DNA from: Sinohyriopsis cumingii
Lineage: Eukaryota; Mollusca; Bivalvia; Unionida; Unionidae
Reading direction: 5' to 3'
Assembly: GCA_028554795.2 (NCBI GenBank)
Contig: CM068826.1
Span: 105,996,602 to 106,060,601, forward strand
DNA length: 64,000 bases
A program made the translations under genes and the position numbers. Of this stretch, positions 1-64,000 are shown one piece after another (position 1 is the stretch's first letter; each line of letters starts with the position of its first letter). Under the pieces are notes generated by a model. It had not been told where the DNA came from, ran no database searches, and was given only the letters and a program-made list of their open reading frames with translations.

Positions 1-3000
1 CGCATTTCTGTACTGTGACTCATAAAGGTTATTAAAACAAAAAATCCTTTGACAGTAATAATGTCATTGTAGTTGCTGAGTGATAAACTGCCAGCATCTT
101 AAAAGTCATGCATTGAATCCCAGTGGTACAACTTGGACAGTGAATGCAGTAACTCCACAAATTGACTTAATTCCGTCTCTGCCTGGGGATTTCAGACTAT
201 GAGGGAAATGTTAGTGATGCTCCTGAGGTACCACAGTACCACTTCCGAAAGTCAGGACCATGTAGACTCATAGCGTGCATGTCATGAAAATACTAATGCT
301 TATGTGTACTCCAGCATATTTGTCACGTGCCCCCTATGGTATTATTGCTAACAACAGAGAAAGGCAGACAATTAAAAGATTAAATAGCTCTGAGCTCCCA
401 GTCAGCAAGGCTGATGGTCTAGGTGTGTAAAGTATAAAAATAATAAGGTGAAATGTATAACAGTTTAATAAACTATATCATGGTATTCAACAATTACAGG
501 ACAATTTTTCAATGCAGTTGCTTCCAGTCACTACAAGGCCTATTCAAATTGCCAGTTATTTTAACACATGAAATTAAAGTTGAGAGAGTTTCCTTACCAT
601 GTTCCTTCTGTGTTACTCGTCTGTAACTTCTGCCTTATATCCCCTTTGGTACTTCCGGTATCCTTGTTTCCATCTCCGGCCCTATGCCTTTGCACTACTG
701 CCTATTATCCCGGCCCTGCTCCTTTGCACTACTGCCTATTCTCCCGTGCTCTCCGTATCTTCTCTCTCTAATCTTCGGGTGGTGTCCTATCCCACCCAGA
801 AAGCTTCCTGTTGATTACAGTTTCATCTTGTTCAATCACACTAGAATCAACACACTCTCACATACATTTCCTCAGCATAATGGCAATTAAATCATTAGAT
901 CAACTCCTACACTCACATCTAAATATTCCATACACAATTGTTCTATAATAAAGGCTATACTAATAATATCATGACTCCAGATACATAATACTCGATATAG
1001 TAAACTATCAACATCAACAATATTCCTACACATTTCCTACCTTGCGAATTATAAAAGACACATACAAAAATAAAAATGCCTAATTATACGTACGCAAGGC
1101 CAACAAAGCCTAACTCTGCATAGTCCACAACTATACGTTCAAATACAAACATGTACAAGGTCTAACACAGCTCACTAATAAATTCAGTTATGTACCACGA
1201 TGCAACATCATAGCAGATTACACCATCCACTTTGATCCTATCCTAACAACTACAAGCCTTTATTCCAAATCTCATCCGAAGTTCATAAAACTTCTTTTTC
1301 CTTCTCTTTTTTATGAGTGCCCAGTTTGTTCTCAGAGTATGTGATGTTTATCAAATCCAAAACTGTACTGATCCCTCCAAAATGAATATAACATTATAAT
1401 GTCTGGCTGCATGAGAAACCCACCCTAAATTTGACTGTCTTAGTTCTGATAGGATACTGGTGGTCTCTTTGAAAACTGTCTGGGGTATTAGCACTGATAT
1501 GTTATGTCGGGTTTTCCAGTCTCTAAGCCTAAGCTGACCAGTGACATCAATGGCTGATTGCAAAACAAACAGTTTCTCACCACCACAGCAAGGTTCACTT
1601 TGCATTGACTTTGATGCAATGGCTAAGTCATGGACAGGTAGTTTCATTGTTTCAGAATCACTTTAAGTCATAATATTATGTAACATGTATTGACATTACC
1701 CAGAGTACTTTGAATTATGAATTCTATCAGAAGACATAATTCTCGCAGAAGACATTTGTAAACATGAGGCAGAAATTGTTAGCAAATTTTTCTCACACAA
1801 TATGACAGTATTAACTATTGTTTGTTTTCATGCAAAATAAGTATCAAGAGCTCATGGATGTCACATTCTCATAATCTGCACAAGTGTTATTTTTCATAGG
1901 AGACAATATCTGTCTCCATATGACTTGCCACCCTCAGAAATGACTTGTAACATGGTATTATTTTCCCCCATAAAAAAAATCTTGTTTGTGGTCATCTGAT
2001 CAAGGTGGAAATAGAACTGTGGGACATTGATAAATACTGTGGTTTTGGTTTAGTGTGAATGTTCGTTTCACAGCTTGTGGGAATATCAAAATGGATCAGT
2101 GATAATGGCACTAATCTGCCTGGTCACTGCATTGTAGTCTAAGGTAATTTCAGGTATGGAAGCCTTATTGTGTGTTGAGTGTATTTATATTGTAATACCT
2201 ATTGGGAATGGTAATAATTTTGTGGTTTTGCCTGAAAATTTGATGCAGTAAATTCATTGTTAGCAAGTGTAGCTGAAACATTCAGCCATTTTGGTCTGTA
2301 CAGATCCACAGGGGTGCTATGTGCATACTTGAGTCAGTGCATATAACCTGTTCTAGAACAATGGGCCCAACCACATAATTGGTCAGTACAACATGATTGT
2401 TAGAACTGGCACTAGTGTGTGGAGATGGTATTGCCACATACTAATGCAGAAAGGGTGCAGATCCTTGAACTATTTGCTCAGCCTCACTGTGTATGTGCAG
2501 GATGGTATTTTGTTCCAGACCAAATTATGCAGATCATATATGCTCTGTTATGTCAGGTGGAACAACATTGTGGAAAAGTGGTTCGCTGGTACTGCAGATG
2601 TTGAAGTTTTGGCAAAATCAAGGGAGCTTTGCCATTTGGTGTGCAAACACCAATTGTGGGATCAGCATTCATAACTATCTATTGCCTTCTGAAATGGCTA
2701 GACTGCCAGAGGTTGCATGCAGCTTTTATATGTTCTATGTACTTGGATACTGCTATGTGAGAAGGATTCACAGCTTTCAGCTGTTGTTGCCTTTATGAGC
2801 CAAAAGGTGTGGAACATGCATGAAAACAGCATAGACAGAATTAACAGCTAATCTGTGGTTTTGTGTAGGACACAAGTGTGTATTTCTTTCGATCATTCAA
2901 GGAATGTAAAGTTGACTACAGGTACTGTACCTCACACAGGGCAATGAATCTAGCCGCAGTACTGTGCATTTTATGCTGGATAAGTCACAAGGCTTCGTCC

Positions 3001-3713
3001 ATGCTGGGGTAGAGCATCCTGATTAAAGTGTTCTAGTGAACATTTGGGCAATCCTGGGGTCACAAACCAAAATGCTTACCTCGATAATTGAGCCAGGAAA
3101 AGCCTTTATTGTTCAAAAATTGTTTCTTGCAAACATGGAAAAGATGTCTGCCCAAGCTGAGAATGCTGCCAAGTTGTTAAATAAGTACATGTACCAGTCA
3201 TTGCTTAAATACACCAAGACTTAGCGAACTAGATTATGTCATTGGGGAATCACATTTTTAAGATTTTCTTAGCCTTTGTTACACTTCCTTTGGATTACCA
3301 CTGTTTTCATGGCTGTGTTTTTTTTCATGACTGTTAGCCCACACCCACCTTATAAGTGTTGAGACCTTTAGTCTCTGCAGCTAGCTACATGGTACATTCC
3401 TCTGTCTCATCTCCTAAACCTTCCCCTTTAGATGACGGGGAATCACAAATTAGCAAACTGGGGTTGTCTCCCAATTAAGGCATTGGAACTATAGGCTCAT
3501 TTGCTTATCACCATAGCCTCACATGTAGAGCATTACTCAGCAGCCTTCTTCAGCCTTGTAAAGGATGAATCTAATCATTTTCCAGTCAGATGACAGAGCT
3601 TGATGGAGGTGATTGCCAATACCTCTAAGCATGTGCTATTTTTGTCCATGGTGTTGTTTGCAGATATGCTCCACCTCTACAGGGATGTTGCTCTGGACAC
3701 ATCTAAGGTCTTA
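1..3713. other. no recognised gene; non-coding or decayed sequence
   Basis: AT-rich sequence with only short chance reading frames. A small direct repeat (TTGCACTACTGCCTATT) occurs twice near 688-745. The stretch at about 2390-3220 has slightly better coding texture (several overlapping 60-100 codon frames), as a decayed element might have, but no family is recognisable. If the terminal exon at 4317 belongs to a gene starting further left, this stretch is mostly its intron. Confidence 0.5.
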
Positions 3714-3989
3714 CTGGAGCATAGTTGTTGTTGTTGTTGTTGTTGTGGGGTTTAACGCCATTTTTCAGCACGATAGGCTATACATGGCGGCCAGTATTAA
3801 TGGTGGAGGAAGAACCTGGAAAATCCCGGAAAGAACCACCGACCCACGAGAAGCTACTGGCAAGCTTTCTCACATGCCCACATTGGCTGAATCTTAGACT
3901 CGAACCGCCGCAGACAGAGGTGAGATGGCAGTGATCCGTAACGAAGAGCGCTTTAGACCACTCGGCCACTCGGGGCCCCTGGAGCATAG
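3714..3989 (-). mobile_element. tRNA-derived SINE, family A, full length
   Basis: Read on the - strand it starts GGGGCCCCGAGTGGCCGAG, with an A-box like that of Leu/Ser tRNAs. A B-box-like segment, a conserved body (AGAAAGCTTGCCAGTAGC in sister copies) and a tail GGCGTTAAACCCC(ACAACA)n follow. It is flanked by an 11-bp direct repeat CTGGAGCATAG at 3714-3724 and 3979-3989, the target-site duplication of LINE-mediated insertion. Sister copies lie at 6513, 16200, 27690, 60638 and 61902. Confidence 0.88.
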
Positions 3990-4316
3990 TAAAAGCCTTC
4001 TTGTGGATGCACCGCTGGAGACTGAAACCCTCTTCAATGTGCTCATTCCCTCTATGGCATCTCAAGATATGAAGATCCAACAACACCAGTCCCTTCCATC
4101 TTCTCTTGGCCTTTTGAAAATAGCCATGCTACCATGGCAGATCAGTTATAATCATTTATTACTTTATGCAGGGTATGATTTGTAAAAAAAAATAATTTGA
4201 TTGGTATCCCAAAAATTGATAGATATTTATATTGCACCACCACTCACCTAGACAATTTGTTGCCTACCATGCCTTATTATATATCTCTGTATAGCATTTT
4301 TTCGTTTGTTTCTCAG

Positions 4317-4530
4317 ATATTTTGACATTTTCAGTGATAGAATTTCAAAGGCATTTGCTGATAGAGACCAAGCTCAGTCTCTACATAAGCACTCTGCATA
4401 TGACCAAAAAAGGAATAAGAGTTGGATGATATATACAATGACTAGACAATATGGAGGATTTCAGAACTCAGATGATGAGGATGAATTCTTGAGCTTTGTA
4501 CCAGATGACATTAGACAAATACATAAATAG
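4317..4530 (+). CDS. terminal exon of an unrecognised gene
   Basis: A pyrimidine-rich acceptor (TTCGTTTGTTTCTCAG) ends at 4316. The exon then carries the last base of a split codon and 70 codons up to TAG at 4528-4530. The predicted tail is hydrophilic: basic and aromatic in its first half (YFDIFSDRISKAFADRDQ), then Asp/Glu-rich (SDDEDEFLSFVPDDIRQ), ending IHK. The composition is protein-like and unlike the AT-rich spurious frames around it. No domain or family is recognised. The rest of the gene would lie upstream, probably beyond the left edge. A MITE begins five bases after the stop codon and contains an AATAAA at 4660. Alternatives are a decayed exon or a chance frame with a fortuitous acceptor. 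Confidence 0.5.
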
Positions 4531-4534
4531 GATA

Positions 4535-4933
4535 CAAGGGTTCATACTGTCTTTGAAGGTCTTTGACAGTTTGGGAACAATGAGGTAGCATTTTCAAGGT
4601 CTTGAAAGTTTGTGAAAATCAAGCAGATTACCCTGTTCTTTAAAGTCTTTGAAAATTGAAATAAACCCAAACATTTTAATTTCTTTCCATAATCACAATA
4701 AAATTGTCCAGGGTTGTTAGATTCAAGTTTTCCTGGTTTCTTTCTTTTGATGACCCATTCAGTTTCATTTCATCATTAAACTATTGTATTATTTTGCGTT
4801 CGTTGTTTTCACATATATCATAATTTATATACAAAATGATTGCAAAAATAGGTCTTGGAAATCTATGTTTTTGGTCTTTGAAAGTTTGGGAAAAGTCTTT
4901 GAATTTATCATTCATATTTCTGTATGAACCCTG
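4535..4933. mobile_element. short inverted-repeat MITE (hAT-like ends)
   Basis: The ends are inverted copies: CAAGGGTTCATAC at the left and GTATGAACCCTG at the right, about 400 bp apart. GATAC flanks both sides. The interior repeats the phrase TCTTTGAAAGTTTGGGAA in several variants, as non-autonomous hAT-like elements of this look often do. Related phrases (AAAAGTCTTTGAA type) occur near 15180-15260, 31180-31280 and 48120-48190. There is no coding capacity. Superfamily assignment is tentative because only about 5 bp of target duplication can be seen. Confidence 0.55.
4660..4665 (+). promoter_or_regulatory. candidate poly(A) signal AATAAA
   Basis: The first canonical AATAAA after the stop codon at 4530, 130 bases downstream. 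It lies inside the MITE at 4535-4933, so if it is used, the upstream gene's transcripts end in transposon-derived sequence. Confidence 0.4.
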
Positions 4934-4938
4934 GATAC

Positions 4939-6502
4939 TGTGAATCCATTATTATGTATCTTTCATTTGCATTGTTTATTTGGTTATTTTATTAAATATA
5001 TGCAATGGATAATTGTAATTTGGATTTGACCTTGTAAAAAATCAAGTTCATTTTCTGCCTGACCTGAATCTTAGAATTTGGTTTTGTAAACAACATGTTT
5101 ATCTCAATCGGAGTCCAGAACATTTGAAATTCCTCATGTAATGCTGGGTCTACCTGTTGTTTACCACAATTTTATTATAATTTTAGCAACATACCTTCTA
5201 ATTATAACTAAGATTTTATATTGTAAACATTTGGAACCTTCCAGAATGAACTTTTCCATTTGGTGATATTTTTTGTTTGTTTACAAGGTCAAGTAGAAGA
5301 CTTTCGAATCTTGTTTATTTAGTAATTATTCATTTTTCTTGTAAGATCTTAGCAGAATCACTTTTATTGTTATTGTTTCCAGTATTTAATTTGGGCTGGA
5401 ATTTATTTATTGAAATTAATTAATTCAAGTTATTCTTCTCTGGAAATACAAAGTGCTAAAAAATAATATTCTTGGAAATTGAGACTTAGATTTATAGTGA
5501 AATTCAGATAAGGATATATTTTTAGATTGTGTTATTATGATTCAACAAAAGACTGTTGGCACATCATTACAACACAGGCCATCACAGGCACATCAACATT
5601 TCCAGTGTTGGATTTATTTTGAAATACTACTAAAGTTTATTAAGAACTTGAATCATTACAACTTGTGTTCCAAATTCTAGGATTATTTGGGACTTAATTT
5701 GCAATACCATAATTTTTTTATTTTATATATATATTTCAGTTTGTTTTCTAGGGAAATAAATTATTTGTAGTATTTTACAAAGCTTGTTGGTTTTCACTCT
5801 CTTCTATTTCTTTGTTTAAGACCATAGAGTCATAATATTTTTCATTATTTATTTGCCAGATGTGTGGAATTCAAATATTACAGGATATTCTGAATCAGAT
5901 CATTTTGGGCTACTGTATTTAATTGTGGTATGTGCCCAATAATAGACTTAATGGATCTATGATATAAATGGATGTAAAATGTCAGGCATTATGGATTTCT
6001 TTGGATTTTACGACAAAGATGGATAAAATGTAAATTTGTCAACTTAATATGTGATATATTTCACTAAATAATATAATCATATTTTACACTGGATTTGTCT
6101 TTAATTTTCCTTTCTATGTATCTGATCTGTCTAATGTGGCTTATTTATTTTTCCAAAGTGCAACTCAGTCACCCAGTCAGTTGGATGTGACTTACAAAAA
6201 TACACCCTGAATTATAGGAAGGTCAAAGAGAAATTAGGTTGATTGGACTTACAGTTGAGTATGATGTATATGGTACACAGTTAGATTGTTTATATAAACT
6301 GCACTTTTTTAAAATGTTCAAAACCTCAGCTTGAATGTCATCATAATGCATATAAGTACCGGAATACCGGGGTATATGGTTGAATATGTCTGTGGCCTCT
6401 TACAGCATGAGAATGCATTAAGCTTATTTACATCCCCAAGATTGCAGTGGTGGAAGTGGGTGGGTAGGGACTTTGTTGTTGTAGATTTGCAGTATGATTC
6501 AC
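4939..6502. other. gene-poor AT-rich stretch
   Basis: Long T- and A-rich sequence with no convincing exon or recognisable element. The missing first coding exon of the caspase (it must end in phase 1 to join 7464) may be here or at 6760-7460, but no candidate stands out. Confidence 0.5.
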
Positions 6503-6757
6503 CTTCGTTCCTGGGGCCCCGAGTGGCCGAGTGGTCTAAAGCGTTCTCCGTTATGGATCACTGCCATCTCACCTCTGTCTGCATGGGTTCAAGTCTAGGA
6601 TTTGGCCAATGTGGGTATGTGAGAAAGCTTGCCAGTAGCTTCTCGTGGGTCGGTGGTTTTTCCTGGGTTCTTCCTCCACCATTATTAATGGCCGCCATGC
6701 ATAGCCTATCGTGTGCTGAAAAATGGCGTTAAACCCAACAACAACAACTTCGTTCCT
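6503..6757 (+). mobile_element. tRNA-derived SINE, family A, full length
   Basis: It starts GGGGCCCCGAGTGGCCGAG at 6513 and carries the tRNA-like head, the common body and the tail GGCGTTAAACCC(AACAAC). A 10-bp target-site duplication CTTCGTTCCT flanks it at 6503-6512 and 6748-6757. It lies just upstream of the first recognised caspase exon. Confidence 0.9.
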
Positions 6758-7463
6758 CTGGACTATTTTGGATACATTTCTTGAAAATTTGTCCAAAATG
6801 TTGTATGTAGGAATTAATTTCATAATTTGTATTCCTACCACACTGTCTGGAGAATTTTATCAAAGTTTTGTTGACTAAACGTGTACTTTGGTGGAGATGT
6901 ACAATAATGTCTTACTTTTTCTTCTGGTCCATTTTTCTGATGGCGCAGGATTAATATTTTTTAAAAACTTATTAAGAATTTCTGAATAGGGGTATTTTGA
7001 GAATTTAGCTTTAATATTGCTTCTGCTTTCACACTGCTTGGAGGATTTTATTTAAACCTTTTTGACAAAATGCATGGTTGGTGTATATGAGCAGCATTGT
7101 CAAATTTTCATTCTAGGCCAAGGATTTCCTTGTTAAAAAAATCGTATAAAAATGTGGAAATTTTGAGAATTCAGCTTGTTTATTTAATATTTGTGCAGTT
7201 TACTCCACATCATTCAGATATGTGCTGTAAATATTCTGACCATTCATTGATCCAAAGATTTTGAAATTAGGAAGAAAAATTTGTTCTATACAGCATGCCC
7301 AGATTGTGTTGATGTGTTGTGTTGTATGTATGCACATTTGGTAAGACTTGTACAACTAACATAAAATAGAGACAGTTTAAACTCTTATCCAAAAAGCCAT
7401 TTTTATATATCTGATCACTTATTATTTAATATTTGCTATTATTGTAGTTTGCCTTTTTTGTAG

Positions 7464-7521
7464 ATAAAGTTGGCCATGAAGAAACGGATGCCAGGGGTAA
7501 CCCTGAAGGGCCAGATTACAG
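7464..7521 (+). CDS. CASP3/7-like: candidate N-terminal linker exon of the caspase
   Basis: Acceptor TTTGCCTTTTTTGTAG and donor ACAG|GTACTT bound a 58-nt exon: two bases, 18 codons, two bases. The peptide reads KVGHEETDARGNPEGPDY, polar and rich in Asp and Glu, as expected just before the protease core and offering Asp residues for prodomain removal. It ends in phase 2, and the next caspase exon needs exactly one leading base. The joined codon AGT gives Ser and runs into FKVTPQNS. The evidence is splice-site quality and phase only. The exon is too short for a homology argument, and transcript data would decide it. Confidence 0.6.
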
Positions 7522-10500
7522 GTACTTAGAGTTTTAGATTTAGAAGTCTATGAATTGTATTTCAGATAACTCCTCAACTTGTGTGTATACTTGCAGACTC
7601 AAGTTTTAATATTTAATAGGGGAAAAATCGGACTCACATTCTGGTTTATTGAACATTGTCATGAGATGTGTCTCATAACAAACAAAAAGTCACCTCTTAT
7701 GACATTCTCAAGCCAAGTGGGGGATGGGTTTGGGTGTTTTTTTAAAAGATAAAATCATAGAGTTCACTGTATAGTATTACCATATCTACATCAAATAAAT
7801 TTTAAAAATATAATGTCCAGGACAGGATTTGGATATGCCTCGTTCAGCAAGTTTGGAGTTATATAGTTCTACAATGGATGCAAGTGAGTCTTGTTTACAG
7901 ACTATAAACTGCCCTCCATTTCAGACACATTGCACCTCTAAAATGATTTAGTAAAATAATTATACAAATTTACAATAAATTCTCTGATTATAAATTCATG
8001 TTTGATGGAAAACCAGTATCATTCTTTTCCAAAATTTTGTCAGCTATTAAGAAAAGCAGTTGCTAAGCACATCGTAAGTGCACTGAAATTTTAGACGGTG
8101 AGAAATACTCTTTAGTTATAATTACTTAAATTTGGTAAAATATCGATTACCAGAGTGCACATTGGGTGACCCCACATTCACAAAACTCCTCAGCTTCAAT
8201 ACACACTCAAACTCATAGCTTGTTTTTGTGGATTAAATTAAAGTACATGCGTCATGGATTTCAGATTGCCAATTGAGCACTGGGTATATGTACATAGTTC
8301 AAGGGATTAAGTGTTCACTATGTACAGTGGATGTACATTCAATATAATGGAACAAATTTTATTGCAGCAGTTATGGGTTTTATGGTACCCATCGTTGATT
8401 TGTATTGCATTCATCCCCACAAGTCAACACAGAAAACATATGGGGAATGCCAAAGTGCTAAAAATATGACCACAGCAAGTATAAATTTCATAGCTTTATT
8501 TGTGTGAAATATACAATACCAAACAGTTAACATGATTTTTTTATTTCTCCATGTGATGTGGTGGGGATGCAGAGTCTAGTGAGTGTGGAGAAGATTAGGA
8601 AGAAGTCCATCTACCATCTTGCCAGATATCCTGATAGAGTTGCTACTTCCTTTTGCTGAGTCTAGGGAGTGTGGAGAGGATTAGGAAGAAGTCCCTCTAC
8701 CATCTTGCCACATGTCCTGGTAGAGTTGCTACTTCCTTTTGCTGAGTCTAGTGAGTGTGGAGAGGATTAGGAAGAAGTCCCTCTACCATCTTGCCACATG
8801 TCCAGATAGAGTTACTGCATCCTTTTGCTGAGTCTAGAGAGTGTGGAGAGGATTAGGAAGAAGTCCCTCTACCATCTTGCCACATGTTCTGATAGAGTTG
8901 CTACTTCCTTTTGATGAGTCTAGGGAGTGTGGAGAGGATTAAGAAGAAATCCCTCTACCCTTTCCACATGTCCTGATAGAGTTTCTGCATCCCTTTGCTG
9001 AGTCTAGAGAGTGTGGAGAAGATTAGGAAGAAGTCCATCTACCATCTTGCCAGATGTCCTGATAGAGTTGCTACTTCCTTTTGCTGAGTCTAGTGGAGTA
9101 GGAAGAAGTCCCTCTACCATCTTGCCACATGTCCTGATAGAGTTGCTATTTCCTTTTGATGAGCCTAGGGAGTGTGGAGAGGATTAAGAAGAAATCCCTC
9201 TTCCCTTTCCACATGTCCTGATAGAGTTTCTGCATCCCTTTGCTGAGTCTAGAGAGTGTGGAGAGGATTAGGAAGAAGTCTGTCTACCATCTTGCCACAT
9301 GTTCTGATTGAGTTGCTACTTACTTTTGCAGAGTCTAGGGAGTGTGGAGAGGATTAGGAAGAAGTCCCTCTACCATCTTGCCACATGTCCTGGTAGAGTT
9401 GCTACTTCCTTTTGCTGAGTCTAGTGAGTGTGGAGAGGATTAGGAAGAAGTCCCTCTACCATCTTGCCACATGTCCAGATAGAGTTACTGCATCCTTTTG
9501 CTGAGTCTAGAGAGTGTGGAGAGGATTAGGAAGAAGTCCCTCTACCATCTTGCCACATGTTCTGATAGAGTTGCTACTTCCTTTTGATGAATCTAGGGAG
9601 TGTGGAGAGGATTAAGAAGTAATCCCTCTTCCCTTTCCACATGTCCTGATAGAGTTTCTGCATCCCTTTGCTGAGTCTAGAGAGTGTGGAGAGGATTAGG
9701 AAGAAGTCTGTCTACCATCTTGCCACATGTTCTGATTGAGTTGCTGCTTACTTTTGCTGAGTCTAGGGAGTGTGGAGAGGATTAGGAAGAAGTCCCTCTA
9801 CCATCATGCCACATGTCCTGGTAGAGTTGCTACTTCCTTTTGCTGAGTCTAGTGAGTGTGGAGAGGATTAGGAAGAAGTCCCTCTACCATCTTGCCACAT
9901 GTCCAGATAGAGTTACTGCATCCTTTTGCTGAGTCTAGAGTGTGGAGAGGATTAGGAAGAAGTCCCTCTACCATCTTGCCACATGTCCTGATAGAGTTGC
10001 TATTTCCTTTTGATGAGTCTAGGGAGTGTGGAGAGGATTAAGAAGTAATCCCTCTTCCCTTTCCACATGTCCTGATAGAGTTTCTGCATCCCTTTGCTGA
10101 GTCTAGAGAGTGTGGAGAGGATTAGGAAGAAGTCTGTCTACCATCTTGCCACATGTTCTGATTGAGTTGCTGCTTACTTTTGCTGAGTCTAGGGAGTGTG
10201 GAGAGGATTAGGAAGAAGTCCCTCTACCATCATGCCACATGTCCTGGTAGAGTTGCTACTTCCTTTTGCTGAGTCTAGTGAGTGTGGAGAGGATTAGGAA
10301 GAAGTCCCTCTACCATCTTGCCACATGTCCAGATAGAGTTACTGCATCCTTTTGCTGAGTCTAGAGTGTGGAGAGGATTAGGAAGAAGTCCCTCTACCAT
10401 CTTGCCACATGTTCTGATAAAGTTGCTGTGTCCTTTTGCTGAGAATATCTAAGCTTTGCATGCTTCACTTTATCTCCGAGTCACATGGGATTGGATGTGG

Positions 10501-13500
10501 CATCAATAAAGTGGACCTGATTTACTTTTTATGACCCCCATCAAGCATGTGCAAGAGAGGTATATTGAGAGAGAGAGAAAGAGAGAGAGAGAACAGGACA
10601 GAGTTATCTATGTTATTGCCCTTATCAATTAATGAACACCTTTTAAAAACAAATCTTCCAAATCATATTTTATGTCATACCAGTGCTGTCAGCTAATTGT
10701 CAAATAGAATCTGCAAATTCATTTATGGGGGGGGGGGCTTGAATATTTCCTCAGCTTTATACCCCAGAATGACGGAGCATACATTAGAAAAATTGTTTAA
10801 CTGCATTGTGCATTCCTCTTTATTTACTATAGGTACATGTACCTACAAGCATACAAACATGCAGAAATTTATCTGTATAGTTGTACATGAAGGGGTTACT
10901 TTGATATTCTTTCTCAGTAAATGATATTTCATAAAAGTGCTTCTTGTACTGGTTAGTAATGTGTCATAGTTTTGCCTTGGTTTCCATACTACAGTGTATT
11001 TCCAAGATCCACTTTGAGCAAATTTTTGAAAGCAGCATTTAAATAAGAAGCGAAAAGTCACACCTTTTTTTTAATCAGATATGCACAAAACATTTTTAGA
11101 CTTAGGCAGTGCTGGTGACTACAGAAAAAATCACAATCCCAGACTCAAATTCAGCACACCTGGACTACAGTTATACACCTCAGTCCAGTAAGGTGGGAAC
11201 AACACCAATCAACTGTTCAATCACAAGTGCGTGCTTATTATTGTCTTTCAATCGATCTATTTCATTGCTAAAATTGACTGCATGAACAGTGCTAAAAAAA
11301 TCTGATAGCCAGATGCCCAGGGCTCCTCTGATGTCCTGCATTCTAAGAAAGATGCCTGTCAGGCTTGTCGAATAAATCTAATTTACATGAGAAAACTTTG
11401 ATCGCACTGATGAAATGGAGACGTTTTTTTTTTTTTTCAGGATGCTGACCTGCCATAACACAGTGTGTTGTACTAAAATCATGATCTTTACTCCCACAAG
11501 CCATGACGTGGATATGTCTTGAAAAATATGATTTTCAATAATCTTTAGGAACAGAAGAAAAAATAACACTTCATTATATGCCTCTTACATGTAGCATGTA
11601 TAAATGGTAAACAGTCATGATTGGAGAATTCATACTTCAGATAAGGTTTGAAAAGAGACAGTACATTACTGTAATTATCCAAGAGCTGATGCAGTAGTTT
11701 TCCTGGGGAAACAAGTTCATCTGGCATCAGAAGGGGTTCTTTGTCCTCTCTTCTGTGCTCTGGCCACTGGCTTCTGCCTCCAGCAATTTGATAAATTTTA
11801 CCACCTTGGCCCAATAAGATCCCCCTTCACCGCAGACTGTGGCGTCATAAGTGGGTATTATGGCTGGGGCATGGGTTTGCATCCTGGTCAAGACTTTGGA
11901 GCTTAAGGCTCATTCCTGTCAAATCTCATGCTGGGAGGAAAAAAAACTCCCAATATTTGAGGTTGTTCCACTCCTACATCCTGATTTCATAATATCTCCC
12001 GATTTTTGCAGAAAACTCCAGATTATTACATTCTGTCTGTCAATTTTCATTTCTCCTAAAAAAAAAAATCATACATAGATATTTCTTATGCAATCCACAG
12101 ATGCCATGTATTGTTGATAAGAAATAATTATCACACTACATAGAATGTTTTTTTCGATCAATAGAATGTTACATTTAAACATTTTTCATGTCAATTTATG
12201 ATTTTTTAACCTTGATTTTGACACCTAATCCAGCCAGATATCTTTAAAATTGGCAAAGTTATGTTATTTCAAAATCTACAAGACATTTTGCTTTACAACT
12301 CCAAAGTTACTTAGTGTTAATAATAATAATAATAATGACCTTATTTAAAGAGGGTAACCCAATTAGTTAAAAACTAATCTACCTTGAGGCCCTCAAGTTG
12401 AGGACTCTATGCTCCCAAAGTTACCTAGTGATGAAAAGGTTAAAACCGTACAACAATACAAAAATCTGAAAATAAACCACAAAAAAATTTAAATCACAAC
12501 AATAAAATTGTCAGCAATTAATTTCAATCCCAAGAATGATCATTGTGATACTATAGCATCTCCATTCCCACCAAAGAATCTTACACTAGTGAACACTTGG
12601 CATTACTGGGCCATATATATAGATGGTAATTACTATCATTAAATTGAAAGAAGGAATGAAGAAACATTCCATGCAGCTTATATGCCCTCAAAAACCTAAT
12701 TCAGAAAAAATAATTTTGTTGTATAGTAAACAATGTTAAATGCCATTTGAGTTGAGAATAAACAAATAAAGTGGGATATAAAATGTGGGAAAAGTAGTTG
12801 CCACATATACAGTAGCTTGAGACCATATTTAGGGACTGCTAGTTACAACAAAATAAGACATCATTTATTTGCCAACCAATTGCTGCTGCTTATTTAACAC
12901 ACACTGTAGAACATGCTTTCTTTGAATTATGATGGAGGGCCAGTTATTTTCACAAGATGATAGCAGTGATAAGGATTAACTGTTAATTAGTCATGCTGGC
13001 TTTCTTGCTTGTTTAGAGGGCATGTTCTGGGAGGGAAATAAGATGCGTCACAGGGAGGGGGGTAAACTATGCAACGCACGTCAACGCCGAAATATGATTG
13101 GCTCAAAAAGGTTATACTTATTGTCACATGAGCTCAGACTTATCTCAGCAGTAAAAATTCCCGAAAATTGCACGCTTTGGAGCCTGTAACTTTTTGGTAC
13201 AATGCATGAAAGTCAATGATGGATTGATGAATAGAAAAATATTTCAGGAGTAAATCAAGCCATATAGTATGGTTGTGTGCCTTTAAAGATGGAAACTGTA
13301 GAAGGAAATCAAGGGTCATGGGTGGAACCAAGTATTTGGAAGTTACATACCTTCTCTCATATAGTATGATAGAGAAGGTCCTATGTCAGAACGGGTCATG
13401 GGGGTAATCTGAGGTACTTTTGTCACTCTGTATGATTTTTTCCCCTCTGATTATTGTTTTTTTCAAGCTTACGTCGAGCACCTATGCGTTAAAGCATAGC

Positions 13501-16500
13501 CACTTAGCTGATGTGCTAGCAAACTTAAACGTTAAATCGAGTTATACCTGCATGAAATCGATATGAAAGTTATTTATTTTCTCAGAAATTGTGAGTATTA
13601 AAATCATTATGTCTTTAATCTGCTGAAAGATGATAAAACTAATGCATTGACGAAATTTGAGCTGGTACTAGCAGTTTCGATTGCTAGTCGCACGAGCACG
13701 CAATCTCACAACCATTATTTTCATATATTGTAGGAAGAAAAATAATTAAATGAAAGTTGTATACTGGTTATAATAAAAATACAAAAATGAAAGCACAAGA
13801 TTCTCTATATTTATTCCGAGACCTACTTCCCGAGTTTTGTTGTATCACATGACTACTACATTGACATGTGCTCTCTTATGCAGGGAGCATACGAAGCAGG
13901 GAACCAGACTACACTACTTGATGACTCAGACTGGCAAAGCATCTTGTAGCTGTTCTCGAAATAAATATGTTGAGAATTATATGTTCTTTCTGGTTTTTAC
14001 AAAAGGTATCAGACTTTCATTTAATATAATTGAAAGTTTGTACAACAACATTAAAAAGGAGGTTGTTGTTGATATCACATGACTATTGGACTTACGATGT
14101 CGTTTTTTGAGAGTTGTGAAGTCATGTGACTATTAATGCAAATGGCGAGTACCTGGTCAGGTTTCATCGATGCCGAGTTTCATCTAGTCTGTCAGCAGAT
14201 GAAAGATATAACAAATATTATACTTGACATTTTTTAGAAATTAAATAATTTTCCTATCGATTTCATGCAGATATAAGTCGATATAACATAGTTTAAATTT
14301 CCTAGGCCCGCTGGCAGGCTATCTTACTCCATCCTAAATGTCTGAATGTGAAAAAATGGGCTTGGAATATTCAGAGAAACCCGGATTTGAAAAATGTTGA
14401 ATCTCTGAGCTGAACTTTGGTGCGGAACTATTACACAGTGACATGTAGCTTGAAGCATTGGTTTCAGATCTTAAATAGAACGCAGGAGAAATGGGAAATT
14501 GTCATACCTTTTATTATATATTAAGAAACGATAAGAGCCCATGTATCAATACAGGTTTTGGGACTGGTTTATTGAACTACAAAAAGGCAAATTGATTTTA
14601 CAGAAAATTCAATCCTTGTTTACACAACAATATATAATTTTGAAGGTCTTTGTCAAAATTTAAATAAACCTTTTTGTAAATGTCTTTTAATGATGGAATT
14701 TTTAACCAAATCGTCTTAAGGAGTTTTGGTTGGTTGAAAAATCTTGTTTGAGATTTTATTGGCACACATAAATTCAGGGTTAAACTTTTTTCGTTACAAG
14801 ACAAGATTCTAATACTTTGCATTTATTGTTTTTTTTATACTTTGTTTAACATGCATATATATTGCTCTAGAATTCTTTACAATTAAAGGTTTGAAAGGAA
14901 ACAAAATAATTTATGCACATTATATTGTTTCCACGTAGCAACATAATGCAGGTCAGCAAAGTAAAGTTAGGATTTGTATTCTGTACATTGAAATGGCTTA
15001 AAATGCCAGTTTATAGGAATATAGTCAGATTTGTTTCGTGTGACTCATTTTGTGGTTTATTACATGATTATCTTTTCTGACATATGTTTTCGAGAGTCTT
15101 GAAAGAGAAACATCTTCAGATTTGGAAAATGCATGTTTTATAATCCAAAATGTTCTTTAATTCCATTCAGTAATGGTCATATGTTCACGTGAAAAAATTA
15201 ATTTCATCCTGGAAAAAATCTGGAAAAGACCTGGAAATTTATATTTAGAAAAGTGTGGGAACCATGTACTGATTCTCCGCCATTTAGCTCTGTTTCATGT
15301 AAGAGAGATCAATCTGCCAGAAGCAAGCTTGACAACTGCATCATCCAGGATAGGAGGCAATCTGCTTCTAGGGCTTATGATGCAGAGGGAGTATCTTCTG
15401 TGATTGGGGAAATCTATTGATCTTTGCCATCACCCACTGAGCAGCAGATTTCCGTTTCTCCCTTTCTGGGGAAAGATTCTGTTCAGTGTCCACTGCTGAG
15501 GGTTATAGTGAAGCCTTTTCATACTTCAGACACTCTCAGATTCTAGAGGGTTTCTGCCATTGGGTGAGACACTCTATTCTGAGCTTCAGAGACCGGTGTC
15601 TAGCTCTCTGATTCCTAGATGGAATCTTTCATGTGTTTTTTTTTTCTTTTCTAGACATTATAAAAAAAACAACGATTATAGACCTTTTCAATTAATCTTC
15701 TTTCAAGAACCTTAGTTTTAAGACTGTTTTCCTGCTTTCCTTGGCATCAGCAAGGAGAATTGAGCTTTGTGCCTTGTCAATGCAAAAGGCTTGTTTATGG
15801 TTCATTAGTAATTTTGACTTGGTTTCTCTTCTTTACCAAGCTGGGTTTCTGACTGTGAATGAGCTCCACTTCCTACTGAGATGCCCAGTCTCAGCCATGT
15901 CTGTACCGAAGATGATCAAGATGAGTTTCTTTGCCCAGTTTCATTAGGTGTCTTCTAAAGGCTGAAAGAAGGGCCAGAAAGTCATTTTCTGCCTACAAAG
16001 GGTTCCTCAGATATTTTAAAAGTCTAAAATAATTTCCAGATTGATTGTCAAGAGAGCTTCAAAGTTCCACACTGAGAAGGACCTTTCTTTCATGAGAATT
16101 AGGGTTATTGGTACATCTTGACTCTGTTTAAATCACTTGTCTTTGGGTGATAAATGAGAGCTGCTTTCTTGCAGTCTCACACTCACTCATTGGATGTCAA
16201 GGTGGTCTAAGGTGCTCTTGTCTGCAAATCTCACCTCCGTTCATGTTGGTTTAAGTCTTGGCTCTGCCAATGTGGGCATGCAACAAAGCTTGTCAGTAGA
16301 TTTGTGTGGGTTGGTTCTTTTTGGGTTCTTCTTCCACCAGATATAATGGCTGCCATGTATAGCCATTGATGTGCTGAAAAATGGCATTAAACCCACAAAA
16401 CCATAAAGCACAAACCTCTCATCATTTATTTTCAATCTTTGGTACATCAGATTGAAGGGATTTTATCATTGGGTTCAATAGTGATGCCATGACATGTAGC

Positions 16501-19500
16501 TCAACCTTATACCTCCAGCTTGTAGTAGTGAACAATCTTGCTGTAATGTAAGTACAGTGGCATTCTATGCCAGAATCATTGAGGCCTTCAGCTTCCCTCC
16601 TCACTGGTATCTTCAGCAATGCAATAGTAGCAGGTAATGTACTTCTCTTAAACTTTTGTTCTTTGGTGGTGGGGGTGAAATTATTTTAATTATGTAACAC
16701 TTACCTGACTTACCTGCTATGATTGCATTGATTCCCTTCTCCTCTCCCGCTATGATGTCCTGTACTTGGCATCCAACCCCAAAGAAAATTATATTTTGCA
16801 TGTTAGCTGTGAATGAGGAATCTGCCTCGGATCATGTTCTTTTGAATTCTGGCCCAGATCCAATACTAAATAGAGAAGGGAATAATTAACTTGGACTGGG
16901 GATCTCAAATCCCAGAAAAAGAAAGCAGTGGGATAATAGCAGGTAAGTATTAAATCATTAAAAATAGTTTTACCTCTCTAGGGAAGATGCATGTTAACAG
17001 GAATACATATGCTTACTTGCACATGAAAAGTCAACCAACCTGAAATTGTTGAAATTAAGTCATCTATATCATTGTTTGTCAGGTTCTTTTTACATCCACT
17101 GGTCATAGACCGTAGACCAGAAGAGCATATGTCCATCAGCATAATGGAGCCACTGTAGCTTGAGTGGCATAATCCAAGATTGCAGGTTCACTGCCTATCC
17201 AGCCCAGGGTATTTCGCCTTGGTGTGTGTCCATGGGAGAGGCACTTAGCTCACGGCCACATTAGTTTTATCTCTATTGGTTATAGGTCAGAAGATACTTA
17301 TAGTATGGTACATCATCACTCATCTGTCCATCCTTTAACACAAATGGTGCCAGTCATACATCCAAAAGGACGGTTTTGGTTGTTGTATTGAAAATCTTGG
17401 TGTAACTATTGCCCCTGAACAGATGATGATATTGATCTGTTTATTTTATGATGTATGCTTGGTCCTAAATGAAAATGGTGCCAGTCAGATATCTGATATA
17501 TTCACTACAGCAATTAATGTGAAAATCTTGTCATCACTGATGAATATCAGAGATTGTTTCATACTCAGCACTTGAATGGAAGAAATGGTCTTATCTTGAA
17601 TTCCTGGAAATTCTTTTTGGCTAGTCGACTGTATAATATTGTTATACCTGGAATCATGAAACTTTGTGAGAGGATGCATCTGGATGAGTCCTATACCATC
17701 TAAAATAACAGGTCACTCTGACCCATATTTCAAACTTCACTAACTTCGGTTCTATTTGAGGATTTTACTGTTGAAACCTTAATAAACTAGATGACTGTAT
17801 ACATCTCTCCTAAGACCGCTCCAGTGGCCTAAGTGGTTAGATGGTTAGAACATCTGGCTCTAATGTCAGAGGTCGCAGGGTTCAAACCCTGGCTGAATGA
17901 TACCAAAGACTTAGTAAAATGGTAGTAGCAGCTGCCTTGTTTGTCACTCAGTATTAAGAGGGTAGTGATGGACTGATTGGCATGGTGTCAGGATAATGTG
18001 ACTGGGTGGGACATGATGCTACATGTCTGTGGCATGATGCCTAAGTGCCAGACATCACTATAAACTGCTAGACATGACTATAAACTCACACTGCAGATAT
18101 TGTAGCAATATGACTGGAAACTTATTAAAGCGATGTTAAAAATCCAAATCACACACACACATCTCTCCCAGAATGGGTCATGGTGACCAGTATTTCACAT
18201 AATACTTGCTTATATTAAGTCTTCATATTTAGCTGATAACTACATAGGTTTCAGGCATACAGACTATCCAGTCTAGAATATGGATGCAACTTGATGAACA
18301 CTATTCCCTCATTTCATTAGTAGGTCCTTATGTCCCATATTTTATGCTTCATTGGTGTGGGTTAAGTTATATGTTTGCTGTTCATTTCTCAGGCACTGTT
18401 CTTTCTAGAATTATGAAAATGATGATGATGTGCATCACTGTTACTACCACGGTCTTGCAGCAAAAGAATTTCTTAATGATCTTTATTTAATCTGTTACTG
18501 GTTTTGTACTTGTCTTATGACCACAAGAGTATGTGGCATGAGATATGCACACTGTCCAGCCTAGAATCATGAAACTTTGGGAGTGAATAAATCTTGTCAA
18601 GTTGTGCTGCTTCCTTTTGCAAAATGAAGTGTATGTGAATTACATTTGACTGTTGAAATTTTGTGTTAGAAGTTAATTTAGGTGGTGTTAATATTTCAGC
18701 TATGACGCTTGATAATTGGATGCATCTCTTACTGTGACTCCTTTAAAACCCAAGAAGATTACTGTGACAAGTATTTTATGTTTTACCAACATGTTAAAGT
18801 ATTGAAGCTTGAGAATTCAGTTTATTTTCTTGGTGTTGGGGCAGTTTAAGTTAACAAACCATGTTGGCTTGTTGTTTCATAATAAATTATTATTACTAAA
18901 ATATCAATCATTGATTAAATACGTACATTTACTTTTTGAAGTTTGAGTACAGGTGATGTAAAAAAGTTGCATCCCACAACTTGAAGATGACAAATATTTA
19001 TAATAAAACTCATATTAAACAAAGGTTTAGAAAGTTTGTAATTTTAGACTTGACTCTCTTCACAGTTTCAAAGTTACACCACAGAACTCGTACAATGCTG
19101 GTAGGCCATTGATGACTCAGGAAGAGTTTGAGTCTGATGTATACAACATGGACCATGACAACAGAGGCATGGCCATCATAATCAACAACAAAACTTTTGA
19201 ACCACACTTAAAGCTGCCTGAAAGAGCAGGAACAGATGTAGATGGCATGGCTCTGCTTTCTGCTTTCAAGGCAATGGGATTTGATGTTAAGCGACATGAC
19301 AATGTGACAGTTAAAGAAATGGTGTCAATTTTATCCACAGGTAAAATAGCTTTGAAGAAAAAAGGAATCTTGTTTTTTCTTTACACCTCTTTGTTCCCAC
19401 ATTTGTCACAGATTCATTGGATTTGTGTCGATGTAATATGTCCTTACGTTTAGTCTTGATATGCTACTTGACTTATCTTGTAAATTACATCAATAATAAT

Positions 19501-22500
19501 GAAAGCTAGACATTTTGTAACAAAACATTTACTGTATATGGACAACTGAATGTTTTTAGAACACTTGCTTTTAGCCATTTATTAAACAAATATCACCAGC
19601 TTACCTTGAAATGGCAAGCATGCATCAAAACAATCTTTGACAAGTAGACCTTATAGTGATTTGAAACATTTTATTGTCAGATGGTAAGTATGTATTGTTA
19701 CAACTATCCTAATTTTTAAGAAATCCAGGTGGCTATGATTAGAGAGATAAGTGTCTTATATATTCAAACATACAAGTAAAGAATATTGTGAGTCATATTT
19801 TATTAACAAATATCACATAAATCACCTTGAAATGGCAAACATGCATCAGAAAAGATATATACTCTGGTGAGATTACAAAGTATAGAACTTGGAGAACATA
19901 AATCATTATGAACTGAACACAACTGTCTCTCTCTGTCTCTGTCTCTCTCTCTTTTTTGCCTGTGGGCAAGTACCTTGTAGACTTGAGCCAGCCTGAACTA
20001 AATTTGAGCTTCAGAGCTTTGGATGATTTATAAGGTTGTTGTTTGGGTTTAATGCTAAACACTTTTAAAATTGCATTGGATAGGTATTTGTTGCAGTAAC
20101 AACCTAATTCCACCCACCTGATCACATTATCTGTTCCATTAATGAATTCTAAGATACAACCTAATTCCACCCACCTGATCACATTATCTGTTCCATTAAT
20201 GAATTCTAAGATACAACCTAATTCCACCCACCTGATCACATTATCTGTTTCATTAATGGATTCTAAGATACAACCTAATTCCACCCACCTGATCACATTA
20301 TCTGTTCCATTAATGGATTCTAAGATACAACCTAATTCCACCCACCTGATCACATTATCTGTTTCATTAATGGATTCTAAGATACAACCTAATTCCACCC
20401 ACCTGATCACATTATCTGTTCCATTAATGGATTCTAAGATACAACCTAATTCCACCCACCTGATCACATTATCTGTTTCATTAATGGATTCTAAGATACA
20501 ACCTAATTCCACCCACCTGATCACATTATCTGTTCCATTAATGGATTCTAAGATACAACCTAATTCCACTCACCTGATCACATTATCTGTTCCATTAATG
20601 GATTCTAAGATACAACCTAATTCCACCCACCTGATCACATTATCTGTTCCATTAATGGATTCTAAGATACAACCTAATTCCACCCACCTGATCACATTAT
20701 CTGTTTCATTAATGGATTCTAAGTTACAAGTATGATCAATAATAACAAAGTCTGTGTATTACAAAATGTTTACACTTAATGTACAATATCAGCTCAACAC
20801 AGTCTATCAGACTTATTTAAGAATTATAATTTTTCACACACACACACATGCATGTATGCAAATATATTGGACACCTTATCAGGTCAGCACAAAACACTTG
20901 TGCAGATTTTCATTATTACTTGGTACTATTAACTGCTAAAATTTGGGGTGACACTTCAAGGTACAATGCTGTCATAATTTTCATGAATTTAAATTTGCAT
21001 TTGTTTTTCTGTTTTATTCAGAGTGCCAAAATATCATGCAATTACGACTGTGTTAAATGTAAAAGCTGAAAATTTTATTTATTTAAAAAAGGTGAAGCTT
21101 AGACATATGTAGGGATTTTTCCATCTAAACTTGAGCTTAACTATGAATAAATTGGTCATATGATGCCACAAAGTGTAGTCCCAGGTAGGAACTGCAGGTT
21201 GACCTTGAGACTAATTACTGCTGTCACCGATTGGATGAAATTGTTATAATGTACATTAATGTATTTGTGTAGGAGTTGAGCAGACTATTTTAGAGCAGTA
21301 GATAAGGCATGTGTTTGTGTAATGGGATTGTGGAAATCATCTCATTGTATTACAGAATGAAATTTTTTGTTGTAATGTTTCTCTCTCTCTCTCTCTCTCG
21401 TATTGTAGTTAGATATATGCCAGGAACTCGGTATCAGTTATATCAGTTTCCTGGACACTTTTGCCTGATATGTCATGCAGTTTTATGAGTGCATTCATGT
21501 TTATCACTTATGTTAACACCCATAAAATGTAAATTGTAGTTTTCTTGTTATACTGGCTATGCCAAGTTGAATTATGTACTGTACAGGTGAAGTTGGTGAG
21601 ATGTATTATTCAATAAAATTTTATGTTGGTTCCTTCTTATCATAAAGATATTTGTATTATAAACGTAAAAGAAGAAAAAAATAGTTTAATTTTTGTTTAT
21701 TATGCTAATGAGAAATTGTACATGGGATACGTATCAGAACCTGTGCTGTTTTGTTACACTTTGTTCCAGTGTTAATATGCTTTTTCTATTTAAAAAAATG
21801 AAAATTTGATGAATGTTGTCACATTCACAGCAGGGAGTAAAACATATCATTAGATCTTTAAAAAAATAAAATTGCATGAAGTTCAGCAGAAATAAGAATA
21901 TTAATGCATTGGTAGTTTATGATAAAACTTAAATTTAGATTTATTATGCAAAATATTGAATAAGGTAATCAGGTTCACAAGGCATTGGTATTGTGTTAAT
22001 TTATTATCAAAATTTTAATTGGCATTATGTATTATATGTCATCTTTGTTACAACTAGTGAATGTTTAAATTTAAGTCAATGGTCATGTCTTTCAAATACC
22101 AAACAGTACGCAAATTCCTTCAGAAAGAGAATGCATTTAATAAATGTCTGAACATATGTTTCTTTTTCATTCAAGTGCGAATGCAGTCTTTTAAAAACTG
22201 GTTTGACATCTTTCCAAATCACATGAACATCAATGGAAATTGGTGTAAGTTACTTTATGGCAGGATTTAGAACTAACACGCCATCCTTCCCAAATGGCAT
22301 GTGATAGAAGTGGACACTGATAGTCACTGTTTTGTGTTGGCAATTGTGTTGGCTTTTTAAACAGCAGGCAGTAACACTAACCAACCAGCCATGTACTGCC
22401 GTCACCTGGGGGAGCTAAACTTTACCATCATTGACTTTCTCATGAAGGTAACATTGACAAGTTTATGCACCACAAGCTAGATGTTGCAGTAATATCTTTG

Positions 22501-25500
22501 GCTAGCAAAATGGACTCCATCTCTATGCACTAGCAAGAAAGTAAGTCACATGATGTGGACCTAATGCTGCTGATTGCAGGTAAAATGAGCCACAATGTGT
22601 GGATAAAAAAACCTATGCAACATGGTATTTAATCACAAAAAGACCCCAAATAGAAGCACATCATCTACAGTGATGGAGTTTGAATGAAGCCATTGTTACA
22701 TTGCAGGGAGGAGGCTGTTAACACTTCATCCAGAGCCTCAAGTATGAAATGTCAGTGGTTCAGGAGGTGTTTCAAATCTGGCCAAGATTCACATGAATGG
22801 AGATGACTGTAAGGCTTTCCAGGAATTAGAAGACTGGCCTTCTGTGACAAGGCACTAACCAATGGCACATTGAGAAATCACTGCTATCTTATAAGCAAGT
22901 ACCACAGTGTTGCCCATATAGCTTGTAACCTCAAGCAGCTTATCAATCCAGAAAAAAATTAAGGTGCCAGTTGTGCTGCAAAACCTGTATGGCTGCAACA
23001 GTCACTTTATTAATCAACGCGATTGGAATAGCCTCAACAGAGAACATCAGAACCATGGAAAAGTTCATTGTGTTTTCACTAGATCAGTGCAGTTTATTGT
23101 CATCCTCCAGTTTATGAGCATTAGCCTCAGCAAGTTGCTGGCCAGTATGCTAAATTAGGTTTTACACATCACAGCCAAGTTCATGATCTTCTGTTTTGCA
23201 AGGCCATCTACCAGTAGGAATATAATTGGGAGCAATTTGAGGACACACAGCTTACATAAATCGAGACCTTCTACAGCTAATTCAGCCATGCCTGCATAAC
23301 TGGAAAAAAACTACATGTGGAAGATGTTTTCCTGCCAGAATGTGGGAAACTTTCACAATCTCACCCACAAGACCTACATACTTCTGCCAGCAGAAATATT
23401 TGAGGCATTTTGTGATGCATCAGTCAAGATCTGTGATCAGGAACCAGCTCCCTATTGCTATTCATCTGGTTTGAGTTGGAATGCCAGCCTGAAGAAGACT
23501 GGTATTAAACATGAGCAGCTGACTGACATCAACATGTACCAAGGAAAGTCATAGCTGCTTTTCAGTGGTGAGTGGGTATAATGTGAAAATGAACAACCCA
23601 GTGTGCCCTGACTACAACATCAAAAGCCAAACAGCTGCATAACTTCCCTCTAAACCAAATAACCTTTATGGCTGGGTCATGATTCAGAGTCTACCAGCAG
23701 GTAGTTTTAAGTTGGTCAACCCAGCGGCACTCAATTCAGTTGCAGTGAGCATACTAAAGACCTACATTCTTGAGGAAGACCTTGAATTTCCTGAGGAGCT
23801 TCATGGCATTCACAATGACTACATATTGGTTCTTGAATCACTGTGCATCACAGAGAATTCACTGAGTAAATATTAGCGCTGTTTAGTAAATTAATAGGGG
23901 AGTTGGGAGGGTTAAGTTCACTGAAGCACTAAGATGGTCCTCAGTCTGCAAACAAAATAGAACTATGGCCCATTACTGGAACCTCCAGCTCAACCTAGTG
24001 TTGAGCTGGAGGTTCCAGTAATGGGCCATAGTTCTATTCTGCATGTCACCAAGGTCTACTAGGCATTTGATATTGACCACAGTTTACGAAGCTTACATCC
24101 AGTTCAGCATAGAGCTGGAAAAAAACACAGCCTGGGTAGTTTGCTTGGTTTTGGAAGTTAGATCTATGATGTGGCCTTCTTCATGGCCAGTATTTTGTGG
24201 GACTTTGATGGCTTCTTGTTCGTAGTGTTTTCATGACTGTTCTCTTGGTCTACAAATGAGCAGCTACCACTCAAACCTGATGGCTCAAAAAACTATGTTG
24301 GCTATTGTAATTTTGCTGCACAGGAGGGTGCCTGTAAATTTTGGAAAGTTTAGGCTCAGTACTATCCTATGGATCATTATATGTTTCTCCACTGGTTACC
24401 AGGAAGTAGTCCTGCTGAGCTTTGCCAACCTGTTGGTAAGCCATTTCAGCATGCTGCTTGGTGTGAAGCCTCCTGTTGAGGTAATTTAAATGCAAGGTGT
24501 GCGTGCAACTGAACTCAGACTGCACAGCTTGGAGCTCTTCCATAGATATGTCGTATTGAATAAGTTCCTTGTTGGCTCTTGTTTTATATAATGGAGAGAA
24601 GAGGAAGTTTGAGCCAAAGAATGCTTGGATGTTAACAATTACCCCATTCAACTATCATACCAATGGCACTGCCATTAACCAGTGAATAATGCTCTTTTTA
24701 ATTTGCTCCTATGTCCAAAGCTCAGCACTCAGTTGGTTGTGGTCTTTGCAGCATCTTTGAGGTCTAAGCAGCCAAGGTTGTATGGTTTCATAATTCACAA
24801 GCATTTGGCAATCAGATACATAAAACATAAAATGATCTGATATTATTTTGCATTCATACAGCCATTGCTGTACTTGCCTAAGCAAGTCTTTTACCAGAAG
24901 CAACTCTGCCTCGGTGTTTAACCACAGCAACTTGTGTCTCTTCTTGAGATTGTTGTGCTGACACCTATGTTTTCAGTTCTTATGATGGATCAGTCTGTGG
25001 GTTGAACATGGCTCACATTTGCTGTGTACAGGTCAAGCAGAGATGACCCCAATGAATCAGTCATCCTAGCCCACAGTTTAGCATCTTATATGGCATAGGT
25101 TTTTGAAACTTGTTAGTCACTTGTTGCCTTTAGACCCACATTGGTAAGAGGCCCTTCACCCCTCCAGAAGCCACTAGCTCAGACAGGTGATCGCATTGAT
25201 GAGCAAATATTTTAATAGTTGCTGTCATGCTTTCTGTCTTGGTTGCCAACCCATTAGTAGGTCTTCATTATCATGCTCACTCAATGCTTCCATGGCTCTC
25301 AGGAAATTTTGGGTATGGTTCACTGATCACATGACTTTAAGTAACAAGTCACTAAACCACAAGTGTGATGGTGTAACTAGCAATGCACAGAATGCAAAGC
25401 TATTACATCATGTACCATTTTATGTGGAAACAAAATGGTAGAACACTGGCAGATCTTTGTGCAGAAGGAGCTTGCAGAAACTTTCCATGTTAAGAAACTC

Positions 25501-28500
25501 ATAGTCCATGTGACTCATCTCACCAACAGAAAAAATGATCTTCATAAAAGATATGCTCTGCCATGATGCGTTGATTAGAAAGAAAATGAAGCAATCACTA
25601 AATCTGAAAACAGTGGCTGTGACTCTTGATTAGCATCTAGATTACACCTTTTCCAGATCTAACAATACTAAGAAAACTGATATTTTCTTTATCATCATAG
25701 GAGCTATTCCACCCTCCCGCATTAATTATACTTTCATATGACATTCCCAGTAATTATAATGACATTCCAAGTAACTATAATGACATTCCAAGTAACTATA
25801 ATGACATTCCAAGTAATTATAATGACATTCCAAGTAACTATAATGACATTCCAAGTAATTATAATGACATTCCAAGTAACTATAATGATATTCCAAGTAA
25901 TTATAATGACATTCCCAGTAATTATAATGACATCGGTTTATCCATAGCCCTAAGACCCACAAGATTTTTGCCAGAAGGTCTGTGATGCTAAAATCATTTT
26001 ATGGGTTTATGCTGTACCCTCTACTAAAGGTATAAGCATGAGGTAAACAAAGTGGATAGTGTTGACACTTTACTAATAGAAAATGTGTCTGGATGGAGAG
26101 TCAAACACTAAGTCTCACTTGTTTGCTCCAAAATCTGTCATGTTCTACCTCTGGACCACACATTTTTTTTGGAAAAATTCCCTAATAAAAGCTATATGAA
26201 CAGAAAGTCTGGTTTAATATTGCAAGAGACAGTGGGGACTACATAAAAAGAAAATTTTAAAAAATTTCAACAAGTTATCATACATAAGACGTTTATCAAT
26301 CATATGCTTTTATTAGAGAGTGTTGGATCTATTTAGTTTCTGTAATATCTAGGAAATATCTTCCTAACTTGAACTAATACATGCATGGGTGAGTAAACGT
26401 CACTCTAATATATAAACATTAGGATTAGATTATTCTGAATTGAATATTATATTGTTATAAAGTCCTAGTTCGAGTCAGTCATCTGTCCAAATTGTATTGG
26501 ATAGTAATTGAATATTGGGGAATATTCAAAATCAATTGCACAACATAAAGACACATCTATCAGCTTTTATTATACATTCATAAAGGTATTATATTTAAGA
26601 CCCATTCAGGCAGATCAGCTTTAACATCAACTATGTATGTCCAAGATAGGAAGATCACACTGCCCCAGTGCTCTAAGCAGCATGGATATTACAGAACATA
26701 TCCATCCATTTTTCCCACACATCTTTACTCACTCTCTCGCTTAAGTCAAGCACATGTTTTTTGCATTTAAATACCATATCTACTGAAGTGTTATACCCTT
26801 GTGCTCATAGTTCTTCAATAGTCAAATAATGGAAGGTCGTGCATTTTCACCATCACATGTCCTGCTTGGCTGCCATTGGGGAGGGTAGTTGTGCAGAGGT
26901 CCTGGCCATTTCAGTCGAACTCCCGGCATCTAACTTTCTGCAGGGCCCAGTCTTCATTGCAATGAGTTCTTCATGGTTATTGTTATCAAAACCAGCCCCT
27001 GACCATTTTCAAGTACGCAAACTCCCAACATCTAACATTCTGCAGGGCCCAGTCTTCATTGCAATGAGTTCTACATGGTTAGTGTTATCAAAACCAGCCT
27101 CTGACCATTTTCAAGTATGCAAGCTCCCAGCATCTAACATTCTGCAGGGCCCAGTCTTCATTTTGATGAGCATTCCAATAATATTATGATCCAAAGCCAG
27201 ACTTGAATTGTCTACCATCTTACATTTATAACCTTTGTGTTACCACTAGCATTATGAAAAAGCCAGAATTTCATTTGAAACTTGTTCCATGCCATAGGCA
27301 TTATGCAAAAAAAAGCCTTTTACATTTGCTGTGTATCTAGTTATCATAAAACTTATTTCAATCTTAACATGTTTAAAAGAAGATGGTTGTTACTGTGTCA
27401 ATTTGAAAATTTCATGGTTATACTGACCACTGAATATCAGTATACAAGAGCTTAATGAGTGCAGTTTGATGATGTCACCAAATTTGAATATTCCTTGCAT
27501 ATTTAATCACTTGTACATCGACATTGCACATAAATGACAAATTAGCCATTCCTTGACAATTTGTAACAAATTTCCCAAACTCTTGTTAACTCATTAACCT
27601 CTGGCATCTTGTTTACATGTCTGGAGGTAGTAGCCTACTTCTTAGTACTGTAGCATCAAAGTCGTTTAAGATAAACTAATTTGGGTGGTGTTGTTGTTGT
27701 TGTAGGGTTTAACGCCATTTTTCAGCACACGATAGGCTATACATGGCGGCCAGTATTAATGATGGAGGAAGAACCCGGGAAAACCCCAGAAAGAACCATC
27801 AACCCACGAGAAGCTAAATTTGGGTGGTATTATAGAAAGATAAACAAATGTATCTATACGATGATACCGGATAATCTGGACTTTCTAGTTGCTCTACAAA
27901 ATACAGAGGATAAAATGGACCCAATTGTTTTCCACCCCAAATTCGCCCATGGTCAGAATCTAATTTTCTGTCTGGATTTTAAACTTTTTGACCTCATATG
28001 TAAGGCAGATCAGTCTGAGCTGCACACAGACAGGTGAACCTTTGCAAAAATGGAGGATAAGATTGGCATTTGGAATAAAAAGTGGTCTGCATACGAAAAG
28101 GATAGTCTGTTAAGCACAAAAAATACCCATTAGAACTGCAACTTTTACCCTTTTGCTCATCCTGAGTGAAATAGATTATGAAAACACTGTTTCTAACACA
28201 ACTAGGCATTAGGTTAACCAGAAATCTCTTAAGTTGATGTATTAGGATGTATTTAGAAAAAAAATATTGGATGTGTTTGTGCACTGGCACAATGACATTT
28301 GAATTAATGTTCATTCTGTTTTATTGTCTCTATTTTTTCATTCTGGAGACCCATTTGTTATAAAAGAAGAAACCAGTGCCTCTCTATTCATAATTGACAA
28401 GGAATAATACAAACTGGCATTGTCAGTCAGTGCTGTAACAAAGCCATACTATGCATGTTGGACAAGTGTCTCTCATGCCATATGCTTTGCAGTTATTGGA

Positions 28501-31500
28501 CTCTCACCATTTCACTTTATCTGTTAAAAAGCTCGTAAACTAGAATATTTTGGGTCAGTCATCAGTATAAGGAATAATTATATCCAATAGTTAATGAAAA
28601 TAAATCAAGATTATTCCCTACCCTATACATGCATGGATCAATTTGGATGCTGTCATTTTACATTCTTCACTATACACTGTAGCAGCATGAGGTTGTTACT
28701 AATGTATAAAATATTTGCGTGGCATTTATGTGAAAAAAATGATTAAGAAATATGTAGATTGCCCTCTTTGGGGTGATTCAGTCAGTGCTAAATATAAACA
28801 TAAGTAATAAGTTTCAATGAAAATAAATATAGGTGTAAGATGTAATCAATGGAAATTTACAGCTATACTTAATGGAAAAATATACAGCTATACTTAATGG
28901 AAATAATACAGCTGTATTTATTGGAAATATACAGCTGTACTTATTGGAAAAATATACAGCTATACTTAATGGAAATATGCATCTGTGCATGTTGGAAATG
29001 TGGAGATCATTTAACACTGTTGCAGAAATGAATCAAGGTTCATAGATGCTATCAGTGATAGTTTTGCTTGTTGTGCAACATTGTACAATTTAGATCTTGT
29101 TAGACATGTTTATAATTCATGAGAAAAGGTGCCACAATAGAGGAGAAAACCATTTGTTTTTTATGCTCTCCTTTATTATGGGCAGTTCTGGATATAAAAA
29201 CAACTGAAGGAAGATAGAAAGCTATATATCCGTTGGAGTTTCAGCTAGATCTGATTAGGGGGTGAAATTAGCTCTTACCCAACCTAGTCATTTAATTGTA
29301 AATTTGGATAAGGTTTCTTTTAAGCAGTTGATACTTTTGCAATTGAAATTCATTTTTTCAGAACCTATATAAGCATGTTAACTTTTATATATTTGTCTCC
29401 TTTAGTTGAAGAGAAATTTGGCAATAAAGATATGTTCTTGCAAGTTTTACAGTTGGCCATCCTCCATACCTTAAATCTTAGGAAACATCTGTTTACAGGT
29501 AAGTTAGCTTGTGTTCTTCAGAAGCTATGTTTATCTTTTAAATACTTGCATTTCTCTCATGCATATTTACTCTTCAGATAATCTTGAGAAAAATATTCTG
29601 ATATTAATAGCCCTTGATGGGTATTCTTTATTTATAGCTGCAAGAGATAACGATTATCATTATCAATCTGATTGCTTCATGTGTGCAATCCTGTCTCATG
29701 GTGAGGAGGGTGTTATATATGGAACAGACGACAAAACTGACCTTCAAAGTCTGCTCAGATTTTTCAAGGGGAATGCTTGTCCTGGCCTTGTAGGAAAGCC
29801 AAAGATCTTTTTCATTCAGGTACATTGTGTTCCCAATGGTAATACCAGCCATCTAATGATTTGGAAGAGTAGACAGTAGGTTTATGATAGGAGAAAACTT
29901 TCCAAAACAGATATTTGCCAGAAATGGAGTTGATGGGCTTATTAGCACATATCTGCTTATCATACATATTAGAATTGCAGGTTAAAATAATTGCACATTT
30001 CTTGAATAACTTATGGTTTCTGAAAAAGAAATTCTATATACACTGATAATACAAAGCTATTTCCAGTCTGAACTTTTGTAAACTTAAATTGTGAAATTCA
30101 CTTTGGAAATAAGCTTTAGTTTTTTTTAATGTAACTTTCTTAACTGTGATTCAAAATGATTCACAGTTTCAGATACTGAAAATTAATTTAACTGTAATCA
30201 TACTTGCTTGGCTCGTTGGCTAATTTATTATACTTTTGTTACCTACAATCATTGCATTTTGATATACTGTTGTAAGAAGTATATATAAGCATTTCATAGC
30301 ATTCATAAAATACATAATGTTTCTCCTTCAGATATATTCCCCAATCACATTATGTTAAGAATATTAGCCAGCTACCTCACGAATCCAGCCCTACTAAAAG
30401 ACGAAAATCTTCTTTTCCTGTATATTTCCATGAGATGAAGGGCAATAACTCTTGCCCGTAACCTCCCCTTGGCACCACCTGGTGTCGCTAGTTTTTAGCT
30501 TCACTGCTGTTCTGATCAGATCATACAGTTTGTCCTCCAATAATCCAAGTCATTTTGTGTTTGAATTCAACCATCCAATGTTCCCTTTGGATCTTTGTGT
30601 GGATCAATCATTTTGCTGCAGGTTGTATACTTTCAGTTTTTGCCAATTTTGTGTGATTTTGTCACCTTTTGGGATTTTATCCTTTTAAGACCATGTCACA
30701 CCATGTTTTGTTGACCTCTGCAAGGTCATTATTATGAGTTAGTGCGACTTTTACTTTTTTCGCTTGCTCCATTTGTAACGGAGTTGGTTTTAGCAAGTTA
30801 TTAATATGCTGCATTGTTAATGTATGATTTGTTTTCCATTCTTGTGTAGTTTTAGTAGAATGGTCAAATACTTGAAATGCATAAGTTCAAAGCATAGTCT
30901 ATAAGTTTTGAATGCAACACAGACTTTTTAAAATTCTTTGTTAGTAACAGAGAATATATTTATATTAGGGAGTTAATAACTTGATGAATTACTAATTTAT
31001 GTTTTGCTTTCTCTTCTTGCGTTGTTTCAGCAGAATTTTATTTAAATACTTTATATGCAACTTCAGGGCGTGGAGGTCTATCACGACTTGTGTTTTGTTT
31101 AGACTGAGTATACACTGTCTGTGATATGCATCATCTATAATACGTGGTCGGAGGAAGTTTGGGCTAACCAGGGTTCCCACGTTACCAGGAAATCGGCAAA
31201 AAGTCTGAAGAAATTATCACTTTTGCCCCGACCGTGAAAAGTCCTTGAATTTTGCAAATATTGATGAAAGTCTGGAAAAACTCAGGAATTTTCCTCCACA
31301 ACTTGACACCTGAAACAATTATGTAATTGAACTAATTATGAGTTACATTTGTGGAGTTCAAACCAGAATATTAGGAGGTTGTAGTATAGATCATGTGGGT
31401 GCTTGCCATAAACATATTTGTTGAGACAATCCGAATGCTTTGTGGATTAGATTTGTCTAGTAAACTTTTTGTTTCACACACAGTTCGATATCTGTATCTT

Positions 31501-34500
31501 TTTTTATATGGAAGGTATGAAAACCAGTCTAGCATCACAAGAGGAGAACATGGTGGCATTAAAGCATAGCTGCTTAACGGATGGGCTAGCAAACTTAAAC
31601 GTTGTTAAATCGAGTTATGTCTGCATAAAATCGATCTGAAAATTATTTATTTTCTCAGAGTATTAAAATCATTACGTCTTTAATCTGCTGAAAGACGACA
31701 AAACTAATGCATTGATGAAATTTGAGCTGTTATGAGTGATTTTGATTGTTAGTTGCATGAGCACACAGAATCTCACAACTGTCATTTTCAAATATTATAG
31801 AATTTTTTTAAAAATGAAAGTCGTATACTGGATGTAATAAAAATACAAAAATGAAAGAGTATAAAATTTTCTATATTTATTCCGAGCTCTACTACTCTGC
31901 TTGATGAATCAGACTGGCAAAGTTTCTTGTAGTTGTTCTCAAAAAAAAATATGTTGAGAATTATATGTTCTTTCTGGTTTTTATAATAAGTATCAGACTT
32001 TAATTTAATATAATTGAAATTTTGTACAACGACATTAAAAAGAAGTTTGTTGTTGATATCACGTGACTATTGGACTTCCAATATTGTTGTTTGAGAGTTG
32101 TGAAGTCATGTGACTATGAACACAAATGGCAAGTACCGGGTCAGGTTTCATCTATGCAGAGCCAGGCTCTTGGAGTGTCTGGTATCAGTGCTAGCCAGAC
32201 TATCTTCTATACCACCAGCTTTCAAGCTGACCATTCACTAGGCAATCTGGCCGGCAGATGCAGCAGTGCCAGACTTCTGTATGTTCGCTGCTTGTCCACA
32301 AGGGAGAGCTAGTGATGTTTTCAAAGGGATAGAATCGAGTCTTTATACCACCTGTTATGTCTTCCCCAGAGCTGTAAGTAAACCCAGATTGGGCCTCAGT
32401 ACATAGTGAGTGCAACAGAACTCTTTCAGATCCACCATTCTCACATCATACTCAGATCTGACCATGGAACAAACTGTAGTTTTAGATTTCAGTCCTCCAT
32501 TGAGGACATTTATAGGGTGTTGGCTATTTCAAAATCCCCTGAATAGATCTTGATGAAGAGGAAGAGATGCCATCCTTCTGATTCCTTCCCCAATCGGATA
32601 GACTTAAGGCAACAGAGGTGGAAAAATGTACTCCATACCAATCACATCCGGTCAGGGATGTCATGGCACCTTCTTTATTGTTGGATTTGGCCTCATTGGC
32701 ACCTTCAGGCTCAATAGAGACACCTGGCAATAGCCATGCTTGGGAGGCGATGGCCAGGATTGTTTAAATCATTGACCAGGGCTCACCATACCATGGCCAA
32801 TACTTTGACAGGTTCAGCCAATTTACTCCTGATACAATGTGTCACATGTCTGTGATCCACGTCTCTCAAACTTTGTCATACCCTCCCTTTCTGGACAACC
32901 CTGTTTGGGTCACCGCTGCTTTGGAGGAAGAATAGAGAAAGTTCGGAGGCAGGCAGCTCATGAACTGCCCCTCCACATTGCTGCTCAACCGACATCAGCA
33001 TTAGGAACCACTCAGCCCCCGAGAGTGTGAAGGGATGTTGAGCAGCCTCAGGACAGGCAGCCTTTTTAGTCACATGTGCACCAATATCAGTCCCTAGAAA
33101 GCAGTCATACAGAGCAGGTATTACATTACTTAAAAACCCTCCCAACCACCCCGCCATACAAGCATACTCATTAGTATCTTGCTCAACTAAAACCTGGCAA
33201 CACCTGGTGGTGCTATGGGGAGGTAATGTACAGGAGTTACTGCCCTTTATCTATTGGAAATAGACAGGAAAAGATAATTTTTGTCTTTTAATAGGGCTAT
33301 ATTCCCGAGGTACCAGGCTAATATTCCTATTGTAATGCGATTGGGTATGTATTCTCAGAGAAACATAATTTACATAAAAATTTGCCATATCTAGATCTTC
33401 ACAACAGATGTAGAAGTGAATTGATATTGGTTTAGTTTAGGAAAGTGGGTTAAAAATAGGATGTCTATAGCGAACAAAGTTTTCACATGTTTGTTGGCAT
33501 TTGAATTATTCTTTGTTTGTTGTTTCTTTTGTCTAGATGCTTAGAAAATGTTAGGAGGTTCAAATTATTGCTACTTGGTTGCTAGTAATATTTTTTGTGC
33601 TCAAAGAATTAAAGCTTTTCCAAAAAATGAAAGTATCGTAAAATTGAATCCAAAATTGTATTCTAAACCATTACAGAGTGTACATTTTTTCAGTCTAAGG
33701 AAATACTGCTGTTTACAACAAGTGGATGCATTTTCATTCCATTCCTTTAGGAAGTTTTGACGTCACCAAGTTTATGATGTTATAATGTGCATGATGTTAG
33801 AAACAACCTTAAGTTAATGTAGAATTGAACTAATTTTAGAAGATTCCTCATGACTCGTAAAAACTTTTCCTTTCTTACATTAAAGGTTTGAATTGGTTGG
33901 CTTTTTTATGACTAATTATAACCCATAATGAAACTATCCTGTTGAAAATGTTGAAAGAGACTGTTGACCACTTGTAGTGTGATGCAGTAGTTAGCAAATA
34001 CTCTTTTCACCCTTGGCACTAAATAACCCTCTTGTGCTTCCAGTCACATGATATCTAGTCTTTTATCATTTGTAAACTCTTTGATGTTTTGCTAAGAGAT
34101 GGATATGGAAGGCTGGATAACTGATTTCTTTACACCAGTATTGTGTTTAAACTGTGAAAGAAAAACAGTTGCCACAGATATGATGATTCTAGTGAATAAG
34201 TTGGTAAACCCAGATGAAATGAGAAAGTCAGATAGAAAATGAAACTGCCAACAAAGAATTAGATTCCACAATGGCAGATAAAATGAGAAACATTATCACA
34301 CCCTAAATTGCTTGAAAGCTAAAATTTAACAAAGGCTGATTATAATGTTGGAGGGACATAAAATTGTAGATTTTGACTTCATGTTCTGTTAGAGTGTGGT
34401 TGGAGGCATCACAGAAGAGAATCCCACATTAAAGGTGATTATTTATTAGGGTTTTCATGCAAATGAAATGTAAAATGTACTAGGTGAAAGATATTTCATT

Positions 34501-37500
34501 TAATGTGATTAGCCTACTATGTTTACACTTTTGGATCACTTATCAAATAAAGTGTGCCAATTTCTGTCACTTTTGTCAACCCTGACTGATACACTGCTGC
34601 TGTCACAAGTGCTAGGGATCCCCTTCACAGCAACCAGTAGATACTCCACCTTTTCTCACCCATGTAACAGAAAAAGCTTGCTTTGTTGCTAACCTTACTT
34701 TTCCCATCTCAGTCTGGTTGTCTCGGTCATGGTGTCCATGTGCTAGGCTCGACTTTATGAAGGGATGCAACCATTGTTGTCTTCTGCTTGTTTTGATAGA
34801 GTTGTTTTCCAGTCAAACAAATGCTGACACTTTCAAAACTTTACCTAAATAGTTTTTGGAGGAGCAAAACAAATAACAAGGAAGATTTTTCGGGCACCAG
34901 TTGTGGCAAGAAAACTTAACTAACTAAAGAAAAAAATGGCTATGAAAGTAAACTTGCCAGATATGGCTTCTGAACTCATTAAACACCCAAGTGTGAGAAA
35001 ATATCTCTGTCAGAAACTAATTCAAAACAATGTTACAGATACACAGGCTAAACACATCACTGGCCACAAAAATCCTAACTCTCTCAACAACTATCAAAGG
35101 CCTAATAACTTCCAGAAATGTGTTGTGTCAAATCTGCTTTCTTCTAACTATTAAACATCCACATGGCGCCCCAGTTGAATCAAAGAAGTACATGCAATCA
35201 GAAATGACAAATCATTCACTTACCATTCAGAAGGAATCATTCATCCATCCGCACTTTAATCCACAAGCAGATTTCTCAGCAGCTTATCTTTGCACTACTG
35301 TTATCAACACTTGCCATATTTCCAAGACAGAAAATATCAATTTTCCAACTTGAAAATTTAGCACGTGGTTATCCACTATGGACTGTGTTTGGAGGGTCTT
35401 TCATACACAGGGGTACATTTACAGTCAAATTCAGTTACAACACAAGTATATCACAAACAGTTTCACCTCCTCCAAAGAGGAGAGTTATATGTGATAATGA
35501 CACAGATCTCTAATTACCCATAAATAATCCAATGCAGGGTCACCCATGCTGTATTTGTCACGGCCTATGTACCCAGTATTATTTCATTATTTATCATAGA
35601 ACTTTTATAAATTAGATTTTATAAAATCTAAAAAGAATTACTTTTATAGTTAAAAGATCTCTGAAATGTTTTTATCAAAGACTGCCTAACCTTTTAATTG
35701 CCTCTATATCATCTGTATGCACAGAGTATATATTTAGTTTTAAGAAGGACATTGCTTACTGTTAATACAATCTGATTACAGGCATATCTGTATCACAGTG
35801 GTAAAGAAATTTTATTTTTTGGGTTGAAAAAACTATGTGGCTACAATTCCTGAAGATCATGTTTTTGAAACAACACTATGTCAGAGGGTTTGGGATTCTA
35901 AAATCATGTTTTTCATGCAGCACAGCTAGTAATGGCAGGTATGAAAATGCATCATTTGACATCTTGGGAAATATGTTCCTTTCTTTCAGTGTACTTACAT
36001 GTATGCATCATTTTACATCTTGGAAATGCCTTCCTTTCTGTCAGTGTGCTTGTATTTCAGCTTGTAGGGAGGTCATGACATTATAGTCACAACATTGTAA
36101 CAACCTTTAAATTGTACAAAAGAGTGACTTCCTGTCATGTCATATATTCATTGAATATTGTTATTTACTGTGTACACAGGATGTTTGGAAAGAAATTTTA
36201 ACAAAATATAGGACTTCTTATTAAAAGTTGAGAATTTCATGATGTTAATTCAAATTTCCACTACAATTCATCGTTTTTTCAGTTAAAACAAGCGATATTT
36301 TAATTTTGATTACAATTTTCTTCACATTCAACAATTTAGGTCTAATTTTGGGGGTATTTTCTAATAACAGAAAATGGGATCCATGCCTGACCCTTATTAT
36401 TAGTAGGTTCCCAAGTTATCAGGGCATGAATTATCAAAGGAGTGGATATATGGGAGTTTCTAAATTAAGATAGACTCTGGGTTAATGGAAGTTTGTAAAT
36501 TCAGATATACTTTGGATATATGGGTATTTCTGCAAAGAGTTAATATTTGATGACAACATGTAAATTTTGTCTACCTTGTTCAGGCTTGCCAGGGACAGAA
36601 GTTTGATGATGGAGTGGCACTTGATGTTGCAGATGCCAAGGGATTCATGCCAAAAGAAATAAGCATCAAAAAGATTCCCTCAGAAGCAGACTTCTTGATA
36701 GCTTATTCAGTTGTTCCAGGTAAATAGTGTGAAAATCCATTCTAATTTTTTTAAAGGCAGAAAGTCTCGTAAAAGCAAGAATATGATGTAGTATTCAGCT
36801 ATAATATACAGCTGAATTGGCAGTAGATTAGTATAATCTATTGTATGCAGTACTATCCCACACAAGGATTAGCATCTCTAGGTAAGAACAAGGCTTGCCA
36901 GCATCTGCCAACAAATTCTTATCCCAGGAATGGTACTTTCCTATCCAGTACTAATGCATATGAAAGCTTTTTTCTTCTTTGTTTTTAGGTGAATCATTGT
37001 TATCAGTAATACCATAGAAATGAATTTTCTGAAAAAGTCATTTTCTGTAGAACAAATTATGGTGAGCAAGGATATAGTGTCTATTAAGTTGGGAAAATTT
37101 ATTTTGAAAAATTGCAGACTGTCACACATACTTAGGAAAAGGGAGAAATTGTTATGTCAGTGGGCATACTTATTATGGGATAGATTTATACCACATGACT
37201 TTCTGTGTGTAGACCAGAATTCTTTTGAGCATCATCTGGTTTATCCACACGTTATGACATAGCACATATTTGTCATTGCTGCTCATAAACTATCTGAAGG
37301 ATTGCCGTGAAAGTATACATACACATTCATCCAAAGGCCTAGTTTATTCTTAATGAAAATGGTGCTGCTCAGACATCCAGTATCACCACCATAAGGGACA
37401 TCTTGAATATCTTTTTATCACTTCTTATCCTAAGTGAAAATGGTGTCAATCAGACATCCATTATAGCTGCCATGGAAGTTATTCTGAAAATCTTGTTATT

Positions 37501-40500
37501 GATACTCTTCCTAAATTAATTGCCAACTTTTTATGATATCTGGTTGGTCTTTATATAAAATCATGCCCCTTGGCCATCTTGAAAACCTTGTTATTGCAAC
37601 TCCACCTGAATGGATGGTCATATCAGTATGGTGTTTTCACCAAAGACTTTTTATGATGTTTAATTGGTCATAAATAAAAATGGTTCAAATTGGGCATCAA
37701 AGTATGGCTACAGCAGTAGCCTTCTTGAAAATCCTGTTGTCGCTGCTTCTCGAATGGAAAGTATCAGTATAGTATTTTCTTAGAAGACTTTTTTGACATC
37801 TAGCTACTCTTCCTGAATGGAGGGTCATATGGTAGGGTTTGAACAGGCAGACTTCTTATGGTGTCTAGTTTGCCCTATTTGAAAATGGTGCTCATCTGAC
37901 ATCTTGCAAATCTTGTTATTACTACTTACCAGAACAGAAAGATATATCAGCATGGAGTTTCACTAAAAGACTTATTATGATGTTGACTTGGTCATGAATG
38001 AAAATTGTGCTCAAATCAGACAGCCAATATGGCCACTGTGGCAGCCATCTTGATCATCTTAATAATACTACTCCTCAGTGGATGGCCATATTCACTTGTG
38101 GTTTTCACTGAAAGGCATCATTGATGTCTGTTGTGTCCTAAATGATTATTACTCAAAAATATCATTACTTTTAAAATTTCAATACTCAGCAGTTAAAAAG
38201 AAGAAATGATCTTGTTTTGAATTTCTGGAATTCTCTTCATTCAGTTAAGTGTCAATCCCTATGGGGGACTCTTTGTTTTGACCATTTTCTGTCTCTCCTG
38301 TGTCAGTTTCAAATCTGTAACTTTCAAACTTTATGGACGTAATTTGATAGCACTTTAACCATATATAGAGATTGACTAAAGCATCCATTGCAGTCAATAC
38401 ACAGTCCCAGGCTCAAACATCAGATCATCACAACAGAAATCACATGATGGGTGTATTTGGTGCCTTTATCAATACAGTTGCTTTTTCTTCTTTGAATACA
38501 TTACCTAATAATGATATAACATTCACTGTCTCACAAATCCAGCTCTCCCAACCTACAAAGACATTTGCAACATCTTTCAGCTTCTGTTAGCAACAGAAGT
38601 GTGAAAAGGACATCTGCATTCAAAAGTGGCAGGCAAACTTGAATGGTCTTCTCTTAGATAGAAGAGTTGATGCAAAATAAAGACCTAGGCATTCACAGCT
38701 TTTGTTTTCACAACTCCCATAAAATATAACCAGCATTTTACACACACTGTTTGTTTACACTGAAGTCCCAGCATCCTCTTTGTGCTTGGATCAGAAACCG
38801 TTTATGTCACCCACTAGTTGGTTCGTGGTTTACAACATTGTAGCAATTGGCTCGATGCTGAACTTGTTTCAGTGACTGTTTTTAAACAACTTAAACATAG
38901 CATTGACTCCATCCATGCCCAGGAGTCAGTCTCACAAATTTCTCATGTACTCTATATGTTAATTCAGCACCCACTCTCTGATCCATTAAGCTCTAGCTCA
39001 AGGAAAGAGGTGCATCCAACTTGCTAAAATACCATCTCAAGGCCATCTTCAGATTGAACCCTTTATCTTCCAAACTCTTTTTATATGGCCAGATATGGGA
39101 GGCCAGAAACAGGTTCCCTAAAGGTGGCGATCTATTACCAGCTTAGTAACCCAAAACATAACATGCATAGATAACATTCAGTTTTGACCCATCATCACTT
39201 CAGTGATCTTCTCACAAAATGATCACATGCCAGAGTTGTCTATTTCCAGTTACTCTGGCAGGGAAGGATGTTGAGGTGGTGGATTCTTCACCCTTCACCC
39301 CACAATGGTAGACACACTGCACCAGTAACCACTCATTTTCCTAAGTATATTCTTTTGTCTTGCAATTTGATTGGTCACAACACAACCCCACTGGGATCTT
39401 ACTCCATGAATTTTTAAAGATCTTAAAACTCACATCCACCTCTTCAGTCACCAGATTCAGCATGAATACCTTAAGGTTGATCCAGAGACAGACTCAAAGC
39501 ACTTATGCATTTGTTCTCAGTAACCATGAACCCTCTTGTCCTGTGCCATTGGTTTATGATGCCCACAGATCATCCTCCTGTCCTCAGTGGTGGTTGAAAT
39601 TTGGCCTATTAGACACAATGTTCGATGTTGCAGATTTTATGAAGTAGCATCTTATAAATGGTAGTACCTTCCCTGAGTCATGGTAGATATTTCCATGAAA
39701 GATGAACTGCCAGATATCATAATCTGCACAGATCCGATAACAATTAGACATGGTAACCACCAGCTGCCCTCCTTCCAAGTGACCAGGAGTGCTTCATGCA
39801 TAACATCTCCATGTGATGATGGCCATATAAAATGAATTTTGATTGTAACAGTAGGTGTTATCTGAATAGGACATTCTTATCATGTCATTTTGTACTACCA
39901 TTATGTATTTTAGAAGGCAAGAGAGAACCCAGTCCCCAGTCCTTTGTCTTCCCATTTGGGATTTTGATGTCGTCATTGACAAGTCCAAATTCAAGTCTAC
40001 CACATCCCAGGTGTGCTCAGGTTCATAGCAGACTCACTGTCCATATGGAATAAATTGATCCACACTGCATAGTCCTTTCATCCCTTCAGTTGAGTCTCTG
40101 CAAACTAGAGTTGTTCTTTGAAATGAGATGGAATGCCAAGCTCACTGCCCTCTTCTCAAGATCCAAACGTTTGGGTAGCTGTGACATTTTCCCTTGAATT
40201 GGAATAGGTTTGCTCCCATGACAGCATTGTCTTCATGCTGGCAGAATCAGCAGAAAATGTGGGTTTTCCATCTGAAAGAAAGTAGTTGAACCAGCCAACT
40301 CGTATCAAACAAGCCCACAGGAAGAAACATCTGTCAGAACAAGTAACAATTAAATATTTTTGCATAGGGGTGTAAGCAGAGCACATCTCTTCCTTAAAGT
40401 CTCAACAATACAGGTAACTAACTTCCTCCTATGCTCATCAAGGAGAAGAAGTTGGCTTCCAACACAATCAATGAGCTGCTGTTCCATAATCTTAGATACA

Positions 40501-43500
40501 TTTCATCCTTGTGGAAAGAAGAATGTAGGCCAGAACAAAGTCATCTTAACCGTGTTTATGAATTTTTTTCAACTGAAGGCTTTTGCCCATTGTCTAAGTC
40601 AGTAGAACTTTCTTTGTGTTCTTTCTTGGTTGATTTGGGCTATTATACAAGACCTGTTTCATAGTTACCTTTGCTACAGCAGGCAGAACCTGTGAAGATA
40701 TAGGCCTTGTTGGTTGACTTGATCTGTCTGCAGTTCCAGCATTATGGTTCAATTTATAGCATGACAGCCCTAGATTTCATTCCCAAAATTGCCTCCTCCC
40801 ACTCAAGGGTTTCAGTTCTTTGTCTTGATATCACCATCTTCTATAGACCCTCAGGGGCATCTACAGGACCCTGTCAGAGCTTCAAAATGGTATCTGAGGT
40901 GAACTGAGCCAGTCGGAAAAGGGACATCTTGCTTGGTCTTAATAGTCAGAGAAGGAAGTGATCATATTTCATGTCAGGATTTTGTCATTCTGGATATGAT
41001 GGGTTATACCTGACACTGACTATAAATGAAAAACAGTCTAGTGCACATTGGCTCATGAGGTTGTGGCAGCCACCACTATCATAGCAACCTCTCCCTAACT
41101 GCCACCATCCAAGCTGTGAGATGTAGGTCAGAGATAGCTTTCGTAAGCTCTTAAAGGCTTTTCATCCTAAACTGCTCAGTTTGACTAGTTCATACCTGTA
41201 CCAGCAGCATGACAGAATGCCTTCCCAGGTTAGTTAGTTTCACATGATGTGGTGTACTCTACTTCATCTGGATTTGTGGGTGGTTGGGAAATGTTTTTCT
41301 CTTAATAGTGTCCATGCATAAACTATGTGCTTACCCCTCACATAGAACTTGGAGCCGCTTTACATCATTTAGGAGACTTAAGACAGGGCCAACTTTTGGA
41401 TAAGGGGACGTAGCTCCCTCTTTCTCTTAATTTTTCTCCTAATGTATGATCAGGTAATGTATTTGAAGAAGGAACTCAAATGTTTCTTTGATAATATTTC
41501 TCTGATCATAAATTGGGCATATTCTTCCACCTTTTTTTCTGGCACTTTTTTATTTAGATCTAAGTAGACATTAGAAGTTGTATGGTCAAAACCCCATGTC
41601 AGCATGATAATCCATTCAGTGGGAGTAATGACATATTTTCCAGACAGCCACCATGACAGCCATATTGGATGTATGATTAGCACCATGTCAATTAGGGTGA
41701 GCTAGATCTCGTAAGAAGTCACTTGGTGAAAACCCAATGTTGATATAGCTATCCATTTGGAGGGGGGAGAACTCTACAGATAGTATGAACTTCTGAGAGA
41801 GTGACAGGTGTAAGGTGAAGTTGTTTGCATTTGCAACATGCACAGTGGAGAGAATATTGGCATACGTTTATGTTACTTTCATGTAATGTGGCTGAAATGT
41901 CTTTGGATATTGTACTTTTGGAAATTACACATGATCTAAGCTCATGGATAACCATGTACTTGAAAAATCAACCTGAATTAGTCTGAAGTACACTATCTTT
42001 AGTAGTTTTTAAATAGGGAAAACAAATTTTGCCAGTAATAGACAATAGCAGGTTGTGAAAGTGCAATGAATGAATTACCAAGTATATAAATTGTATTAAA
42101 AAAAAGTTATTGTTTTTTTATATAATCCATCTCTGAAGTCCAAGAAGTGAAAATGACAATGTGAAGGGATCAGTTTTTTTTTTATAGGTGCACATCTGAA
42201 GTGTGTATTCTCTATAACCCATGTTACATTTATGGATCATACACCAAAATAAAGAGAATAGAAAGTTCTTTTAACAGTACTTAATATATACAGTGGTTTT
42301 AAATAGTCAGTATAAGTGTGAGGAAAACCTGAGAAATTTTTTTTCTTTAAATATGTAACCCTTTGCAAAATACAAAACTGTAGAGTACCACCTTGGGAGG
42401 AGAAGAGATAACAACTTTTTCAAGATGGCCACTGTGTTAGACATGTTGATGGTCAGTCTGTATCTTTATAATTTTTGGACCAGCTAGACACCATAAGAAA
42501 TCTGCTGACCTCAGGTCAGAATAACCTTCCATTTAAAAGGAGTAGCAGTAACAAGATTTTCATACTGGATGTCACATCAGTACCATTGTAAGACCAACAA
42601 GACTTTAATGTAAGAAGTCTTTTTCTGAAAACCCAATGTTGATATGACTTTCTGCTTAGGAGGAGTAAGAAAAACAATTTTCAAGATGGATGCCATATTG
42701 GATATCAGATTTCACACCATATCCATTAAGACAGACTAGCCATTGTTTTAAGTCTTCCAGTGAAAACAAAATGTAATTACCATTCTTGCCAGCTTATAAG
42801 TCGATGCGGAGTATAAGTTGATTCAGTATATTTGGCAGATTTTCCATCCTTCACTCATATATAAGTCGATGCGGAGTATAAGACGATTGTTTTTTTTCAC
42901 TTCGTTCCACACAGCATTGCGAATTTTATTCTATCAGTAACTCAGTAACCTTTCCGGTCAGGACAATTAACTGTAACTAAAAGTACCTAATTTGTTTCAC
43001 ACAAAGTGTTTTAAATATTTTATTTACTTTCAGCTACATATAATGATGCTGACTGAAAATTTATTGAATTACAGATAGGAGAAAACTCTAGATGCTGTGT
43101 TGAATTAAACTAGAATAACTTCCGGTTTCATAAATATTAAAAGTATCACTGAATGTTGTTTCAGATTACCAGCAATAAGGAAATTGCATCATTAATACTA
43201 GAATGCTTTTTCCAGTTTTTGGGGGGCAAGAGAGATAGAGAGTGAGGGATACATATGTATTCCATCACATTTTTCTTCTTGACTCTCATGATCAAAATCA
43301 AAAATGGTCCAATATACAAGAGGGAGAGATTTCATCTCTTCACGTTTGTGTTTTGCTTTTTTTGTTGTTGCTTTTTTTTACCTTATTGCCCTCGTTTATC
43401 TGAAGCTTTTGTCAAACAGAGAAAATATTACTAAATGAAAGAGTACATGTAAACTATGAAAATAAATACCATTCTCCTTCCAAGGTTTTAAATATTCACA

Positions 43501-46500
43501 GTAGCTATATCCATGTAGACTCCATTTATTTTAAGTCCCAAAAAGAACCATTTTGCATGCTGTCTAATTTTCTTTGCAAGTATAACGACCTATCAATTCC
43601 CAACAAATAAGATTTTTTTAAAAGTACATGCACACTTCCTGTACTTGGGTGGCAATTGTTATTTGGTCTTTGCTCATGCTAGATGTACTTTAAATTGCTG
43701 TTGGTTCCATTGGCAAGTTAAAAAATGTCACTGGCTGAGAAATTTACATAAATAACCTCCTGGAATTTCTTTTCATTATATGGTATGGTATTCATAGTAC
43801 CCATGGGTAGCCTCATTTCTCTTTTGGTAGCCTCGCTAATCTGATTTGGTCTGCCAAATCTTGACCACAAACAGGTGTTAGCTTGGAATGACTGTAGCAT
43901 ATTTAATTAGTATGTAAATACCACTACAAAGCCATGTGATTCTTGGACAGTGGAAGTGGCAACAATAACTAGAAGGAATTGCTTACCTAGTGGTATTAAC
44001 TGATAGTGGAATATGGTACTACATTTGTGCCCTCGTGCATGAGTAAGGTCAGTCATCAGGTAAGCTAACAGTACATATTTACAATTGTGAAGATGTCTCT
44101 CTCTCTCTTTGTCTGTCTCTCTCAATGGGGCAAAAGTTTTATTTGATTCTTGGGTGCAAGAAGAAAATTGTGATTGATTATGTCTTTGTCACGGTTATTC
44201 ATCTTCTAACTTGTCAATTCTAATGCACATATATGTAATCAAATTTAAACAAGGCATATTATAAACAAATTACTGGCGCATTCTGCTTTAGCACAATTAC
44301 ATCTGATGGATGTTAATTTTTAATACTGACAGTCTTGTAATTGTTTTAAATACTCAGTGTGGGATCCTGTATTTTTTTAATAAACAACCTCTTCCCCAAA
44401 ATGAAATATTTTTTATACGTTATTTTTCATGCTTTTGGAGAATTGTTTTCCATACACAAAATATGATAAAGCGATTTGGATGACTTAGTCCTTATATAAG
44501 TTAATTTGGATGAAGCAAAGATTTTCTGGTCAAAAAGTATTGTCTTACAGGTCAACAAATATGGTATGACCAGCCATTTAGGAGAAGTAGCCATAACAGG
44601 ATTTTTAATATTGGCACCACTTAATTTGCAACCAAATAGACATTATAAGAAATCTTTCATTTAAAATCCCATTCTGACAGGACCATTCATTCAGGAGCAG
44701 TAGTGATAATAAGGTTTTCAAAATGACTACTATGATGGAAATATTGGATGTATGAGCACCAGCATTTTCGGTTAGGACAAACTATACATCACATGAAGTC
44801 TTTTAGTAAAACTCCATGTTGATATGACCACCTATTCAGGAGGAGTAATTGTATGCTTTTCAAAATGGCTACTTTAACCATCCATTAGTAGATATCAGAT
44901 CAGCACCATTTTCATTTTAGACATCATAACCATCTGGTGCAAACTCCATGTCAATGTGGTAGCCATATTAGACATCAGATTGACACCATTTTCATGTAGG
45001 ACAACCTAGACATCATTAGTGGTCTTAAGTATAAAACACATATCAATATGACTTTCTGTTCAGGAGAAGCAGTGATAACATTTTCATGATGGTTGCCATG
45101 TAGGTCATAATGGATGTCAGATCGACACCATCTTCATTTAGGACTAGCTGTATGCCCTAAGAAGTCGTTCATTGAAAATCCAATTCCACATGACCTCCAT
45201 TCAGGAAGAGTAGGGGTAACAAGATTTTCATGATGGCCACCGTGGCAGTCATGTTGGATGTCCAAGTGGCACCATTTTCAATTGGGACCAGCTAGACCAT
45301 TTGATGAATATGTGTGTAAAGTTCTATGGCAATCCTTGCATTAGTTTAAGAGGAGTAGCTATAAGAAAGTTGTGCTAATGGACAGTGGATGAAAGACCAG
45401 TCCATAAGCTCTTCTGGTCTATAACCAGTGAAGCTAAAATTATTTCCTAATCTTGCAAAAACATCTTCAGATATTAAGTTTTCAATAACATTGTAAGTGT
45501 GATGACATCATATACTATCATTGTGTACACTTGTGACAAATAGGAATATCTCATGGATTTCTCACAAAAAACTTCTTGAACAAAACTAAAGTATATTGAA
45601 TCATACATCATTCAGTTTTATGCTCTTGTATATTGAATTTCCACTTTATGCTTTTATACATTGAATTTCCACTTTGTGCTCTTATGCATTGAATTTCCAC
45701 TTTATGCTCTTGTATATTGAATTTCCACTTTACGCTCTTATGCATTGAATTTCCACTTTATGCTCTTGTATATTGAATTCCACTTTATGCTCTTATGCAT
45801 TGAATTTCCACTTTATGCTCTTGTATATTGAATTTCCACTTTATGCTCTTATATATTGAATTTCCACTTTATGCTCTTATGCATTGAATTTCCACTTTAT
45901 GCTCTTGTATATTGAATTTCCACTTTATGTTCTTTTACATTGAATTTCCACTTTATGCTCTTGTATATTGAATTTCCACTTTATGTTCTTATACATTGAA
46001 TTTCCACTTTATGCTCTTATGCATTGAATTTCCACTTTATGCTCTTGTATATTGAATTTCCACTTTATACTCTTATGCATTGAATTTCCACTTTATGCTC
46101 TTGTATATTGAATTTCCACTTTATGTTCTTATACATTGAATTTCCACTTTATGCTCTTATACATTGAATTTCCACTTTATGTTCTTATACATTGAATTTC
46201 CACTTTATGCTCTTATGCATTGAATTGCTCTTGTATATTGAATTTCCACTTTATGTTCTTATACATTGAATTTCCACTTTATGCTCTTATGCATTGAATT
46301 GCTCTTGTATATTGAATTTCCACTTTATGCTCTTGTATATTGAATTTCCACTTTATGCTCTTATGCATTGAATTTCCACTTTATACTCTTGTATATTGAA
46401 TTTCCACTTTATGCTCTTATACATTGAATTTCCACTTTATGCTCTTATGCATTGAATTTCCACTTTATGCTCTTGTATATTGAATTTCCACTTTATGCTC

Positions 46501-46878
46501 TTATGCATTGAATTTCCACTTTATGCTCTTGTGCATTGAATTTCCACTTTATGTTCTTATACATTGAATTTCCACTTTATGTTCTTATACATTGATTTTC
46601 CACTTTATGCTCTTATGCATTGAATTTTCACTTTTAAAGGTTTTTATTCCTGGAGGAACAACAAGAATGGTTCCTGGTTCATCCAAGCTTTGACAGAAGT
46701 GTTGGCAAAAAGCTGGCAGACCTTGGACCTGCTGACAATCCTGACCCGTGTCAACAAAAAGGTGGCCTTGGAATTCACTTCCAATACATCAGATCCTGCA
46801 ATGAAGAATAAGAAGCAGATACCTATGATCACATCAATGCTTACTAAAGAAATCAAATTCAAAGCAAAGGACCAATGA
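7464..46878 (+). CDS. CASP3/7-like: executioner caspase gene, caspase-3/7-like (gene span, exons listed separately)
   Basis: Cysteine protease of clan CD that cuts after aspartate and carries out apoptotic proteolysis in the cytosol. Exons in order are 7464-7521 (candidate), 19066-19340, 29638-29819, 36584-36719 and 46640-46878, with intron phases 2, 1, 0 and 1 matching at each join. The four secure exons give 276 residues. They show the p20 core (IIINN, ERAGTDVDG), the catalytic-His motif SHGEEG, catalytic Cys in QACQG, a D-rich inter-subunit linker (LDVADAKG), and p10 with YSWRN, GSWFIQ and a C-terminus containing SMLTKE. Total length with the small N-terminal exon fits short-prodomain executioners (about 280-310 residues). 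The first exon was not found, so a longer CARD or DED prodomain cannot be excluded. The introns are filled with SINEs, minisatellites and transposon relics. Known from the family: the zymogen is activated by cleavage between p20 and p10. Which of caspase-3, -6 or -7 is the nearest relative was not resolved. Confidence 0.93.
7522..8571. other. caspase intron, no element recognised
   Basis: AT-rich intronic sequence between the candidate N-terminal exon and the 86-bp minisatellite. Nothing coding or structured was recognised. Confidence 0.5.
8572..10445. repeat. 86-bp minisatellite, about 22 copies, with a five-unit higher-order period
   Basis: The unit starts GAGTCTAGTGAGTGTGGAG and ends TTCCTTTTGCT; the first full copy measures 86 bp. 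Sub-types differ at fixed places, for example TTTGATGAGTC versus TTTGCTGAGTC, and TTGCCACATG versus a shortened CCCTTTCCACATG. The TTTGATGA sub-type recurs near 9153, 9583 and 10010, a spacing of about 430 bp or five units, so the array was amplified in five-unit blocks. Short open frames inside it have no coding signature. Confidence 0.95.
10446..13480. other. caspase intron with simple repeats
   Basis: Contains a GA-rich microsatellite at about 10568-10592, a G10 run near 10727, a short ATA repeat near 12320 and several homopolymer runs. No exon or element boundary was recognised. Confidence 0.5.
13485..14325. mobile_element. foldback-type element with long imperfect inverted repeats
   Basis: The first ~200 bp and the reverse complement of the last ~200 bp align. 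Examples are CTGCATGAAATCGATATGAA near 13548 against CTGCATGAAATCGATAGGAA read backwards from about 14275, and AAAGCATAGCC at the left against GGCTATC at the right. A second copy of the left and central parts lies at 31561-32150. No transposase is visible, so this is a non-autonomous element, and exact ends are uncertain by some tens of bases. Confidence 0.6.
14326..15170. other. caspase intron, no element recognised
   Basis: AT-rich sequence with a T-run near 14828 and no recognisable exon or repeat. Short phrases near 15180-15260 (GGAAAAAATCTGGAAAAGAC) resemble the MITE family at 4535. Confidence 0.5.
15290..16090 (+). pseudogene. decayed DIRS-type tyrosine recombinase
   Basis: Around 15589 a frame reads RPVSSSLIPRWNLS. 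After a T-rich insertion, a second frame from 15720 reads KTVFLLSLASARRIELCALS, followed by FDLVSLLYQAGFL, with a stop at 15945-15947. This order (RPV..WNLS, then KTVFLLSLAS..R..EL) matches the core of the phage-integrase-like recombinase of DIRS retroelements, including the first catalytic arginine region (ARR.EL). Conceptual translation downstream carries further fragments with stops and frame changes up to about 16090. No reverse transcriptase was recognised next to it. The copy is dead and sits in a caspase intron. Confidence 0.62.
16197..16405 (+). mobile_element. diverged family-A SINE copy, head truncated
   Basis: It contains the family body (AATGTGGGCATG, AAGCTTGTCAGTAG, GCCATGTATAGCC, GTGCTGAAAAATGGC) and the tail ATTAAACCCACAAAACC. 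The A-box part of the tRNA head is missing or mutated. It is more diverged from the consensus than the copies at 6513 or 61902, so probably older. No target duplication was identified. Confidence 0.75.
17340..17620 (+). repeat. dispersed degenerate repeat family D (AAATGGTGCCAGTCAGACATCC type)
   Basis: Two adjacent copies carry AAATGGTGCCAGTCA at about 17342 and 17475 and a GAAAATCTTG phrase downstream in each. The same family forms longer arrays at 37340-38270 (same strand) and at 41440-45440 (opposite strand). No coding potential. Confidence 0.6.
17815..18167 (+). mobile_element. tRNA-derived SINE, family B
   Basis: The head carries an A-box-like TGGCCTAAGTGGTTAG and a B-box-like GGGTTCAAACCCTGG at tRNA spacing. 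A body of about 270 bp follows (GACTGGGTGGGACATGATGC, CTAGACATGACTATAAACTC) and ends TTAAAAATCCAAATC then (AC)n. A second copy of the same family lies reversed at 55685-55999. It is distinct from family A in head, body and tail. Confidence 0.82.
18168..19065. other. caspase intron, no element recognised
   Basis: AT-rich intronic sequence ending in the strong polypyrimidine tract GACTTGACTCTCTTCACAG in front of the first secure caspase exon. Confidence 0.5.
19066..19340 (+). CDS. CASP3/7-like: caspase p20 exon 1 (substrate-pocket Arg, first helix)
   Basis: 275 nt: one base completing a codon, 91 codons, one base. Acceptor CTCTTCACAG|T, donor CCACAG|GTAAAA. It encodes FKVTPQNSYNAG, then the start of the fold: a DHDNRGMAIIINNKTF strand and ERAGTDVDGMALLSAFKAMGF, the loop and helix that in caspases carries the arginine gripping the P1 aspartate (here R of ERAGTDVD). 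It ends in the second helix (VKEMVSILST). An in-frame ATG at 19112 exists, but the frame stays open back to the splice acceptor and the peptide before it is protein-like, so I do not take it as the start. Confidence 0.95.
19341..20099. other. caspase intron
   Basis: Contains a CT-rich microsatellite at about 19922-19953 and otherwise unstructured AT-rich sequence. Confidence 0.5.
20100..20728. repeat. 57-bp minisatellite, 11 copies, open on both strands
   Basis: The unit begins CAACCTAATTCCACCCACC and ends GATTCTAAGATA. Eleven copies are nearly identical. Because 57 is a multiple of three and neither strand carries a stop in one frame, long frames appear on both: a 19-residue repeat containing KIQPNSTHLITLSV on +, and one containing ELGCILESIN on -. 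One base (TTCCATT versus TTTCATT) alternates for much of the array, giving a P/S order PPSPSPSPPPS in the + translation. The array sits in a caspase intron with no splice sites supporting its use as an exon. Confidence 0.95.
20729..22380. other. caspase intron, simple repeats only
   Basis: Contains (CA)n near 20836 and (TC)n at about 21381-21399; otherwise AT-rich. The frame near 22178 (RMQSFKNWFDIFPNH) has some protein texture and may be the left edge of the polymerase relic that follows. Confidence 0.45.
22380..24240 (+). pseudogene. decayed protein-primed family-B DNA polymerase, Polinton/Maverick type
   Basis: Fragments in several + frames keep the order of this polymerase. The exonuclease part includes QNLYGCNSHF near 22980 (an altered NLxGYDSH-type motif). 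The spacer shows NWEQFEDTQL near 23230. The region before the palm includes SGLSWNASLKKTGIKHEQL near 23465. A later segment keeps EEDLEFPEELHGIHNDY near 23773, and HVTKVY near 24042 follows. Stops and frame changes separate all of these, so the copy cannot be functional. Known from the family: such polymerases replicate large self-synthesising, virus-related transposons. No integrase, packaging ATPase or capsid gene was recognised nearby. A perfect palindrome interrupts the gene at 23956-24038. Confidence 0.75.
23956..24038. repeat. perfect palindrome, 38-bp arms, 7-bp loop
   Basis: The left arm at 23956-23993 begins AATAGAACTATGGCCCATTA. The right arm at 24001-24038 is its exact reverse complement, separated by CCTAGTG. 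The left arm reads in the frame expected for this part of the polymerase relic, so the right arm is probably a local inverted duplication. It could extrude as a cruciform or form a hairpin in RNA. Confidence 0.95.
24241..25737. other. unresolved, possibly more of the Polinton-like relic
   Basis: The base texture is more balanced than in flanking introns. Moderately long frames lie on the - strand (24367-24651 and 24709-24930), as would suit oppositely oriented genes of a Polinton, but no capsid, protease, ATPase or integrase motif is recognisable. It may equally be unrelated decayed sequence. Confidence 0.35.
25739..25931. repeat. 21-bp minisatellite, 9 copies
   Basis: Unit TGACATTCCAAGTAATTATAA. 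Positions alternate between AACTATAA and AATTATAA for much of the array, giving a 42-bp dimer period. The first and last copies carry TTCCCAG instead of TTCCAAG. The length is a multiple of three, so both strands stay open. Not coding. Confidence 0.93.
25932..26919. other. caspase intron, no element recognised
   Basis: AT-rich sequence with no exon, SINE or array. Confidence 0.5.
26920..27180. repeat. 102-bp tandem repeat, about 2.5 copies
   Basis: CTCCCGGCATCTAAC at 26920, CTCCCAACATCTAAC at 27022 and CTCCCAGCATCTAAC at 27124 mark starts exactly 102 bp apart. Shared segments include CAGGGCCCAGTCTTCATT and AAAACCAGCC. The unit is a multiple of three, so a 116-codon frame runs through it, but the frame has no recognisable domain. 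Confidence 0.88.
27678..27828 (-). mobile_element. 5'-truncated SINE, family A
   Basis: On the - strand only the 3' half of the family is present: body from AGCTTCTCGTGGGT-like sequence to the tail AAACCCTACAACAACAAC. A 12-bp target duplication AATTTGGGTGGT lies at 27678-27689 and 27817-27828, directly at the truncation point, so the copy was inserted already shortened and not trimmed later. Confidence 0.88.
27829..28847. other. caspase intron, no element recognised
   Basis: AT-rich; no array or exon was found. Confidence 0.45.
28848..28998. repeat. short minisatellite, about 24-bp units, 6 copies
   Basis: Units begin AATGG or ATTGG and run through AAATATACAGCTATACTT. Unit length varies between about 23 and 25 bp because of A-run differences. 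Confidence 0.85.
29406..29498 (+). CDS. CASP3/7-like: candidate in-frame cassette exon of the caspase
   Basis: Acceptor TTTGTCTCCTTTAG and donor TTTACAG|GTAAGT bound 93 nt with no stop. The exon takes two bases to complete a phase-1 codon and ends with one base, so it is symmetric (1-1) and a multiple of three. It can be included between the exons at 19066-19340 and 29638-29819 without changing frame. It would add 31 residues (starting EEKFGNKDMFLQ, then a hydrophobic LQLAILHTLNL) between the second p20 helix and the strand leading to the catalytic His. Direct joining of the two flanking exons already gives a normal caspase length, so this is either alternatively spliced or a fortuitous pseudo-exon. 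Confidence 0.45.
29638..29819 (+). CDS. CASP3/7-like: caspase p20 exon 2 (catalytic His)
   Basis: 182 nt: two bases finishing a codon begun in the previous exon (G+CT, Ala), then 60 codons. Acceptor TTTATTTATAG, donor ATTCAG|GTACAT. It encodes the strand DCFMCAILSHGEEGVIYG with the catalytic His of SHGEEG, then LQSLLRFFKGNACPGLVGKP and KIFFIQ. It stops exactly after the Q of the active-site pentapeptide, in phase 0. The conserved context is strong enough to fix family membership alone. Confidence 0.97.
29820..30316. other. caspase intron, no element recognised
   Basis: AT-rich sequence between the catalytic-His exon and the inverted-repeat segment. Confidence 0.5.
30317..33366. mobile_element. 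3-kb segment bounded by ~165-bp inverted repeats
   Basis: The left end (from ATGTTTCTCC at 30317 to about 30485) and the reverse complement of the right end (about 33190-33366) align over their length. Shared blocks are AATATTAGCC, AGCCCTA.TAAAAGAC, CTTTTCCTGT.TATTTCC, AGGGCA.TAACTC and ACCTCCCC....CACCACC.GGTGT. It may be one DNA transposon with long terminal inverted repeats or two copies of a shorter repeat in opposite orientation. The interior holds a copy of the 13.5-kb foldback repeat and several short frames without a recognised transposase. Target duplication was not established. Confidence 0.6.
31561..32150. repeat. second copy of the foldback repeat at 13485
   Basis: Runs parallel to 13487-14165, sharing for example GCTAGCAAACTTAAACGTT, CTTTAATCTGCTGAAAGA, GTTGAGAATTATATGTTCTT and GTTGTGAAGTCATGTGACTA. 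The right inverted arm present in the first copy is missing here. The copy lies inside the 30317-33366 segment. Confidence 0.8.
33367..34935. other. caspase intron, no element recognised
   Basis: No convincing exon. Some fragments just before 34936 probably belong to the recombinase relic that follows. Confidence 0.4.
34936..35155 (+). pseudogene. C-terminal fragment of a Crypton-like tyrosine recombinase
   Basis: A 72-codon frame reads LCQKLIQNNVTDTQAKHITG followed by HKNPNSLNNYQ. This is the end of a tyrosine recombinase domain: the H-x-x-G-H box and, shortly after, the candidate nucleophilic Tyr of SLNNY, in the style of Crypton-derived recombinases and their domesticated relatives. The N-terminal part with the first catalytic Arg is not seen in frame upstream, and the frame stops soon after, so this is a truncated relic. 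It is different from the DIRS-type recombinase at 15.7 kb. Confidence 0.6.
35156..36583. other. caspase intron, no element recognised
   Basis: AT-rich sequence with a short near-duplicate phrase (ATGCATCATTT.ACATCTTGG) at about 35947 and 36003. Ends in the acceptor CTACCTTGTTCAG at 36583. Confidence 0.45.
36584..36719 (+). CDS. CASP3/7-like: caspase exon with catalytic Cys and p20/p10 linker
   Basis: 136 nt: 45 codons plus one base. It opens with ACQGQKFDDGVA, so with the previous exon's Q it forms the active-site pentapeptide QACQG with the nucleophilic Cys. The following LDVADAKGFMPKEI carries aspartates suitable for inter-subunit processing (DVAD|A is the best candidate). It then enters p10 with SEADFLIAYSVVP. 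Donor CCAG|GTAAAT, phase 1. Confidence 0.97.
36720..37339. other. caspase intron, no element recognised
   Basis: AT-rich; no structure was found. Confidence 0.45.
37340..38270 (+). repeat. array of dispersed repeat family D, forward orientation
   Basis: Degenerate copies, roughly 110-170 bp apart, of a unit with AAATGGTGC..CAGACATCC, GCCATCTTGAAAATC, ACTACT and TTTTCACTAAAAGACTT. The same unit appears once or twice at 17340 and in reverse complement at 41440-41760, 42390-42790 and 44540-45440. No coding signal. Confidence 0.75.
38271..41300. other. decayed, possibly retroelement-derived stretch
   Basis: The base composition is more balanced than in neighbouring introns and many broken frames of 60-95 codons occur on both strands. 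A - strand phrase near 39780 (HLEGGQLVVTMSN) is weakly reminiscent of the RNase H-like part of DIRS or Gypsy retroelements. No full domain is recognisable, so this is only a suggestion of origin. Confidence 0.3.
41440..41760 (-). repeat. dispersed repeat family D, reverse orientation
   Basis: Reverse complements of the 37.3-kb unit: AGTCACTTGGTGAAAACCCA, AGCCATATTGGATGTATGAT, AGCACCATGTCAATTAGG. One to two units. Confidence 0.65.
42390..42790 (-). repeat. dispersed repeat family D, reverse orientation
   Basis: About three degenerate units with AAGATGGCCACTG, AAACCCAATGTTGATATGAC and ACCATATCCATTAAGAC. Followed at 42790-42890 by two phrases CTTATAAGTCGATGCGGAGT / ATATAAGTCGATGCGGAGT 70 bp apart, a different short repeat. 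Confidence 0.65.
42890..44539. other. caspase intron, no element recognised
   Basis: AT-rich sequence with a short CT-rich microsatellite near 44096-44124. No exon was found. Confidence 0.45.
44540..45440 (-). repeat. array of dispersed repeat family D, reverse orientation
   Basis: About six degenerate units with ACCATTTTCAT.TAGGACNA, GTCATATTGGATGTC-type and CATTCAGGAGGAGTAG phrases. Orientation is opposite to the array at 37340-38270. Confidence 0.72.
45615..46636. repeat. 28-bp minisatellite, about 36 copies, abutting the last caspase exon
   Basis: Unit GAATTTCCACTTTATGCTCTTATGCATT. The main variants CTTGTATATT, CTTATGCATT and CTTATACATT often alternate, giving a 56-bp dimer period in places. 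A few units lack the TTTCCACTTTAT part (near 46224 and 46300). The final unit, GAATTTTCACTTTTAAAG, is itself the polypyrimidine tract and splice acceptor of the exon starting at 46640. Confidence 0.95.
46640..46878 (+). CDS. CASP3/7-like: caspase p10 terminal exon
   Basis: Two bases complete the Gly codon begun at 36719; the exon then runs 79 codons to TGA at 46876-46878. It encodes FYSWRNNKNGSWFIQALTEV with the substrate-binding YSWRN and GSWFIQ of executioner caspases. LTILTRVNKKVALEF, KKQIPMITSMLTKE and the C-terminus IKFKAKDQ follow. The acceptor TTTTCACTTTTAAAG is supplied by the last unit of the 28-bp minisatellite. The length after YSWRN matches caspase-3/7, so the C-terminus looks intact. 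Confidence 0.97.
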
Positions 46879-47580
46879 TTAGATCAAGATTTCACTGTTA
46901 ACTATGATTGTATTTTATTTTCCTACACATGAATCTTGCTAGTATTGATGAGAGGATTGTAAAGGAAGGGGGGGTATGATGTCTTGGTTTAAAATGTGCA
47001 TAATCCTTTTTATTGCAATGACTGTGTTACTCTCATTCCTATGCTGTGTGTGTGTAGCAGAGTTTAGTTTACTAATTTATACTTGGGGTTGGGGGGGGGG
47101 GTCGCATGCTACTGGGAAAACAGGAACGAGTTGGGAGAAAGAATCCTGACCAGGAATAGCCCTTTAATTTTGAAGTATTGATTGAAATAAGGAAAAAGAC
47201 TGGAATTTTAAGCCACTATTTGATCACAAAAAATATATAATTGAGACACAACAGAATAAATTGGTAATTATTTTTTATATATAGTTTTTACAGTCATTTT
47301 TGGAGGTTGCAGCTCTTTACAGCCAGTTGTGATACAGTCATTTTATGGATCATTTGGATGCTTACCCTTAGTATATTTGTAGTCAGTCTAAGTGCACAGG
47401 CAATTGGCTTGCTCAAGTAGACTCGTGACCTCTTTGCAACATATTGGTATCTTATTTTTTGTATGTACATTTTTATATCTATAAACTATGAAGACTGGCA
47501 TCACAATGTGTCAACACCTTTGTGATGTCCAATTATGTTGAGTGTAAAAGAAAAGTAATAAAGCTTTCTTCCCAAGTTCT
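46879..47580 (+). other. caspase 3' UTR (probable)
   Basis: Follows the stop codon; contains a G-rich segment with a G11 run at 47091-47101 and an AATAAA at 47557-47562. Later AATAAA hexamers near 47729 and 48768 could give longer forms. Confidence 0.6.
47557..47562 (+). promoter_or_regulatory. probable poly(A) signal of the caspase gene
   Basis: AATAAA in GTAATAAAGCTTTCTTCC, about 680 bases after the stop codon, the first canonical hexamer downstream. Confidence 0.55.
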
Positions 47581-49399
47581 GCTTTTGAGATGTAAAGTTA
47601 ACAAAAAATATATTATGATGAGTCTTTACTCTCATACCATGTTAAGTAATTCCCTACAAATCGATTGACTACTGGGGCAATTTTCAGTGCATTATCTCGG
47701 TCTTTCTCTGTCCTTGACATGGACTGCAATAAATATACAGTTTATTGAAAGTACATTTTAGGGCTAGATGTAAGTGGATTTTTTTCTTTCAAGTTGGTTC
47801 TTTTTATCTGAAGGTATATAATTTATAAGAGTTTTGTGCCTAAATTTAATACAACCCTTTTTAAGAGCACTTTCTTTATACCAACATCTGCAGTTAAGCA
47901 GAGTAAAGTTAACCTTTTTATTCTGTAAATAAACTGAGTCACATACAGATTTAAAAGAAATTGAGTAGTATATTTGTGTTTAGTGTAACATTGTGTTATT
48001 GATACAGTCTAATTGAGATGTTAAGGAAGATTCTTAAAAAAAAGAGCTTTTGATGTTAAAAAAAAAGACAAGTTTCAAGACAAAATGTTTTGGATGCCAT
48101 TGAGTTAGGGTCAGAAACAGTCTTTGAAAAAATTAATTTCATATGAGAGAAATCTGAAAAAAGTCTAGAAATTTTTGTTATAAAGGTATAGGAACTTTGT
48201 GGAATTTTACATCAGTAATTTTGGTAAAATTTATACAGCAGTTACTTATTGAGTGCATATTTAGTAAAATGTAATTTTAGAGGCACCTAATGGATTGTGA
48301 TTAATAGTACACCAGTGAAAACTTACTTAACATCACTGGTGTTGTGTAGGAAAAGTACACAATATGAAAGTATACGGTCTTGATATATGGAGTGTTATAT
48401 GCTGTCACATTTACAAGTTGACAGATATCAGTTTTCAGCATTGTTCTTATATGGTATGTTGTAAGATAGGAAATTCTAAACCTTCTGATACCTTATCATT
48501 GTAGTTCCATTGTGTAACCTTAGTTAGTAATATATTTGCAGTATTTGTCAAGCATAACAGATCCAGAGTTTTGACCTGCACATATTACAGCTCTCCCTTG
48601 TTATAATGCATTGGTCAGGGTCCATTAGCATAGACTGCATTGTCTACTGATTATACTGAAAACCACAGTATATACAGAAACATGATATATTGAGAATGTC
48701 ATAATATACAGAACCATGGTATAATGGGCAATATCAATTTTTTCTAAATAATGGTGTTTTGAAAAGGAAATAAAGATTTAAAACTAAGTTTCACCTTGTT
48801 TTCTTTCAACCCTTACTGTTATACACTGGCATGATTTTGATCACAGGGTCCATAGTAGTACTGTGCTATATCTTGAATCGTATTAAGGCACATTATAGCA
48901 GGGGAGAGCTGTATGAGCAACCTCACATCAGTTATAAGATATTTTAAATGTCAGTAACCTGAGATGCATCTTTTATGATTCTTTGTCATATCTCTTCCAT
49001 TTAAACAGAGTAATGGCCCTTGTAAATCCACCTAATGTGTTTAATGGAGTGTTGCTTGTAACTAATGCAGCTCAAGAACCACGAACATATTCCAATTCAA
49101 CTTATGTGTACATTGTTTTATTGACCTTCTTGGATATAAATATAATTTTTTATATTTACCTTTTTTCTTTTACTTTCACCTATTTAAAGGGTGATTTCGT
49201 CTAAGTTTCAGTCTGATTTGTCTTTGTTACAATGGAATCACCTCTTGTAGGCATGTCATACTCATGATATTTTGCCCAATGTGTAGTTATCTTACCCAAG
49301 ATTGTTTCTGTATAACTGGAGCACCAAATTACACCTTGGAAAATACATCAGTGGAGTGATAGTTTAAAAAGGGGGAAATCACTGGAAAATGGTGATGAA
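47581..49399. other. no recognised gene
   Basis: AT-rich. The segment 48590-48920 has the phrase TATACAGAA.CATG(A/G)TATA twice. A weak exon-like frame at 49009-49108 is discussed among the rejected items. Confidence 0.45.
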
Positions 49400-49665
49400 C
49401 AGCCATACTCTACAGTATGCATGGCAAAATAGAACCAAGTCAAATGGCAATAATCCACAGTATGCTTGACAAAATAGAACCATGTCAAATGACCTTAATC
49501 CACAGTGCACTGGCAAAATAGAACCATGTTATACAGCCATAATCCACAGTACACTTGGAAAAATAGAGCCATGTTAAATGGCCATAATCTACAGTACTCT
49601 TGTCAAAATAGAACCAAGTCAAGCATCCATAATCCATGGTACACTTGGAAAAATAGAGCCATGTC
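49400..49665. repeat. 45-bp minisatellite, about 6 copies
   Basis: AAAATAGAACC or AAAATAGAGCC recurs at 49426, 49471, 49515, 49560, 49605 and 49650, with CATAATCCACAGTA between. Copies are diverged from each other. Confidence 0.9.
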
Positions 49666-49827
49666 AGAAGAATTAGGTACTTTTTCTCCAGAGAGTTCAT
49701 GCTTGAAAAAAGAAACTTGGGAATGTTTTGGCCATTACTAAGCCGTCTCATTAGTCACCATAATAAACCTTATGAGTGTGTGTGATGTGCACAAGATATA
49801 TTTGGGAAACAAGATGTATGTATATGC

Positions 49828-50222
49828 AGTGGCAGCCACTGTAGTATTTCTGAGGTGTTTTTCCATTGATTGGCAGTGTATCTACAATGGCAGCCATTGT
49901 AGTATTTCTGAGGTGTTTTTCTATTGCTTGGCAGTGTATATGCAATAGCAGCCACTATTGTATTTCTGAGGTGTTTTTCAATTGATTGGCAATGTATCTA
50001 CAGTGACATCCACTGTAGTATTTCTGGGGTGTTTTTCAATTGATTGACAATGTATCTTCAATGGCAGCCACTGTAGTATTTCTGAGGTGATTTTCCATTG
50101 CTTGGCAATGTATCTACAACGGCAGCCACTGTAGTATTTCTGAGGTGTTTTTCCATTGCTTGGCAATGTATATGCAATGGCAGCCACTATTGTATTTCTC
50201 AGTATTTTTTCCATTGATTAGC
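49828..50222. repeat. 58-bp minisatellite, about 7 copies
   Basis: Unit GGCAGCCACTGTAGTATTTC continuing TGAGGTGTTTTTCCATTG and GGCAATGTATCTAC. The first two starts at 49831 and 49889 are 58 bp apart. Confidence 0.92.
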
Positions 50223-50311
50223 AGAAAGGCCTGAGCATGTTCCATTTGGATTCTGTTGTGCCGGTATAACAACTAAGCATGTTGAACCAGGTCCAGGATT
50301 CACTCATGCGT

Positions 50312-50513
50312 ATTCCAAACATAAACCCTTGCATATCTGCCCCCAAAGGCACTATTGTGTATATTCCAAACAAATAAATCCTTGCATATATGCCCAGAAA
50401 GACACTTCTGTGTATATTCCCAACAAATAAACTGTTACATATCTGCCCACATAGGCATTATCGCTTATATTCCAAATAAATAGACCCATGCATTTCTACC
50501 CTCAAAGGTGCCA
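50312..50513. repeat. ~53-bp tandem repeat, about 4 diverged copies
   Basis: Each copy starts ATTCCAAACAAATAAA-like, continues GCATAT.TGCCC and ends AGGCACTATTGTGTAT-like. Confidence 0.85.
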
Positions 50514-50597
50514 TCAACACAAACATAATGGTTATATAGACTTGTTTTTAAATAAGTTGCTTGTAGAATTTACATGATTGTTTCATTTTTGATGCAG

Positions 50598-50716
50598 ATT
50601 TTAAAGACTTGTTTGTAAACCCAAAAGCTGTTGGTAAGGCCAAGACCTTTTCATCTGAAACATCAGGAGACAAATCCCAGGAGAAAAATGTTGCCCCCTT
50701 TAATCACCTCTCATGA
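50598..50716 (+). CDS. candidate terminal exon, unknown protein or alternative caspase end
   Basis: Acceptor TTGTTTCATTTTTGATGCAG, then two bases of a split codon and 38 codons, ending in TGA at 50714-50716. The peptide is hydrophilic and protein-like (FKDLFVNPKAVGKAKTF, SSETSGDKSQEKNVAPFNHL). The acceptor is phase 1, the same as that of the caspase p10 exon, so the donor at 36719 could join it in frame. That product would lack the p10 subunit. Otherwise it is the end of a separate gene whose other exons were not found. No family is recognised. Confidence 0.4.
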
Positions 50717-51454
50717 CATACAGGAAGGAGCTTCCAGTTAAAGGACATATGGGAAAGTTTATTTTCTAATATTGGTATATGTGTTTGTGAAATGTAAGAG
50801 TCATATTTAAGTTACTTCATTGCAGTGATGTTTAAAGAATAAGCTACCTCACTAGGTGGTTTTGCATGTAATCATTATTTTCTGCTTTTCCTGTGTATGA
50901 CTAAACTTTATGTATACATGTGTGTTTGTAAATAACTTTAAGAATGCATTGTTCTTGTATTGCTGAATATATGTTTGATTCATATACACATACATATTGA
51001 CAAGCTCAACTAGATGTAAACTTTTATAACATAAATCTTTGGCAAAATGACTGACTTGCTGAATTTGAGTATAGACATTGCACACTGAAGTACAAGTCCC
51101 ATGTATTTCCAGTAAGAGTAGAGTCCAGTATGAGACTAAATAGAAAGAGTTCAATTGTCACTGAATACATTTCAGTGTAACCAAGTATAGGTCCAGAGGC
51201 ATTTTTCTGTGAGCTTGAATTGAGGGTCTGTTGTAACCAGATTGATGCCAGTACAATATGCTGTACAGAATAGATCGGTCGAGTGCTAACTGGAGGCACT
51301 CATGTAGAAGGGAGTGACCTCTTACTGTGTTGAGGATCTGATGTAACCAGATGTCCACAGAGAAGGACCGTAAAAGAATTAGTAGAACCAGCACTTTGAC
51401 CTGAAGAATGTACTAGTGAGTTAAATCATCTTCATTAGTCATGGTTCCAATATG
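50717..51454. other. no recognised gene
   Basis: AT-rich; two similar phrases (TGAGG.TCTG.TGTAACCAGAT) near 51222 and 51329 hint at an old duplication. Confidence 0.4.
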
Positions 51455-51677
51455 TTAACCCTGTCTACACATTGGCAGATCGATCAGATATTTCAGTGAT
51501 TTGGGTATGTGAATTTTATTAAATGTGTTGGCAAGCCAGTGCATCCAGTCAAAATCCGCTTGGTCAGACTTGAACACTGTTCCTTCATAATCAAGAGAAT
51601 GGGAGCACACAACTGGAATGGACTTAAAATTAAGCAATTTTCCAGTGTTGGTCCATGTTTGTACAAATACATACTTC
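51455..51677 (-). CDS. candidate terminal exon of an unrecognised gene
   Basis: Read on the - strand, an acceptor (ACACATGTATTTGCAG) is followed by one base and 73 codons to TAA at 51457-51455. The peptide has well-mixed protein composition, for example KYVFVQTWTNTGKLLNF, then SLDYEGTVFKSDQADFDWMH and WLANTFNKIHIPKS, ending CRQG. It has several Trp residues, unusual for a chance frame in AT-rich DNA. An overlapping - strand frame (51493-51786) is also open and blurs the choice of exon start. I recognise no family. The rest of the gene would lie to the right. Confidence 0.45.
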
Positions 51678-51984
51678 CTGCAAATACATGTGTAATGGCT
51701 TCTGTCTGGTACATAGTCATACTTTTGATGTTAAACTGAGATAGTATCCTTTTAAAGTAAATTGCCTCTTCCATTTTCAGCACCACTGTTACTCATTATT
51801 GGTTAGGTGGCATTACAAACTAAGGGGGTAACTATGAAATCTAATAGATGTCGCTAAGACACAGCAAGTAAATATCTAATTGATCCGCCATTGTATAAAT
51901 AGGATTAACATATTGGAACCTTGACTAGCAAAGATGAGGGTCTATCGGTGCTGGATTAGATTACTGTGCAGAACTGTGTACTGC

Positions 51985-52175
51985 GTTTACTCACTTATAA
52001 GACAAGTCCAGCTGCAAACTGCACAGACCCAGATCTGTCATTGCATAATGTGCTGGCAGGTCTGAGTTTGTGCACTTTGTTAGGAGTAATCAGTAGAACA
52101 AACAACATCAACAGGCACATTATGCTACTTTATCATTTGCAGTTTGACTCTACTTATAAGCAAATATATATGGTA
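51985..52175. mobile_element. palindromic MITE family E (CTTATAAG ends), copy 1
   Basis: Starts near TACTCACTTATAAGACAAGTCC, continues GCTGCAAACTGCACAGACCC and AGATCTG, and ends with inverted counterparts (CAGTTTGACTCTACTTATAAG near 52140-52160). Sister copies are at 55050, 56340 and 61205. Confidence 0.65.
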
Positions 52176-52610
52176 ATGATGGAAATCCTCCAGTTGACAG
52201 TACTTTAGTATTTGTGGGAAAACTGGATCATGAATTATCCATGAATGCTGAAACAAATATATAAAGCAGTGAGTAGTGTCCCCGACTAAGAGTAGTTTTT
52301 ATTGATATGTTTGTTTGCCATTTTGATGATGAAATGTTTAAGGGAAATATATATTTAAAATATATACACATTGTGAATGGTTACAGCAATTGGTAATCTG
52401 TCCAGGAAGGTGATGTTAATCAGTATATCCTTGATGAGATTGATCTTAAGTATAAGGTTTAGTAAGGTTATAGCATATATAATGTAACAAAATAGTATGA
52501 AATCACAGCAACACCACTGGTTATAGTGAAGCACATAGCAAAATTTTAATAGAAAGTAAAAGAGTAGATTCTTACATGTTTACTATAAAGCAGTTACATG
52601 TTTACTATAC

Positions 52611-52728
52611 ATGCACACTATAAAGCAGGGTTACATGCACACTAAAAAGCAGGGTTACATGCACACTATAAAGCAGGGTTACATGCACACTAAAAAGCAG
52701 GGTTACATGCACACTATAAAGCAGAGTT
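52611..52728. repeat. 24-bp minisatellite, 5 copies plus diverged flank
   Basis: Unit ATGCACACTATAAAGCAGGGTTAC. Copies alternate ACTATAAAG and ACTAAAAAG, a 48-bp dimer period. Two diverged units (TTACATGTTTACTATA) precede it. The 24-bp unit keeps a frame open (an 8-residue repeat) but this is a by-product. Confidence 0.93.
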
Positions 52729-53760
52729 TAGCTGTAAATATGGTGACTATTGAATTAAGCTCATTAACTAATAAGCTTCCGAAGACAGTAGGGATAAAAA
52801 AGAAAATATGTTATCAGCCTCCTCCCCACTCCCACACAAATATGTATGAGCCTCGTGTATGCCATTCAGAGAGAGAAACATGCTTAAAATGGTTCTTCTA
52901 CTGCATTTGTATACAGGAAGTATTATATTCTAGTTCTGCAAAACTAATTTGAGCAAGGCAGATAACATCAGAATGTATATAAACATACATATTGCTGGTA
53001 ACAGTCTTATGACCAGTAGCCTAAGATTTTTATCATGTGGTCCTCTAACTGAACATGTGTGACACCGGTAGCCGCACCTTTTCTGGAAGGAGTGTCCTTT
53101 GTACTGCAATCTTTGATCAGTGAGCACCAAACGTAGCAGGATCAAAAGAATGCATTTGTTAGCAGTAGTTTTGCATACAAAGTTTGCTCTACAAATGCAA
53201 CCAGTACTGAATTGGTGTTTGCTCATGTTCTTCTACCCAGCTTCTGATTAACTGCATAGGACAAGTTAGAAATTTAGTTATAATCTCATTAGGATAAGAC
53301 AGACTGGCAGTGATGCTGCATCTGTGCAGAAAGCTACTGTTAACATGAGGTATATAGGTGTATAGGAACATTGAAAACTGAAACTCAAGATGAAATGAGA
53401 TCCTTAGATTTGCAGTGATCAAAAATATTCTTTCATGTGCAGTAGGAAGTGGGTATGAATCATATGGGGAAAATAATTGAATATATTTAAGTATTTACCC
53501 AAATGAGGTGGCAAGAAGGAAAACCAAATTCATAAATGCAAAATCTTGCATGCACTACACAGCAGTAGTCCAAAACCATAAAGGGAGCACAGTTAACTGC
53601 TATGAAACAGTGCGACTATAACAAATAGAAAATGGAAAGTGTGTATATAATGATAGAAATGATGAAGTCTGCAAGTTACCATACATGAAAGTTGAGTACA
53701 CAATTACTGTAGCAAAAGCTGTCCAACAACTGGGACAGTGTGTTAATCTAGTAAGAGTAG
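52729..53760. other. no recognised gene
   Basis: Some - strand frames at 52930-53422 have protein-like texture but are broken and match no family I know. Confidence 0.4.
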
Positions 53761-54190
53761 GGCTTTAAGTTGTGACATCAAATGACAATATCCATCCAAT
53801 AAGGGGAGGGAGGGCTACAAGTTGTGACATCAAATGACAATATCTATCAAGTAAGGGGAGGGAGGGCTACAAGATGTCACATCAAATGACAATATCCATC
53901 CAATAAGGGGAGGGAGGGCTGCAAGTTGTCACATCAAATGACAATATCTATCAAGTAAGGGGAGGGAGGGCTACAAGTTGTGACATCAAATGACAGTATC
54001 TATCAAGTAAGGGGAGGGAGGGCTACAAGTTGTGACATCAAATGACAATATCTATCAAGTAAGGGGAGGGAGGGCTACAAGTTGTGACATCAAATGACAA
54101 TATCCATCCAGTAAGGGGAGGGAGGGCTGCAAGTTGTGACATCAAATGACAATATCCATCCAGAAAGGGGACAGAGGGCTGCAAGTGACA
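53761..54190. repeat. 52-bp minisatellite, 8 copies
   Basis: Unit GGCTACAAGTTGTGACATCA followed by AATGACAATATCTATCAAGT and AAGGGGAGGGAG. Starts at 53761, 53813 and 53865 are 52 bp apart. Two sub-types, TCCATCCAAT and TCTATCAAGT, are partly interleaved. Confidence 0.95.
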
Positions 54191-55049
54191 TCAAATGGCA
54201 AATATCAATCCAGTTTCTTGTGGGTAAAATAATAAACTTGCCAAACTTTTGGAAGCAAATGCTGATGATCCCCATGAGAATGCAGTAAATGAATTCAACT
54301 ACTTCTGTAACATTATGATTCACATTGTTTTAAAATTCAGACAGAATTATAATGATTGTGTACAAAAACAAACCCCAAAAAACTTGTTCCTTATATCTGA
54401 ATTCTAGCTGTTGCTATGTAACAGTTAAACTCTCTCAGTTCTTATAATTAAACTCTATATTTAACAAATGTAATAGAATAAAACTGAAGAAGTAGAGATA
54501 AATGTGTTTTTATTGCAAGGGTTAAGCAAATGATTCTGGGAGATGTGGAGAGAAAATATGTGTAACTGGAATAATTTACATAAGAAGGTTCTGATGTGTA
54601 CTGAATCTACTCAGTGTGTGTGTGGAAAATTTGTTTAAATTTACTTTAAATGCACGAGCTGTAGTAACAGTTCAGATCAGATGCATTAGAAATGTAAGCA
54701 ATTCTTGAAATATAATTAGGAAAAAGCAAGATTGTAACTGAGTTTGTAGTCAGTCAGAGAAAAAAGAATTTTCTTGAAGAATTATCACTGACAAATATCA
54801 TAAGAATCAATGAAATTCTAAATTCAGATGCACTCTAATGTAAGAAGTTCTTCAAAAAATGTTTCTGATGACAACTTAATACACTCCAAGTCTGAAACTA
54901 AGACCACGGCCAAAGAAAATGATTATACAAGAACTATCACACAAAAGAATCAAAACCATTCCAGTCTTAAATTAATTCACATAAAACATCTTGAAAATTT
55001 ATTGTTTAAAAAATGTGCACAAGTGAATGTAACACGTCATTTTTACCAT
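54191..55049. other. no recognised gene
   Basis: AT-rich sequence without array, SINE or exon. A 104-codon + frame at 54828-55142 has low complexity and runs into the family-E repeat. Confidence 0.45.
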
Positions 55050-55315
55050 ATTCACTTGCTTATAAGTCGAGTCCTGCTGCAAACTGCACAGACCCAGATC
55101 TGCCATTGCATAATGCACAGACCCAGATCTGCTATTGCATAATGCACAGACCCAGATCTGCCATTGCATAATGCACCAGCAGATGTCTGTGCACTTTGGA
55201 GTAATCAGTAGAACAAACAATATAGACCCTGGTCTGCAGGCACTAAAAATATGCATTTCCTTAGCAACTAGCAAACTGGGATACATGTACCATCTTATAA
55301 GTAAGTATATATAGT
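55050..55315. mobile_element. palindromic MITE family E, copy 2, with an internal 29-bp triplication
   Basis: Starts TTCACTTGCTTATAAGTCGA and contains GCTGCAAACTGCACAGACCC. Within it, a 29-bp unit GCACAGACCCAGATCTGCTA+TTGCATAAT is repeated three times at about 55086-55172. Ends near ATCTTATAAGTAAGTATATA. Confidence 0.7.
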
Positions 55316-55684
55316 ACACTATCCTGGTGTGTGTATATTGATTTAGGAAAGCTTGTTGCTTCTGTTAGATGAAAGTACTAAATTCAAGGTGCTGAAAAAT
55401 TGTCCATTTCAGTATGTTCTCCACAGCATTGAAATCGAGGAGTAAATTATCTCACTGCACATGGTTAATATTTTTCACTTTATTTTGTTTTAAGTCATAT
55501 TTTAATTCTTTATTTTGTTTTAATTTAATTTACTCATTTTTCTTTCTTACTTTTCAACAAGATCTTTGCACTGAATGGTGTATTAGGTGAGAAAAAAATT
55601 GAATCATGTTAAATATTTTTAGTGTTCTGCCACAAGAGCAGCCTTTTGATTGTGAACAAAGTATAATGTAGGTTAATAGTGTGT
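55316..55684. other. no recognised gene
   Basis: AT-rich; nothing recognised. Confidence 0.45.
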
Positions 55685-55999
55685 GTGTGATTTGGATTTT
55701 TTATGTAGCTTTAACAATTTTTCAGTCAGATTTCTACTATAACTGCATTGTGGCAGTATATAGTGATGTCTAGCACTGGGTCATCATGCTGCAGACATGT
55801 AGCATGATGTCCCACCCAGTCACATTATCCAGACACCAGGCTGACCAGTCCTAACAATAAACCTCGTAATGCTGAATGTCTAGCAAGGCAGCTGTTAATA
55901 TCATTTTTATAAGTCTTTGTTATGACTCAGCTGGGGTTCAAACCCATGACCTCCTGCATCCAAGGCAGATGCTCACCAGTAGGCCACCAGACTGGTCTT
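55685..55999 (-). mobile_element. tRNA-derived SINE, family B
   Basis: On + it runs from (GT)n GATTTGGATTTTTTA through GCATGATGTCCCACCCAGTC to GGGGTTCAAACCCATGACC and GGCCACCAGACTGGTC. This is the reverse complement of the copy at 17815-18167, with B-box near 55933 and head at the right end. Confidence 0.8.
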
Positions 56000-56339
56000 C
56001 AAGTTCATAGAAAAATTCAAATAATTTGCATCCTATGGAACAATACAGTATTGTAAATATTCTAAAAAATTGGTACAAGGCTGCATTTTTCAAAACATTT
56101 TTTATTTGTGTGGATTTTTACATTTACAGTATTTATTTCTTCATGCACTAATTAATCTTGTGAATATAATTGTGAAATACAAACTATTATGAAATCAATT
56201 ATAACGGCTACAATGGTTAGGCGTTCTTCTTCCCTACATATTTGGGTATGTGTTTAAATTTTGACTTCACATAAAGTGAAAATATCCCATATATCCTTGC
56301 CAATAAGCAGTCAAAATTCAAGCAACAAAGATCTTGATT

Positions 56340-56505
56340 TGTTGTAACATACTGCACCTGCAGATCTGGGTCTATGTTATTTGTTCTGCTGATTATTCCT
56401 AACAAACTGCACAGTCCTAGATCTACCAGCACATCATGCGATGGCAGATCTGGGTCTGTGCAGTTTGTAGTTGGACTCATCTCATAAGCAGGTATATATG
56501 GTAAT
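56340..56505. mobile_element. palindromic MITE family E, copy 3
   Basis: Contains ACTGCACAGTCCTAGATCT and, in inverted relation, CAGATCTGGGTCTGTGCAGT, then CATAAGCAGGTATATATGG. Confidence 0.65.
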
Positions 56506-57289
56506 CAGGTTGCATGATATGCTTCATTTGCATCACCACACAGCAACTTATGCAGACTTGGTCAGTTGAGCTGATGTTGAATCGTGGGTCTTGGTAACAT
56601 CTAAATTCCATTTAACACTCAGCACTAAATGTAGCCGATATCTGCCTGTTTTGCAAAGCCTATCACTTAGACAAAATCAACTAACCCAAGCCCTTGTGTA
56701 GATGAGCACAAGAAATTAATTCTGTCATTTTCTACATTAGCAAAAGCCAAGATGTCTTGTGAATGACACAGAATTATAAAGAAAATAAAGCAATATGGAG
56801 CTATTCATGTGAAAGTGCATCTGCAATCAGAATATCTTTTCCCTTAATGTGCATAATATCTGTGTTATATCCAAGCAACATTAAACTTCATCTCAACAAT
56901 CTCTGATTTTTGTTTTCCATTTTGTTGATGAAAGTAAGGGGGTTGTGATCACTGAATACAATAATATGGAGAAGGAGCTTCATTAACATTCACTTCAAAG
57001 TGCTGCAAACCCAGAAATAAAACTAAATGCTCCTTCTCAATAGTGGAATAATTCTCTGGTGCTTATTTGATTTTTTTTTAGGGAAATAACGCACTAGAGT
57101 CTATAGTGACAAGTGGAATCTAACATTAAGATGTTAGCCCATAGGTTTAACATGATGGCTGGGGCGATGGGGATTTAACATCAGGTTGCCATTTTTAGGA
57201 TTTATGGGGACAAGGAGAAATGTAATGTTAAAAAGTGTCCATAGGTTTAAAATACACTTTACTGACCAACACTGTCATGTATTATCCAG
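56506..57289. other. no recognised gene
   Basis: No element or exon recognised. Confidence 0.45.
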
Positions 57290-57455
57290 CACCGAAGTTT
57301 ACTATCCAACATGCTGTTTGTTGTTACCAGTACTTAGTTGTATAATGATCCAACACCCAGGTGTCTACTATCCAACACACAGTCATATATTATCCAACAA
57401 CCAGTTATCTGCAATCCAACACCCAGTCATCTGTGATCCAGTACCCCGTCTTCAA
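57290..57455. repeat. degenerate ~27-bp repeat (ATCCAACACCCAGT type)
   Basis: ATCCAACACCCAG, ATCCAACACACAGTCAT, ATCCAACAACCAGTTAT, ATCCAACACCCAGTCAT and similar phrases recur at about 27-bp intervals. Strongly diverged. Confidence 0.65.
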
Positions 57456-57654
57456 ATATCCAAACACAATGTATCTACTTGTAACCTTATATTTCCAAAA
57501 CTACTGCAAATGCACTACTGCATTTAATATTGCTACTACTATTTGCAATCATAATAACAAATTGCATGAATTGGTTGGCCTCATCATTATCTAGCTGCAT
57601 ATAAAATTTTATATCCAATACTATGAGATGTATTGTACAGAACAAAATGCAAGT

Positions 57655-58320
57655 GGGTCTCAGAATCAGGGGGCTAAAATCAGCTATTTGTTAATGCAGA
57701 GTATTGACAAAAGAACTCTGCCATGGTCTCATCACTACCAAGTGGCATACAAAATTTGGTTTAAATTAGAGTAATAGAGGGGTATATTGTGTGGAAAAGA
57801 AAGTGGATGGGTCAGCAGATCAGAGGCTATAACTCTATTAAACAGTGATGTGGAAGACTCGCAATGAAATGCAGGAAATGATTCATTAATATCAAACAGT
57901 AAGCTGTATACCCAGTTTGACCAAAATCCAGTAAGTTACTGGTGTGGTGAGGAAATTATCATGCATAAATAAAAGTGGTTGGATCCAACAATCAGGGACT
58001 TTAACTCTTCTAAATCGAGGTGCAGAATGCTGCCAATCAAAATTGACCAAGTTCTCATCAGTATCAATCCCATACCAAATTTGTTTCAATCTATCATTAA
58101 TTACAGGAGTTGTGCAGAGAAGGAAGTGGGTGGGTCCAACAATAAGGACCATGACTCTAAATGGTGGTGTCAAATACAAACTCACTCAAGATCTTATCAA
58201 TATTAATTGAAATCTAATAATAAACAAAGTTATTATGAAGAATCAAATGTGGGTGGGTCAAAGAACCAGGGGCCATAACTCTGCTTAGCAATGATGTAGA
58301 ATGCAGACAAAAGTCACAAC
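57655..58320. repeat. degenerate ~150-bp repeat (GTGGGTGGGTC..ATAACTCT type), four copies
   Basis: AAGTGGGTCTCAGAATCAGG, AAGTGGATGGGTCAGCAGAT, GTGGTTGGATCCAACAATCA, AAGTGGGTGGGTCCAACAAT and ATGTGGGTGGGTCAAAGAAC begin successive units, each followed by a TAACTCT phrase. Spacing is roughly 110-165 bp. Confidence 0.65.
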
Positions 58321-59102
58321 AACAACCAAGGAGATTGGTGTCCAAAAACAGTGGGACTGATAGTGATAAAGAACAGACTGTGTCCTCTCCACTGTTTCTA
58401 GGAAAATAATATGTGTAAGGATAAGCCCTTCATGAAATTGCTTAAAACTTCTTTGCTAAAGTTTAAAATTGTTTACCTTTTTAATAGTAGTGAAATGACA
58501 GCAACATTTTTTAATGATATACATAACTAATTCTGGGAATTTGTTTTTTAGCATGCATTTTATTTTAATCTGTATTAGTTTCCTGTACATTATCCAAATT
58601 ACTCCTGGTTTAGTTAAAAAGACTGTGAATTACTAGTGATTCACATGCCACAGAGTATCATAGCATGCAATGTGTGAAATATACCAAACCTTGGTAACTT
58701 CAGGGAAGGGATCATTGCAAGGCACCCTCTTCAAGGTAACTTAGTTATATTTAACTTTTGAAGTCACACATCAAACAACTAAAATTATCAATATCTTTCT
58801 GGCTTCCTAATCTTTAAAATAAATAAAGAAGGTAAGGAACACCTTATGCATGGGGACAAAATTAAATTAAAGCATGTATCAAAGATAAACTTAAGCAGGT
58901 GTTTGTAGGTCTGTAAACTGTCATTGCATGATAGCCTCAAAAAAAGGAGAAAACAGAGAGACACATAAGTTTACCTTTTAAAGGTAAGGTTGCCTGTCAC
59001 TGTCATTACAGGCAAATAATACAGAATTCTGTTATTTAAAATATTGTAAAATCTTGGGAGTATTTTATATTCATGTTTAACATTTATGTTCATCTTTATA
59101 TT
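58321..59102. other. no recognised gene
   Basis: AT-rich; nothing recognised. Confidence 0.45.
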
Positions 59103-59630
59103 GAGCATTTACAGTTATCCATATGGTGTATTGGTATTTATAATTTATATGGAGCATTTATAGTTATCCACATGGTGTATTGGTATTTATAATTTATATG
59201 GAGCCTTTATAGTTATCCACATGGTGTATTGGTATTTATAATTTATATGGAGCCTTTATAGTTATCCACATGGTGTAGTTGTATAAGTGGTTTATACGGA
59301 GCATTTACAGTTATCCACATGGTGTATTGGTATTTATAATTTATATGGATCATTTATAGTTATCCACATGGTTTATTGGTACAGTGTATTTATAATTTAT
59401 ATGGAACATTTATAGTTTTCCACATGGTGTATTGGTATTTATAATTTATATGGAGCCTTTATAGTTATCCACATGGTGTATTGGTATTTATAATTTATAT
59501 GGATCATTTATAGTTATCCACATGGTGTATTGGTATACGGTAAGTGGTTACTATGGAGCATTTACAGTTATCCACATGGTATATTTGTATAAGTGGTTTC
59601 TATGGAGCATTTACAGTTATCCACATGATG
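59103..59630. repeat. 49-bp minisatellite, about 11 copies
   Basis: Unit AGTTATCCACATGGTGTATT followed by GGTATTTATAATTTATATGG and AGCCTTTAT. Starts at 59113, 59162 and 59211 are 49 bp apart; later copies vary in length. The array ends about 70 bp from the - strand exon stop codon. Confidence 0.93.
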
Positions 59631-59700
59631 TATGTGAAATGAGGTTGTGCTGAAATTTAATGCACTATGACTTCTTGCCTCTAAAATAATCAAATAATAA

Positions 59701-59811
59701 TCAAGAATCAAGCTCACTTCTATGAGCACGACCATACACATTATAGAAAACTAATTTTCCGTCCCACCAAATAGAATCTATTCCCTTTTGATATGGAGTT
59801 GCACTTATCAC
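59701..59811 (-). CDS. candidate terminal exon of an unrecognised gene
   Basis: On the - strand an acceptor CTTTGATTTCAG precedes GTG at 59811. The frame runs 36 codons in phase 0 to TGA at 59703-59701. The peptide VISATPYQKGIDSIWWDGKL is followed by VFYNVYGRAHRSELDS. The aromatic, compact composition (WWDGKLVFYNVYGR) looks like the end of a folded domain and not chance AT-rich translation. I do not recognise the family. Upstream exons would lie to the right, and none was identified before the transposon ORF at 62946. It may belong to the same gene as the exon at 51455 only if the two are alternative ends, since both carry stop codons. Confidence 0.5.
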   Translation of the reverse strand: MISATPYQKGIDSIWWDGKLVFYNVYGRAHRSELDS

Positions 59812-60626
59812 CTGAAATCAAAGCAGTAGCAAAGATAATTTGATTATGGTATATATTTTGTAAAACTCACTACTTCATTCAGAGATGAGATAAAAGCACC
59901 ATTTGCAAAAGATACAGAAATGCATTAGTGTAATTTACTTGAATCTAGTGAGAAATGCAAACGTTAAATGAAAGTCAAAGTTTCATTATTGAAATTTGAC
60001 AAAATCTGCTCTTGAACAATACTATGATCTTTTGTAAACCACTTTTAAAACAATTTCATTTAAAATAATAAATCTGAGACTGAGTGACTTCACACAGATT
60101 GAAAAATGCCTGTTGTGTTTGCTGTTAAAAATGAATCATATATTTTTAGATTTTTAAATATGACATCACATTTCACACGTAGGTATAAATAAGACATCTC
60201 TTCACTGAAGATATCTCAGTTCCAACCAGTTGTAATTACATAAAATTAAATCAGAGTAGAGGAGAGAAATGGGTGTATAAGTTAGTAAAATTCAATCCAG
60301 TTTTAGAATGGGAGTTGTAGAATGTATATGTTTATTTCATCGGTACTGTGTTGCAGCAAACTTCAACCTCAAACCCTATGTATCTAGGTATGTACTCCAA
60401 GGATTTATAGTCCATGGACAAGGTAACTCACACTATTCCTTTGGTCTGAGGGTTAAACAAACCACTGGCAATCTAATTTGCATATCATAAGGGAACAAGT
60501 GATATCTGGAAGCTCATTGAAGTTTCCAATCCTCCTTTTAGTTAGTTAGTCCTAGATACTGGCAAGCTCTATGAACAACCCATCAATTTCCGGTCATAAT
60601 GTTTATAAATTTTGCTTCATAGCACA
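59812..60626. other. no recognised gene
   Basis: AT-rich. Could be intron of the - strand gene ending at 59701. Confidence 0.4.
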
Positions 60627-60903
60627 CATAACAAAGGTTGTTGTTGTTGTTGTAGTGTTTAACGCCATTTTTCAGCACACGATAGGCTATACATGGCGGC
60701 CAGTATTAATGGTGGAGGAAGAACCCTGAAAAACCCAGGGAAGAACCACCGACCCACGAGAAGCTTCTGGCAGGCTTTCCCACGTACCCACGCTAACCGA
60801 GCCTTGGACTCGAACCCACGCAGACAGAGGTGAGATGGCAGTGATCCGAAACGGAGAGCGCTTTAGACCACTCGGCCACTCGGGGCCCCCCCCATAACAA
60901 AGG
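60627..60903 (-). mobile_element. tRNA-derived SINE, family A, full length
   Basis: Runs from (TTG)n and AACGCCATTTTTCAGCACAC to GGCCACTCGGGGCCCC on +, so it reads head to tail on -. An 11-bp target duplication CATAACAAAGG flanks it at 60627-60637 and 60893-60903. The A-box and B-box-like segments are well kept. Confidence 0.92.
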
Positions 60904-61888
60904 TATTTTTTATACTAATCAATGTTGTTTTGTCAGAAACACCAAACCATAACCAAATTAAAGATTTATATAGGCCTAATCATGACAAGAATTTTGCTTG
61001 CAAATGAAACAAGAAATGCATGTAAAAGCAAACATGAGATCCAAAAAATGTTCTGCTGATATTTTGTAGCTTTTCTCAGAAATCTGTTGCATCCAGGTTT
61101 ATATGTAAATATCTTCCGATTCTGAGTGATGGTGGATACAATCTTCCAATTTAGATTTTTGTTTACAAAAAGGTTTTAAAAAGACATTTTTAAAACTAAA
61201 ATTTTGTCAATATTGTTTGTTCTAGTGATTACTCCTAACAAATTGCACCGACCTGGATCTGCCAGCATAGTATGCAATGGCAGATCTGAGTCTTTGCAGT
61301 TTGCAGTTGGAGTAGTTTTATAAGCAAGTACATATAGTATTTGTAATCCATTAACTTATTGTCACTAACCCCATTATTTCCCTAAGATAATCCAAAATTT
61401 TCAATAATTATGCAAATAGAAGTAAAGAATAATTTAATTTCTATTATTTTGTAAAGAAATAAAAGCGTAATGTGATTATGCATAACATCACAATATTTAT
61501 GATATAATGGGATTGGTCTTAAAATTTATTAAGGTCAATTCTTTACCCAATTTTTCATTTTATTTTATGCCTGATCATGCTTTTTCCAAATTTTTATTTT
61601 CTAAAATTTACAATAAATCAGTACCTATAGCAGTTTGAAAGTATTTTCAGTTTCAAGAATAAAAAACATGATCAAAAAAATTTAAGTTTATAAATGCTCA
61701 AAGTTGGGTGGGTGGGAATCTATCAATTTATTTGCACATTTTTATCATTACAGTGTCATTTATATGACTAGGCAAATATGAGCAACGTTTATGAAAATAT
61801 CTTTTAACAGGTTATAAAGATAGCAACATATACTTGACAAAAATTCATGGACAAAAAGGAGTCTAAAAGTCAGATTATGTTCATGGTT
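60904..61888. other. no gene; contains MITE family E copy 4 at about 61205-61340
   Basis: TTGTTCTAGTGATTACTCCTAAC, GATCTGCCAGCATAGTATGC, GGCAGATCTGAGTCTTTGCAG and TTTATAAGCAAGTACATATAG match the family-E palindromic repeat. The rest is AT-rich. Confidence 0.55.
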
Positions 61889-62113
61889 ACTGCGCAGTAA
61901 GAGGGGCCCCGAGTGGCCGAGTGGTCAAAAGCGCTCTCCGTTACGGATGACTGCCATCTCACCTCTGTCTACGTGGGTTCGAGTCTCGGATTCGACCAAT
62001 GTGGGTATGTGAGAAAGCTTGCCAGTAGCTTCTCGTGGGTCGGTGGTTCTTCCCGGGGTTTTCCCGGGTTCTTCCTCCACCATTAATACTGGCCGCCATA
62101 CACAGGGCCGGCG

Positions 62114-62149
<36 letters not shown>

Positions 62150-62372
62150 CTGATCTCGGGGGGGGGGGGGGCGCGTTTTAAATAAAAAAATTATTGTTTA
62201 TAAATTTTGAAATTGATATTTTCCGGGGGGGGGGGGCGCAAGAATCTAACCTTACCTAGGGCGCCAGATAGTCTGGCCGGGTCTGGCGCCGGCCCTGGCC
62301 ATACATAGCCTATAGTGTGCTGAAAAATGGCGTTAAACCCCACAACAACAACAACAACAACTGCACAGTAAG
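61889..62372 (+). mobile_element. tRNA-derived SINE, family A, interrupted by a nested MITE
   Basis: Head GGGGCCCCGAGTGGCCGAG at 61903, B-box GGGTTCGAGTCTCGG, body and tail AAACCCC(ACAACA)n ending near 62360. A 13-bp target duplication with one mismatch, ACTGCGCAGTAAG / ACTGCACAGTAAG, lies at 61889-61901 and 62360-62372. The 195-bp element at 62103-62297 interrupts it in the GGCCGCCATACATAGCC segment. Confidence 0.92.
62103..62297. mobile_element. 195-bp hAT-type MITE nested in the SINE
   Basis: Terminal inverted repeats CAGGGCCGGCGC at the left and GCGCCGGCCCTG at the right. An exact 8-bp target duplication GCCATACA lies at 62095-62102 and 62298-62305. Eight-base duplications and CAG...CTG ends are the hallmark of the hAT superfamily. 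The inside holds two long G runs (about 62158-62171 and 62225-62236) and inverted CCTAGGGCGC phrases. No coding capacity, so mobilisation would need a transposase in trans. Confidence 0.92.
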
Positions 62373-62711
62373 TTTAGTTTAAGGTCAAGATCATTGAAAA
62401 CCACTGTTAATATTCCCCTCAGTCAACCATACCTTACTACAAAGGGTATTACACTGGTCAACAGTGAAATCATTACTGACTTGAAAAGGCCCTAATCTGT
62501 AGTATTTTGGTGTGCCGAACACGAATATAACCGTGAAAAATTTGTATTGGCTCTCGTTTTGAAGATATTCATATACCTCATTTTCTATGTTTCACTGTGT
62601 AAATTTCTCCAGTAGGACTGCAGCAACATCCGGAATAATGATGTAACATTGCATAATACCATCATGCTCACATCATCCACAGTTGATTGCATCATTTTCT
62701 GATGCAATGCA

Positions 62712-62832
62712 ATACTAATGCCATGCGGCTGCTGAAGTAAGTTGACGTCAGCAGTGTACTATACATGTGTAGGCCTATTATACTAATGCCAGGCGGCTGC
62801 TGAAGCTGACGTAAGCAGTGTACTATATAAAG
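62712..62832 (+). promoter_or_regulatory. duplicated promoter-like segment with CRE and TATA motifs
   Basis: A segment beginning ATACTAATGCCATGCGGCTG occurs at 62712 and again, with small changes, at 62780. Copy 1 holds a perfect CRE palindrome TGACGTCA at 62743-62750; copy 2 holds TGACGTAA. Both then read GCAGTGTACTATA. Only copy 2 continues as a TATA box TATATAAAG at 62824-62832; copy 1 reads TATACATG. The TATA box is 122 bp before the ATG of the ORF at 62946. Confidence 0.55.
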
Positions 62833-62945
62833 CCCAATCAGATAGGTTCAGCATTTAAAATATTTTAGACGTTGTGCGAGACAGTTCAAGCTACTGTTAC
62901 ATAAAACTTATTATTTTATCCATTTACGTACAATAAAGAACAGTA

Positions 62946-64000
62946 ATGCCTCGAAAGTGTGTTAATACCGCAGACAATTTTTGCTATATTTGTGGGGAAG
63001 TGACATTTGCCAACCAGAAGAAAAGTATCAATTCTCAAGTGAAGAAGGCATATCATCTTTACTTCGGATGCAAGGTTGGTGACCAAGACAAGCCTTGGGC
63101 TCCGCATATATGCTGTGCTACATGTACAACACAGCTTTCACAGTGGTTGAATTGCAAAAGGTCATCAATGCCGTTTGCAGTCCCAATGGTGTGGAGAGAG
63201 CCAAGCAACCACCTAAATGACTGTTACTTCTGCTTGGTTCCTCCTCTTTCCGGTGGAATAACGAAGCGAAAGAAGTCGAGAATAGTCTACCCAAACATTC
63301 CGTCTGCATTGAGACCAGTTCCACATGGTGAGGGACTTCCTATTCCAGAACCTCCAGCAGAATATTCTCTTGATTCATCTGACGAAGACAAAGGTGAGTC
63401 GACCTGTTCTTCTCCTGGTCCATCAGCATGCAGTGATCCAGATTTTCACTGTGGTGCATCATCAACCCCACACAGAATAACACAGGAAGAACTAAATGAC
63501 CTGATTCGTGATTTGGACTTATCAAAGAACAAGGCAGAATTGCTAGGATCAAGACTCCAACAATGGAATCTTCTAGAAGAAGATGTCACAATTACTGCAT
63601 ATCGAAAGCGCCACCAGCAATTGGAGCCTTTCTTCAGAAAGGAAAGTAATCTGATATTCTGTTCCGATATTGAGGGCCTCATGAATGCTTTAAAAATCAC
63701 TCATGACCCACAAGAATGGAGACTATTTGTGGACTCTTCGAAACTGAGTCTCAAGGCTGTGCTTTTGCACAATGGAAACATTCTTCCATCTATTCCAGTA
63801 GCGTATGCTGTCCACATGAAAGAGACATACGATAACTTAAGGCAGCTACTGAATTCCATTGAGTATAACAAGTACAGCTGGCACCTCTGTGGTGATTTGA
63901 AGGTAGTTGCCCTTTTAATGGGACTGCAGCAAGGATATACAAAATACATGTGTTTCTTATGCGAGTGGGATAGCCGAGCAAGGGAAATGCACTACATGAG
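62946..64000 (+). CDS. intact transposon-like protein, partial at the right edge
   Basis: From ATG at 62946 the frame is open for 351 codons to the window end. The N-terminus (MPRKCVNTADNFCYICGEVT) has C-x2-C, and further on HICCATC gives another C-x2-C, suggesting a zinc-binding domain in the first ~65 residues. A basic stretch (TKRKKSR) and a Ser/Asp/Glu-rich spacer (SLDSSDEDKGESTCSS) follow. After them come an LNDLIRDLDLSKNKAELL segment, a beta-rich block FVDSSKLSLKAVLLHNGN, and CGDLKVVALLMGLQQGYTKY followed by CFLCEWDSR. The Asp residues of FVDSS and CGDLK could belong to an RNase H-like (DDE-type) core; this is inference. From memory, near-identical 'uncharacterized' proteins are multicopy in hydra, arthropod and fish genomes, which points to a mobile element. 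The superfamily is unknown to me. The lack of any stop suggests recent insertion. Confidence 0.72.
   Translation, partial: MPRKCVNTADNFCYICGEVTFANQKKSINSQVKKAYHLYFGCKVGDQDKPWAPHICCATCTTQLSQWLNCKRSSMPFAVPMVWREPSNHLNDCYFCLVPPLSGGITKRKKSRIVYPNIPSALRPVPHGEGLPIPEPPAEYSLDSSDEDKGESTCSSPGPSACSDPDFHCGASSTPHRITQEELNDLIRDLDLSKNKAELLGSRLQQWNLLEEDVTITAYRKRHQQLEPFFRKESNLIFCSDIEGLMNALKITHDPQEWRLFVDSSKLSLKAVLLHNGNILPSIPVAYAVHMKETYDNLRQLLNSIEYNKYSWHLCGDLKVVALLMGLQQGYTKYMCFLCEWDSRAREMHYM

Follow-up and report, generated by a model that had tools for sequence, protein, structure and literature searches.

A young, abundant transposon of very probable Chapaev3 type in the genome of the bivalve Sinohyriopsis cumingii

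The element and its gene

The window, by which we mean the whole 64,000-nucleotide stretch of Sinohyriopsis cumingii DNA that was analysed, corresponds to G000:C3:105996602-106060601 in the host genome (G000, 2.90 Gb in 1,138 contigs). An open reading frame starts with an ATG at 62946 on the forward strand and has no stop up to the window end at 64000, which amounts to 351 aa. A sequence-only reading had described this frame as the longest intact one apart from minisatellite artefacts, and the ORF listing agrees: it ranks first among the five frames of at least 120 aa, and the tandem array that the self-match of the window shows at 20099-20729 overlaps the next two (258 and 197 aa). The texture said to be unlike that of the AT-rich surroundings was also found, the GC content of 0.433 in 62001-64000 being the highest of the 32 two-kb steps across the window. 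On extension of the host contig to the right, the frame runs on and stops after codon 562. The extent that had been given, 62946..64000, was right for the start of the ORF and wrong for the mobile unit, which begins at 62452 and ends outside the window (whole copy G000:C3:106059053-106061452), with TTA on either side (Table 1).

Table 1. Features of the element within the window
Feature	Position	Strand	Basis
DNA transposon, very probably of Chapaev3 type, first 1,549 of 2,400 bp	62452..64000	+	copy alignment
Left target-site duplication (TSD) copy TTA, context ATTA	62449..62451	.	right copy TTA then T, beyond window
5' imperfect terminal inverted repeat, ~115 bp, opening CACTGGTCAACA	62452..62566	+	end-to-end alignment
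Direct duplication, ~50 bp, in 5' leader (62712-62763 and 62780-62827)	62712..62827	+	self-alignment
TATATAAAG, possible TATA box of the transposase gene	62824..62832	+	by eye, putative role
Transposase ORF, codons 1-351 (of 562), readable without an intron	62946..64000	+	ORF listing, genome extension
Cys-rich N-terminus, residues 13-96 (CYIC, HICCATC, CYFC), candidate Chapa-type zinc finger	62982..63233	+	sequence, relatives
Codon D263 (FVDSS), candidate first catalytic Asp	63732..63734	+	putative role
Codon D317 (CGDLK), candidate second catalytic Asp	63894..63896	+	putative role
C(2)C motif CFLC, residues 336-339	63951..63962	+	motif name from literature

In the copy alignment the unit opens with CACTGGTCAACA and closes with TGTTGTCCAGTG. 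Its ends are imperfect inverted repeats over ~115 bp, with a local alignment score of 78, against which none of 1,000 letter shuffles exceeded 44; the best-matching inner blocks of the 5' repeat lie at 62504-62538 and 62546-62560. The 562-codon frame is the only long ORF within the 2,400 bp, and its transcription likely starts from TATATAAAG at 62824. The three conserved Cys clusters of the N-terminus recur in relatives of the element. The label of a Chapa-type finger is borrowed from PMC4411706, where such a finger is reported both for Chapaev3 and for the N-terminus of RAG1; neither the Pfam search of the protein nor a PDB profile search of this region gave a match. The motifs FVDSS (residue 261), CGDLK (315) and CFLCEWDSR (336) are also present in most of the older-relative pieces that span these sites. 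The sequence-only reading was right about the Cys-rich N-terminus and about the C-terminal block, which is DDE-like. Beyond the window end follow LH (384-385), H(4)H (493, 498) and a candidate E515. From the order and conservation of these motifs, we propose D263, D317 and E515 as a candidate catalytic triad. One of the comparisons used for the motif positions merged overlapping pieces with matching letters favoured, and is usable for positions only.

Database searches with the protein were negative. Pfam gave no family match to the 351-aa sequence or, at E up to 10, to the 562-aa sequence, NCBIfam gave none, and PHROGs returned one chance-level match (E 0.056). No PDB entry, RAG and Transib proteins included, was matched by sequence, nor was any matched by profiles of the core and of the N-terminus. 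The protein search of viral contigs and prokaryote genomes found no relative; loci matched by the back-translated peptide HIKLGLMK (4 viral, 13 genome) were dismissed as chance matches, the best tblastn E being 0.20.

The window holds other repeats. Copies of a tRNA-derived-looking SINE lie at 3736-3977, 6515-6748, 60643-60887 and, split, 61905-62352, with partial copies at 27693-27816 and 16228-16395; in the window self-comparison they are 78-95% identical in the matched pieces, and ARAGORN found no tRNA gene in the window. The split copy carries a 195-bp insertion (62103-62297) that resembles a hAT-type miniature element; its inverted ends read CAGGGCCGGCGC, and the 8-bp duplication is GCCATACA. 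Tandem arrays at 8568-10443, 20099-20729, 45617-46634 and 53759-54214 have steps of ~86, 57, 28-56 and 52 bp in the self-match.

Copies, insertion sites and age

Protein search of the host genome gave 8,621 first-look candidates, of which 116 were scored, all of them 100% identical over 351 aa; these scored copies lie on contigs C1 and C2 only, and the C3 copy of the window is not among them. Exact genome matches numbered 4,972 for the first 27 bp, 4,854 for 27 bp around CGDLK and 4,882 for the last 28 bp, with none for each reversed-pattern control, and the strands were even (2,509 and 2,463). The ORF word with up to three mismatches had 5,101 matches (control, 0). Both the near-identical copies and the terminal repeats that the sequence-only reading had proposed to look for exist, the copies numbering about 5,100. 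Completeness was gauged on the first 100 5' ends listed (C1, to 49.5 Mb). The ORF word lay within 120 bp of its expected place in 88 of them, and an exact 3' end could be paired with 93, at 2,350-2,450 bp in 91 cases and at exactly 2,400 bp in 74; two paired copies measured 1,540 and 2,295 bp, and the other seven 5' ends had no exact 3' end. By this pairing, about nine-tenths of the copies in the C1 sample are near full length. A family swamped by short derivatives was considered and not seen in these 100 5' ends (2/93 paired copies off-size). Of the 71 copies fetched, 64 have an intact 562-aa frame, a share that is inflated because the copies were picked by their intact N-terminal half. If all are full length, about 5,100 copies would represent up to ~12 Mb, or 0.4% of the genome.

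Insertion sites were studied in the same 71 copies (30 copies, L031 and 40 more fetched from the protein-search list). Both ends were located in 69, L010 and L056 being without an exact 5' end, and the length was exactly 2,400 bp in 62 of these and 2,399-2,402 bp in the others. The termini CAC...GTG are present in 69/69 by construction, because copies were located by their end words; the homology of 31 copies stops at these termini. A 3-bp target duplication flanks 65 of the 69 copies: TTA in 30, TAA in 18, ATA in 5 and other triplets in 12. The consensus TWA (TTA or TAA) accounts for 48 of the 65. The duplication is preceded by A in 52/65 and followed by T in 50/65, the exceptions being mostly G and C. 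In L007, L027, L039 and L070 (4/69) the three flanking bases differ between the two sides. An empty site could be identified for L030: the repeat that hosts it has a second copy beside L071, and the two align gap-free over the junction at 73% identity. The L030 comparison is of good quality; for L071 a gap adjoins the junction, and for L008 the alignment is poor. The flanks of L030 and L071 are a diverged repeat (73-79%) that has hosted two insertions of the young transposon.

The first 351 codons were excluded from dating because the copies had been selected by identity there. Over the remaining 1,347 sites, the 69 copies carry 157 substitutions, corresponding to a divergence from the consensus of 0.00169 per site (95% interval 0.0014-0.0020). 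If neutral change is assumed to proceed at 1 to 5 x 10^-9 per year, the burst dates to some 1.7 to 0.3 million years ago. Were this divergence common to all copies, 5,082 ORF words with up to three mismatches would be expected, and 5,101 were observed; no older tail of the young family is visible at the ORF-word site. Eighteen variants are common to 2-4 of the 69 copies and all others are private, a star-like pattern. Among the changes in the last 212 codons, 63 are nonsynonymous and 22 are synonymous (ratio 0.75; P 0.23 by Fisher's test); change among copies is near neutral, with no sign of strong constraint in this segment. The counts, together with the low, star-like divergence in the samples, show that a single recent pulse brought one sequence variant to about 5,100 copies. 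The earlier view of an intact gene of a recent mobile element is upheld.

Probable assignment to Chapaev3, and older relatives

We are confident that the element is an autonomous cut-and-paste transposon of the Chapaev3 group (related to CMC elements and Transib), 2,400 bp long, with one intron-less gene. The assignment rests on comparison with published features of the group, which was named in Repbase Reports 2008 (as cited in PMC4411706) and is characterized in PMC4079192. There, Chapaev3 elements insert between A and T with TWA duplications, reported for all that were examined and with the flanking A/T invariable, have CAC/GTG ends and mostly single-exon transposases, and contain the motifs C(2)C, LH and H(4)H. 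The members given are Merrow (Chapaev3-1_PM, lampreys; 2,451 bp, 78+484 aa), Garfield (silkworm, other insects and a bracovirus) and Conan (tenrec and lizard). The present element has a 3-bp duplication with consensus TWA (TTA in the window copy), A before and T after it as a strong preference that is not invariable, termini 5'-CAC...GTG-3', and the motifs C336-x2-C339, L384-H385 and H493-x4-H498. Its 2,400 bp and 562 aa compare with 2.3-2.45 kb and 556-562 aa in table 1 of PMC4079192. The same paper describes star-like trees of copies and near-neutral change for Chapaev3 as well. Merrow and Garfield have two exons, whereas the young element has one, as do most Chapaev3. The highest copy numbers in that table are >254 among coding families and 281 among non-autonomous ones, compared to about 5,100 here, with the qualification that the counting rules differ. 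The sequence-only reading had taken the element for an unnamed, under-described transposon class; its features match those of the already named Chapaev3. The class is known; what appears to be new is this family, together with how uniform it is and how large its burst was, within the open-access literature searched, where a search mainly of titles and abstract openings found no Chapaev family at about 5,100 copies.

Several observations weigh against the assignment. Seventeen of the 65 duplications, about one in four, are not TWA, unlike published Chapaev3, and 4/69 copies are without a matching duplication; the protein matches no family library or PDB sequence; and the structural match described below would be a doubtful guide, its Z being below the safe level and the model poor outside the helical part. 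A rival reading puts the element in a lineage of its own, not yet named, that has ends and motifs in common with Chapaev3 and would work in the same way but branches outside it within the wider CMCT clade (EnSpm, Mirage, Chapaev, Transib and others). The non-TWA duplications and the missing library match speak for it, as do the CA..TG ends, 2-5 bp duplications and C/H motifs common to the whole clade. We consider this improbable, as size, single exon, 562 aa, A-TWA-T, CAC...GTG and H(4)H jointly fit published Chapaev3. EnSpm/CACTA and Mirage likewise belong to the CMC megafamily and resemble the young element in their CAC-type ends and short duplications, but no Pfam transposase was matched, and size and target preference suit Chapaev3 better.

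Structure modeling bears on a second alternative, that of a RAG-like or Transib transposon (a RAG1L relative). The model from the single sequence was unusable (mean pLDDT 38.2). That of the core, from a 26-row alignment, had a mean pLDDT of 54.6 and was confident in the helical part only, so the active site is unseen. The best structural match of this core model, at a Z below the tool's safe level and with the model poor outside the helices, was Transib (HzTransib, PDB 6pqn); the absence of a RAG1 chain from the 50 structural matches listed for this same model carries no weight. The element also has CAC... ends, and C2/H2 zinc motifs in common with RAG1. However, Transib and RAG-like elements make 5-bp duplications, and the RAG-like transposons known in molluscs carry a RAG2-like gene as well (PMC7204232). 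The duplications here are of 3 bp (65/69), a length that disfavours this reading; the 2,400 bp hold one gene and no RAG2-like gene, and PDB gave no RAG or Transib sequence match. We regard the RAG-like alternative as very unlikely. A third alternative sees the copies as members of a host gene family, or else as a repeat of segmental or satellite kind, for which their near identity might speak. It is scarcely credible, since column agreement falls from 0.92-1.0 across the 2.4 kb to a background of 0.36-0.41 just outside (30 copies and the window copy), the strands are equal, the diverged empty site is gap-free over the L030 junction, and, in place of a single copy in conserved synteny, there are about 5,100 dispersed copies, mobile-element ends, and 3-bp duplications in 65 of the 69 copies sampled.

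Older relatives of the Chapaev3-type element were sought in the same genome with a degenerate HIKLGLMK pattern, its His codon fixed as CAT to exclude most young copies. It had 17 genome matches (control, 0), three of which differ from the young sequence by that letter only. The other 14 were fetched and fall into two groups by DNA similarity. Pieces of group A (L090, L091, L093-L096, L101, L102) are 49-65% identical to the young protein and those of group B (L089, L092, L097-L100) 38-51%, as measured on 25 aligned fragments with misplaced ones left out. All 14 are broken by stops or frameshifts, with no open frame >250 aa in the first eight or >156 aa in the other six. A group-B probe gave 6,521 candidates, of which 150 were scored; these are 55-100% identical to the probe, the 100% match being the probe's own source, and many have internal stops. 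The longest open frame among the group-B matches listed, L103 (468 aa), is 41% identical over 511 aa. Groups A and B (L089-L104) have the protein layout and motifs of the young element, including the Cys-rich N-terminus, and differ from it in their diverged and broken frames. D263, D317, C336/C339, L384-H385, H498 and E515 recur in most pieces, though not in every broken copy; E512 is lost, and L103 has N in place of H493. Group-B matches lie past 50 Mb on many contigs up to C19, and on C33 and later only below 6 Mb. Their positions suggest ~19 large chromosomes in the host genome.

Proposed mechanism and meaning

The copies are dispersed, with precise ends, 3-bp duplications, a strong A-TWA-T preference and intact frames. 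By analogy with related systems, the 562-aa transposase would recognise the ~115-bp imperfect terminal inverted repeats, probably via its N-terminal zinc-finger region. Its RNase-H-like DDE core, comprising D263, D317 and probably E515, would be split by a helical insertion and may be braced by a zinc site of C336/C339 with H493/H498. This core would cut at the CAC...GTG ends, and the cut ends would be joined to the target with a 3-bp stagger, in which A-TWA-T is favoured.

The broadest reading of these data is that of a live Chapaev3 in the midst of an invasion: an autonomous element, recently and probably horizontally arrived, whose copies, mostly full-length, had risen to about 5,100 with no takeover yet by non-autonomous derivatives. 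We hold it tentatively, at a little less than an even chance. Horizontal arrival is suggested because, in the probes used, nothing lies between the young family and group A (at most 65% protein identity). The transposon is likely to be active at present. If the invasion is live, many insertions would still be polymorphic, and the transposase would be a native, unmutated and assayable relative of the RAG1 lineage.

The Chapaev3 identification corrects a reading that would have proclaimed a new transposon class. Chapaev3 is a distant relative of the enzyme that shuffles human antibody genes, and the mussel element offers a natural transposase from the clade of Transib and RAG1 that needs no mending. 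Its uniform copies, mostly full-length in the samples, capture an invasion while its burst was under way or had only just ended, and show how far a Chapaev3 element multiplies before visible decay.
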